Below are positions 1-64,000 of a stretch of DNA of 64,000 nt, in pieces (position 1 is the first letter of the stretch; each line of letters starts with the position of its first letter). The notes beneath the pieces were generated by a model. The model had not been told where the DNA came from. It saw nothing but the letters and a program-made list of their open reading frames with translations, and did not search any database. The DNA lies in NCBI GenBank assembly GCA_023231475.1, contig JALJEE010001986.1:20209-84208 (forward strand), written 5' to 3'. This DNA comes from Seison nebaliae (lineage: Eukaryota; Rotifera; Pararotatoria; Seisonacea; Seisonidae). A program made the translations under genes and the position numbers.

Positions 1-762
1 TTACTCGTTCTTCAGTTGGTCAATTTACGAAATAAATGGAAAGTCAAGTCAAAAAATAACAATAATAATAATAACAACAACAATAATAATAATTTTAGTA
101 AAAGAATGGTGAATGGAGAGTCGAAATATAGAAGACAAAATTCATGTTGTTCTTGCGTATTGATCAAGCAATCAGATTTTGATGATGATGATGTTGATGA
201 GATGTCAAACAATTTAAAATTAGAGAGAATACTCGAACGGAAGAAAACGATGAATAAATCGAATAGGAAAAAGAAATGGCAAATGAATTCTATTTCAATC
301 ACATTAATCGCAGTGACATGTACATTCCTATTATGCGCACCGCCTTCCTTGATTTTCAATGCGATTAATAGAAGAATATTCTCGTATTCTGAAAACACCA
401 ATCTTCCGAGCGATGTGCGTAATGCATTCCAGACACAAATCATTGAACCTTTATATGCACGAATGCCGTTGATATCAGATATACCAAAAACGAAACATCG
501 ACGCGACATGTCTACACGAAAAGTTCACAACATTCTCAGCGAAATTCAATTATTAGTTGCAGCATACGAAAGGAAATTTGCAGATAGTAAAAGGAATCTT
601 GACCTCTTCTTCTCCTTATGGACGTTCACTCAAATCTTACTCGTTATCAATCATTCCTGCAATTTTTTCATGTACGTTTTGACCTCTTCCGTTTTCAGAG
701 AGGAATTAAAAAATTTCTTTTTCATCTTTAAATTATACATCAAAAATTTATTCATCAAATGA
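1..762 (+). CDS. Rhodopsin-like GPCR, C-terminal part (5'-truncated by window edge)
   Basis: The reading frame is open from the left edge, so the true start lies outside the window. The visible part begins in a long third cytoplasmic loop with an asparagine run (about positions 55-92) and basic stretches. A sixth membrane segment follows (ITLIAVTCTFLLCAPPSLIF), then an extracellular loop, then a seventh segment ending NHSCNFFMYVLTSSVFREE. That ending is the class A pattern of an NPxxY-region variant followed by helix 8, as in invertebrate neuropeptide receptors of the FMRFamide, myosuppressin or sex-peptide type. The NPxxY motif appears as NHSCNFFMY. Which peptide it binds cannot be told. The stop is at 760-762. 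Confidence 0.72.
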   Translation, partial: LLVLQLVNLRNKWKVKSKNNNNNNNNNNNNNFSKRMVNGESKYRRQNSCCSCVLIKQSDFDDDDVDEMSNNLKLERILERKKTMNKSNRKKKWQMNSISITLIAVTCTFLLCAPPSLIFNAINRRIFSYSENTNLPSDVRNAFQTQIIEPLYARMPLISDIPKTKHRRDMSTRKVHNILSEIQLLVAAYERKFADSKRNLDLFFSLWTFTQILLVINHSCNFFMYVLTSSVFREELKNFFFIFKLYIKNLFIK

Positions 763-890
763 TCGTTATTCCATATTTGTTTTCTCTTTATCCAATCCTC
801 CATCTCATTCACTAATTTGTATTTCATTTATATTAAAATTTAATTTTGTTATCTTCTCAAATATTCAACGACGTAATAAAATTAACCTCA

Positions 891-3800
891 TTATAAAATA
901 GTTTGCAAATTCAATGGTCGTGCATCATCGGTATAAGGTGTAAATATTCTCGACCTATCGTTTTCCTCTGGAAGACTATTCTCTATCAGAATATCAAAAT
1001 GATCATAATATTTATATAATTCTTCAAATTTCTCCTTCAACTTATCACCAATAATCGTCAATGCAACATGAGGTATGAAATATATTAATACTTCAGTAAT
1101 GGCGATTAATCCGCATTTGAAACGACAATTAGCTTTCCTATTATCTAGATGTCCAAACCAAAATGGTGCATGAACTTTTTGCTAAATGGATAAATATGAA
1201 TTCATAATATTGTGAAGAAGAAAGATGAAACATTTATCGGTAATATATCGAATTGGATGAAACCTTTTTGCATGAAATAAATTCCATCAATAACATCATT
1301 TTTCCTCACCACATAATCTTCCGGTTCGAAATACCATTGTTCAGCAAAATCGACTATGAACAACTGTAAATGATGTTCCAACAATTGTAGTGACGGAACA
1401 ATGGTGAACATTCGAGCGATAATAGTAATGCAGATTTCCCTTCTGAGCGGATAAGGAATATCTTGGAAAATTTTCCTGAATTCAACTTCATGTTTCCAAG
1501 TCTCATTACTACGATGTTTCGCTTGTTTCCGATAACGCTCAGCAAGATCAGGTGAAAGACAATGAACATGAGTTAATTGGTTGAAACCTTTACTCATCAA
1601 TCTCGATTGTTGTTTAGTGATTGCTAAAATAAAATATTGCATAAGTGTATATCTTAATACTCGTAACAGTGTAAATTTACCCACGACCAGAATAGAAACC
1701 AGTAGAAGAATTTCCAATATATTGATTGGGGGAGACTCGTCGAATTCGAGTAAGAACATTTTAGTTAAAACACTAAAATAATGAGGGAGAATAATCTCTA
1801 TAAATAAACGGAGACTCTTCTCACTATTTCTTTCTAATATGCATGTTCTCAATCTTTCTTTTGATAAGAAATCTTCTTCAGTCTTAAAGAACAATCGATA
1901 ATCAAGCATTGGCTGAAGGAGATCACGATTGACATACAAGAGGAATTGAAAACAAACGAATAATTGGAATGCCACGGAGAATAGAATTCCTTGTTCAATC
2001 ATCGTAAAAGTATCACGAAGTGCATTCGATATTGTCAATCGAATAACTGGAGAATTATAATGTCTAATTCTTATGAGATGTAATGATTTTGCAATGATAT
2101 AAACTTGTTGTCGATAATTTAAGAGGAATAATGGAAGAACATATGGAAATGGATTATTTTCAATAAACCAAACGACACGTTCATAATATGTCCAATTTGC
2201 ATTGAATTTCATCGAGAACATTGACGAATAAAAGAAATCGGCAACTCTCAATTTGGTGTGGAAATAATAACTAATCAATGGTATGAGAATATCTAAGATG
2301 AGATTGATCAATATCAAATAATAGTTGAGGCTGCAGGCATAATAAATTTCAATTGTCCATATTACTACAAACCAATTGATGATAATGAGTATTATGAAAA
2401 TTTTTCTGAAAATTAAAATATTTTCTAATGAAGCCGATTCATTGTCACACATCGTTAGAACGATGTCAAATATGCGATCAATATATCTCCCAATTGCCAT
2501 ATTTAACATCTCCAGGAATGGATTATCATGTTTTTTCGATTTTCCAGTAATTACACTCGTTTGGTGTGTACTACCCATTGATATTTGAGTACCGGTATTA
2601 TTCGATTGATTAAAATTACATAAATGCTTTGTACAATGTTTAGTGAGATCATCTAAATCTTTTTCTTTTATTATCTTATGGAAGTTATTTAGCGATTCAT
2701 CATAATTTGCATTCTGATTAACATTCTCGTTACTTCTTTTCTTACCATACTCAGAATCAAAATAATTTACTTTTCTTAATAAATTACTATTATTTTCATT
2801 TTCGTTCGGGGTCTCTTTAAAGAAAGTGGGTAACATAGTTCTCGACTGTCGTTTTGTGACACCTTCAGCAAACGGATTATATTTAGTATTGTCCAACACC
2901 ACCTCTTCTTTGGCGGATGCACGTAAAAGACGTTTAATTTGCAAATTTTGATGGTAACTGGTTTTGGGAAAAGTATCTAATTCTCGGCTAAAATCCTCAC
3001 GAATATTCTGCAATAAAAATTTGTTCTTATCTTTCATCGTTTGAATTTTTGAAAATTTATTAAGTTGGTATTCTAATTCTCTTTGTACTTTGTAGAATAA
3101 GGCCTCGTCTAATCGTTGTCGTTTCCTTATTACATGATCTCGTGTTAATTCATTCGCAAAATCTAATAAACGTTTTTTCGTGTCTATTGTCGATTTGAAT
3201 ATGTGTTCATATCGACGTAACGACGCAACATGATCTAGATATCTCAAATATCTTTGTAAATTTATTAGACTTTTCTTCATTTGTTCATACCCGAAATTCT
3301 CATTCGTTTCCTCCGCTACAATCTTTTCCCAAAGATGCGGATGTTCCGGACTAAAATCTTCAATCGCTCTTTCTACTAATGAAGATATGTCATTCTCAAG
3401 TACCATTATTAACGCCTTAATTTGACTATAAGTTTGACGGAAGTTCTGAAGAAGAGCATCTCGTAAGCCTGGATAATAATCTAAACATGATTTCGCATGC
3501 GCTAATGGTATACTGCAAATGAAACAATTTGTTTTTGCACTAAACAAATCCAGAAATTATAAAGTACAAACAAATAAAGGAATTGATAACCGATAAGAAA
3601 ATAATAATTTTTTTTCTATATACTCACAAGTATGCATTAAATATCTTGGGCCCACTATCACTTCGAGTACCATTAATAAACTTTCTTTAAGTTTAGCTGA
3701 ATATTTCCGATCATAAAATAGTTCTTTCTGCAAAATTTTCCGATAATGCCCCGTCTCATATAATACTTCAACGGAGCCATGTTTGACGAAATGAATATAA

Positions 3801-6800
3801 TCGGAAATATTATCTTGTGCCTCAATAATTTCACCTGCCAAATAAAATTTTTGTCTAACATTGTCACAACAAACTCGGAGAACACTTCTCGAAAACAAAT
3901 GGAAGACATAACTGGATAGAAATAATGAGTTAAATGCATCTAATGCTAAATCGCTGCGAGGATCGTGTGGAAACAACCTGATGATTTCGTGGAAGTTATT
4001 GTTCTTGAAAAAACTCCAAGTAACATCAGCACGTTTTTGTATATTTTGCACAATATCTTTGTCAATATTCTCTTTTTCCAAAAAAGTTATAATTTTTCCC
4101 ATTTTCTTCTTTTGGATGTAATAAGGTAAATTGGATTTTACTAAAATAATAATTTCTCGAGCCATTATCACTTGATAGAGGTACCAGCCGCAACACATAT
4201 AAGCTGTATTGATAATAACTTCCAATTTAGTTTTAGGAATAAAATATGAGGGCATATATCCAATGAGTAAGGAGAAGGTTTTAAATGAAAATATTGCATA
4301 TAATTGCCACAAATCGAATGATTCGTGTACTTGTGTAAAATAGATATCGAATAAATCCGTTTTTAAACAAATTGCATTATATGACATAAATGAGACATAA
4401 CATGCGGAAACTCTTTCATCGCACTTTTCGTTTGAAAATACATTTCGAATATTATAAATTACTGGGGAATCTGATGCACAAAAGAAAAGGAAATAAAAGA
4501 CGATAGCAAAAGCATTGAGTGCAAGAGCGAGTATAATGGCTGATATACGTCGAAATACTTTTTTATGTTGTTTCGAATAATATCTAATAAATCCAATGAT
4601 ACGATACCAATGAAGTAATCGATTCAATACAACTGCTCTAAATTCGAATTTCGTATTAGTTATCTCATAAAGTTCTTTCCGAAGAATGATCTCTTGGTAG
4701 AACGAAATGACGATTTCCAAAGGCATCGTCCCAAAAATTTCAACGATTGTTGAAAGATTTAAAGAACGATAAACGGTTCGAATTTTTGTTGTGGTGAATA
4801 TGGATTGAGCATAATGACGAATTGTTATCATATTGATATAAATGTCAATTACACTCACCAAATCGCATATATAGATGAATGTCCAACGTGTGAAATTTTG
4901 ATCATCGATAAATAACAGGCGAAAGATTAGCATGGTTTGAAGGAAGGTGAATAATTCCCGAATAATTTTATAAATTTTCAAATAGTAATTCGATGGACTA
5001 ATTGTTGTTATTATGAATTTGGTACATATTAATTTGGTTATATAACTTTTATACGTATTCGTTTGAATGGTGCTTAGAAATATTTCATTTTCATGTCTCA
5101 GATTATAATACGCTTCACATACGATATTACCCAATGCTTTCAACTTCGTTCTTAACGCGTCTTTATACGGTTCAGGTGCCAATTCATTACTGGGTAAACG
5201 AACAATTTCACTGGAGAAATCTTTCGATGATATAATATTCTCAACTAAAGTCGTTTTGATGATTCGGGTGGAATAACGTTCTAAAATGGTAAAGACTTGT
5301 AACAGCAATCCGAGACCACGACTGCTACCATTATCTTGAATGATAGTGTTATCAAATTCAATTTTATGATGAACTGAAAAGCGATCAAGTACATCGAGAA
5401 AACTGTTTCGTTCAATTTCGATCACTTCTAAATCAGTTAATGCATAAACTGTCATATCTTCTTGTGCACCCAACTGGAAGCCGAGTGCCCCAAAATAATC
5501 TTTGGGACATAATTTAAATAACTTAATTTTATGATATTGGGCAATACAATATCCTTTCCTGATGATAAATAAACGATGACAAAAATTCTTTTCTGTTGTA
5601 ATTTTTTGTCCAGCCAGAAAATATTGAACATTAGTAATTTTTGATAAAGCTGTACGGAAACTGGTGATTTCTAAATTCTTAAAAAATGGCGTTTCTTCCA
5701 ATAATTCTTGATAGAATGGATTGATTGAACGTTGGATTCGAGGTGGGAAATATCGTTTAATTTCATTATCAAGAAACATTGAGAATATTTTGAATTTCTG
5801 CACGATCACATTACAATAATCATAGATTGGAACGAGAAAATAATCTTTCACATGGAATAGTGATCCAAACTGATTCATCAGATCCGTTATCTCGTCAACA
5901 GGTTCACATGTTCGATAGATGATATAACTGTTGACGAATATGATGGAGAATATTAACATTCGGATGAATATGCAGATGACTAATATGAATACGAAGGAAT
6001 GAATATACGGATCATTGATGGCCAATTTCGTAATAGGATTAGTTGTGCCAACAAGTAATTGAATAATTATGAAGAAGTTCAATGTATATGAATCACTCAA
6101 ACTACCTTCAACATTCAAAAAAGGGAAATATTCTGTATAGTTACATGTCTCATTATTATGAGAAATTATTTTAACGATACACATTAAGAAGAAATAATAA
6201 CAACTCACAATATGAATGCACAATACGGTACAGATGGGTTGTATGATGATAGAGATCCATAATGAGCCTATTGAAAATGGAGATCGTTGACGGAAGAATT
6301 TTAATAATGAATAAATCACGTAAAATATTCGGTTGAATTTCATCGTCATATTATAGCACAATGTCATATATCGATACAAATCTTCATTTATCGGACTATA
6401 AACTACAGTGGGATCATCGAAATCGAAAACCCATTCGAAAGGAATAATATAATTCAACGGTACGAATGAAATGAACATGATAAATACATCAAAAGTGAAT
6501 AGTCCGTAATGTATCGGCTTGACAACGATATGAGCACATGACGATTCAAATCGATGGATTTTGGTTAGTAGATATGAAAGAATAAAAAAGAATGCAACCA
6601 AATCAAATGCGTAACTAAGTGTATGACAGATCTCTAATTTCTTCCCATATAATGGATCAAGTAATAAGAAGCCATATACTCCAAACGTCGTATTAATGAT
6701 AATCATCACTACTAGCATTATCGTATGCAATATTTGTAATTGACTATTAAGATGCATCGACAGCTTATAAACCATCTTAGCAATTTGAAGGAATCTTGTT

Positions 6801-8791
6801 GTAAAAGCATTTGTGAATTTTTCAATTTTTTCCGAAATCGTCGGGGCCATTCCATCTAATGTTCTTTGGTAATTCTGAACGAAGTTTAAGAAATGTTGAT
6901 AAAAGTTTCTTTTTTGAAAAAATTAACTTCAATCATACCCATTTCCCCCTTGGCATTTGAGATTAATACTTCATATTGATACAAAGCAACATTCTCTAAC
7001 GGTTTCCCTAAAGCTCCACTAAATTTCGTTTTCATTCTCCATTTCCTTAAATATCGTTTGAAGCGTTTATGAGCTATTATTAATCGTTGACAGAATATTG
7101 ATGAGTATTACAATGAATGAAAGGAAACTTGTTGGATTAAAATATTTGAGGAATATTGGAGAATAACGAATGGCAATATTAAATAAGAATTTCCTATCCA
7201 AAAGAAGTATCATAGAATCTTGTTTAGCAAACAGACTTGTTTCACATGGTGTCGTCGTAATAATATCCTAAAATAATAAAATTAGTTTTGTTTTTAATTA
7301 TTTATAAAAAAACAAATAAACATTGCCAAGAGAGAAACCATTTCGATAAGCAAATTGATAGTTCGAATGACTCGTTAATGAAAGAGATTTAATTTCTCCA
7401 TAAACTACAAACATCAAATATTTGACTCGATCATTCTTATTAAATAAAATTTCATTCTTTGACAAATGAATAATCTCTATGAAAGGTGCGATTTTCCTCA
7501 ATGTTCCACGATCGATCGATGTGAAAAAAATCGATTCACGAAAAAATGGCAGAGCAATATTGAATTTCATATCGATATAAGTACCCGGACTTAACAACTT
7601 ATGTTCACTTTCCGTCAGAAGTAAATAATCCTCATTCCAACGGGTATGTAAGAATGTACGAATATAGCTTATGGTCTGTGGCAAGAGGAGCATTCTTTTC
7701 AAACTCTCAACATATGACGATAATTTTCCTCTCAGTTTATGCATTTGACTCATTTGACCAACATAAGTACAAATAATAAATGTCAACCATGGAACATAGA
7801 CCCAAGTATGATAAACGATGACAAATGATATGGTGGAAAATTTCTCATGCCAATAAGTCGGTTGAATATGTACAGGAATGTTCGATGTCGCAATACTCAC
7901 CGTATAATATAAACATCCCCAAAAATAATCGATTAATCGGAAAGAACTCGATTCATTCTCCAATTTTGCTAGCCAACTATCATCTAAAAATTTCAAGTGA
8001 ACAATCAAATTCAGTTTCTCAAATATTTAACTTCTATAAGTATAAATCGATTTATCTCCAAGATATCCACTACTGGATTGGGCGAACCAAATAATTGGAT
8101 ATATTACAATTACAAAGATTGCCGATATGACTACATGTGTAATATATCTAAAAGAAAATTCTCAAATTATATGAAATATGAAATTGCCGTTTAACTTCCA
8201 ACTACTGATATTACCATGTCTATATCGAAGATGAGCGTACAGGAAAGGAACTCTTAGAATTCTGTATGTCATGAAAACGATTAATCTCCGATTTTCCCCC
8301 AAAATCGAATCATCATCTTTCGAAAGAAAGTACGACAATTCGTACGGAATAAGCAAAATTACGCCAATTATTACGATAATCATTTTTAATTTTTTCGTTT
8401 CCCAATTACTATGGTAATTCCAATAATCAATTTGAGCATCTAAATTTCAATTGATTTTTTTTAATATTTCTTAATAATAAAGAATAAATCACCAACAGTA
8501 ATATAATGCATAAAGATGTGCACAAATTATCAGGATGAAGAATAGGAAGAATATGTCACTCAAATAAACGACAATCAGAACATAATCGAATTCGAATTGG
8601 TTCTCATATCCGAATGCCAATCGGATAGCAAGATAAAGCGCTGAGAAGAGCGTTAGTACAATAGTCACCAGTCTTACAAAATGTTCTAGGTAAGTGATGA
8701 CTCGGATAATCCTGTTGGATTTCCATTCACTAAATGTAAATAAATTATTTTGTGTTCTATTCAACAGATAGTGCGGTCGTTCGATGCGCAT
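891..8791 (-). CDS. Four-repeat (single-chain) cyclic-nucleotide-gated-type cation channel
   Basis: Nine exons keep frame: 8497-8791, 8196-8439, 8032-8147, 7322-7983, 7129-7267, 6928-7073, 3624-6874, 1232-3539, 891-1181, giving about 2,483 aa. Each of four repeats has S1-S6, a pore loop and a C-terminal cyclic-nucleotide-binding-like domain. Pore motifs are ATSNIP (about aa 249), VGTTNP (809), IGYMPS (1405) and FDESPP (2217). S4-like segments carry spaced Arg/Lys. A charged linker of about 340 aa separates repeats 3 and 4. Linked four-repeat channels (CNGK or tetraKCNG) are known from sea urchin and zebrafish sperm, where they conduct K+. Here no repeat has a GYG filter, so selectivity is unknown. 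The R3-R4 junction lies inside the R3 binding domain, so those repeats are one protein. The R1-R2 junction rests on a 53-bp phase-0 intron. The 5' end is the first ATG in frame; an upstream exon is possible. Confidence 0.85.
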
Positions 8792-9141
8792 TTTTCAACA
8801 ATGAAAAAGAACTGTCCAATTTTTTAAGTTTTATATTAATTATTCAAATTAGATGTTTTTAATCTCATTCTTATAACGAATGGAAAATAAAATTTAATAA
8901 AAGGTTGAACAAGAAATGAATAGGAAATTGAAATAGAAATCGGAAGAATATTTTAAAGAAAATAATATGTGAATTAAGTTATGAGCAACAATTGGTGAAA
9001 TATAATTAGTGTCTTTCTAATATTCTCGTCAATAAGAGAGCGAAAAATATTTTCATAGAATTTCAATAATTTCCTCTATATTTCCATGAAGTTTCGGAGA
9101 AGTACGAAAGAATGAATAAAACATTCTCTTTCTTTTCTTCA
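8792..9141. other. Intergenic, nothing recognised
   Basis: This AT-rich stretch between the start of the four-repeat channel gene and the end of the CDC42-effector gene probably holds the channel promoter. No repeat, ORF or RNA gene was recognised. Confidence 0.5.
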
Positions 9142-9766
9142 TTATAAACAGGTACTCATCGGGATTGTATTGGAAGATACTTTATCATGGATTTTTTCCA
9201 CATCATTCGTTAATGACGTATATATTAATGAATTTCTTCGACTATTAGAATTGACGTTATTCGAATGATTCTTTGATTCGGATTCATTCTCGTGATTCTC
9301 ATGGTTCTCATTCGTCTCTTCTGCACAACTTGGAAATTTTTCATAGACCTTCGAATTAATTGTTGACAATCGAGTATTCTGTACTGGTAATTTATCTAAT
9401 CTCATTAAACACATCGCTGGTGAAACAGTAAATGTTCTTGTTGATCGCATAGCTTCAATATCAATAAAACGCCGATTATCATTAAATTTAATTGAAGTCT
9501 GTGGATTGAGGGACGAAGAATTTGGTGATAATTCATTCTCGTTATTATCTTCTACATCATTCCCGCCGCTCATATGGGAAATATGACGGAATTCCGTCGG
9601 TGCTCCAATCTCATCTCTCGTTATTCGTTTCGGTCTTGGCTACAAACAGAAGTTCAATTGGAGAAGAAATTGATCAATTTGAGTAATAATAAGAAATAAT
9701 TTACGAAACTTGATTGACATGATATGGAACACAACATACCAAAGATTCGGTTAAATCTCTTGACAT
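9142..9766 (-). CDS. CDC42SE: CDC42 small effector (SPEC) homologue with extended C-terminus
   Basis: Two exons: 9740-9766 (MSRDLTESL) and 9142-9639, with a GTATGT donor and TGTAG acceptor, giving about 174 aa. The second exon opens PRPKRITRDEIGAPTEFRHI, which matches the PxPKRRRRIDxxMIGxPTNF part of CDC42SE/Spec2 and the CRIB consensus (I-S/G-x-P-x2-F-x-H-x2-H). CRIB peptides bind GTP-loaded Cdc42 or Rac at the membrane and shape actin. Known family members are about 80-90 aa. Here an acidic, Ser/Asn-rich tail of roughly 140 residues follows. The N-terminal cysteines that are lipid-modified in vertebrate SPECs are absent from the first exon as called, so an alternative upstream start should be considered. 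Confidence 0.68.
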
Positions 9767-10785
9767 GTTAATGAAATAAAATTGGGATCAATTATGTTGT
9801 TTGGAGGAAAAAGAAAATTTGTGTGGATGAAATATGAAAAAAGGATTTGTTTCGTACAACTACGTTTTCCGATCGACGATTGTTGGATTTGAAAGATATG
9901 TGTATTTTCAATAGATAGATATGACGATATAATATGGGGAATTTATTAAATAATATTTTCTATCTGTTTAAATTTCTATCCGTCTTTACCTATCTTTTGA
10001 TGTCTTTGTGTATTTGTCCTTTTTTCTAATTGTCGTGTCGTCGTCTTCTACGTATTATTTGGTGTTCGCGAATAAATAGTTGTTGACGTTCTCTATTATG
10101 CTAATAGACAACATATATTTATATAAATTCTTACATATATTGCTTGTGTTTGCTATCTAATATTACGTACTTCCCAAATACGATAATTATATACAGAAGT
10201 ATTTCGTTTCACACATATAGCAACATACTCATTAATACGTTGAATGAAGACAAAAAAGGAATACTGCGATCTGTTTATGTGTTTCGGACGTATGTATAAT
10301 ACATTGTATATAGAAATGAAACGCTCTTTCTTTTTCTTTTTTCCTTTCCGTTTCTGACCCGACTCAATGAATGACTATGTGAGTCGAACTGATAAATATC
10401 AACAAATCTTTTTCATCACTTGCCAATGAGAATAATTAAACAATTTTAATTAATTAATTAATGAGAAACTCTAATAGAAATTTTTATTCTCTCCTCCCAG
10501 TCTAATTTATTGTAGCAATTTCTTTCAAACTGTAAGCAACTGACCAACTAACAACTTCTCCACAAACTTCAATTATTTCTGTATAATTGCTGATTTAACA
10601 AGTCTTAATGTCCCATTAATGACATTAAATAATGACATAATTATTAAATGTATATTATCAAAAGAGAATTTACATTGCTTAATTCTAACAAAGACATGGT
10701 AATTTAAAACAATTTAATCCTAGAAGATTTTGAATAAATTTATGAACCTCATCAAATGAGCCTTATTACTTTCTCGTCATTTTAA
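9767..10785. other. Intergenic region, about 1 kb, no gene seen
   Basis: AT-rich DNA between divergent genes: the CDC42 effector on the minus strand and the SHIPPO protein on the plus strand. It is the likely shared promoter region. It contains pyrimidine-rich stretches and a short TTAA run near 10446-10462. Nothing else was recognised. Confidence 0.4.
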
Positions 10786-12304
10786 TTGTTGGAAAATCGT
10801 CGAGAAGATAATTTTGTGCCATTACTTAAAAGAATGACTATAAATGTGAAGAAAATCGCATTGAATGAAGGGTTTAAGGATGCTGTTATGAATATCACAC
10901 CACCCGTAGCCACATTACCTTGTGATGGTTTTCCATTTGAAAATTATGGGGAAAATTTGAAACTTCCTCAACCTAAGGAAGTTCAACAACAAGAGCTATA
11001 GTTATAATATTTAAATCATTATAATTACTTATAAACAATATCAGTTGCGGAGATGAGTATGTTTACGAGGAGTATGACATGTCTAAATACCCGGAAGCTG
11101 CTAACGCAGAAAAGGGACATTTAAGAGCAGCGGAAAATTTAGACGCATATTTTTGGTCAACACCTAAGAACATTAGGAAGAAACTTGGACAAATATTTCA
11201 CGGTTCTGCCAAAATTCTTCTGTTGTCCTTTGTTCTAACTTTTTTCAAGAAAAGTCGCGAGAACGACGAAAAGAGTCATGGAATATTCATTGCAGTTCTT
11301 GATTACTTCATCTTCTATTTGATTAATTAAAATTTAAAAGAACAAAGATTAGCGAAGAAAATCGGTCCAGGTAGTTTTTATCCGAATTATGAAAGTGTGG
11401 AAAAGAACTCACCCGCTTACACAATGGTTGGACCTCTTCATCAAGCAAGTACTGTTTTCCGATTTTGAACTGTTTGTCAATTAAATAAATTAATATAAAG
11501 AAACTATCAGATATCCAGGGCCAGCAGAGTATATGATTAAACGAGAACCGATTAATGAAAAATTTAAAAGTTGTTCATTTAAAGGACCGAATTGGCTCGA
11601 TCCAGAAGAAAATTATGTCGATTTTTATGATACGAGTAAATATAAAGCCCTTGGCACTGAACCAAAACATACATTTTTTGGTAATCATCGAAAATGTAGA
11701 CGTCAATATCCACCAGTTTATAATGAACAACTTTATAAACCAATTATTCCCTCCAAAATCGGTTGGACGTTTGGTTTAAAGAATGAAATTGATGAATGGA
11801 AAGTCGAGAGTTCAAATGATTTATTAATTTAACTAATTTTAAAATATTTTTAGATTATTATCGTGCTGTTAGTCCCAGTGTAGTAAAAAGAAAAACACCG
11901 TATTATTCGATAGTTGGTGACCGTTATACTCGGAAAGGAGGTTTTTTTTTTCGAATCAAATTCGTTTCGGACGTGAACTTTTTAGGAATGAAATATACTT
12001 CTAGTCCAGCAGATTTTTTTCCTAACCTTTCTTATAAACCGAATGCTCCGAAATATTCAATGAAATTCGAACCTAAAATATTTAAACGTGATAGATTCGG
12101 AGACATAAAAGAAGTAAAGAAAGATGCCGGTAGTTGGAATTTTCATTAACGGGCATGTCAATATTTATTTTTTTTTGCGTAGATTCTAAATATAACCTTG
12201 GTCCTGGGTCATATAACATACCATTAGATACTAACGATTTCCGCGGACATTTATTCAATTATCGTTTTCATGGATCATGTATTTTGCAACCGAGGGATTA
12301 CTAA
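10786..12304 (+). CDS. Sperm-tail PG-rich repeat (SHIPPO/ODF3-like) protein, multi-exon
   Basis: Exons read approximately 10831-10978, 11053-11230, 11341-11450, 11518-11830, 11854-11931, 11977-12131 and 12183-12304. Diagnostic pieces are KIGPGSFYPNYESVEKNSPA, YPGPAEYMIKREP, PYYSIVGDRY and YNLGPGSYNIPLD. These are the P-G-P-x-x-Y and PxYSxxGR-type repeats of sperm-tail PG-rich (STPGR) proteins, which bind the inside of ciliary or flagellar microtubules or sperm outer dense fibres. The last three exons join in phase and end in a clean stop. The junction between the exon ending near 11450 and the one starting at 11518 does not keep frame with the only good donor I see, so the model is incomplete there, or the gene is damaged. 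The start codon is uncertain; the ATG at 10831 or 10786 could serve. Confidence 0.62.
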
Positions 12305-12599
12305 CATTATTCTGAAATACTCTTTAAACATTTTTTTCGTTATTAACGAAATAGCCTAAGGAAATAATGGAATATGACAAATTTTAAAACTATTCTTTTT
12401 CCTTTCAAAAATTTTAAACAAAATATTTCAAACTAATTTAAAAATAAAAAAATTATTGATTTTCTCTTCCCTCTACTTATCAGTCTTTACTAATCATACA
12501 ATGAACAAAGTGAACAGTGGTATGAACAAAGATGTGAGACGTTAGACAAGAGATAAGCAAGAGATGAAAACAGCAATCTAAACAGCGAAGTTTTTCGGT

Positions 12600-13085
12600 C
12601 AGATCCCATCGATGCCGTGCGCTTTGTTGATTCTTGTGGAGTTGATTGTTTTGGAGATATCTTTGTGTCGTGTTTCGCTGATTTCATCCAGTGGAGACGT
12701 CGAACACTGTGACGAAAGATCTTCTTCGCACGAATTAGCACTGCGGATGTTTTTAGCGATGGTGTTGTTAAGGAAAGACGGGATAATCTCCCGAATTCCA
12801 TCTGTAACGGAAGCATCCTGTGAAAGCTTGCGAATGGTGAGGAATAATGAGCACGTCAACGGAATGTGGTCGGATAGAAATGCTGGTTGCGAATTGTGAA
12901 GAATGAAAAAATCGAAAAAGAGTGATCGAAGAGATGAGGAGGCAATAATATGGTCTATCCATGATGCGCCGACTGATGAGGAGAATGTATGGGAGTCACG
13001 TGTTAACAGAAATACGTCGACCACGAAAGCATCGAGAGAGATGAGACGATGAAAGTCAGATGAGACCCATCCCGGATCTAATCGC
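12600..13085 (-). mobile_element. Non-LTR retrotransposon fragment: endonuclease C-terminus to RT start
   Basis: On the minus strand the translation contains SWIDHIIASS and AFLSDHIPLTCSL, the end of an AP-type endonuclease domain (SDHxP motif). It then runs to HGIDGI, which corresponds to the start of a reverse transcriptase (A-x-G-x-D-G-I). A stop follows directly, so the RT core is missing. The fragment is head-to-head with the plus-strand RT fragment beside it, so it is a rearranged relic and not an active element. Confidence 0.72.
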
Positions 13086-13858
13086 TTATTCTCACTTAAA
13101 ATCGGTGGGAACTCGTTTCCTGCAGTGGTTGCGTACGCAGATCATATTCTAATATGTTCGGATAATGTAAATCAATGTAAAAAGATTATTGAATTTATCA
13201 ACAATCGGTTAACTATAGTAGGAATCATATGTAATGAAAGTAAATCGTCAATTTTGTCGAATATTTCGAGATTTCCATTATGGTGTGACTTAGAGGAATT
13301 GGTGTCTAAGGAAGTGTGTTTCCTGGGATGTCAGATCGACAGGAAGAAAAGAAGTTCAGCATTAGTTGATCGTGTAAGATGTAAATTCCTTAGGTCCTTT
13401 TACTCCTACCATCATCGGTGCAAGTTTTTCTCTATCAAATTGAAACTGAGATTATTCGTATGTTACTGTTGTGATTTTTATGGGCTGCCAGTCTCTATAT
13501 CGAATACAGAAAAGTCATTGCGATGCCTTGATCGAACATATAATAGAACAGTTCGAAGCCTTTCAATAGAGCATTTATGTTCACGATTTGCCAATTGACT
13601 CCATTACCGCTACTCCTGGCACAGAGGTATCTGAAAGTAGTTGACTCGGTTTCCCGATCGGCCCTTCCAGTTCCAACGTATACACAATGTGAGAGCTTCT
13701 CGTCGCCTCGCCAATTTTTTTGCCGATATTATTCTCTTGAACTCCCATCTTCTCTCGATGAGTCGTTATCACTGATATCCAATTTTGTTATTAGTGATCT
13801 GGTTCCCGAATCACTCAAGGAGTACATTGATGTCGGTAGGAACTTACCGATGTTTTAG
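13075..13858 (+). mobile_element. Non-LTR retrotransposon fragment: RT C-terminal half
   Basis: The plus-strand reading frame gives AVVAYADHILICSDNV, the reverse-transcriptase F/Y-A-D-D box with the second Asp changed to His, followed by the thumb region and C-terminal domain. Beyond about 13555 the frame changes. Compared with the related copy at 63565-64000, this copy lacks 19 bp between GTTCG and AAGCC, which explains the shift. The element is dead: a mutated active site, a frameshift and no 5' part. Confidence 0.78.
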
Positions 13859-13894
13859 AGATGATGTTTAGAACTAATGTTCATGAAAATAAAT

Positions 13895-13990
13895 ACTGAT
13901 GACAATTATTATTATTATTTATTATCAAAATTCCCGTTGGGATAAATTAGGGAAAATATTAAAAAAATTCCGGTCCTCACCAATGTTGAT
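13895..13990 (-). mobile_element. 3' terminus of a second non-LTR element with TAA-repeat tail
   Basis: Read on the minus strand, a short C-terminal remnant (FPNLSQREF) ends in a stop, followed directly by a run of TAA/TAATAA units. On the plus strand this appears as ATT repeats near 13898-13922. A TAA-repeat tail right after the stop is typical of I-like non-LTR retrotransposons. It abuts the end of the plus-strand RT fragment in opposite orientation. Confidence 0.5.
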
Positions 13991-14888
13991 CAAGTGGTGC
14001 AACTCGATAAGAGTTTCTTTTCATAAGTTCTCTATTTAAGAACTAACAGGTTTTTATTTTTCATCAATCATTCATCAAATAAAAATTAATATTTTAGATT
14101 TTTTCAATTACTGAACAAATTTGATCAATTGTTAAGAAGTAAACATTGATAAAAATTTAACTATTTTCACCAAGTATTTTTTTAGCAATTATATTCAAAA
14201 AACGAATCACAAAAATTAATTTTTGAACCCTAAACTGTTTCTTTAACAGCACGTCATTCGATAATTTTGTGGAAATTTTCTTACGCTAAAAATAATAATC
14301 TATTGAAATAAAATTGTAGGAAAAGAAATTTGAAGAAAAAATATTTTATTTTTTAAATTTAACTACATTTAACGAAAATTTGATTCTGGTGAAATTTCCG
14401 TATGTCTTTCATTACTATAATGTTTGTGAATCTGATACATTTGAAAGAAAATCTTGAATTTCAACGCCATCAATTGATGTTTCCAGCATAAATTAATTTA
14501 ACTTTCCATCTTGTTGTTTGGCAGTTTCCCTTTAACAACTTGTACTACTAAACATTCCATGTTAATTCTCCACCTTTAAGTTGGTTGATGTTAATAAGAC
14601 AGAGTGTGAGTAGTTTGATCTCCAATTTATTATAGTGTGGTGGTGGGAATATGTTGCCTTTTCTTTATGTTTCTCCACTTTTGACAAATAAAGAAACTCT
14701 TCACATTTACCGGATTCCCAAATAATTCATAGATGAAAACCATGAAAACTCAGGATGAAGACTTAAAATGGCAATAAGAAAAACGGAAACGAGATGAGAA
14801 ACAATTTCGGAATTCATAATTAATCGAAAATTTCCACGTTCCATTTTCCACTATTTCCATAACAATATGGGCCAAATATGATTCATTA

Positions 14889-15500
14889 GTAACAAAATAA
14901 GTCAATCTGGAAACCAAAGAAGTTATTCCAGATTAACTTAAATTGTCCACAGTTGTCGTTCCAACCATTTTGAGTATCAAGTGATTAGATATTAAATTTT
15001 GAGTTAATAAATTCTCAAAAAGGTGCAGAATTGAAAAGAAGTAGAACTCTGCGGTTATTGTTCAACTATATCTGAAAAAAGTGAATTTTCATAAAATATT
15101 TAAATATGACGATATTCTTGAGTAGAAATCGTTTCTAATAAATTGGTTGAAATTCATTTTTCATTCATCACTAATAATTCGCTTGTTAGTAATCACAAAA
15201 TTATCAATAATATCTATCTTCTTCATATAAGAACCACCACCATTATGTTTCTGCATAACAATATGAATAAAATATTATCCATCGGAAACAAAATAAGTCA
15301 ATTTGGAAAGCAAAGAAGTTTTTTCAGATTAACTTAAATTGTCCGCAGTTGTCCTTCCAACTGTTTTGAGTATAAGGTAATTGTCGTCCTTCATCTAGAT
15401 TCTCCAAACGAAAATTCGATTATGAACAAAATAGACCAATCTGGAAACCAAAGAGGTTATTCCAGATTAATCTAAATTGTCCACTTTTGTGGTTCCAATC
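14889..15500 (+). repeat. Three copies of a roughly 80-100 bp repeat with an internal hairpin
   Basis: Copies lie at about 14889-14987, 15286-15382 and 15424-15500. They share a core with AACAAAATA, then AATCTGGAA, a spacer of 13 bases rich in A and G, TTCCAGATT, and TTAAATTGTCC further on. In copies 1 (14904-14934) and 3 (15438-15468) the arms AATCTGGAA and TTCCAGATT pair perfectly. In copy 2 (15300-15330) two arm positions differ but would still form U-G wobble pairs in RNA. Spacing is irregular (about 400 and 140 bp), so these are dispersed or decayed tandem units. Confidence 0.75.
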
Positions 15501-16584
15501 TAGTCAACGGTGATGAATTTCATCATTCTCATCGAATTCAGTTCCTTGTACGATTCCAATTGAATTGAATTAAAAGGAACGAACACATTTCTTTCTTGCC
15601 CATTAGCCAGTAAATTCAAATCGACACGTTGGCGAATGTCGGTTGTGAATGCAGACTATTCGAAAGATTCCTCTGATCATTATAGGATATTCGTTTTCCT
15701 AGTAGGAAAATAGAATTCGATATTTTTCAGAGTATGTTAAGTCCTCAGAGAATAACTTTTCCAGAACGGTCAGTTAAAAGATAAACTCTCGAAAGAAGAA
15801 AATGTAAAGAATAAAAATGAAAAAAAGTCCATTCTTTGTGTATAATATAGTATAATACATGTGTATCGTATATTTAATATAAAATCTATAAGTGTATACA
15901 TACACGTTATATTTGATCTTCATCATTCATCGATTTACAGCATTTTACACGTCATCTATTCTCTCTCTGTTTCTTTATCTCTGTAAGTACTAACACGTCA
16001 TGTTATACGTGTTCTTTAATTTTGTTTTTCATGCACAACAATCAACGAATTTCTTACGCGTGGCATCATCTTATGTATTCAGGGAACAATTGCCTTCTTC
16101 ATCGATTAATCTCACAGCCATCTTTTTCTTTCGTTAAATCATTTTTTATCCATCTTTATTGAAAATTACGAAAAGTTCTTGAAATATTCGATATTAAGTT
16201 CAATTGGATGAAAATACTCATAGATGTAAAAATTTCCATATTTTTCATTTTAAAAAAGGTTTGTCAGTTTCAAAAATTAACGTTATCTAAAACAAAGATG
16301 ATAGACCTAAATATCAAGATATCAAGTTATTGTAGCGTTGGTTCCTTGCTGTAGCATTATAATCAGGTTTTAAGAAATTTCAAAGGCGCTATTATCGTTA
16401 GATGGTAGAATTTATCTGACAGAATCAATTTCTTCAATAGAAAAAGTTTCCAATCGAGAGAAGCAATTACGTTTTCAGAAAATTAGGAAAGAAATGATAT
16501 CTCGTTATAAGAACCTAAGATCATGCATAAAAACAGTGAAACAAAACATGTTAAAAGGGATTCTAAAAGAATCCATAAGATCTT

Positions 16585-16622
16585 AATTAGTAGTATTACA
16601 TATATATGTAATACTACTAATT
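16585..16622. repeat. Perfect 38-bp palindrome
   Basis: The left arm AATTAGTAGTATTACATAT is followed with no spacer by its exact reverse complement, giving two 19-base arms. It is the longest perfect palindrome I noticed. The centre is alternating TA. No gene surrounds it. It could be a fossil of a small inverted-repeat element, a cruciform site or chance in AT-rich DNA, although the non-TA outer arms argue against simple chance. Confidence 0.9.
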
Positions 16623-17453
16623 GATTATTAAATTATAAGTAATTATAAAATCCATAAAAGTCCAAAACAGTTTTTTAAAACTATCAGAACTAATATTTAG
16701 GCACAATAATTTAGAAAACTCCATTCAAAATTAGATATATTGTTGAGCGCTTAAATATGTGCACAAAAAATGCAAACAAATAATGGTTTTAAAAAATCAA
16801 TTTTAATAAAAATTTGTATTTCTGGGTTCTCTGGAGTATAATTTAAAAAATAAATCTAGAAAATAATCCTTACTTAGATAATGCGAAAGAACTCTTATCG
16901 AATAATGCTTAAAAGTGATATATAAATTTTTTTATGTTCAGATTTCATCTTTCATGTTGAAACTGAATATTTTACTTACTGGGAACGTGTCAAGGTGTCA
17001 ACTGAATTATTTACTTTATTACTTTGGATTAGATTAACAAGATAATGATAATGATATTTTATTCCATTTAAATTTTACGTAAAACATTGTTCAATACATA
17101 ACATAAAACATTTTCAACATAAACATAAGATTAGAAATAGAATAATTCTCAAGGAAGAATTCTAAAATATTATTAGGGTAACCTTGTTTGTTCAGCCAAT
17201 GTGTAAGTAGGAGCGAGTTGTATATTTTGCTGTACCTCCTTCATATATCTCACTCCTTTACCGCCTTGTGGAGAGGATTGGTCGCGTAGGGAATAAATAA
17301 TCTAAAAATAGTGGAGAGTTGACAAAAAGATCAAATGGGAACTTCTTCGGCCAATGGTTGAGCATTCAAATTACGTAGTTCATACTTTAAAAATTACATT
17401 AACTAGAGAGAAAAAGAAGATAGTATTAAACTGATTGTTTGTGTCGAGCCACT

Positions 17454-20400
17454 TCACTTTTTTCCGCTAAAAATGATTAATATTGGATATGATAAGAAGA
17501 GTATATGGAAAAGAAAAGACAAACGTTCAGGAATGATTTTGATTTCTTCTGTGTTAGGTACAATTAGTTCAGGTACATAAAGACTTGGACAAGCTGTGTT
17601 CTGACAAATAAATTTGTCGAATTTAGAGTCCTTCTTGGCGACCAGTTCTTTTGTCAGTGAACTGTTTGGACAAATGAAAGATAGGCCATCAATTAGGTCG
17701 GCAAGTGGAATTTCAGGAGGTTGTGAAAGATAAAGCGTCAGCGTATTATTAACGTCCATCATTTTGTTTGAAGGTATATTGCGAGTTAAATCCCTGACTA
17801 ATTTATTCACTTCATTCACAACAGTAGTAATCTCGTTTGGAAGGGAGAATCCTTTGGGACGTTTTTCCCCCTTCAATCTGGTTTTTCCATAGGAGTGCAC
17901 TTCTTTCGTTATACTGGCATCATACATAACGTGTTTTTTAGGATCAATAGTAAAGTATTGAGTCAATCCTTGTGTGAATATATTTTTATATGTGCGTGAC
18001 AAAGGATATCCAGGTTCCTTTGGATCTAATTCGAACGGTACAAGGAAAATTTGTGAAATGTTGAGTACGGCAATAATCATTTCCTTCAAAAAATCTATAT
18101 AGGCATAAGGAGCACCTCTTCGGAATGAAAGAAAGAGATCGCGATAAATAAGACGGTATCCTTCTTCGCTGGAGATCATATCCATATCGTAGGGTTGTGG
18201 GACAGCTAAACTACGTCCACCATAGCCAAGTTCGCTAAGAAAATAAATCATTGAAAATAAATTCGAATAGAAAACTAACTCTGAGATAGATAGGAATGGT
18301 AGACTTTCCTCATAATCGACCGTTTTTATTCTATTGCCATCAAGTTCAGATGAATCGATTAATTCATATTCTTCTAAATTTATATTTTGATCTTTATCTA
18401 ATTTATACACTAGATATTGACCGTCATGCAAGATATTATCTGCTTTAATCGGTGTATCCATTTTAAATACTCCGTCCGCCATCCTAGATCTATATGTGCC
18501 CTTCCCATAAAGATCTTTACAAGCAGTGTATGTATTTTTGTAGGAGACGAGTGTGCGAGTGATTGGTGGAACAGACTGGATCATAGTGATAAGTTCCTTA
18601 GTACTTGTTGGCATTCGATGGCAATTATTAGCATTATTAAAAGGATAACTATGATCCTTCGCTTTAAGAGGACCAAATGAAGTAGTGTGCAGTATTCTAA
18701 AACTAGTTGTACTTCTCAATCTCGGTTTTAACTCATGAAAAATACTCAGTTGGGTCGTCGAATATTGTTCTGGAAGTTTGAGAGTTATTCATTCTTTTTT
18801 TAATGAGAGTAAAAGAAAACTGTTTAAATAATCTTTTACTCTTGGGATCCATTGACCGGATCTCTCATAAAAAGATGATTGAGTACAATAACCGATAATC
18901 AAATCAAAGTGGTCGATAGGCTTTATTCGAAACTTCTCTAATGGTTCGAATAAAATGGTTGAATAATACTCTTCCAACGGTGATATTTTCTCAGGCATTT
19001 CCTTTCCGTATTTCATAAAATATAACAATCGTCCAAACATGTAACATTGCTCAGCACCGGGTGAACGTCCAGGATAGAGTTCAGGCCACATTTCCTAACA
19101 ACTGATAAGAATACTAAAAAAAGATAATGGAGGAACTTCAGGTGTCTGATTTATCGGATATCGATTTTTGGAACGTTCGCTCTTCGAAATATAACTCATT
19201 GATCTTAATGTACATCGACTTAGTGTCATATGGGAAAAACCGCAAAGAGAAATTCTATGTTCTCCAAGAAGAACATGGTCTGGTGTTAATTTCCAGTGAT
19301 TCTGTCAAAAGATTTCAATTGAATAACTTTTTTAAGCTTATTCCTTTTAACAAACTAACTACTGGGCAGTATTGAAGAAACTGTAAGATTTTCAAGCACA
19401 ATGCTAATATGTTATCGTTCGATAATCCTTTGTCATCATTCGCCTTAATTAAATTTCTCAACGATCCAAATTCGTAAGCTACAGACATTTGCACAAAAAA
19501 ATTATTTGTTTCATATTCATAGGACGGCACTCCCGTATAACTGGCTATACGACCAAATATGGATTTGCTGTCTCGAAATTGTTCTCGGTATAACATATGT
19601 TCTCTATCGTTGCTACCGTACATGTATTTGAAACCGTATCCTTCTTGAATCATCAATAATTTGGAGGAGATTCGAATTACATACTCTGCATTGTTTATTC
19701 CCAATGCCAACACAGTAGCTCGATGAGGCTTCAGAGTATATATTCGTATTATTTTCATCCGATCAAATATTCCACATCGTTTTAAGGGATTTAGTAATGC
19801 ATTGAGGTTGATGGGATCGTACCGAATTGGTATTCCTAGAGGTTTAACGATGGACACTAATTTTGGATTTCTATTCCTCCTTCTCATCTATAGTTTTAAT
19901 TTAAGAAAATTTAATCAGACAATTCATCAAAATCTAACAAACATCAATGTCAATTCTTGCATGTATCGATAACTACTAATGTAATGAGTGGCGAAAGAAT
20001 CTGAAGAAAATTAAAAGTTTAATAAACACACCAATACAACATTTGTAACCGTAGAATTGAAATCGTTTACAATATTTTACTTCGCTTCCATCATCATTTT
20101 TCCTTGTCAAAGGAGCTCTCACAATTAAACCACATTTGTATGTTTCACGTGGAGTGTTCAGTGCGTTTATATCCCTGAAAATATTTGCTGGTTGAGCGAA
20201 AGTACCTAAGCGTTAAGAAATGTATGAAATATTTAAAAATAATTAAATAAAATAATTGAAATAACCGAAATATGTATTGGTATTCTCCATCCAATTTTCT
20301 TGCAATTCCATTGGCATAAATATGGCATTCTCTGTTTTAGTTCTCACTAAGATGTTTTGAGAAAAAGATTTGTTCGTGATAACATTATCCCAAAACATTT

Positions 20401-20794
20401 GCGGGTCCAAGTGTAAATTATAAAAGAGTGGGAAAACAAATACTTTATCCTCAAACATTTTCGTAAAAGTTTGAATCACATCGACACGTGTAGCATTTAA
20501 CTTAAAACCTTCTAGACAATACCCAATTCTGTTGGTTTTGGGAGGAATAATTGTGTTTTTACTCGTATAGAACATCCCAAAATGTCCTTCTTTTAAAATT
20601 CGAATTATATACCTCAATTTTTCTCTTTCGGCAGCACCTCTTAAATAAAAATTAGTAGCACGCATTCGTTTCTGAGGTAAGAAGGTAATTGCTTCATTAA
20701 TATAATCCACCGGATTCGAAGCATTGGACGGAATACGTAACATTTGTGAAAGAACGAAATTAGAAAAAAAAGTAAAAAGAAAACCGAAATTCAA
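17454..20794 (-). CDS. Degenerate kinase-like (pseudokinase) protein, possible signal peptide and C-terminal anchor
   Basis: Six exons keep phase: 20266-20794, 20030-20205, 19363-19887, 19137-19301, 18821-19094, 17454-18769, giving about 994 aa. The N-terminus (MNFGFLFTFFSNFVLSQ) resembles a short signal peptide. About aa 300-545 follow a protein-kinase order: an N-lobe strand with VIRI where VAIK is expected, a hinge and long helix (LRNLIK, LCLKILQFLQY), a catalytic-loop remnant HWKLTPDHVLL (aa 412-422, HRD Asp lost), and CGFS (aa 430-433) in place of DFG. A TPE and an EQCYMFGRLLYFMKYGKE helix follow, resembling APE and the alpha-F helix. Loss of the HRD and DFG aspartates makes catalysis unlikely. 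A second K-x-D-N-I-L motif occurs at aa 665-670. A hydrophobic segment lies near aa 970-990. I cannot assign it to a named family; its partner and role are unknown. Confidence 0.62.
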
Positions 20795-21730
20795 CTAAGC
20801 CGTTACAAGTTTATGTTAATTCGCATCTGCCTAAATATTCACATCAAACCACTTCCTATCAAAATATTTAGTAATAGATATAACAATAATATTATATATC
20901 ACTTATCTACTATAACTAAATTTATTGATTCAAAAAATAAATTAAAATGATTCAAAAAAGATCTAAATCATTAGTTGGCATTTTTGGTTAATAGAAAAAC
21001 TGTTATCATTTAAGAATTTCGATATCGGTTGGTCAAACTATTAATTGTTGTTCCTTATGATAAATTTAATTAAATTTCAATTTTAAATTTTAATCATCAT
21101 ATTTTAATTTAATTATTTTTTCTCTTTTCGGTAAATTAGTGTTTGTAATTGCAAAGTTTAAGGGAAAAATAGTATTAAACTAAAGTCGATATAGTATGCG
21201 ATACATGAGTTTTACAATTAAAGTTAGTTTTAATATTATTATGGAATTATCCATATTCGAAATCGTTAGTGGTCAGAAAACAATAGAGTCATTAAACAGT
21301 ATGAAAACTTAAATGATCAGAATTATAAAAACTGAGGTGTTGTCTATTGATTATTGTATGCCATACAAATGTATGGAATTAAAGTTACAACAGAAAGGTT
21401 CAGATGTTCTTTGAAAGTCATTATTGGTTCAGTTCAATTGGATTGATAACTTACTAGCGATATACGTGTGAGATATAAGAATGAAATGGATGTTTGTTAT
21501 TTTGTAGCAAATTATTCAAACAAATTCTTTGATAATAATTTGTTGTTCAAAATAAAAAATAATTTTCGGAATTTTTATCAACAATCGTCCATAGAATAAG
21601 GACAACTATTTTCTCTAATTCCAAGTGAAATGTGAAAAAAAAACGATTAAAAGAAATATTTAGTTGTGAAAAGAAAAGTTTCAAATATTAAAATATAAAA
21701 TTTAATATAATTAAAGATCATAAGATGATT
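20795..21730. other. Intergenic, nothing recognised
   Basis: Very AT-rich DNA between the start of the kinase-like gene and the 3' end of the TFIIH p52 gene. It is the likely promoter of the former and 3' flank of the latter. No ORF of interest, repeat or RNA gene was recognised. Confidence 0.5.
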
Positions 21731-23512
21731 TTAATTTCTATCAGATTTTATGTTGCTCTTATAATAAGTTTTCACTGCATCATGAGCATCAGCTTTGACG
21801 AACATGGTTTTCTTATCATCATCGCTCATTAAAAGAAATCCACTCGCCTAAAAATAAGTGGAGTTTATTAAATTTGGAAAAAATAACTCTAGCGAAATCT
21901 CTTAAAGAGATGTAGCAATGTGCTTGTTGTTCATCAATCGAATATTTGTAGCAGTCGTTAAATTGGAAACGACATCTTTCCTTTCCCCACAAGTGAATTT
22001 GATCGGAGATGATACTGGGGACAACTGGCTTATCATTTGCCACTTTTTCATGACAATTCACAGTGAGACAATTAATAATTTGAGCGGGTGTGATTCCGTT
22101 ATCAAAGGCACGATTCACACTGGAACGTGTCAAAACTCCAACGACAAAACCAGGTAATTTCTGAAGAATGTTTATAAATGTCGCCAACATTTCTATTCCC
22201 ACATCTGAGTTCGTATAAGCGTACACTCGATAATTCGTTTCACAAATTATAAATCCATCATCTCGACGTTTCGTACTCTGATAATGAGCATTATCTGATT
22301 CAATGATTCCATTTAACATTCCTTCCGCTAACGATGTCACATTGAATCTTTTCAATTTACTCTTCAATTCCAATCCAACAAATTATAAAAAAGGAAATTT
22401 GAATTAAATTATTAACCGTTCGTTGATGGACAACTCCGACATCGCGAAGAATTTGGAGGAAAGTTAATTGATCATCATCGAAATGTTTACAAGAATATTC
22501 CATTCCATTTTTCGACAAACTTATTTGACATAATATTTCGTAGTACTCTACAATATTTAGAGCCCTTTGCTAGGAAGGAATGATATGGAGAAAGAATTTG
22601 AAAGAGAAAAAATAAAACTTCAAAAAGTGAGAGAAGATGTAAAAGAAAATGAAAGACTTGAGTACTTCTGTCCATCAACAAATATTGGAAACCATAAGAT
22701 GACATTGGTAAATCAGTCTCATTTCGTTCTTCCCTATATCAAACAATCATTTTTTGAAATGATTATAAGGAATTTATTTAAATAACTTCATTAGACCAGC
22801 TTTAATTAGAATATTTCTTGTTGAATCAGCTACCGAATCTCCTCCTTTCACCAAATAATTCAACAAACACTTATATTATAAAATATTATAAGAAAACAAT
22901 TTTTAAATGATATTAAAATTTAAAATATCAAATTGTAATAACGTCCCATCGTCGTTGACAATATGAGATTAATTCGGCCGGTTCCTTTGGTGGTTTTGGT
23001 GGTGGTTCGGGATGGAGAGCCATCCAATTCTGCCTTTTAAATTTAATAGAATAAAATGTTATTAAATCAAACTCACCGATTACTATAAACGATTTCTTTC
23101 AAGAAACATTGTTGGAACATGTCGAGTATATAAAAACTGACATTTTCATCTTTGTCGTCATCCGATTCGTCATCGAGAACAATCCCGATAGATACCATCA
23201 ATTCAACATTCTCCAAATTTCTACGCGAGACAAATGTAAAATCAACTTTATTGTCGAATTAATCAACTTGTCGCCATATAAGTCCATACAAGTGATTGCA
23301 TCGAATTTCAAATTTTTTTGATAAATATTTCCGATAAGAATTCTCTTACATATCGAAGGTAAATCTCTGAAAGAAGAAAGTTATGCAATAACTCAATTGA
23401 ATAAATTGAATAACTTGAATAAACTATAACAACCAGACGATGTACAAATGATTCTTAAGCGGAGGTCTTCATTCAAACTGCACAAATGCTTTATGAGACT
23501 AGTCACTTCCAT
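21731..23512 (-). CDS. GTF2H4: General transcription factor IIH subunit 4 (p52/Tfb2)
   Basis: The protein is collected from about eight small exons. The start ATG at 23510-23512 gives MEVTSLIKHLCSLNEDLRL, then ELPS-like DLPSICKRILIGN, a segment ending RRWDVI, GFQYLLMDRSTQVFHFLL, and LQILRDVGVVHQR. The long exon down from 22373 carries GFIICETNYRVYAYT, GITPAQIINCL and SIISDQIHLWGKERCRFQF. The last exon ends KSDRN* at 21731. These line up in order with p52, which anchors the XPB ATPase in TFIIH for promoter opening and nucleotide excision repair in the nucleus. The intron before the last exon is only about 40 bp. The protein is divergent but complete, with no sign of damage. Confidence 0.85.
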
Positions 23513-23869
23513 TCTTCACAATTGACGATTTTTCGTAAACTGAAAATTTCAATTTACAAAGTAGCGCCAACAATTTACATGCCACAATCTTTCAAATATT
23601 CTGATGAATACAAATTATTTTTCAATTTTCTAATTATTCAGTTTTTTATTCAGTTCTCTCAATTTCTCCATTCCAAGCTTAAGAAGACTAAATATGTAAT
23701 TGATAGTCTTTTATTAATGATTTAATAAATCGAATCGTATGATTTGGATAATTTAGTAATTAGAAATAAAAGTAAATGGAGTAGTTTTTTCCGTATTTCT
23801 CTTTTTCCTTATATAGTCTATTTCAGTCTTCTTTTTCACATTGACACATGTCACTTTCAGATATTCCTG
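23513..23869. other. Intergenic, nothing recognised
   Basis: Short AT-rich spacer between the p52 start and the Gypsy integrase relic. No feature was identified. Confidence 0.4.
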
Positions 23870-24975
23870 TTACATCCGTCCGTCCGCATTTCTCTCTATT
23901 TGGTTCTCGATTACTCGATCTGGGATTTGTCCTTCGTTTTTCCATCTAAACATAGCCATACTTGGTGTAACTTTTGTTGATGAATGAATTGCGGTTCGAT
24001 ATGAAAGTAAAGCCATTGGCAGTTTCCCATCCCAATCTTCCCTTCCATCCTCCGTAAATTTTCTGAAGTAGTTCAGAATTGTCCGGTTCATTCGCTCCAC
24101 AAGTCCGTCGGTCTGTGGGTGATATGGCGATGTTCTAATCTTCTCGATATCAAAGTCTTTGCATAATTTTCTGATGATTGATCCGTCCATGTTTGCTCCC
24201 TGGTCACATAGCAGTTTTTCTGGTGGCCCGTTCAATGCAAATATATCGATTAACTTTTTAGCCACTCGTTCTACCTTTTGGTCCGACATTGCTATCGCGA
24301 AAGGATATTTCGTTGCGTAATTCATCACCACTAAGATGTACTTATTTCCACTTTTGGTTTCCGGTAGATGACCCAATATATCCATGGCCATGACTTCACC
24401 CGGTTTATTCGCCCGTATACTTTCCATCTCTCCTCTTCGAATGGATCTTGGCGCGGTCTGCTGGCATTTTTCGCATGACATGATCCATTGTTTTATTTCA
24501 GTATCCATTCCTGGCTAATAATATCTCCGACGAATTCGTTGTTTCGTTTTTTCGATTCTGAAGTGACCCGCTTTTGGATCATCATGATTCCTTCTGATTA
24601 AGCGTTCTCTCTGTCTCTTTGGCACAACAATTGTTTTCTCGCCTTCGATGGTCGTATATACTAACAATTTTAATATATTAATAAAAAATATATTAAATAT
24701 TAATAATTTTAACTATAATTGTAAGATGTCATTAATGTTTTCCATTCTGTTTCGTGCTTTTCGTCATTCAAATGAAAGTTTCGACCAGTCGTTCCGGTTT
24801 ATAGTCTGACATTCGTAATCTATTCTTTGCTCTGCGATTATTTCGTCGTTTTCCTCGAATTCGGCAACCATATTTACTTCCCTTGACATGAAATCGGCGT
24901 TTTTATGCTTACTGCCCTTTCTATAAACGATTTCGTATTCGAGGTTGCTTAATTTTATGCATTTCTACATTTTTC
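23870..24975 (-). mobile_element. Ty3/Gypsy retrotransposon relic (RNase H tail to integrase core)
   Basis: Reading down the minus strand, 24975-24770 gives the end of an RNase H domain (YEIVYRKGSKHKNADFMSRE). An AT-rich insertion near 24660-24725 interrupts it. The integrase zinc-finger region and core then run to 23870. The core keeps Asp in AMDIL, Asp in LCDQGANMDG and Glu in TDGLVERMNRT, so the D,D-E triad is present. A stop codon breaks the frame just before the core (after RRRYY, about 24517). Reverse transcriptase, protease, gag and LTRs were not found here, so it is a partial, inactive copy. Confidence 0.85.
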
Positions 24976-25660
24976 ACAAAATGGCGTCATATTTCAACAA
25001 AAATCGAGAAAAAACTAAAAAATGCTCGTTACATTTTCGTTGATAAAATCATGTTTGATTTTTTGAATGTAGGTTAACAATTAATAATGAATTTTTTCTA
25101 CATAATTACTTCAAGAATCTGTGCACTTTTAAGTGCGCTCAAATACGTGCATACTTTGCGCTATAAACTGCACGAAAAGTCATGCTTCAGTATTTCCAAA
25201 ATCGTTGAAAATTTACATATGGGGGTTTTCGATGGTGAATTCAAAAAATCAAACCACGATTTAAAATAGTTTACGGTTGATGAATGAAATATTTAAATTT
25301 TTTAAAATTTTTTGGCACTATCTTTAAGAGCTTGAATAGGGCTATTTTGTGATATCCACCTTTACAAAAGATACTTCATAGAACAGAAGTTATGACCGGT
25401 TTTATAAAAACATAAAAGTGTCCAATTATTTTTAATTCCTACTGTATATGCAGCGACTTTAAAAAATCCCTTTAAAACAAGTTTTAAAAGCTTCTTCCTA
25501 ATTTGCCGCAAACGAATGTAATTTAAGAAATAATAGATGATCAATTTGAGATCAATTTTATAAAAATTGATTCAGAATTAGGTACTCATTAGGTATTAAA
25601 TTAAAGATTATCATCTTTATGGTTAGACTTATAAGCTTTAAATGCTTCCTTGTTTCCTGA
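24976..25660. other. Intergenic, nothing recognised
   Basis: AT-rich DNA upstream of the methyltransferase gene with several homopolymer A and T runs. Only short ORFs without recognisable features are present. Confidence 0.4.
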
Positions 25661-26284
25661 ATGAAAGAAAATTCAATTATCGGGAAGGTAATATTAGGAG
25701 TAACGGGAGTTGGCGCTGTTGGTTTAACAGTTGTTGCATTTCCATTTGTAACACCAGCTTTTCGACGAATCGCTCTACCATATTTACCAGCAACTGACAA
25801 CCAGTTGAAAAACATCACATCAGCGTTAAAGAAGATTGAAGTGTCTAAACAACGATTAAGAGTGGTGGACGTCGGAAGTGGTGACGGAAGAGTAGTGCGA
25901 TCAATATCATCCTTACCTACTGTCGAACGAGTAGATGGAGTCGAACTAAATTATTGGTTAATCATCTATAGTCGTTGGAAATCCTTTATTTGTGGAAATG
26001 CAAAGAATCAATTTTTTCGACGCGATATGTTCAAATTCAATTATCAACCGTATAATGTTGTTGTTATATTTGGAATGGAGAATATGATGGATGAGATAGG
26101 AACTAAATTTCTTAAGGATCTGAAGAAAAATTCTTATATAATTGCTTGTCGATTTCCTTTACATAAAGTACCTGACGAGCTAAATCAAGATCAAAATAAT
26201 AATGTCATTGGTGGATTTTGGAAACCTATTTATACTGTAAATTCAGACGAATCTATAGATAATGTTTGGGTTTATAAAGTGTAA
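25661..26284 (+). CDS. ATPSCKMT: FAM173-type mitochondrial lysine N-methyltransferase
   Basis: Single exon, 207 aa. A hydrophobic N-terminal segment (about aa 10-35) is followed by RVVDVGSGDGRVVR (about aa 67-80), the SAM-binding motif I of class I methyltransferases. VDGVELN forms the end of strand 2, with the acidic ribose-binding residue. VVVIFGMENMM and the C-terminal half match the FAM173 family. Vertebrate members FAM173A (ANTKMT) and FAM173B (ATPSCKMT) methylate lysines of the adenine nucleotide translocase and ATP synthase c subunit at the inner mitochondrial membrane. Length fits the family. I cannot separate the A and B paralogues, since invertebrates often have one; the symbol is a best guess. 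Confidence 0.82.
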   Translation: MKENSIIGKVILGVTGVGAVGLTVVAFPFVTPAFRRIALPYLPATDNQLKNITSALKKIEVSKQRLRVVDVGSGDGRVVRSISSLPTVERVDGVELNYWLIIYSRWKSFICGNAKNQFFRRDMFKFNYQPYNVVVIFGMENMMDEIGTKFLKDLKKNSYIIACRFPLHKVPDELNQDQNNNVIGGFWKPIYTVNSDESIDNVWVYKV

Positions 26285-26870
26285 AAAAAACTTTCATTAA
26301 AAATTGTCGTGATAGTTTTAGATTTCATCACATCTATATCATGTTAATATCTTTCTTTTCTCTTTGAATTAAAATTGCGAGAATTTGAATCAATTTCCTC
26401 TCTATTCGAAATAACGTTATTATTATTAACTATTAAAAATGATGACTTACAATCGTTAGTATAATTAGTATTTTTTATTAATATTTAACTATTACGTATG
26501 AATTTTAATAATAAAATATAGATATGATATTATTAATACGTTAAATGGAAGAATTGTTTAACAATTCTAGATTTTTATTAAGAAAATGGTAAATGTGATT
26601 AATGGACAATATTTACATTAAATGTGATAAGAAAATGGAGTAATGTGAAATAGGATGATAGGCCGATAATTTATTAAGAAAGTGAAACTGGAAACTATGA
26701 GTGATGAAAAAGAAAATTATTTGAAAGAGTGAATGAAATGACCCGCTATTATTCCCAAATAATAAAATGAAATGAATAAATTGATCAGTAAGCTGATATA
26801 ATTCAGTCACGACAGATCTTTCTTAGGTTCGTTGTGATGAAATTTCGAAGATTTTTCATTAAAAAAGAAA
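26285..26870. other. Intergenic, nothing recognised
   Basis: AT-rich spacer between the methyltransferase and NAA60-like genes, both on the plus strand. It presumably contains the 3' end of the first and the promoter of the second. No repeat or RNA gene was recognised. Confidence 0.4.
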
Positions 26871-27743
26871 ATGATGAGCGATGTATTACCAAAGTGTTGG
26901 TGTAATTCAGTCCAATTCCGTCCGCTGACCACGAGAGACGTAGTGAATGTGAAGAGATTGTATAACGAATGTTTTCCCATCGGTTATCCGGATGAATTTT
27001 TTCGGGAGATCTCTAATCGTTTATGTACCAGATGGTATGTAGTGTCCGTGTGGTGTAATGTGAATTGTGATGAATTATCTCGCTTGTCCCACAATCAATT
27101 TGACGCATTCTACGAATATATTAAAAGTCAAATGAGTCTCCATTCTGCCCAATCCATAAAGAAGATTGATGATGATGTTGAGATTTCAGACGGTGTGGAA
27201 ACGAAGAATCAATCTGAATTCGAATTAATAGGAATTGTTGTTGGAGAATATCGAAATATTTACAGTTGTTCACCAGAAGATCATCGTATTCTGTGGCCAC
27301 GATCCAAAGATCACACTCAACTGAATTGTGCTTATATCGTTTCTTTGGCAGTGACGAAATCGGCGAGACGGTTGGGCTTAGCGTCGCTCCTCGTAAAATT
27401 TTATTTGGAGGAAGCGATTCGTTTCGGATGTTCAGTCTGTTTCCTTCATGTTCTCTCCACCAACTTCCAAGCGATAAATTTATATAGACGATTCAATTTT
27501 ACGGAATCTCATAAATTAAAAAGATATTATTCAATCAATAATCGTCGAGAAGATGCTTCCTGCTATTCAATCCTCATAAACAATTCCACACGCTTCACTC
27601 TGTCAACATGTTTCCATTATTATATAAGTAAGACTATATCTTGTCTACTCTCCACATGCCTCTGTTTCGTCCCTTATATCGCTCCGTTCTATCGACGACT
27701 TTTTAGGCATCGCACACGTCACTTGAATATTCATTACGTCTAA
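26871..27743 (+). CDS. NAA60: N-alpha-acetyltransferase 60 (NatF)
   Basis: Single exon, 290 aa. FRPLTTRDVVNVKRLYNECFPIGYPDEF matches the NAA60 N-terminus (LRLLCHDDIDTVKxLCxxWFPIxYPDxW), written here in part. AYIVSLAV and RRLGLASLLV form the GNAT acetyl-CoA-binding motif. CFLHVLSTNFQAINLYRRFNF is the C-terminal GNAT strand-helix. The end of the protein is hydrophobic and basic, as in NAA60, where amphipathic C-terminal helices hold the enzyme on Golgi membranes facing the cytosol to acetylate N-termini of membrane proteins. An insertion of about 35 residues rich in acidic and polar residues (about aa 85-120) precedes the central strand. No introns are evident. Confidence 0.86.
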   Translation: MMSDVLPKCWCNSVQFRPLTTRDVVNVKRLYNECFPIGYPDEFFREISNRLCTRWYVVSVWCNVNCDELSRLSHNQFDAFYEYIKSQMSLHSAQSIKKIDDDVEISDGVETKNQSEFELIGIVVGEYRNIYSCSPEDHRILWPRSKDHTQLNCAYIVSLAVTKSARRLGLASLLVKFYLEEAIRFGCSVCFLHVLSTNFQAINLYRRFNFTESHKLKRYYSINNRREDASCYSILINNSTRFTLSTCFHYYISKTISCLLSTCLCFVPYIAPFYRRLFRHRTRHLNIHYV

Positions 27744-27988
27744 ATTTTATTTCTTTCTCAATTTCTATTCCAGAAATATTTATTTTATCTTTTCTCACCA
27801 AGAAACATCCATCCAAATCTTTTTATTTTTAATCAAAAACTTTCCAATAAACTTTTATTTTACTCGACTAGATATTTTCATTATTTCTCTCATCTCTCTC
27901 AAATCAACTCAACTTCTTCGACAATAGGAAGAGAAATCTCTTCTTCCTTATATCCCTCCCAAACAGTTAAACAGATTAAGAGAAAGTT

Positions 27989-29158
27989 ATGTATCATCAA
28001 TATCTGACAAATATTCATCTGGAAGGATTGGATCGATACAAATATCGTGCAATCGACACTTCACCACTCTCTAAATATGTGATGCATCCATTATGGAATT
28101 GGATGGTGGAATTCTATCCAAAATGGCTTGCACCAAATCTAATAACATTTCTCGGATTTTTATGTCTTATCATCAGTTATTTCTTGGTGGCATTCTATGA
28201 CATCGATTATACAAATTCAGAAAAGATTCCTTCTTATGTTTGGTTCGTATTCGCTATTCTCCAATCAGCTTCTCATCATTTAGATGGAACTGATGGTAAA
28301 CAAGCTAGACGAACAAATTCTTCGTCACCTGTTGGAGAATTGTTTGATCATGGTATCGATTCATGGGCAGCCTCATTATTAACGTTAACAATGTATTCGA
28401 TTTATGGAACACATCCACTTTATGGAATTACAATTAATAAATTGATCGTCGTACTTTTTATTCTCCAAATGACATTCCTCTCATCACATTGGGAGAAATA
28501 TAATACAGGTATTCTTTATTTGCCATGGGGCTATGATATCAGTCAGATTTCAATGACAGCTGTTCTCTTATTGACATCATATTATGGAACTAGTTTATGG
28601 CATAATACATTCTATGGAATTACACCAGCCATCGCTCTCCAATGGTCCATTATTATCATGTCTTGCATATTCTCTATTCCAATGTCGATATATAATGTGT
28701 ATGTACATTTGGTGCAACAACATGAGAAGAATAAAATTGTCTGGAAACGAATTTTCGAACCATTAATCGCTCCCATATTAATGATTGTTTGTATCGTTTG
28801 GTATCTGTCATTCTCTGATATAGCAACCAAATCACCACGTCTCATTACGTGGCTAATTGGTGTACTCTTCTCCAATGTAGCATGTCGATTGATCGTATCA
28901 CAAATGACGGATACGAAATGTCAACGATTTAATCGATTAACTATTACCACTTTCTTCTTCTTTTTTTTCATGTTCTCCTTTAAGAACTATTTACCTTTTC
29001 TATTTATTGAATATGAACTTGTTGTTTTTCTTACATACACAATCCTCCTAACCAGTTTACATGTACATTATGGTACATCTATCATCTCTCAAATCTGTCA
29101 TCATCTTCATATTCGAGTTTTCACTATTCCACTAGTGGAAGAATCGAAAGACGAATGA
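27989..29158 (+). CDS. SELENOI: Ethanolaminephosphotransferase 1 (CDP-ethanolamine pathway)
   Basis: Single exon, 389 aa. It has the CDP-alcohol phosphotransferase signature: DGTDGKQAR, then G-E-L-F-D-H-G-I-D about eleven residues later (aa about 100-126), with all catalytic aspartates present. Further EPT1 hallmarks are LDRYKYRAIDTSPLSKYV near the start and SHWEKYNTGILYLPWGYDIS in the middle. Around ten hydrophobic segments fit an ER/Golgi multipass enzyme that transfers phosphoethanolamine to diacylglycerol. The reading frame stops at TGA (29156-29158), followed in frame by three codons and TAA. The vertebrate orthologue carries selenocysteine close to its C-terminus, so whether this TGA is read as Sec is open. 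Confidence 0.9.
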   Translation: MYHQYLTNIHLEGLDRYKYRAIDTSPLSKYVMHPLWNWMVEFYPKWLAPNLITFLGFLCLIISYFLVAFYDIDYTNSEKIPSYVWFVFAILQSASHHLDGTDGKQARRTNSSSPVGELFDHGIDSWAASLLTLTMYSIYGTHPLYGITINKLIVVLFILQMTFLSSHWEKYNTGILYLPWGYDISQISMTAVLLLTSYYGTSLWHNTFYGITPAIALQWSIIIMSCIFSIPMSIYNVYVHLVQQHEKNKIVWKRIFEPLIAPILMIVCIVWYLSFSDIATKSPRLITWLIGVLFSNVACRLIVSQMTDTKCQRFNRLTITTFFFFFFMFSFKNYLPFLFIEYELVVFLTYTILLTSLHVHYGTSIISQICHHLHIRVFTIPLVEESKDE

Positions 29159-29413
29159 CAATTCGTCTAAATTAATCTAACATCGATTTTTGGTGATTAA
29201 TTGTAGAATGATCTTCATTATTTTCTATTATCTTATCTTCAGTTTTATCAACTCTTCTTTTCTAGGATTTCTTTCTTTTCATTTCAACGATTTCCTTTCA
29301 TTTCTGTTTTGTCCATAAATCTGTCATAACTCCAATTTCTTCTATAATTCCTGTGATTTATCTTCTCTTCAAAGATTTCTTTCTACTTCTTCATTCAAAA
29401 ACTTAAAAAAGAT

Positions 29414-29815
29414 ATGAGATATTTGGAAGAATTAAGAGCACACTTCCAACAAATCATTAATGAAGTCGATGGATTATGGGCGATATATATCGACGATATT
29501 GATGGAATAGAAATCATTCATGAACGGAATGAATGCTTAAGAATTTCACCCGATGATCTACCACAAATTAGCGAGAGTGTCGTAGCAGGATATTGTATGG
29601 GACAATCGATAAAAACGGAAGAAGGTAAACCAGTTGAAATGAAAGATTGTCTACTCAGAGGTGATGGACTGCAAGTTTTCGGTTATTTAAAAGATAGTTT
29701 GGTCTTCTCCATTTACGCATCGGAAAAAGCGAATACTAATGAAATTATAAACTTAAAAGAACGTTTAGCACCGGTCAATCATCTTCTCTTCAGTATTTTA
29801 TCGAAAACAATTTAA
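29414..29815 (+). CDS. LAMTOR3: Ragulator subunit LAMTOR3 (MP1), roadblock fold
   Basis: Single exon, 133 aa. VDGLWAIYIDDIDGIEII matches the MP1 beginning (VEGLHAIVVSDRDGVPVI). LVFSIYASEKANTNEIINLK matches the end of the fold (SFIASSSANTGLIVSLE), and a helix with LAPVNHLL follows. LAMTOR3 pairs with LAMTOR2 in the lysosomal Ragulator complex that recruits Rag GTPases and mTORC1, and also scaffolds MEK1-ERK. It sits between EPT1 and a gene of unknown function, all on the plus strand with spacers of 100-260 bp. The start ATG is the first in frame and gives the family's usual length. Confidence 0.8.
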   Translation: MRYLEELRAHFQQIINEVDGLWAIYIDDIDGIEIIHERNECLRISPDDLPQISESVVAGYCMGQSIKTEEGKPVEMKDCLLRGDGLQVFGYLKDSLVFSIYASEKANTNEIINLKERLAPVNHLLFSILSKTI

Positions 29816-29909
29816 CTATTTTTTTGTTTCTAATATTTTCTTTCTACAAATTTTATTATTTTGTTTCTTTTATAAAAAACTTTCATGTCATCTATTCTAA
29901 TAGAAAATT

Positions 29910-30974
29910 ATGTCACGTCGTTTAACGAAATTGATTAATCATTTGAATATTGAAAATTGTTCGAAATCTTCTGGAAAACTCCACAACTCCCTTCAGACTA
30001 TTCCATACATCAATGACGATTTGTATTCGGAGGATAAATTTACCGATTTCCTTCATTCAATTCAATTACTTCAATCGACTCAATTTACACCGAAACAAAT
30101 ATCTGTTATAATTCAAACAACATCAAGTAAAACATCAACAAATCCTTATGAGATGAAATTACCCGACCAATCAATTGGAATCGAAAAAGGTATTGCGAAA
30201 GAGATTATGGAAAAATCAGTTATGGATTGGACAGATATTGGAGAAATCAATAATCGTTTAACATTCTTGATAAAATTATTGAATGTGGAAGGAGAGTTTT
30301 GTAAAATAGTTCTGAAAGAAATGTCATTGTTATATCTCAATTACAATTTCCTGCATCATCGATTTAATTATGATTTTCATAAATTTTTTGAAAAATCTGA
30401 AAAAATTCATTTACTTCAATTTCATCATCAGGCTACACCAATCATTCGTTATGATTGGACATTCATCCAATTCAAAATGACTTATGCAATGTTCCCATTA
30501 GGCATCTCACCTCGACAAATGAGTAAGACATGTTTCCTTTCCATCTCTCTCATACGAATCATTCGCCGATTCTCTTTGTTGAGATGTTTCAATAAATGGA
30601 TCGTAGTAGAACAACCATTGAAATTTTGGAGAAAGAAAAGTTTCCATTTTTGTTATTCATATCTTTCTCATTTACTTTCTTTTATAGCAAAATTTTTAAT
30701 GGAATTAGAAAGAAAGAAAAATATTAATCCAAGATTGAACGATGTGTTGTTGATGGAAGATGAGAAATTTATGAAATTATTTAATAAAGATGAAATTGAA
30801 TCAGATGAATTCCAAATGTTATATCATCGTAATGATGAGGAGTTATTAGAAGATGCAATGGAAGAATTGGAGGAATATATCGATCCAATGTCAGTCACGT
30901 TACATTCGAAAAAAACAGCGAAATTATTAACAAGACTATTTTATTATTCAAAAGACAATGAAATTAGTTTGTGA
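29910..30974 (+). CDS. Uncharacterised 354-aa protein
   Basis: Single exon, open from the ATG at 29910. I do not recognise the family. The sequence is mainly alpha-helical with basic and aromatic residues in the middle (RIIRRFSLLRCFNKW, about aa 216-230) and an acidic C-terminal region (EELLEDAMEELEEYID, about aa 310-325). No signal peptide, convincing membrane span or catalytic motif was seen. It ends 15 bp before the stop of the convergent hyccin gene, so the two 3' ends must overlap as transcripts. Confidence 0.6.
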   Translation: MSRRLTKLINHLNIENCSKSSGKLHNSLQTIPYINDDLYSEDKFTDFLHSIQLLQSTQFTPKQISVIIQTTSSKTSTNPYEMKLPDQSIGIEKGIAKEIMEKSVMDWTDIGEINNRLTFLIKLLNVEGEFCKIVLKEMSLLYLNYNFLHHRFNYDFHKFFEKSEKIHLLQFHHQATPIIRYDWTFIQFKMTYAMFPLGISPRQMSKTCFLSISLIRIIRRFSLLRCFNKWIVVEQPLKFWRKKSFHFCYSYLSHLLSFIAKFLMELERKKNINPRLNDVLLMEDEKFMKLFNKDEIESDEFQMLYHRNDEELLEDAMEELEEYIDPMSVTLHSKKTAKLLTRLFYYSKDNEISL

Positions 30975-30989
30975 ATAAATTGTTTTTTC

Positions 30990-33900
30990 TTAATCATCAA
31001 ATGGCATTGTTTCCTGATGTGCAACTGGTGCTTTTAAATCTGTTCCTTGTACTGGTGGTGTTGATGGATTGTCAACATTCAAACTTGATTCTTCTGGTGT
31101 TACATTTTCGGATGGACGATACTGTTGGCGATCTGTACCTGTTCGTGGTTTCTTTACATGTAGAATAACGGATTGTTTCGACGGATTAGAAGATGATTCT
31201 TTCTGATTGGAAACCATTAACATCGATTCAGAAGCAAATCCTTCTTGACCACCAGAATCAGGATTTGCTGAAATTTCCTTTTCCGATCGTCGACTGATGA
31301 AATTCATTTCGAAATCTCGTTCGTTTGCAAATTTCGTTTTTGTCTTTGACGATTTGAACATTTGTTTGATTGTCTTCAATGGTTTATTCAACGATAATTC
31401 TTCATCATTCGATAACGTGTCCGTCGACTTTTGACCATCAAAATTTTCATCTAAAATTATTAAAATATTTGTAATAAATCAGAATGGATGGTGGTGCATA
31501 AATCGACAAGGAAAAATTAGCAAATCAAAATAATATGAATGTATCCATGGAAACGGTGCTAAGCATTTGGATGGAATACTAGAAATAGCCGAAATCAGGA
31601 ATGAGCAACAAAGTTTTCTATTGTCAGTGGGAGAGGAATTCTTACGATCACAAATTGATAAGCGTTGATAATTCGGATTTATAATATCGATCGATGTTCG
31701 ATCAGTTCGAAATCGACGGAAGTCTATCCGATAATCCATCGCTATTAAACTTAGAGAACGTTTGGGTGATTTCTTAAAATTAGGAAGAGATCTCTTTCTT
31801 TTCTTTCTTAGCAATTTAATGCGACTTCTATGCTCTTCATAATTAACGTCACCATCCTCATGTTGAGGTCGTGGACGAATTGGAAACGATTCATTATCAG
31901 ACAATATCGTCTGATCTTTACTCTTATTTCTCGACTTTTTCATAAGATAACCTTTTGATGGTTTCAATTGATCTTTCATTACAAAATTTGTTCGATCTTT
32001 CCCTTGGGATATTGGTGGATGTTGTTGTGATTCATGTGATTCATGAATCGGTTGATTAATTTTAATAGGTGGTGCAAACTGATTTGGATTATTTAAACGA
32101 TCCAATGTATTCACAACATCCTTCCATTTAGTAATAGGATTCTTTACTGTTTTCTTTGTCAAATGACCCGTATTGAAATTGAGACCACCACTGAACACTA
32201 GATCGGAATGCATCGATTTTCTAATATTCAACAATTTGTTTGTGTTCGATTTCTTCGTGGAATTATTCGTGTCATTCGAGATCTCTTCATTCGAATATAA
32301 ATGTTTCAAAGAAAATTTTTGATCTCCATCAATCGGTTGAATAGAATTTTGATTACGGATACGTTGCAATTGCTTTTCCAATGTCTCTTCATTATCCGAA
32401 TCATGATCGATCGAACCAGTTTGTTGTTTTTTTCTAGTTATTAAATTCTGGAATAATGTTGTTCTCGGCTTATTTCCATGTGTTTGCTCCTCATCAGAAA
32501 ATAAACCATCTTCATGGCGTAATTTCGATGAACCAAGTCGACTCCGATGTTCATTACCATCTCCCAAACGATTCCGTTGTTTCTCATCACTCTAATTTAA
32601 TCAACATTTTTTGAAAAACAATTCTTTCAAATGGCAAAAAATGGAACTTTTGGCAAAAACAAATTCAAATTATTCGTATTTCCAATATTGTTGTTGTTGT
32701 TATTATTATTATTGAGATTAGTATTATTAGCGTTGAAATTGATGGTTGGTGGGGAGAAATTGATGTTAGCGGAATTGATACCATTAAAATTCATGTTAGA
32801 ATTATTTAAATTCAAATGTCGAACGCCATTCTCTATTGCAGAATCAGTGGAGATTAACTTCGATTGGAATTCATATTCGAACATGGAGAATGTATCCATT
32901 ATTTTATGTTCTTTCAATGCTAATTCATTTCGAATTGATGTGATCATTGCATTCGTCATCTTTGAAAAATGAGAATGAAAAATTCATATGATAAATGAAT
33001 AAAACTGCCATGACATTTGTCCACATTTCATAATTTGCTCTTTGATTGATGTAATAAATTGTAAGAATTGCTCCACTTTTTAATTGATTTTCATGAGCGA
33101 TCTCTTCACTCGAATCTTTCATTCCATAATTACTAAATTTCAATTTTCCAATTCGTTTTCTAAGAGAGATAAATGAACACTAACTAAATATAATACAATC
33201 CTCTTAAGAATCCGAGAAATAGGTTTGATGTAAGAATGACACGTTCTCCTGACGGTTTTTTCGTAAATCCTTTGGTGGTTAATCTGTATTTAATATTTGA
33301 ATATGAAAAGAATGATAATATTTTCACTTACCTCTGACACATTTCACAAAAGAAACTTAGAGAGACTTTATGCATTCGTGAAATATTCATCACGTAGATT
33401 TGAAGAAGGAATTGTACAATGATGAATCTATTTGAATGAGAAGATACGAATGAAAAAAAATTTTTAAAATGAAGAACTTCGTCCTATCATTAACAATGTC
33501 GATATCTGGATAAATGCCACTAACAACATTCATCTTCATTGTTGAAGTGGCGAGAGCATCTTTGGTGAGACCTTGAGTCGGCATAGCGAAAGCTTCATGA
33601 TAAATTGAAGGTGATCGCATATCGGGAATGCGGAATCCGAAGACTCTCGGACAATTAGAACTGTCATTTGCTTCCTACAAATCAAAATAAAGTTTTATAA
33701 ATTTCCCTCTGACAATAATAGAATGATGGTAGCGTTTTTGTAGATAATGTAAGAAGAAAAAAAATTGAAAGTTGAATACATCAACATCATCCAGTAATAG
33801 AGCTACTGATACGGATTAATCGTTAATCGAGATTAGATATGGTGAAATTAAATGTTTTTCTTTCATTTCATTAATTAGCAATTAGTCAATTTATGTGATG

Positions 33901-36900
33901 AGCTGAAAGCCAATAGATCCATAGCAGATAAAACATTATTATTCTCATCAATCCAATTATCAGTGGCGATTATTTAGCAACGACCGTTATGCAGCGACTC
34001 ATTACTGAACGATTAGATGACGTTATAATGAATAGAAAGATAAGAGGAAATATGGAGGTGAATCGAGAATCAGATGGAAATGAATAACTAACCAAATTAT
34101 AAATTCCTTGAAGTAAAACTGCCACTGAAATGAAATCATCCTGAAAATATAGATTGATAATAGAAATGTTAGAAAAACATGTTTATCTCATTTCAATGTT
34201 TCCTTCGGAATAATGCAATAATGTTGATGAGAAGGGAGAGATGATAAATGACAAAATAGAAAAGGAAATTCTATTAGATGAATATTCGAATGTTTGATTA
34301 TTGTTATTATTCTTTGCATTCCTCATTCGTATTTCATTTATCGAATTCTTTCAGAGAAATAAAGGAGGAGAATATAATTTAGAAAGTAGTGATGGGGGAT
34401 GAGAGAGACGAGTTACTCGAACGAATGTTCGTAGAAAAAAATATATGGAAGAAAAAGAAAAAGTTTATGGTTCATTGTTATCGTAGAATAAGTGGAATTA
34501 GGGAATAGAGTAAAATGAAATAATCTTCCATAATTTGATTATGAGTCGCTATCGGCAATTTCATTTCCTTCGACACTCTTATGTTCATTGGGTAGAGAAA
34601 GGACGGAGAAGAAAGTTGACAGTGTGAGAATTGTCGAGAGAGATATTAGTAGTATTGTGCCATACAATTCTTCCAATATATATCAATTCACTAGTAAAGC
34701 TGATCAGAGGGAAACCAAAATGTTTATATAATATTAGAAATATTTAATATTTGACACTAGGAATAGAGTACAGTTTCTAATCAACTTAATCTTTCTCTTC
34801 ATCTCCTTCCACCATTTGTAGTTTGTGAGAGAAAGAAATCCATCTATTCATTCAACTTCCTACACATAACATTGACAGTGAGCATTAGCAATTACTTATG
34901 TTATTCAATACTTTCTGCTTAGCTACATCCATTCCCAACTAAATGAAGATGTCATTGAAATTTATATTATTATCGCTCATGTTCTTTCAGTTGTGTCCAT
35001 ATTATTATTAGTATTAAGCCTCTTACCAAATGCTTTCAATCTTAATCATCTATAATATAAATCGATCACTATAAAGAAGATAAGTCAATATATGTTCGTC
35101 AACTCGAAGCTCTTGAACTTATTATCTACTTAACTGATCTTCTTTCTCATTTTCTCATCCATGATACGAATCAAACTAGCATGAGATGGTAGTCGATATA
35201 AGAATGGTAGGTGAAAGAAACGACGGAAAGATTTTGGATAGGAAAAAGAATTTTGTGATGAAAATGTAAAAGGCCATATTGAATTTCATGTTGCGCTTCT
35301 CCCCGATTTCTGTTTCGATCACTTCGATAACTGCATCAATTTCTCCCACTATTTTCTTTTAAGTAGAGTTCGCATGTGAGAATGAAGTAGAATGGCAATG
35401 ACTGAATGGAGTAGGAGAGAATCGAATTCATTCCAATTTGATGTCGATACGAATGGAACCCTAATGAATTCATATGAAAGGAAGTTGAATGACTCAAGAA
35501 AAGAAAATGAATGGATCAGCGAAACATTAGAATAAATCGGATGCTATTATTTCCTGTCGAGAGGTCGACTCTTCATCGTCTACATATAACAAAGTGAATG
35601 AAGTGAAAGAATAGATGGGAATGAAGGCAATTCTTTCTGCTTCATTCCAATCCAAAGAAATTTCCAATATTTTTATATCTACAACAAAACGTCCAAATGT
35701 ATCAAATGCACACACACATATTCTACATGGAATATTCGACCTACACACACAAATACACACAAACACACACAAACACACACAAATACACACAAATACACAT
35801 ATATGAACTACTCTAAACTATAATGTCTTTTTCCGACGTGCTAGAGTTATTGCTTAATATTATTTGATGGCAATACACACTAGGAAGGAAGGATAATAAG
35901 TACACCGATCGAATTATTCCCCGAAAAAGGGGATATTCAGTTATGCGGAAAACGGTAATGTTATCGAATTGTATGATGAATGAACGAAGGAGTTGGTTAT
36001 ATAAAATTATAAATTTATCTCTTTTAATTTCAATTGATCTCTGCCACTTTTTTTTTGGAAGTGGAACATGATTTACACTCCTTTCTTAGTTGGTTAACTG
36101 ATTCTTATTGAAAATAAACCAGATCGATTCGACTCATTTATCTAATTCCTCTTCAAAACGCCACTGAAGATCTTTGAGAACATTTCGTAAACTTTTAATT
36201 TCCTTAGAATAACAATCATTTATACGAAAGATGATGATAAAGAATAAATGATTCTATATTCAATTCTTAAGTGGAATGAAAAAACAACAATTATGAGATA
36301 ACTGATGTTGTCTTCCTTAGTGCTAAGTTGGACGAGTGATGAATCGAATTATTCATCCGAACAAAACGAGTCAACAATAAGAAGAAAATTGGATTGCTGA
36401 CTTGATTACACAAAATGAAAGTTTTGCTTACTAACCGGATTACGATTCGAGTTGGCCGATAGTTCCATGTAGATGGTGATAAGTGTTGGGATCAATTGAA
36501 TGATGAACAATCGGTTGTGAATGAGTATGTCTAATTGTGATTTGACTGTTTCCAATTCTTTCTCTGACGAGAATTTGTTCACTAATTCGCTCTCCTTTCT
36601 TTCCGCTTTCTCCGTTTCGTTGATGAGAATACAATATTGTTCGTAAAGGATTTCGCATACTTTTGGACGAATCTAAATGTTGGATAGAAGAAAAAATGAG
36701 AAAGAAGAAGAAGAATAATAGAATAGAATAGATTGATGGTATAAGAGAAGAAGTAGAAGACGATGACGAATATATGAAGATGGAATATATGTAAGTTGTT
36801 GAAAGAATTACAATAGATAATTGATTGAATGTTCGATATGGAGGAGAACATCTACTATATCGAGAGCGCATCAGGCAATGTGGAAAATGCATGAGCGACA

Positions 36901-39900
36901 TATAGTGGAATAATGAGAGAATAGATGGTATAATGCAATGGAAAGAAAATCGGCTTATTTTCTCCTTTTGCTTATCATCAATATTCCTTAGCGCTTATTC
37001 TTTTTATGATTATTATCATCATCGTCATTATCACTAGGAGAGTGGTAATAACGAAAATAATTGGAATCATAATTCTTGTAATGAAATGGAAAAGAAATGA
37101 AGCAAAATAAGAAATTATTATACTGGATAATAAAGAAGATTATCTCACACGTTTCCTTCATCATTTTCCATTCATCTTTAATCATCGTATATGTAGCACG
37201 ACAACGGCGACTATGTCAGCGGGCGAAACTGATAATAATCATGACGATAATGATGATACATGAACATGGGAATAAATATTCATAGGAAAGCATTCGTTCG
37301 TACGAATAATGACGAAGGCAGTGAATATCGAATGGGATATAATTGAAGAAATAACAAGAACAACAGCGAAAATTACAAAATCTTCCTCTTCGATCATCAA
37401 CATAATGTTCCTTTTCTGTGACATGCACTTTATCAGGAAGACCAATTTGAAAAATTAATAAAAATTCGCAATGAATGTTCGTCGTGTGGGGGATGCCTAC
37501 ATCGAATATGACCGAAAATGTCACATGTCATTCGAAGGAAGAGAGTGAAGAGGGAAACCGAGATTAAAGTTAAAGATGAGAATAATGATAGAGAAATGAA
37601 GAAGACATTATTAAAATTTTTTCTCGAAAATTTGCTTTTTACGATTGCCGGAGAGAAGAAGGAGGTGAAAGAGGAAGATAAAGATGGTTGAATGATGTGC
37701 AGGTGGAAGAAAGATGAAAATTTTTATATTGAATTTCATGCACATAATGTTGTCATTCCAATTGGGAGGTTCGAGTTCAGTCGTCTACTTGAAGGAGATG
37801 AAGAGAATTGGAGGAATTTCGGAGGAGAATTATTATTTTAAGAAAAATTTCCATTAGTTTGATTAACATCGAATGACATGAAATTGAATAACATCAATTA
37901 AATATGCGACGAATAAGATTCGTCTTGCACGACGGATGTAAATGACGGTGCAGTTGGTTGTCAAAGAAACTGCTACTAATCAAGAAAGTGGAGTGGAGGA
38001 ACGAAGAAAAGAAGAAAATTAATAAAAAAGCAATGATGTGAAGGAATGACAAGAAAATAATAAAATATGCATGAATTGATCTCCAGTCAGACATGTTCCC
38101 ATATATTCTAATTGAAAATAAGAATCATATCCATTTATCGATGGATGAGTAAGCTCATTGAATGAATACGAATACTGTTCTCTCACAGAAAGAATTGAAG
38201 AATATATATATTATATATATATACATGTATATATACATATGTATATATATAACAACATTCTCGACATTAATTCCATTTATCTTTTGACATTCCACTTTAT
38301 TTCTACATAACATACATTAACGAAAAAAACATGACGATGATGATGATTATGATCATCATTATCGTTATAAAAATTATAATTAGCTTCCTCATCATTCTGA
38401 TGCATAGAATGTGCACAACATTAGAAAGATATCGTTATCATATATCTCCCTCTCATGTCAATTGGGATGAAAATGCGGATCATCACTATGAATATTCATT
38501 GTTAATAAATTTTATGAGGAATCACAATGCAACATCGCAAAAGTTTCGCGTAGCAAAACATTGAAATTTATTCCATAATCATAGTAGATTGATTGACAAT
38601 ACATAAATCAATATACTCTCAATTCAATCTAGCGATATTACACATTAATTGAATTACACAAACTTCAATGTACCGAAAGCAAAATAATCAATAAATAGGA
38701 AAATAAAGTGTGGAAGAATTAACATAATCCTTTTCCTTCCATGAAATATTGGAAATTTAAAAAAAAAATTTTCTACGAAATATTATTTGTTAAAGAAATG
38801 ATGAAAAATGAAAATATATCATCAATCTCCATATATAATATAACATAATATTTAATAACGACATTGACGGTTTGAAGGTGTGATACCGAAGATTGAAAAA
38901 AAACAAGAAATATTAATAACACTGTTAAAAAAAGGATATCCATTCATTGATATTCGATATGGGGAATTGCTGAATTCTTAAATTATTCTTTGTTGGTTGA
39001 GATAAAATGAAAACATTTCGTGCAAAAATCTATCTGGAGTTGCAATATTATACGATGAATGAGAATCGTCGTTGAGTATCAATAACCTAAAGTAACTAGG
39101 AGGACGACCACTAGGGAGAACCTTAAGAGCGTGAGAGAAAATGCTGTTGGAGATAATATGAAAATTTTTATTTGAAATAATGTCAGACGAGGAGAGATAT
39201 GGAATCGTTAAAAGACCGATAATAATCTTATATGAATTAATGAAAATAAATAAATGAAATGGCCATTTATCATCTTTATTTGTCGCTAATATATTATTTA
39301 AATGTCATTGTTGTATGTGTATGTGTATGTATGTATGTGTGTGAGTGCTTTGGAGAAGAATGTCAATTCATTTTAATTCTTTCGTCGCCTCATACTCCAA
39401 TGGAGGCAACACAAAATGCTAATATTAATAACATATTAGAAAGTATTCCTTTAATTTATCTAATCAATTCAATTCAAATTTCTTATAATTAGAATGGAAA
39501 TGAAGTCGTCGTCATTCCTTCTGTAGAATAACGACAAGAATAAAATATGTTAGTAAAAAAGAAAGCATATCGAATTGATAATTGATGGTATGAAAAATAA
39601 ATGCATCAATTGTATGTCCTTTCTTCCCCTGCACAATTTCCTGCAAATTCACATCAATCATTCTCATTAATGTACACATCATCCAGATGCATCTGATTCA
39701 TTTATACATGAACAGCGACTCTATTAATTCACTAATCTACATCCTATCGATGTTCATCGAATGCAGAAAATGGAAAGACGAATTCGTCTCAACAACATTT
39801 TCTTTCTCATTATGACTCTCTCGTAACAACGATGATTATGATTATGATGATAATAGTGATGAAAATAATCACAATAAATATTATTCATGGAAAATATGAA

Positions 39901-41535
39901 GCGATTGAAGAATATGTTGGCGGGAGGGGGAAGTGTTGGTAAATAATTGTATTATAGATGGAAACGAATAAATTTTTTTACTTCCAACATTTCTCCTCCC
40001 ACAACACAGAGAAAGAGAGATAGATTGGGAAAGAAAATATAAAGATGTTCTCACCAGTTTTCCATCTGCATATTCGCTTCAATAAAATTCTCGTTCCTTC
40101 TTTTCTTCTTACGAAAATGCTTTCGTCTCCTACTCTAACTCCTCCAAATAAACAGATATTCAGTTTTTGAAATAAACACAATTTTTGATGTCATTTCTCT
40201 GACGAGAGAACTGTTGTCAAGATCAAATGAAACGAAAATTCCATTAACGAATTTACATTTGCACTCTCTTATTTAAAGAATAAATATTTCCCTCAAAACT
40301 ATCGACATTTGAAAACTATTTGGAAGTTAGTCAGAAGAATATTTAGAAGTAACGAATATAGATAGAAGATGAGTCGTAGTCATGAGTGAATGTTGAAATA
40401 AAGTGACAATAACAAACTCTCGACGAATAATTCATTATTTCTTTCTAGAAGGAATAACCGATAATATTCGTCTTTATTGCATGCATGCAATCATTACCAA
40501 TTCTTATTATTGAACGAACAATTGCTGTAAATTTAATTCAAGGTCAATCGTTTCCAAATTAAAACGTATTTCTCTGTAAACAATTCATCGATTTACATGA
40601 GCACACACTTAATAAACTTATGCAGCGGAATATATTTCGACCAATTCACCCTAATATCATGAACATAGGAACAAAAATTATTAAAGATTCAACATTGGAG
40701 AATGGTAGAAAGTTGAAGATAATTGGAAGTGCACAAAACTTCTTTGCACAAAAGAAACAGAAATTCTTCTTCAAAAAAAATTGTAGTAAAGTAAGTGAAT
40801 GGAGATGAATATTATTTTATATCAATTCTTATTTACATTTTATTGATTTATTAAAATAGAAAGAAGAATATTCATGAGAGAAAATTCGCTATTCTTCTTC
40901 GCCTCCTCGTTTTCGTTCAACATAATTTAATAATTATACTTCTATCTTTCTTCTTCCCCTGTATCTAATATTCTAATTAAATACACTTTATTACTTCGTA
41001 ATAAAAATACGAGAAAAAGGAAAAGTCTCATTTTTATTATAAAAACATTCTCTTTCCGACTCCTCTTCAACGAAATATAGTTTTGGAAATGAAAATAAAT
41101 TTCCCATCTGACAAAAAAGAAACATCAAATTTTCTTCTTCTGCATTTGACGGATTAATGACAAACAAACTTCTGAAGATAAATGAAAGAAAATGAACGAA
41201 CCTCAATATTCTTGTACAAGTTTTCAGTGATCTCATGAATAACGGTAGCGTCGAATTCGCTGAAGAGTTTCGGCTAAAAAAAATCGGTGAAAATAATTTA
41301 ATTAAAATTCCAAAAATTGTGAGACTAAACATCTTCTGAATTATTGAAGACTTTGTTCAACTTCTCTTGCAAAATCCTTAAAACATTTTTTATTTCCATA
41401 ATTATTCTGCCAATGAGTGGAAGATGTCAAAAATTCAGTATTTCCCTGAAGAATTTTTATCGATTCAGGTTTCTCTCTTCTTTGAATTGGTGTTGGGAGA
41501 ATGTTGAATTTCGGGTTAGCAGGGAGACCAATTAA
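30990..41535 (-). CDS. HYCC1: Hyccin (FAM126), PI4K-IIIalpha complex subunit; 5' end not found
   Basis: Exons I can place: 41362-41535, 41202-41273, 36436-36672, about 33333-33674 (may contain a shift, see findings), 33197-33283, 33015-33159, 32648-32959, 31646-32591, 30990-31450. Diagnostic pieces are FRIPDMRSPSIYHEAF against hyccin FTIPxxSKPSVYHEP, SNRFIIVQFLLQIY against QNRFEVLTFLLLCY, CEMCQR against CQICSR, and SGAILTIYYINQRANYEMW against QMLTGIYFAFYNGEWDLA. Hyccin, with TTC7 and EFR3, holds phosphatidylinositol 4-kinase alpha at the plasma membrane. The C-terminal half is low-complexity (an Asn run in 32648-32959, basic and acidic stretches), as in the family's disordered tail. Introns of about 4.5 kb (36673-41201) and 2.8 kb (33675-36435) contrast with the 50-100 bp norm here. 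Confidence 0.78.
33675..36435 (-). other. Large hyccin intron, with CA-rich microsatellite
   Basis: Bounded by a GTTAGT donor next to 36436 and a TTTGTAG acceptor next to 33674 on the minus strand. It contains a CA/ACACAA microsatellite at about 35708-35803. Only chance ORFs were seen. Confidence 0.6.
35708..35803 (+). repeat. CA-rich microsatellite (ACACACAAA units)
   Basis: Imperfect repeats of ACACACAA and ACACACAAAT over about 95 bp, interrupted once near 35725-35740. The ORFs that cross it on either strand are repeat-derived. Confidence 0.9.
38203..38252. repeat. Alternating TA tract with palindromic cores
   Basis: Runs of TA interrupted by ACATGT and ACATATGT, including the 20-bp palindrome TATATATACATGTATATATA. 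It is a typical simple-sequence tract inside an intron, with no function inferred. Confidence 0.85.
39312..39352 (+). repeat. TG/TATG microsatellite
   Basis: Short imperfect run of TATGTG, TATG and TGTG units within the large hyccin intron. Confidence 0.8.
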
Positions 41536-42596
41536 CTGAAACAGAATCTAATCATGATGATGGAGTGGTATAATATAATATAAATATTTCTTTACCTTCA
41601 ATCAAAGTAATTTAGATGTTTAAAGGAAATTTATATCAAAAATTACATGTTCCGAAGAAGGAGAAGAAATAAATTTGAACATTTGATGAATTACTTTAGA
41701 AAGAAAACTTATTTCCAATTGAAGGTCAATGAAAATTATATAAGTTGTTAGATTTAGTCATAACTTCGACCATTGCATTATTCATCACCATGCCAACTAG
41801 AACGATATGACTAATTCCAATTTATATACATATCTCCATTTTTCAAATTAAATTAAATAAGACTTTTTAATTAAAGAATTGTCATCTTTAACTTTTTTCT
41901 CCTAAAAACACGTTAAACACACAAAAACAACAGAAAACACACAATCGTATACACATTAAATTGTATAAAATGTGTGGAATAACTTGAGTGTAATTAGTGA
42001 ACGAGAACTAACAAGTTGATTGATTGTATTCATTCTTTCAAATTATAATAGGAGAAAAGAAGCCTTCATTCAGTTTCTTTTCATCTATTCAAATGAAAGA
42101 TAATAGATGCACGAATGGAAAATGATGTGGGAAGAATAATATATAGAATGAACGAGAGGAGAAAGACGAAAATATGCATAATGGAAATGCAAAAGAAAAT
42201 CAATAAGACCAATTCTGTAAATTTCCATCCATATATCACTGTTGTTGTTGAGGGATTTGAATTCGATCTGAAATTCAAATTACAAGAAAACATTACGAAA
42301 AACCTTTCTGAAATGTATTATCATTCACTTCACTCATTTATATTCACAGGAGAGGAGAGAATACTTCAAATCATCATTTTTTTTGTTCTCCAACATCAAA
42401 TTTTGTTCTGTTCTTCACATTCGTTTGTGAGCAAAAGAAAAACATCTCCCGAATAATTTGCATATCGATCATTTTCGAAATTGAAGTTTTGTTTCAATTT
42501 CAGCAATTCACTCATTATTATTGTTGAGAAGAAATTGAACATTTGAGTTCAAAGAATAAAATTGTTGGGAATAAATCTCGGTTTTATATGAGATCA
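41536..42596. other. Region between hyccin and ST7, likely holding the hyccin 5' end
   Basis: The first hyccin exon that I can place begins at 41535 with an acceptor, so at least one upstream exon with the start codon is expected here or farther away. ST7 starts divergently at 42597. No exon could be fixed with confidence. Confidence 0.4.
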
Positions 42597-45197
42597 TGGA
42601 TTCATTAAAGAGTTGGATGACATGGTTCTGGACATACATTTGGATCATTTGGCTCATATTAGTATTGGCTCTATTGTATTTCTTAAGAATTCCACTCAAA
42701 ATTGGAGAGAGTGTCGGATTGAGTTCATTCTTTTCTTACATCTTCTTTCATTCATCTGTTTGGGAATAGCTTCCACCTTCTTTTCAGGATTAACTCCAAA
42801 CTTTTATGTAGCTCTCACTGGAACTAGTTCATTACTTTCCGGTTCTTTTCTAGTTAAGTTTCCCTTTAAAATGTTCTTAATTTCTTTTTCATTTCACATT
42901 CGTTTCTCTTCTTCCATTTTCCCATTTAAGGTTTTCGAGTGGTGGTATTTCAAACGATATGGTACGTCATTCATCGAAAACTTCTCAAGTACTTATCTAA
43001 ATTGGATTCTTGAATTTCCGGATAGTCAATCTCAAAGTTTGAATGATAACGATGACGTTAACAATAATCAGAATAGCATCGAAAATCATTCTCAAATATA
43101 TAGTGATAATATAGAGAATATGGGAGAGATGCAGAATAATAATAATAATAATCAACATAATCGTCAACATATTTCTAATCGAACTCATAATCATTCTCAT
43201 CATTCACATCATCATACTCATCATCGGAATCAACGAAATCGATTAAGAGCGGCTGATAGAGATCATCAATATGAGGCATATTCAGATGATGAAATTAGTG
43301 TCACTTCGGATGATAGTGATGCCGATATCTTCCCTAACAGTAGTACTAACAATTGTTCGAATGAATGTCGAGTGTGGAAGAATCCTCTCAGTCTATTCCG
43401 TGGACCAGAATATTATAAATACGATTTGGAAATGGAACGAATGAGTCTCTCCTCTCATGACATCATGCTCACCTCACAAGATCAACAGACATTCTTCACC
43501 GTTTCCATACAAGATACAGCTTGTTTAACTTGTAACGAAGAATTGAATTCTCGAGCTAGAGATGAATTTAGTTTAATTTTCAATCATTTTCAAATGATTC
43601 ATTTTGAATTAATTTATTTCGATTAATTTTCAATAGTGATGCAACGAGCATGGAGAGAGAAGAATAGAACGGAAAGAATCCGTTACGCTAAAGAAGCAAT
43701 AAAATTTAATGAAAATTGTACAACAGCACTCATTCTGTTGGCAGAAGAAGAATCGACAACGATAAGTGAAGTTTAAATGAATTTCATTATATTTCTTTCA
43801 CAAACTTCTTATGACGATACAGTGTGAAGAGACGTTGAAGAGAGCGTTGACGATCGCTGAAAAGAATGCGAGAGAATCATTCCAAGCAATGAATTCAACC
43901 TTACATGAAGATGGTATTCATAGTTTGTAAATTGGAACTATTTTAGTCTGAAACTATTTTTTCCCCTTCAGAAAGAAATATCAATGTTCTCATTTATATC
44001 AAGAGACGATTGGGTATGTGTGCACGAAAACTGCAACGATCCAAAGATTCCGTCAAAATTTTTAAAGATGTTTTCTTTTCTTCTTTTCTTCTCAATATAT
44101 CTTAATTATTTTCTTATATTTTAAGTTAATTAGAGAATATCCCATGAGTGTTTATAATGTTCACGAAAATCTGATAGAAGCACTACTCGATTGTGAAGCA
44201 TATGCTGATGTACAAAACGTTTTAGCTAAATATGATGGTTCAATATCATTGTCATTTCTAAATTTTCACAATTTCCTTCAATTTCAGATATTACCTTACC
44301 CAAATCCGCCACCATATGTTATACAGCAGCATTGATAAAAATTAGACAATTGTTACAGACTAATAACATTTCCGATCTGGTGAATAAAAAAAGTATGACA
44401 TCACCAGAACATACGGCTTTGGAAGCGGTTCAAAGAGCCGTCGAATTTAATCCTCATGTTCCCAAATATTTATTGGAACAGAAGAATCTGATTCTTCCTC
44501 CCGAACACATGTTGAAGAGAGGAGATTCGGAAGCGATCGCTTACGTCTTCTTTCATCTTCAACATTGGAAACGTTTAGATCGTGCTCTCTATATCTTCAA
44601 CCAAGCATGGGAATCAAGTTTCTATTATTTCTTTCCAATTCTCTTCTCATGTCGCCATATTTAGCTAAACAGACTAACGCTTTCAGTTGGGATAAGGGCA
44701 ACATGTTCCATCCAGTTAATTTCATGAATTATTATGTTAATTATTGAAATTTCTTTTAATTTAACAGTATCCAGTTAGCACAGAAAATGCTGATCGAGAA
44801 TTATTACCTCGTTAGTCTTGATTTCTAAAGAATCATATAAATTCTTATTTAATTCTAGCTGGTCATGAATTGTCGATTTATCCAAAGAAGGAATTACCTT
44901 CGCTAACAACAATTATCTTATTTATGTGTTTGATGACGGTGTTGGTGTCAGTGTTGTCCAAGCAATATCCAGATGAAATGTTTCATTTCATCGAAACAGT
45001 TCTCTTTTTAATTATTCATTTCTTCTTATTATTTCATTTGTTTATCTCGTGAAAAAAAAAATTGATTTAATGAACAATTATTCAACAATCAGTTAAAACG
45101 ATATGTCTCTATACCAATTGAATATACAGCTGCAAAAGTAGAAACATTTTTTGGTCCGTTTACTTATAAATTCTTTGCCGAATCGCCTAATTTGTGA
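42597..45197 (+). CDS. ST7: ST7 (suppressor of tumorigenicity 7) family protein
   Basis: Multi-exon with introns of roughly 50-90 bp. Exon 1 gives [20 protein letters not shown], the first membrane segment. Further exons give [148 protein letters not shown] and [10 protein letters not shown], ending FFAESPNL*. This order matches ST7 throughout, including its TPR-like helical region and the C-terminal membrane span. ST7 is a membrane-associated protein of ill-defined function. An insertion of roughly 100 residues rich in Asn and His lies between the second membrane segment and CRVWKNP. Confidence 0.92.
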
Positions 45198-45742
45198 GAT
45201 CAATTTGTCAACTATTCATTTCCTTATTCGTTTTTCTTTCGTTTCATTTATTTCATTATTTATGGAACAAATTCAATTTGCCACAAATCAGAGCAAGAAG
45301 AAAAAGTGTGAATCAAATTTTAGAAGATTTCATTCTTTGACGTTATCAATTTGAATGAGTCCATTAATGCTTTTCTCCATTTGATGCAAATCGTCTGACA
45401 ATTCAAATCGTCTCAATTTACAGAAAGTCATTCAAATCTTTCTTTTCTCCAACATCTTTCATCTCTTTTATAATAGAGAGATAACTCGATCATTTATTAC
45501 TCAAACAATTTACATTTATTTTCTTTAAACATTTCATTAAACTCTCTCCAAAAACAGTTGAATAGAATCATCATCTTCCAAAGAAGAAAAACATTTCTAT
45601 GAATTATATTTTTCGTTTATTGTCAAAGAAAGAATAAATTTAAGATTTAGAAATTTATCAAAACCTTCAAATGTTGAAGAAGAAAGTAATCAATAGATAA
45701 AACAATTTTTAGAGAAGAACAACAAAAAAGGAGATTTTTCAT
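45198..45742. other. Convergent intergenic spacer, nothing recognised
   Basis: AT-rich DNA between the 3' ends of ST7 (plus) and GPD1 (minus); no conserved element was noticed. Confidence 0.4.
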
Positions 45743-47074
45743 TTATAGACAAACATGAACCGGATGATCTTGTAATTCATTGATTAATTGATGAACTTTC
45801 ATCTCTTTCACAAAGATCAGATGAACCGCACAAAATAAGGGAAATCTACAATCGTATAATTTGAAAATAGGAAATATCAAAAATAATTCTATAACTTTTT
45901 TTCCATTTTCATATTCATGACGATTTTATAAACTTCATGTGCAGCTTGTGGTCCTTGAAGTTTTTGTCCATTCAACATCTCACTTTCCAACACTTCAACA
46001 TCTTTGCCCGTTCGAGCAAATTCGGAAGAGACTCGACGGTTTCTTCCACCATAACAAGTCGTTACTAAATCAGCAATGCCACAACTCTCAAGGAAGACTG
46101 TTTGATCGTCAACAGTATAGAACAGTTTGCAGAATTCAATCATTTCCATTAGTCCGATTCGAATAATTGCTGCTTTTGTATTATCTTTATAATCCAATCC
46201 TTCAGCCATACCAGCAGCACATGCAACAATATTCTATTTTCAATAATTATTTCAATAATTAAATATACTAAATTCATATTAAATCACCAACTTTTAATGC
46301 TCCACATAACTCTACCACTTCAGCGTTCTCGACGCATTTAATTCGAAAATATGGAGTCTCCAACAACTTCTTGAAGACTCGTCCATGTTCTCTCTCGTGA
46401 CTACCGATCGTCGTCTCACAAAACAATTCAGCGGCAACTTCCGATGCAATATTGGCACCCATCAACACCGAACATTTTATATTAAGAATTTGTCGTATAT
46501 GATCCGACACCAACATGAGACCGGATGTCGTTGTGTTAATATCAATTCCCTTTTTATTATTATTATTACTATTAATTTTCAATTAAGTAAATTGAATTAT
46601 TTAAACTTTGATGAGAGAAAGTGCAAATGCATCTTTCTTTATATTTCCTTTCATTTCATTACATAATCTCGGTACGAATTGATGTGGTACAACAAATATG
46701 AGAATATCAGCAGTCTGTACCGTATCCACAATATTGGGAAGAGCAATCTTGAAACAAAAAAATATTTATTTTATTAACAAAATTAAAAATAATCTAACGA
46801 CATTATCAGGAATCCGATATCCTGGAAGATATTTAACATTCTCATGTTTCGTATTGATGATGTTCGTCAATTTATCTCCATCAATCATTTCCTCATAGAC
46901 ATACATCGTCACTTTGGAAGAGAAGATATCTGGATATTTCTTTACGTTCCATCCAACAATTCTGGCGATTGTACTTCCCCTTCATTGTGATTAATGAATT
47001 TGAATTAAAACGATGAAATAAAATGAAATAAACCAATTTCCCGATCCCACTATAGCAATTTGATGTTTCGTCAT
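45743..47074 (-). CDS. GPD1: Cytosolic glycerol-3-phosphate dehydrogenase (NAD+)
   Basis: Six or so exons separated by introns of about 50 bp. Exon 1 gives [14 protein letters not shown], and the next begins GSTIARIVG, completing the GxGxxG NAD-binding motif. Later parts include [52 protein letters not shown] and [11 protein letters not shown], where the catalytic-lysine helix begins. [26 protein letters not shown] carries the phosphate-binding arginine. The last exon gives [14 protein letters not shown] and ends HPVHVCL*. The order and length fit GPD1, which converts dihydroxyacetone phosphate to glycerol 3-phosphate for lipid synthesis and NADH shuttling. No defects were seen. The start ATG is at 47072-47074. 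Confidence 0.93.
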
Positions 47075-47820
47075 ATTTTCAACAAATTATCAATGAGGAC
47101 GATAAAGATGAACAGTTCACGCTCCTAAAGTTTATTAAAGTCTTGATGAATTCTCTTGTTCAAATATCTAAAGGGAATTCATCTAATTAAATAAAATGGA
47201 GTATGAATAAGACGTTCCACATATGTTGACTTTGATATGAGACGTATAAGAAAGAGGGAGAGAGAGTGAACTGATGATGTCTCCCTTCAAAAATAATATT
47301 TCTGTTCTGAAAATGATAAGCTTTCTTTCTTCAAGTTCCTAACGAATACCGGTGAATGAAGCAATCACATGACTCCATTATTTAATAAACAGAATAAACG
47401 TTCATCAACTTTTTTATATTTTGTATATTCTACTTCTCTTATCATCACTGCCATCACACATACACGAACATACACATAGACAAACATATAATCAATCTCC
47501 TCCGCTAGAAAATTCTTCACTTCATTTCTCATTTGATATATATTTAATTTCAATAAATTTCAATTTTAAGTAGAATTGGAACATTAAATGTCACTACAAT
47601 ATTGCCAAAGACATTTCTTTCTATAACATATTTATTCCAAATCTAAATTGTGTTTGAAATGTGTTTGGAATGTGAAGAATGTTCAGAAAATTCAACTGAA
47701 ATTTAATTGACTGTGAAATAGTGAAATCGGACCTTTTACTCTCTAATATATATTGGAAATTTGAATTTAAAAAAAATTAAAATTTTTTTAAAACACAGTA
47801 TTATTATTAGTTAAGTTCGA
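47075..47820. other. Intergenic, nothing recognised
   Basis: AT-rich spacer between two minus-strand genes; it probably holds the GPD1 promoter. A short tract of CATACACGAACATACACA near 47456-47475 is simple sequence. Confidence 0.4.
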
Positions 47821-48870
47821 TTAAGAATGCTTCATCAATTCCCATGAAGTAAATGATGCGCTGGGTCTTCTAATATCGATCGAATTGTGTTTTAGGGATG
47901 GGCCCGCATAACTCCTCGATAATTTCTCTTCACAATCACCTTCATCTTTCATTGGAAAATGATCGAATAAACTCGTTTCGAAATCACCATATATCAAATA
48001 TGTCTTCCTCGATGAGACATCGATAGGAGTGGATGACAATGAATCTTTCTGTTGAAAGTTTTCTATTTGTTTATCCTCTTCTCGCAATTGGCCGTTCGAT
48101 CTCTTTGACAATTCTTTTCTCAACGACAATCGAAGGAAATTTATTTCTTCATTCTTTATTTTCAACGTCTTCTCTAGTTCTTCATTCTGTTCTTTTAAAC
48201 TTCTCAAATTATTATTTGAAACTAAATCTTTTAAATGTAAACTCTTCCTCATTGTATGAAGATATTTTGATATGGAATTTGAATCGAAGATTTTAGGGAA
48301 ATGAAAAGGATCAATAATAATATTTGCTTCATCAAATTTTTCATTATTCAATTTGGGAAAACTTTCTAATTTCACTTCTTTTATAAGATTCTTTGTCGAA
48401 TTGATTAATCGACTAGTACTCGAATTGGATAATATTAAATTTTCAATATCTATCAATTCAATATTTGCTGTTAGTTTCTCCAGAAACTCATCAAACATCT
48501 TTGAATTATTTTCAAATAATTTATTCTTCTCTTCCATCTGAATTCTCTGATGTTTCCATTCATTCTCCAACGACATTATTCTCTTCTTCAACATTACTAC
48601 AATATTATTTTCATCGTTAAGAAAGTGTGAACATCGGAAGATTTTGTTAGCATCTGCTTCTATCGATTCATCAATCGTATCATCGTCTTCAAATTCTTCT
48701 CGTATCGAATGGGAAGTTGATTTGGAGGATTTGTAGAAGATGAAATTTTTAATTTTCTTCTCAACACTATTCGAATAATTGCGAATTCGGAAAAAACTTT
48801 TTTTCGAAGTTGAATTTGAATCTTCATCTAATACAGAGTTGGGAGAAGTTGAATGGCGTATTAAACTCAT
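47821..48870 (-). CDS. Uncharacterised coiled-coil protein, 349 aa
   Basis: Single exon. Ser-rich and Asp/Glu-rich N-terminal region (aa 1-75). Heptad-like helical segments lie around aa 90-150 (VMLKKRIMSLENEWKHQRIQ) and aa 220-270 (NLRSLKEQNEELEKTLKIKN), typical of coiled coils. The C-terminal region is disordered and ends with SFTSWELMKHS. No known domain was recognised. Its upstream neighbour on the same strand is the SR-like protein, with about 140 bp between them. Codon use looks like that of neighbouring genes, so it is probably real. Confidence 0.6.
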   Translation of the reverse strand: MSLIRHSTSPNSVLDEDSNSTSKKSFFRIRNYSNSVEKKIKNFIFYKSSKSTSHSIREEFEDDDTIDESIEADANKIFRCSHFLNDENNIVVMLKKRIMSLENEWKHQRIQMEEKNKLFENNSKMFDEFLEKLTANIELIDIENLILSNSSTSRLINSTKNLIKEVKLESFPKLNNEKFDEANIIIDPFHFPKIFDSNSISKYLHTMRKSLHLKDLVSNNNLRSLKEQNEELEKTLKIKNEEINFLRLSLRKELSKRSNGQLREEDKQIENFQQKDSLSSTPIDVSSRKTYLIYGDFETSLFDHFPMKDEGDCEEKLSRSYAGPSLKHNSIDIRRPSASFTSWELMKHS

Positions 48871-49012
48871 GATTTTATTTCCAAAACAATAATTAATATT
48901 TTAATGCGCATTGACAGATGAAGAATAAAATGTTTCAACTGTCAAATTTCGAGTTTATTTAAATAAAAAAATTTGTAGAGAATGTTGAAGAGAGAATGAT
49001 TAATTGAACATT

Positions 49013-50518
49013 TTAATTTAAAACGGAAGAAATGAGTCGATCTTTTAATGAATATATTCTCCCATCTTTTGGATATGACCAGTTATTTCGAACGATTTTT
49101 TCCAATAAAATCTGATAATTATCATCCGATTCATTCAATTGTGATAAATTTAATTTATCTCTAGTTGTTTGTTCAGAGATTTTATCGATTTCCATCGTTA
49201 ATGCTTTCTGGAAATCATCTGGTTCATCTAACGATATTAATTGATGATGAAATTTTTGAAAGTTCATTTTTCTATCATTTTCATCCAATTTCTCTTCGAA
49301 AGAAGTTGATGATGGATCATGTTGATTGTCGGAATTCATGATCTCATCTATCTCTTCTGATTTATATGGATTGAGAGAAGAATTGAATCGATCTAATTGT
49401 TTTCTCTTTTTTTCGTCACGTTCTCCATATATATTAATTAAAATCTCTTCTTTCATCTTTTGCAAGAATTCCATATTCACCATCGTTATACTAGTACGAG
49501 ATGCTTGTTGTGTTAAATCATTATATTCTCTCTGTGTCAAATTGAGCGGTGTATCTCTAGTGAATTTTTTCATAAGATTCATACAATTCAACGAATTCAT
49601 ATGGAAATGAAATCGAATAATTTCATTAATTTGAAACGCATCCTTTAACATCGATAATTGTCGATCGTCAACATCTTTCGCAATTTTCGTCGGTTGTCGT
49701 CTCAATTCGTCAATGATTTCTGGAATAAGCACATGACGTCTTGATGTAGCGACGTGATGAGAATAATAAAGAGATGAATGATTTCTTTCCAAATAATTCT
49801 TGATGGAAAGGAAGGGTGAAAGGAATTTACTAGATTTCATAAATCCGTTTCGACGATAAATAAATCCACTTAATCGTTTCATTTTCAAATCATTTATTTG
49901 AAATAATTCATTGGATTTCCGTTCATCAATCATCCGTAATGATTGTTCAGCGTCTTCCATTTCCACTTTTATTAAATGATTTTTCTCCTCTTCAATTTCA
50001 TTCCACAAATTCATTTTGTCAATTTCTAATTCAATTCTCTCATTTGCAGCATGTAATCTCTGTTGAATTAGATTTTTTTCTTCTTCTTCAAATCTCTCTT
50101 CATCTTCTTCAATTCTTTTCATGTCTTCATCAGGAGGTGATGGAGGAATATCCGTTTGTTCTTCCTTCTCTTCTAATTTATTCGTTTGACGATTCATATA
50201 TTTCTCCTTTGATAAACTTCGACGATAATCGGCCGAATGTGAACGACTTCGTCGACGTTTCGAATTATCCCTACGTGATGATGATTCATGATGTTTTTTC
50301 TTTTTCTTCTTCTTTCGACGCTCTTCACCATCACTACTCAAATCCGAACGGTGCGAATGTTTTCGATGTCGTTTACGAGACGAACGCGAATGCGATTCAA
50401 CGTTGTCATGTTTCGATGATTTTGAACTTTTTTCTTTTTCTCTTCGACGACTACTAGAACGTTTTTCACTTTTCGACTCTTTCAATTCACTATTCTTCGA
50501 ACTTGATGATTTTTTCAT
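49013..50518 (-). CDS. SR-like, Lys/Arg/Ser-rich nuclear protein, 501 aa
   Basis: Single exon from ATG 50518. The first about 110 residues are Ser/Lys/Arg-rich with RS and SR dipeptides (SSSRRREKEK, RSRSHSADYRR) and a KKKKKKK run, suggesting nuclear or splicing-speckle location. An acidic coiled-coil region follows (EDEERFEEEEKNL, about aa 137-150), and then a helical part without recognised domains. I could not match it to cactin, NKAP or other RS-rich factors. Function is unassigned. Confidence 0.62.
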   Translation of the reverse strand: MKKSSSSKNSELKESKSEKRSSSRRREKEKSSKSSKHDNVESHSRSSRKRHRKHSHRSDLSSDGEERRKKKKKKKHHESSSRRDNSKRRRSRSHSADYRRSLSKEKYMNRQTNKLEEKEEQTDIPPSPPDEDMKRIEEDEERFEEEEKNLIQQRLHAANERIELEIDKMNLWNEIEEEKNHLIKVEMEDAEQSLRMIDERKSNELFQINDLKMKRLSGFIYRRNGFMKSSKFLSPFLSIKNYLERNHSSLYYSHHVATSRRHVLIPEIIDELRRQPTKIAKDVDDRQLSMLKDAFQINEIIRFHFHMNSLNCMNLMKKFTRDTPLNLTQREYNDLTQQASRTSITMVNMEFLQKMKEEILINIYGERDEKKRKQLDRFNSSLNPYKSEEIDEIMNSDNQHDPSSTSFEEKLDENDRKMNFQKFHHQLISLDEPDDFQKALTMEIDKISEQTTRDKLNLSQLNESDDNYQILLEKIVRNNWSYPKDGRIYSLKDRLISSVLN

Positions 50519-50775
50519 GATATAAAATTAATTTATATTAAACCTAACATTTGAATTATTTATCATCTCGTTAAGAATGAGATAATGTTGAAAAAAAATG
50601 TTTGATGAGAATCAATAAACTACATAATGCGACATAACATTTTCCTTAGTAACGGAAAGTTTTTCGATATAAACATTTCCGCCTTTATTCCTTTCCTTTA
50701 TTTGGTTACACAATTGTGCAATTAAATAAGTCAATTAACAAAATTTTGTCTGACTGAACGAAAATGTTTTGTTGA

Positions 50776-52470
<1,695 letters not shown>

Positions 52471-52641
52471 AAAGATTTTTTAAAAGAATTTATTCGTCCT
52501 TTAATATGAAAAGGATTAGAAAAAAATGATATTAAAAAAAATTAATGAATTTTATTTATTTTCTTCTTTTACTTTTCTTCATACTCTTATTGATTGGAAA
52601 GACTTTTTTCTTCATTAAAATTATTTCATTTGACATCCAGT

Positions 52642-53465
52642 TTAACTGTCATCGATTTTTGGTGCTAAATAATATCGGATATATCCCATTTCCGATATTT
52701 CATATTCGACGACTGAAAAGAATAAAATAAAAGAGATTTCATGAAGTAAAAATAACCTAATGGAGCATTCTCACTTATACTCAATGAAACACGACTCGAT
52801 ATCGGTTGAGCTTTTGAGAAGAGTGAAAGATATTTCAATGAGAAATCTAAAGATACAGATGAATTTAATTCGATTTTAATCGCGTCATCTGGTTTATCAG
52901 CTGTTCCGGATGATTCGCTAATTTTAATTGATCCATTTCCAATATCACCAGATGCACTAAATCGAACTCCATCTTTGGTACAAACAACTTTGATGGAATC
53001 TCCAAACATTGCAAGATCGCGACAAATTCGAGAGAATTCACCACTGGGCATATTAATTATACAAGCATAATCTTGTTCAGGAATAGTTAATTGATATGCC
53101 TCTAATTCCATTAATTTCATTTCGAATTCACTTGATTTATCATGATCAGTTTGTTCAAAAAGAAATGTTAATTTGTCAGCATCATCCGGTGCTTTCAATG
53201 TTACTTCATCATCATTCGTCGAACATCGAAGGATTTTCGACATACTTTCGATATTGATTCCTAATGACAGATTTCGATCACATCGAAAATGTTCAAAACC
53301 TTCTCCACGTAAAAGTACTGCAACCAGTGCAACATGAGACGAGTCCATCGACTGCAAACATAATCCCTGACAAGAACATTCCCAAACCGATTCCTTAACC
53401 AATTCTTTGATCGCGTCGATTGTCTTCTTCAACAAAGTACTCGTCGCCAATCGTGCTTCGAACAT
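52642..53465 (-). CDS. PCNA: Proliferating cell nuclear antigen (sliding clamp)
   Basis: Two exons: about 52753-53465 and 52642-52709. Exon 1 starts MFEARLATSTLLKKTIDAIK and includes LCLQSMDSSHVALVAVLLR, FRCDRNLSLGINIESMSKIL, MKLMELEAYQLTIPEQDYAC and KDGVRFSASGDIGNGSIKI. Exon 2 gives VEYEISEMGYIRYYLAPKID and the stop. The two half-clamp domains and the interdomain connecting loop (LMELEAYQLTIPEQ) match PCNA closely. The trimer encircles DNA and tethers replicative polymerases and repair factors. The C-terminal LAPKI segment is intact. Start, length and order are all standard. Confidence 0.97.
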
Positions 53466-54582
53466 GACTAATATTGAAAAACAGAACGTTCAATAAAGAT
53501 CCGAATGAGAGAGAATGAAAAAAGTACAGCAAATGTTTTAAAAGAATAATGTGATTTTTGTTCATTCTTTTCAAACAGTCACAAATACATTGCTCTACCA
53601 CAAATATTTAGTTAACTTAAACTCAGTAAAAAATTGCAAATTGTTGGCTTTATAAATAAGGTTGAAATAGAAATTTAGCAAATTTTTGATATTCGACCAA
53701 AAAGTTCATTAACAAGACAGTTACAGATATCTTTTTATTGTCCTAAAAGAAATGTGTAATTTAAGTTTGGAAATAGTATTAATTAACAAATATTAAATTT
53801 TTACATTATATTATTATTATATAAATATATTATTATTTTTTTATTAAAAAAAGAATTCCAAATTAGGGTAAATTATAAATTGTGGAATAGCCGTAATCAT
53901 AAAGTTAATAGCACATAAATAACGAGTTATTTTATTGTCGCAAGTGAACTCACGGTCAAGTGGAATATGCAAGGTGAGAGTACCACATACGTACTACCCC
54001 ACTTAAAGTTTATTAAAATATTTCAGACATCAATTAGACATGAAGGACAGGACATTATAAATACTAACTAAAATAGCGAAGAGGTGTGTGAATTGCTCGC
54101 ATCCCAAAAATGTCCGAAAACCAACCTGAGAAACCCAAATATTTTCCCTCGAGTAAGTAGTAAATATTAATTGCTCTCGAGGATAATTACATTTAGTTAC
54201 TATATGTTTAGTTTAGACATTTATAGAATTTTTTTTATATTCAGTATCGAGTGTTCATAAAAAGAAATGAAGTTTGCTAATTAGTCGATTATTTTAAGAG
54301 GAATTTTAAATTTATTTTCCAAATATTTTAACTATTCAAAAGATCCTGAATAAAGACAGTATTGAAAAAAACAAATTTTTTTATGGTTTTTTTTGAATAG
54401 AACTGCATATACCTATATAATAACATAAAAAGGTGATGAACTGGTTTACTAGATGAAATCATCGTTTATGCTATCTGACATAATTATGTAATCCATATGA
54501 TTTACTTACGGTTAAAGACATAACCACCGTTATAAATTCGCATAAGGAGATCCGGATTGAACGAAATTTTATGAAAATTTGG
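53466..54582. other. Intergenic about 1.1 kb; a tiny spliced ORF possible
   Basis: AT-rich DNA between PCNA and the protease-like gene. A short ORF starting ATG at about 54112 (MSENQPEKPKYFPS) meets a consensus donor GTAAGTAG and could splice to a stop after eight more codons (acceptor TTCAG about 54243). No other feature was noticed. Confidence 0.35.
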
Positions 54583-56412
54583 TTAATTTTTTGATTTTTT
54601 TTCCGTAGAAATTTCACTATTAGGTGAGCATTCTAATTTTCGTTTAATACCAGCTTTTGCATCTGTCGCTATAACAGGTTTGAGCATTTTATGGACACTA
54701 AGTGCATTTGTCTCATAGGAAACAGATTCGTGCCAAAATATTCCATGAATATAAAAATTAAAATAAACTGGATCCGATTTGTCCAATAGAAATTTCTTTA
54801 AATTTTTAATATAATGTACGTTACGATCGCTAATTAAATACCATTTCCATTCAACCATAGATTTGATGATAGCTAAAGAATGCGATTTCCCTTCACCTCC
54901 AATTGTTTCATATGGGATAAATATTGAATGATCTACGTTTTTTCCTTTCAGTTTTTGTTGAGCGTAATAAAATGCCCCTGCATTGACTAATGATTCTTGC
55001 CAAATCGTTCGGTTAACGAATCTTTTTAAGTAACTTATTACTCTTTGTTTTTCTTCTTCGGTATACTTTTCCAAACTTGTTGAATTAAAACGTGAGAAGA
55101 CCTCTTCATTACGACGATTATTCCATTCATGAGTTCCTTTTGGAAGGGCCACCGGATACGAATATTTATCTACTATATCATAAATAGTAGCACTAGTTTC
55201 TAAGTGAAACGCATAAATAGTATAATCCACAAATGGATCTTCTGTGTCGAAGTCTTTAAACAATTTCATGGGCACAAATTGATCTTTGTTCCAAAAATTT
55301 TCAGGTAAAGTTGGATAGTATGGTGCAAAAACGAATGCTTCTGGAATAACTGTTATATATTTTTCGTATTTTAGAAAAGTTTTGATAGTTTTATCGGTAT
55401 TATATGATCTTAAAAGTTGGTCTACAAATTCCATTGTCTGTCCACTAGTTTGGGCAGCGAAGAAATGAACACGTTCAATTTGTTCGGTCGTAATTACTAT
55501 CTTGGGGAATCCGTGATCCATAATTATTTCCTCAGTTTGAAATTTAATCCACATCTCATCTTTAAAACGTTCCGAAAATGTTCGAATTTTGAGACTTTCC
55601 ATATATTCGGTTAATGTTCCATCGAACTTATAGTATTCGATGTCAGATCTAACATAATCCAATTCAAAATGTATTAACTCTAAGGTTGGATAATGTACGA
55701 TGCATTTGTCACAGTTTATTGGAGAAAGTTTTTTTGATCCAACAACAGATTCGGAAGAAAAATCTGGTTTATAAACTGTCCGAATTATATCTTTGTCCGA
55801 AACATATTCAGGACCAAGGAAAAGTTGAGGCAACATAAATGCCATTGTGTTCCTTAAATTGTATGTTAACTCTTTTTTTTTTAGCGTATCTCTGTAGTAC
55901 TTCATTTCCATCGTGAAATTTAAATCACTAGAACTATCCGGCTTTAATGAACTCCAAACGTTTTTATTCAGTTTGCAAGTTTTACCTTTTTTCAAAGATA
56001 TTTGAACATTAGAAGCTGTTCTTTTTCCGGGAAATTTTGATATCATAGTGAACATTCTAAAGAAATTGTACAGGCATAAACTTGCCACTCTATCACTATG
56101 GGAACCAACAGTATATTCAGATTTCTTATCTAAGTCATTTTCATTGACTTTATGAGCGCCAGTTAATATTAATACCTCATGTATCAAATACATAGAAGGG
56201 AAAGTTTCGTTTAAATTAATCATATCACAAGTCCTAGTAGAATTGATGTTATTCAGTATATTACAAACATCTGGTGAACATTTATTATTTTCCAATATTT
56301 TGGTTATTAGAAATGGTGTGAATATGATAAATTGTAATGCAGATATTGATTGACATATCCCTCCTATGTTTTCGATGGCAGGAGGACTTACCATCAGATT
56401 TCTATTAGTCAT
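54583..56412 (-). CDS. Divergent ubiquitin-specific-protease-like (peptidase C19) protein, intronless
   Basis: Single open frame of 609 aa. Near the start IENIGGICQSISALQFIIF resembles the USP Cys box (GLxNLGNTCYxNSxLQ), placing the catalytic Cys at aa 20. Near the end GGEGKSHSLAIIKS, EWKWYLISDRNV and PVYFNFYIHG resemble the His box (GHYxAY, WYxFDDxxV, AYxLFYxR), placing His at aa 511 and Asp at aa 529. The order and the roughly 490-residue spacing fit a USP fold with insertions. The tail KRKLE...EKKSK looks like a nuclear localisation signal. Identity outside the boxes is not recognisable. It has no introns, unlike most neighbours, and lies between PCNA and a transposon cluster. It could be a retrocopy, a lineage-specific gene or cargo of a mobile element. 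Confidence 0.55.
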   Translation of the reverse strand: MTNRNLMVSPPAIENIGGICQSISALQFIIFTPFLITKILENNKCSPDVCNILNNINSTRTCDMINLNETFPSMYLIHEVLILTGAHKVNENDLDKKSEYTVGSHSDRVASLCLYNFFRMFTMISKFPGKRTASNVQISLKKGKTCKLNKNVWSSLKPDSSSDLNFTMEMKYYRDTLKKKELTYNLRNTMAFMLPQLFLGPEYVSDKDIIRTVYKPDFSSESVVGSKKLSPINCDKCIVHYPTLELIHFELDYVRSDIEYYKFDGTLTEYMESLKIRTFSERFKDEMWIKFQTEEIIMDHGFPKIVITTEQIERVHFFAAQTSGQTMEFVDQLLRSYNTDKTIKTFLKYEKYITVIPEAFVFAPYYPTLPENFWNKDQFVPMKLFKDFDTEDPFVDYTIYAFHLETSATIYDIVDKYSYPVALPKGTHEWNNRRNEEVFSRFNSTSLEKYTEEEKQRVISYLKRFVNRTIWQESLVNAGAFYYAQQKLKGKNVDHSIFIPYETIGGEGKSHSLAIIKSMVEWKWYLISDRNVHYIKNLKKFLLDKSDPVYFNFYIHGIFWHESVSYETNALSVHKMLKPVIATDAKAGIKRKLECSPNSEISTEKKSKN

Positions 56413-56576
56413 TTTTAAGATAATGCACTTTAAAACTAGGTGAAACAGAAAACAACCAAACTAACACAAAACGAATAATTGAAATACAAAAAGTCGTATA
56501 AACTACCAATGATGAACTTCTTATACGTTCGTGATGAAAATGAACTTCTGTATGAGTTCGTAAGAAAAAACCGAGC

Positions 56577-57065
56577 AGATCTTGTAATTTGTTATTTGAG
56601 TTTAATCCAAGATCGTATAAGTTAATACATGTTGACTTGCAAGATCCTGCAGCGTCTTGTTTTATCTATATATGTAAACGGATGTAAACGTCCACTCAAT
56701 CGAACATTTATGTTCCGCCTAATGGGCATCTCTTCTTTCCCATTGTTAATCGTTAAGAGATATTTGTCCCTCGTTTTCGATATTAAAGCATATCCAGGGA
56801 ACATTTGGAAGCACTCGTTGACAACTTTAGTTTCGAATCATTTATTCCTATTCATCTAAGGGATGAGTTGTCTCGTGGTCGTGATTTTATTTTCAGTAAC
56901 AATTTTTCTTCCATTATTCATTTTCTTTACGCTTTACCCTATGGCCCATGACGAATTTCTTATATGAGTTGAAATTGAAGAAGATCTTGTTGTTTCTTAT
57001 TTGAGTTTGACACAAGATCTTGCAAAATAGTACATTTGAACTTGCAAGATCTTACAAGATCTTAT
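56577..57065 (+). repeat. Direct repeat pair rich in the palindrome AAGATCTTG
   Basis: Two related segments at about 56577-56650 and 56986-57065 share GATCTTG, TTATTTGAGTTT, a block ending TACATnTGAACTTGCAAGATC and further AAGATCTT palindromes. They flank a plus-strand retrotransposon remnant. They may be terminal or target-derived repeats of an inserted piece; the relation is inferred from sequence similarity only. Confidence 0.65.
56660..56985 (+). mobile_element. Degraded non-LTR retrotransposon C-terminal remnant
   Basis: The plus-strand frame gives NGCKRPLNRTFMFRLMGISS and FPLLIVKRYLSLVF. This lines up with LGCHKPFNRAFMFTICELTP and LPLLLAQRYLKIV in the copy at 63565-64000, so it is the same family's region after the RT domain. 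It carries several stops downstream. No RT core is present. Confidence 0.55.
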
Positions 57066-57239
57066 CGGGTGTTATAAATTTCTGTTATATATTTATTAAT
57101 AAACTATAGTATAATATATATATATTTCATATAAATAATGATTAATAATAATATGTTCAAAAGTATAATTTAAAAAACTTTAACAAAAAAGAATTATTTA
57201 GTATTTTATAAATATAATGACAAGTTTAATTAATATTTC

Positions 57240-57657
57240 AAATTTTGTTTTGCTCGTCGAATATCGTTGCACAACTGTGCCAGGGTCTTTTACACTTTTC
57301 GTTCCCATTCAACGTCCGAAGATAAATGAAAAGATATAAAAGTTCCTAACCTGAATTTCTTCGTTTGATAACGTTAGTTCTCCAATTGCAAACGATATTT
57401 TTTAAAATTAATTCGTCGTGCTAAAAGCAACGAAGAGATTATTCTAATATAATTTCTAATTTCGTCTATTATATCGTTCTGAAATTCCGTAATTATTAAT
57501 ACATTCCTACTGAACCAATCTGCACTTAAGTTCTCTTTTCCTTTTCTATAGATGATGTGGTAATTGAATTGACTTAGCCTGATTGGCCAATTGTGTAAGC
57601 GCCTATTTGTTTCTCGTTGTTTCCATAGACTAATAAGCGGTTTGTGATCGGTGAATA
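57240..57657 (-). mobile_element. Ty3/Gypsy RNase H fragment
   Basis: Minus-strand translation gives FTDHKPLISLWKQ, RRLHNWPIRLSQFNYHIIYR and KGKENLSADWFSRN, the C-terminal half of a Gypsy-type RNase H and the tether that follows. It is cut at about 57657 by unrelated AT-rich DNA, and integrase does not follow. Its sequence differs from the Gypsy relics at 24 kb and 60 kb, so it is a third copy or family. Confidence 0.8.
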
Positions 57658-57894
57658 TTTATTTATGTGTAATTATTTTATTACTTATAGTTTAATAATA
57701 TGTTGTTTTATATATAATAATTATAAAATTATTTAATACAAATTAATAACATTAATTAAATATAATAATGTTATTATTTAAAATAAAAGTTCAAATTTAA
57801 AATTAAAGTCTATTAAAATACTCACGTGATAAGATATATAGTGATTTTGCCATCGTTTAAAATTTATTCATTAAACTATGAATCACGGTTTAAA

Positions 57895-58134
57895 TTACAA
57901 TTTTCTCAACTCTAACGAGGAATCGGTAAACTTACCGTCATGCTTCAATCCGCCAGTGGAGATCGATGACTTGAATGGTGATAAACCATCTGCATTCACG
58001 AATAAACAAATTGTGTTATTACCGAAACTCTGAGTAAAGTGTTGAAATGTGGAGGAATTTTGGATGTCGACTGGAAATATGTTTCGCCGTTCACCAACTA
58101 CGAGAACGAATCGTTCACGATCGAAATTTTTCAA
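57895..58134 (-). other. Possible transposase-like remnant (NADGLSPFKSS motif)
   Basis: A 79-codon ORF contains NNTICLFVNADGLSPFKSS, similar to the IxNxDGLPLFKSS motif seen in a widespread family of animal transposon-encoded proteins. The surrounding domain is missing, so this is a fragment at best. Confidence 0.35.
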
Positions 58135-58354
58135 AAAAAATTATGTTTTGTTGTTTTCTTTCACATGGACTTTGAAATTAGGACATTCTTAATTAATGCA
58201 ATATGAGTCAATAGATTGCATGCAAATATGGCATATTGCCTGAGGCAGATAGTCTTCTTTTGCTTTAAACTTGTTTAAACAGCTTTCAAAATAATCTATT
58301 GAAATATGTTTCTCAACGAAAATCGTAGAATTTTTAAAAAGTCATCAATTGACG

Positions 58355-59400
58355 CTATCGAACAATTGGACTGCTCTTACTTCTCCATCGTACCATATCG
58401 TACAATTCCGTAACTATTGCCATATGCAATCTATTTCGTGGGAGTTGTTCATCGTCGACTAGCACCACTTCGCCTTTCTCAATGTGCCTAGTGGCACCGA
58501 ACGATCTTCTATAGTTGTCGCGTAACTCTCTTAGATATTCGGCGTTGAAGCGATCTACTATCTCCGTTCCTCTATTTTTATATTCCCATAGAGTCTTCTT
58601 ATGATCATGAGAGTTTTCGACTCCAATGGTTTCGATCAATCTTGGCGTTAAAATAATCGGTTCCCCAATGTTATCCTCATAAACATAACCAAGAGGGCGG
58701 GAGTTGATTTGTTTTTCAATTTCCTTTATTACAGTCTCGCATTCTTCGAAGGACTTATCATGTAATTGACCCACATTTCTCAATTGACTTTTTACAATTC
58801 CGACCATTCTTTCATAGAATCCTCCCCACCAAGGCGCTCGCGCTGGAATGAATCTCCATTTGGTGGCGACCATACTTCGATCCACTCGAAATTGGTTCTC
58901 TATTGATCCCTTTGCACCAATAAATGTGGGAGCATTATCGCTTACAACTAATTTCGGGGCATCCTTTTGAGCCTTTGACCTTTATTGTCACATGATCGAT
59001 GACCACATTCAAATACACATTCCTAGTCACTGCGCATGAGAACAACAGCACATAGATTTATCGTCCATCCATTAGTTTCTCTTCTCCACTTTTAAGCGAG
59101 CGTATCAAATCGCCAAAGCATTGCTTTTGGTGTTGAATATAGATGTACTTGGAAGGCTTATCCCAAATTTCTTTTAATCTCTGCAACCGCGACTTGTTTT
59201 TCTGTATCACTCTAAACTTTGTTAATACTCGTACTAGAGTCTTTAACACCCTCAAATGTTTAGAGAGCCCATTATAACGATCTAATGGGACGATATCACT
59301 TTTAGATACCTTGATGTTGTCATTGTCGAATGGGCACAGTATGGCTTCCCCCGGCAATTTCGACCAATCTTGCGGTCATAGGTTGCTTCTTTCCGTGTCT
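58355..59400 (-). mobile_element. BEL/Pao retrotransposon relic (integrase region)
   Basis: Minus-strand pieces 59058-59357 (PSKYIYIQHQKQCFGDLIR, the linker before integrase) and 58355-58885 (WRFIPARAPWWGGFYERMVG, then INSRPLGYVYED and a C-terminal stretch with EKGEVVLVDDEQLPRNR) are typical of BEL/Pao integrases. The first two integrase Asp boxes lie in the broken stretch between them (about 58890-59050), where frames change. No RT or LTR was found. It is a dead copy. Confidence 0.85.
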
Positions 59401-59514
59401 GCTTTATAAGTTCCCCGAGAAAGCATGTCCGTTGGATTAAGGGAGATTAAGGGATAAGGGATATGTGTCGTATTTCGCAACTTCCAACATCCAACAATTT
59501 ATTGGGATCCAACG

Positions 59515-60354
59515 AATTTACAATTCTATATCCCAGTTTTTATCCAATATAGGGTTATTCATTTGGTTATAGACCTTTATTCGGATTTTGAGGACTTTTA
59601 TTCATCGGATATAGATTTCTATTCATCAACTAATGGATTAGCTATTGATGGAAGCCACATCCCTATAAAGAAACCTCCTGGAAAGAATACAGATTTTTTA
59701 TATTTTTATCGAAAGAGATTTCTATCAATAGATATCGCTGCTGTCGATGGAAGAAAATTATTTAAATTTGTCGAGATCGGAAGAAAAGGTAGGAAACACG
59801 ATAATTCCATTTTCGAGCAATCTTCTCTTCGAATTTGGCTAAGTAGTTGTTCTACCAATAAGTTTTATTATGAAGATCAGCAGTTAAAGCCGTTAATAAT
59901 CAGAGATGCCGCATTTCGCTTAGATTGCGACGTAATGAAGCCATATCCTTCTGAAGAAAGTTTGCTTCTGTCTATTTTATAATTTATGTACTGTTTAATC
60001 TTATCTATCTTTAATTTATTACCTTAGCTTCATTGAAAAAAACATTCAACACCATTTTGGCACAATACCGAATTGTCGTTGAAAATGCATTTGGAATGCT
60101 CAAAAATAAATGGCGTATTCTGACAACTGTAATATGTAATTGTATAATTAATATGACAAATGTATAATTCTGTATGCGTGCTGCATCCTTTACAATTTCC
60201 ATTTAATAAGATCAGAATATTTTTTGGAATTTCCCTGCCAAATGGAACCCGATGTGGAGACAATAAATGAAACCGATGTAGAAACTGGAACAATATCAGG
60301 TAAATCTATTCGATATAAAATTGCAAATTATCTTCGTTTATTTCACAATAATTG
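59515..60354 (+). mobile_element. PIF/Harbinger (HARBI1-type) transposase gene
   Basis: The first frame gives LAIDGSHIPIKKPPGKN, then YRKRFLSIDIAAVDGR, KFVEIGRKGRKHDNSIFEQS and IIRDAAF. After an apparent intron (about 59968-60028), SLKKTFNTILAQYRIVVENA and FGMLKNKWRIL follow. A last piece in another frame, ACCILYNFH to KIANYLRLFHNN*, ends at about 60354. The DDE residues expected in IDGSH, IRDAAF and VENAFG are all visible. A frame change near 60165 needs a second intron or marks decay. Harbinger elements usually encode a second Myb-like protein; none was found. It lies between BEL/Pao and Gypsy relics. Confidence 0.8.
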
Positions 60355-61526
60355 AATGTAATGTTCGGTAACAAACGAAAAGTCCAAAAGGTTCATTTGC
60401 CATCTCCATATTTTGTTACTTATTTCGTTGGATTTAAGTAAAAGTCGACATGCCGCCGTATTATCTGTTCTTATGATAAATTTTTTGTGAAGAAGATGAT
60501 ATCGAAAGTGACGTATAAAATGATATATCGCGAATGCTTCGATTTCATTGATATGCCATTTTGTTTCTGAAGCAGTTAAAATTTTTGAAGCATATTCAAT
60601 AATAAATTCGACGTTGTCGCTTAATTGGAAGAGAACTGCACCAATGGCTTTTGTTGAAGTGTCTACTTGTAGAATAAACTTGCGGTTCCAATCCGGTTTC
60701 GCCAGTACTGGTGGATGAATTCGATGAATTTCCGTCCATTGAAGCTTATTCCATTTGATTATATCGTATAAAGGTGATAATATTTCATTGAATTTTGGCA
60801 CGAATTTTCGATAGTAATTAGCCATACCGAGACAAGATCGGACTTCTTTCAGATTATTCGGTTCTGCGATCTTTTGTAATGCGACAACTTTTGCTGGATC
60901 TGCCTTCAAACCTTTCTTGGAGACTATATATCCTAGGAATGATATACGTTTACGAGGACGATGTTCGAACACCAGCTACTGATAGATTTACGGATTATCC
61001 CTTTCTTTAGCATGTCGTCACATAATTCGTCGATTATTATACTTTCTCCGTGAGCGTAACGTCTTTGTTTTGTCTTAATTGGCGATTCCGTTACCGTCTC
61101 GATTCGATGTTCCACTAGTGAAGTACAATGATCGATATTGATTTTCAATTGTTCGAATTGGATATTTTCTTGAGGTGTCGTTGCGATTGATGTAATTGAA
61201 CCAATTTTCTCTTGTAGTCCGTCGAGAGAATTAAGGATGACGATGCATTGTTGATTGTAGTTAATTGCGAGATTATATTTCGCAAGCATATTACTGCGAA
61301 TTATGCGGTTATAACGACATGATGGTACGACATAATAAGCCGTATGTATTTCTTTGTCGTCGATTTTGATGCATGTTTCTAATTTTCTCGATATTGAAAC
61401 TTGACCCACATTTAATGGTCCCTGAAGGATTTTGATCGTTTTTTCAAATTCGATAGACGGTAAACCTTCAGCGAGCTCTTCGCTAATGATACTTTGCTGA
61501 GCTCCACCATCTATGAGCGCTTCCAC
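60343..61526 (-). mobile_element. Ty3/Gypsy pol relic: protease and RT/RNase H with RT core deleted
   Basis: 61526-60933 starts in an aspartic protease (LIDGGAQQSIIS, with DGG at the active site) and runs into the RT start (MLKKGIIRKSISSWCSNIVLV). The next frame, from 60972, resumes at RISFLGYIVSKKGLKADPAK, past the RT active-site YxDD box, and continues through the RNase H-like domain (FILQVDTSTKAIGAVLFQ, RTDNTAACRLLL). The RT palm is therefore missing and the element cannot transpose on its own. The order protease-RT-RNase H on the minus strand continues from the gag part upstream. Confidence 0.87.
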
Positions 61527-61699
61527 GTTGATCCCATGAATATTAATTGCCGAAAAAGAAAGATTGTTTTTGAAATTAAGGTTCCCTGCCCATTCATGTC
61601 GCTCTGGATGGTGGTTATTGTCAATGTAATTACATATGTATAACGAATATTCTTCTTTGGAATTGTTATTTATCGAGAATATTCGAGTGCTTCTTGGGA

Positions 61700-63046
61700 C
61701 TTCTGTATCCTTGATGCTTAATGCATGTGTTTAATTTGCACCATTTGCAGTTTCGATCTTTATGGTGATATGTACATTGATTTGCTACACATTTCCTGCA
61801 TTTTCCTTTGTAATCATTTCGCCGTGACCTCGTGTTGTTTGTTGCGTATTATTATAAGAGAGATTTGATATGTTTGAGTTGAGCAGTTCAACATTTTTCT
61901 TTCCTAAATTGTTCGATGCATATTTTTCCTCTTCTTCGATGTCAGATGCTGCGATAATGAGATCGGCAGTTCCAACATTCGGGTTACTTTTTATCATCCT
62001 GAAGAACTTTTTTCCGATTTTTTCGTCATGTATGCCCTTCATAAATTGATTCCGAATAAGAATTAACAACTCTGAATCATTTGTATGTTGATAAGCGATT
62101 TCTCTGATTTCTTTCACCCGTACATAGAAGTCCGCTACATGTTCGTTGCTTCGACGATAAAGTTGCTGAAATAGTTGATTTGTATGAAAGATAATTGATT
62201 ATTTCATATAATGTAGAATGTCGTTTTGAATCTTTTAATCGTTCTACTTCTATCATCGCGCGTTCCTCGTTTCTCAATGCATTCCAGAAAATTTCCATAT
62301 GCATTTCTTCTGGGATTCTATTTGAAGATAAGTAGAGTTTCATTCGTTTACTCCAAGAAGGAAAGTTTTCCTCTTCGTTTTTTTTCGATTATTGGCTGAT
62401 TTTTATCGCCTTTTTCCAAATTTGGTGAATTTTGGAAAAGTTTTCTTTCGTTCGAAATATTTTTCTCGAATGGGAGTTCGTAATGGGATGTATTATTCAA
62501 ACGATTAATGACGAGTTGGTTTAATGATTTGCTTCGATTTAACAACGGTGTGACGTTGTAATCATTTTCCACGAGAAATTATAGAAATTGTTCCAATCTT
62601 CCAATTTGCTTAGAGAAGGACGTAATGTAGTTGAGGTTATCATCAGATATCGTTTTAAATTTCGAAAGCGTTCGATTTTTTTCGTTTAAATGAGATTTTA
62701 TATTCGTTTTTCTGTCATTCACCATTGTTACGAAAGTTGATCCTTTCGGCATTGTCACTACTATGACTTCCTCGCTTCCTATAGTTTCCACGGAAACATT
62801 TATTTTGTCTTTAGATAGATCTGGTTCGAGTGCGTTGAATTCGATCTTCTCCGCTTCATCTATCGAATTGATAACTTTTGAAATTTCTTTTATTTTCGTT
62901 TCGCCGATAGTTACTGATTGTGGTGAATTCAATTTTTTTGTCATTTTAAGACTTATTATGTCTTCATTAATTGCTTTGAGACTTTTGTTGGTCATCGTCA
63001 TAAATGTGGTGATTTGGTTCCGTAAAAATCTTTGATTTTCTTCCAT
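61700..63046 (-). mobile_element. Gag region of the same Ty3/Gypsy relic
   Basis: Minus-strand pieces run from MEENQRFLRNQ at 63046 through 62348-62572, 62077-62343 and 61785-62117 in changing frames, and end at a Cys/His-rich zinc-finger stretch near 61700-61800 (GKCRKC, CTYHHKDRNCKWC). The middle holds a retrotransposon-gag-type helical region (WSKRMKLYLSSNRIPEEMHM). At least three frame breaks or stops separate the pieces, so gag is not translatable as one protein. Confidence 0.72.
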
Positions 63047-63084
63047 TAATAATCTTAATTTATTAATTTGAAGATTTATCCATC

Positions 63085-63102
63085 CGCGTGGTCGCCATGT
63101 TG
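63085..63102 (-). promoter_or_regulatory. Possible primer-binding site of the Gypsy relic
   Basis: On the minus strand TGGCGACCACGCGGATGG lies about 40-57 bases upstream of the gag ATG, directly after a segment ending CACAACA. A start with TGG and a position just inside a 5' LTR are what a tRNA primer-binding site should show. No second LTR was found for comparison, and the tRNA was not identified. Confidence 0.35.
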
Positions 63103-63109
63103 TGGATCG

Positions 63110-63555
63110 GGGTCTACAATGACAGTGTCACTGAGATCATAGTAGTTTATAAGAAAGATATAATTTTATTAAGGAAGAGATTTTATTGAGGAAAGAATAT
63201 TAAATGTTGTTGTTTTCTTTTTTTGTTTCTTTTTCATGTTCTTCTTCAGCCAACTGCTGAGGACTGATCTATATAGTTCTCTATGTTAATAACTTAAAAC
63301 TTCACTTTACTTTTTTTATCCTTATTCATTTTATCTTCCCTCTATAATCACTTCCCGACTTCTTCAATCTTCAGATTATTACTAATCGACTCAAAGATGA
63401 ATCAAGATTTTACGATGGACCGACAATATTAGGTAATAATTAATAGTTTATCGAATATTGTAAGAACTTTAAACATTTTAAATCTCTCTATACGTCTTTT
63501 CTATTTTGTTTTTATTTTCAATTTATCGCGAAGGGTTTCGATTTTATATTTTTTT
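63110..63555. other. Possible 5' LTR region of the Gypsy relic
   Basis: AT-rich, ORF-free DNA between the candidate primer-binding site and the poly(T) end of the next non-LTR copy. It may contain the 5' LTR, but without a second LTR in the window the boundaries cannot be drawn. Confidence 0.3.
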
Positions 63556-64000
63556 TTTTTTTATTTATAGCAAATCTCCGCGGGGTAAATTAAAAAGAAA
63601 AAAAGATAACTCCTTAAAGGAGTTATTTAAGATTAGGTTCCTGCTCGTTACAATAAAATGCTTGAGTGCTTCAGGAACGTGATAAGACAAATCAAAATTA
63701 GATGTCACCGATAAAGCGTCTTCCACTGAAAGAGGATAATTTAACGAGTAATAACGGCAGAAAAATTGGAGAGGCGACGAGAAGCTCTCACATTGTGTAT
63801 ACGTTGGAACTGAAAGAGTTGAACTGCGAACAGAATCAACTATTTTCAGATACCTCTGTGCCAGGAGTAATGGCAAAGGAGTCAATTCGCAAATCGTGAA
63901 CATAAATGCTCTATTGAAAGGCTTATGACAACCGAGCATCATCCGAACTGATCTATTATATGTTCGATCAAGACATCGTAATGACTTATCAGTATTCGAA
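63545..64000 (-). mobile_element. Non-LTR retrotransposon 3' end with poly(A) tail (window edge)
   Basis: The minus-strand frame from the right edge gives the C-terminal region of the same family as the 13-kb copy: MMLGCHKPFNRAFMFTICEL, TYTQCESFSSPLQFFCRYYS and FFLFNLPRGDLL*. The stop is followed by ATAAATAAA and a run of A (T-run at 63549-63563 on the plus strand), so this is the true 3' terminus. The frame is intact in this stretch, so this copy is younger than the one at 13 kb. The rest of the element lies beyond the window. Confidence 0.82.

Follow-up and report, generated by a model that had tools for sequence, protein, structure and literature searches.

The closest described relatives of the gene analysed here are the CNGK (tetraKCNG) channels of sea urchin, zebrafish and Ciona sperm, in which four S1-S6 plus binding-domain (CNBD) repeats lie on a single chain, with the third CNBD alone responsible for gating in the sea urchin, and which determine the membrane voltage by which the sperm of these animals are steered or activated (PMC4749565 and PMC8835908). 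CNGK sequences are also named from amphioxus and Salpingoeca (PMC4749565). Two other sperm proteins are relevant: HCNL1 of zebrafish, an HCN relative that acts as a proton channel and whose central pore domain is non-conducting (PMC11700363), and the Na+/H+ exchanger SLC9C1, in which a voltage sensor and a CNBD control an activity other than that of a K+ pore (PMC10620092). In rotifers, CNGA and CNGB have been treated, and CNGK is unmentioned in the accessible part of that work (PMC9803222). A search of the open-licence PMC literature returned no paper pairing "CNGK" with "rotifer", or "Seison" with "ion channel".

The window, i.e. the whole stretch of DNA that was analysed, comprises 64,000 nucleotides of the marine rotifer Seison nebaliae (contig JALJEE010001986.1, positions 20,209 to 84,208), whose 36.0-Mb genome fits the compact invertebrate genome expected in the initial annotation, and the same genome carries at least two further four-repeat genes, C455 and C695. 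That annotation had described nine in-frame exons encoding four S1-S6 plus binding-domain units, and conceptual splicing reproduced the model exactly: the chain runs from 8791 to 891 on the minus strand and keeps frame through all four units. With its original junctions it gives 7,452 nt and 2,483 aa, with the sole stop at the end and GT-AG introns of 57, 48, 48, 54, 55, 53, 84 and 50 bp. The protein length could thus be reproduced, but it is probably 2,494 aa, with intron 7 at 3590-3540; the originally proposed 3623-3540 is judged less likely, because the shorter intron fits the ab initio model, the public model and the position of an intron in C695, although pairwise scores do not discriminate between exon 7 ends at 3591 and 3624. 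In the corrected model, frame 0 has the final stop only and the other two frames have 177 and 220 stops, and exon 7, of 1,094 codons, would stay open through composition with a probability of about 10^-37. The exons, and the introns discussed below, are as follows.

8497..8791, minus strand: exon 1, S1-S2 of repeat 1, with the ATG at 8791
8196..8439, minus strand: exon 2, S3-S4 of repeat 1; junctions as in the ab initio model and public protein
8032..8147, minus strand: exon 3, S5 of repeat 1; also in the ab initio model and public protein
7322..7983, minus strand: exon 4, pore, S6, C-linker and first part of CNBD 1; in the ab initio and public models
7129..7267, minus strand: exon 5, remainder of CNBD 1; in both models
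6928..7073, minus strand: exon 6, end of repeat 1; in both models
6875..6927, minus strand: intron 6, 53 bp, phase 0, linking repeat 1 to repeat 2; in both models
3591..6874, minus strand: exon 7, repeats 2 and 3 up to mid-CNBD 3; from the public and ab initio models and alignment
3540..3590, minus strand: intron 7 (probable), 51 bp, phase 2, within CNBD 3; a C695 intron shares its column and phase
1232..3539, minus strand: exon 8, end of CNBD 3, a linker of about 300 aa, and repeat 4 to mid-CNBD 4; in both models
1182..1231, minus strand: intron 8, 50 bp, phase 0, within CNBD 4; at most 1 column from C695 and C455 introns
891..1181, minus strand: exon 9, end of CNBD 4, with the stop at 893-891

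A protein search identified the public protein SNEBB_003563, annotated as "hypothetical protein", as the product of this gene. The translation start is less sure: an in-frame TGA (8797-8795) directly precedes the ATG at 8791, but the public and ab initio models both enter exon 1 at 8640. The public N-terminus, in which an ORF at 9765-9145 is joined at 8640, is likely, though not proven, to be a chimera, because the junction cuts S1 and because the ORF resembles a small CDC42SE-like CRIB protein (Pfam PBD, E 0.047-0.059, below the cut-off); the ab initio caller also enters at 8640. The join between repeats 1 and 2 through the 53-bp phase-0 intron, as originally proposed, recurs in the public protein and in the ab initio model. 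If intron 6 were retained, an in-frame TAA after 6927 would end the protein just past repeat 1; alternatively, translation could restart at the in-frame ATG at 6850. In either case repeat 1 would be a separate gene or transcript. We consider this unlikely, since C455 holds repeats 1, 2 and 3 within one exon, the join of the first two included, C695 shows the same repeat order, and the public model joins repeats 1 and 2.

The predicted protein carries the four-repeat S1-S6 plus CNBD architecture in one chain, and thereby differs from CNGA/CNGB, HCN and KCNH, which have a single 6TM-CNBD unit per chain. Pfam cNMP_binding matched all four repeats (E 6.4e-5, 1.7e-7, 0.016 and 0.0081 for repeats 1-4), of which repeat 2 alone passed the curated cut-off, and the scan of repeat 3, made with the original intron 7 junction, matched 36 of the 89 profile positions. 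Ion_trans gave no match in any of the four repeat pieces at E up to 5, and the transmembrane half of repeat 4 was recognised by hydrophobicity and position only. Every repeat still has hydrophobic stretches at S5 and S6, and basic S4 segments as well.

8219..8269, minus strand: S4 of repeat 1, with 5 K+R within the 30-residue stretch counted
6284..6343, minus strand: S4 of repeat 2, by basic residue count
4568..4633, minus strand: S4 of repeat 3, by basic residue count
2063..2122, minus strand: S4 of repeat 4, by basic residue count
7163..7516, minus strand: CNBD 1, Pfam match falling short of the cut-off; contains intron 4
5378..5668, minus strand: CNBD 2, Pfam match passing the cut-off; 36% identity to CNBD 2 of C455
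3440..3889, minus strand: CNBD 3, split by intron 7; from alignment
1032..1378, minus strand: CNBD 4, split by intron 8

With the 51-bp intron 7, CNBD 3 reads SYRAKTNC against GCRTITDC in C455, and it seems to be the only one to keep the basic phosphate-binding residue, in an alignment read by eye that depends on this intron. The repeats do differ in this respect; the asymmetric gating raised in the initial annotation is conjectural.

In C455 (L033/L037), an uninterrupted frame of 3,119 codons extends from repeat 1 to mid-CNBD 4 (model of 3,169 aa with one intron), and pores 1-3 have GFGD. The window protein is collinear with C455 repeat by repeat, in keeping with the earlier description of a highly divergent four-repeat member. 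The two genes share the repeat order, the phase-0 intron in CNBD 4 (at most 1 column apart) and the Arg in CNBD 3, but the GFGD motifs and the shorter branches are features of C455. C695 (L040) is known from an ab initio model of 2,311 codons, with a longest exon of 2,361 nt, that avoids stops by construction; it resembles the window gene in repeat order and length, and the motif scan found neither GYG nor GFG in its modelled pores. For five of the eight window introns, C695 has an intron of equal phase no more than 8 columns away, and for the one preceding exon 4 the distance is 3 alignment columns, again with identical phase. In the repeat tree, the repeats of the three genes group by position (98/98, 97/97, 96/97 and 80/81), with branches of 2.22-2.89 changes per column for the window repeats and 1.06-1.65 for C455; built without the C455 rows, the tree is unresolved. 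The position-wise grouping and the coinciding introns therefore indicate that the four-repeat chain predates the split of the three genes.

For this reason the independent fusion entertained in the initial annotation is not supported, and, with no evidence found in favour, we give practically no credence either to it or to recent tandem copying of an ordinary CNG/HCN channel, the latter an outcome that had been named at the time as refuting the proposal. Besides grouping by position, the window repeats show only weak mutual similarity (Z -1.3 to 4.4), and direct DNA repeats never exceed 32 nt across 800-9800. No Seison CNG, HCN or KCNH row falls inside any position group, in a tree with a weak backbone. 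Self-blastp found no internal repeats in the window protein, and was given no weight because it also missed those of C455, which do match. Protein searches beyond the Seison genome, which needed shared 5-letter words, retrieved the gene itself and one other protein, P0002 (3,073 aa), and no named CNGK. By reading, P0002 has four channel-CNBD units in one chain, like the window protein, but each of its four pores has GFG or GYG; C455 matches it at E 1.3e-15, and on the same weakly supported backbone none of its repeats joins any of the four position groups.

In the pores of the window gene, the motif scan finds neither GYG nor GFG in any of the four, and GETP is likewise absent.

7865..7927, minus strand: pore loop 1, ATSN against GFGD in C455; register by eye
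6023..6088, minus strand: pore loop 2, GTTN against GFGD in C455; by eye, placed differently by the aligners
4232..4303, minus strand: pore loop 3, GYMP against GFGD in C455; by eye
1724..1786, minus strand: pore loop 4, LLEFDES, without a filter motif; repeat 4 of C455 (EYGIEG) also lacks one

CNGK pores are characterised by GYG or GFG (PMC4749565), which is found in none of the four here and in three of the four of C455. CNGK channels are further characterised by a K+-selective current, gated by cGMP at repeat 3 or by pH, and by expression in sperm. For lack of this motif we call the window gene a CNGK-lineage paralogue and not a CNGK channel, so that of the relationship first proposed the architecture stands, the lineage is likely and the identity with CNGK proper does not hold; the four distinct pores envisaged with it are doubtful as well. 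That this is an ordinary K+-selective CNGK channel is very improbable: the four-repeat 6TM-CNBD architecture would suit it, but not the complete loss of a motif that C455 keeps in three pores. A four-repeat chain should supply its own whole filter; CNGA and CNGB subunits mix. Loss of the motif from all four repeats should therefore abolish K+ selectivity outright. Such losses, together with the long branches, could also mark a gene in decay, a pseudogene in progress, to which we assign a small chance, slightly below that of a separate repeat 1, since 2,494 open codons, the phased introns, the stops in the other frames and the kept S4 charges all speak against it, as does the readability of C695, with the reservation on its model given above.

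Considering these features, we favour, with a probability of roughly 0.55, the reading that the gene encodes a voltage/cyclic-nucleotide sensor on a single chain that lacks a K+ pore, a fast-evolving paralogue of the CNGK-type C455. One gene would give one chain, in which four S1-S6 plus CNBD units are linked and which would fold as a pseudo-tetramer; its S4 helices would move with voltage, cyclic nucleotide may bind at repeat 3, and K+ would not be passed selectively. Any current would then take one of two routes: non-selectively through the altered pore, or as protons through the voltage sensors, for which HCNL1 is the precedent. The suggestion of a sperm or ciliary location is a guess by analogy with CNGK biology. 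No SLC9C1 was seen: the 10 Na+/H+-exchanger matches lie on 6 contigs, none of which appears in the lists for CNBD (24 places) or Ion_trans (90 places). A CATSPERD search gave no match in the Seison genome, nor in the controls.

More tentatively, an ancestral CNGK may have split in Seison, with the K+ pore retained in one gene (C455) and dead in two four-repeat chains, those of the window gene and C695. These two would act through proton currents in their voltage sensors or through movements imposed on partner proteins. If so, they would represent a novel type of protein, a single-chain sensor with four voltage sensors, four CNBDs and no K+ pore. A somewhat more doubtful alternative is that the central pore does conduct, with ATSN, GTTN, GYMP and LEFDES forming a new filter that admits Na+, Ca2+ or mixed cations; gating would be by voltage, by cyclic nucleotide at repeat 3, or by both. 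The remaining S5 and S6 stretches would agree with it, and two other Seison CNG-like genes, C788 (TVGEVPP) and C699 (SIGNNPRP), likewise lack GYG and differ from each other; on the other hand, no filter is common to the four repeats or to C695, by eye and motif scan. The presence of two filterless chains alongside a GFGD-bearing one in a single small animal constitutes a natural experiment on what a CNBD channel can do without a K+ pore, and the three genes offer repeat-by-repeat material on the specialisation of fused repeats.

Returning to the sensor without a K+ pore, its predicted combination of voltage sensor and CNBD is shared with SLC9C1, which however has an exchanger domain, for which Pfam gave no match in the four repeat pieces of the window gene. 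The missing filter motifs are compatible with a non-conducting pore domain of the HCNL1 type, and after HCNL1 the gene may represent the second channel of this superfamily to have taken on another job; the HCNL1 subunits, however, are separate, each with one voltage sensor and one pore domain, whereas the window gene joins four in one chain. From CNGK it differs in the G(Y/F)GD of the CNGK pores, absent from all four here, and it shares with CNGK the single chain of four units, in which CNBD 3 alone seems to keep the basic residue.

The initial annotation described a four-repeat channel gene whose nine exons keep one reading frame, and this was confirmed in the 36.0-Mb assembly of the rotifer Seison nebaliae, since the spliced exons encode 2,483 aa with the sole stop at the end. 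Two features of the window, which lies on contig C341, are concerned:

8791-891, minus strand: four-repeat channel gene, nine exons in the initial annotation
9145-9765, minus strand: short ORF, which the public model fuses with the channel

The spliced protein had one match among public proteins, SNEBB_003563, a "hypothetical protein" of S. nebaliae (2,626 aa; 99% identity, 98% query coverage), which differs from the nine-exon model in two places, the N-terminus and intron 7. At intron 7 it has 11 extra residues, so that the intron is 51 bp long (3590-3540), against 84 bp (3623-3540) in the initial annotation. The public junction is favoured, because a GTT start and this size are also found in the seven other introns of the gene (all GTT-start, 48–57 bp), and because three other comparisons agree: the introns of the CNG-like gene on contig C788, an ab initio prediction and an intron position in a paralogue on contig C695. 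The 84-bp intron 7 of the initial annotation is judged less likely. In C788 two introns start with GTT (by eye) and one of the remaining, unplaced, may start with GTC; the ab initio caller, which chose the 51-bp intron, was trained on codons of the paralogue on contig C455 with a GTT bonus set by the analyst; and the 51-bp intron and the C695 intron share the identical alignment column and phase. The pairwise scores at intron 7 do not discriminate (0 for the initial junction, -6 for the public one). The corrected coding sequence has no internal stop, versus 177 and 220 in the two other frames.

The first residues of SNEBB_003563 come from the upstream ORF, and it enters the channel in mid-S1. 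We favour the ATG at 8791 as the probable start, because an in-frame TGA lies just upstream, S1 stays whole and the N-terminus of the C455 protein is also short; against it, the public model and the ab initio caller both enter at 8640 from upstream exons. SNEBB_003563 may be a chimera of the upstream ORF and the channel. The start of this ORF resembles a small CDC42-binding (CRIB-domain) effector, and Pfam PBD matched it below cut-off (E about 0.05). Further features of the window are:

11331-12301, plus strand: exons with PG-rich repeats, some 2.5 kb away from where the channel gene starts
27980-29155, plus strand: CDP-alcohol phosphatidyltransferase (Pfam)
52668-53489, minus strand: PCNA (Pfam)

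By motif, the PG-rich exons resemble sperm-tail/ODF3 (SHIPPO) proteins, and the two Pfam-identified genes are ordinary neighbours. ORFs at 13053-13595, 23873-24514 and 58358-63999 are apparent retroelement pieces (reverse transcriptase or integrase, by eye).

Pfam found a cyclic-nucleotide-binding domain (CNBD) in all four repeats of the window protein, with one match exceeding its cut-off; no repeat matched Ion_trans. Exons 7 and 8 gave weak PDB matches among KCNH, HCN, CNG and SthK channels (best E 3.2e-6 and 3.8e-5, respectively). A genome-wide CNBD scan gave 24 places on 18 contigs, and two further four-repeat genes were obtained:

G000:C455:10307-19887 (loci L033 and L037): four-repeat CNGK-type gene, one modelled intron, 3,169 aa
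L040 (contig C695) 8421-664, minus strand: four-repeat gene of a CNBD channel, 2,311 aa in 16 exons by ab initio modelling

In C455, two places of the scan share a single 3,119-codon open reading frame, which covers repeats 1–4 to the middle of CNBD 4; the last intron of the 3,169-aa model is 71 bp. Pfam, with E up to 1 each, recognised Ion_trans in four stretches of this protein and cNMP_binding in two. C695 was found by a search with C455; no direct match between it and the window gene was seen in the searches, and no fourth four-repeat gene was found in the genome when P0001, C455 and the main exon of C695 served as queries. A protein matched by C455, P0002 (3,073 aa), has four channel-CNBD units whose pores carry GFG or GYG, and it ends in a long tail of low complexity. 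The other opened matches, labelled by eye, are single-unit channels, namely KCNH-like (C100, C269), CNG-like (C788, C699) and HCN-like (C689), or, on C438, a PKA regulatory subunit; the remaining 10 CNBD contigs were viewed as 3.2-kb loci only.

The pores of C455 read GFGDIVP, GFGDMLP, GFGDYLP and EYGIEG, the fourth having no filter motif, and C455 is perhaps the functional Seison CNGK. GYG, GFG and GETP are absent from the entire window protein in a motif scan; its sole G[YFL]G is a GLG in a linker position, and its pore positions 1–4 read ATSN, GTTN, GYMP and LEFDES (by eye). In C695, the pores contain neither GYG nor GFG, and GFG is present outside them. The S4 stretches of repeats 1–4, taken by eye and unequal in length, contain 5, 5, 7 and 5 basic residues in the window protein, 7, 4, 3 and 5 in C455 and 5, 4, 3 and 2 in C695. 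Since S4 is retained while the filter motifs are lost, we think it more likely that the window protein is a sensor or a non-K+ conductor than a K+ channel. Its chain, with an expected 24 membrane spans, would fold on itself as a one-chain pseudo-tetramer, which would not be expected to borrow a filter from another subunit.

Candidate modes of action come from known systems: proton flow through the voltage sensors, as in HCNL1, a superfamily channel that has lost central conduction (PMC11700363), or a VSD-CNBD unit driving another element, as it drives the transporter in SLC9C1 (PMC10620092). No SLC9C1-like locus was seen when contigs with exchanger matches in the genome were compared with those listed for CNBD and Ion_trans. 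As CNGK is a sperm channel in other animals (PMC8835908), a sperm role for the window protein might be guessed by analogy. Four-repeat CNGK is known from choanoflagellates, sponges, cnidarians, echinoderms, tunicates and fish (PMC4749565; PMC7576140), and no report of it in rotifers was found in the open-licence literature; on CNBD paralogues with four homologous repeats, that literature yielded a single general guide. In CNGK, repeat 1 is reported to be closest to 3 and repeat 2 to 4 (PMC7576140), a pairing that our trees did not resolve. For repeat 2, the CNBD residue in the phosphate-binding position (alignment read by eye) is E in C455, D in the window protein and L in C695, and for repeat 4 it is F in each of these proteins; the repeat 2 Arg is lost in zebrafish CNGK (PMC4749565). 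A basic residue seems to be kept in repeat 3 only (R in C455 and the window protein, K in C695), and the R of the window protein depends on the 51-bp intron 7, the initial junction giving D instead. Sea urchin CNGK is gated by its third CNBD only (PMC4749565).
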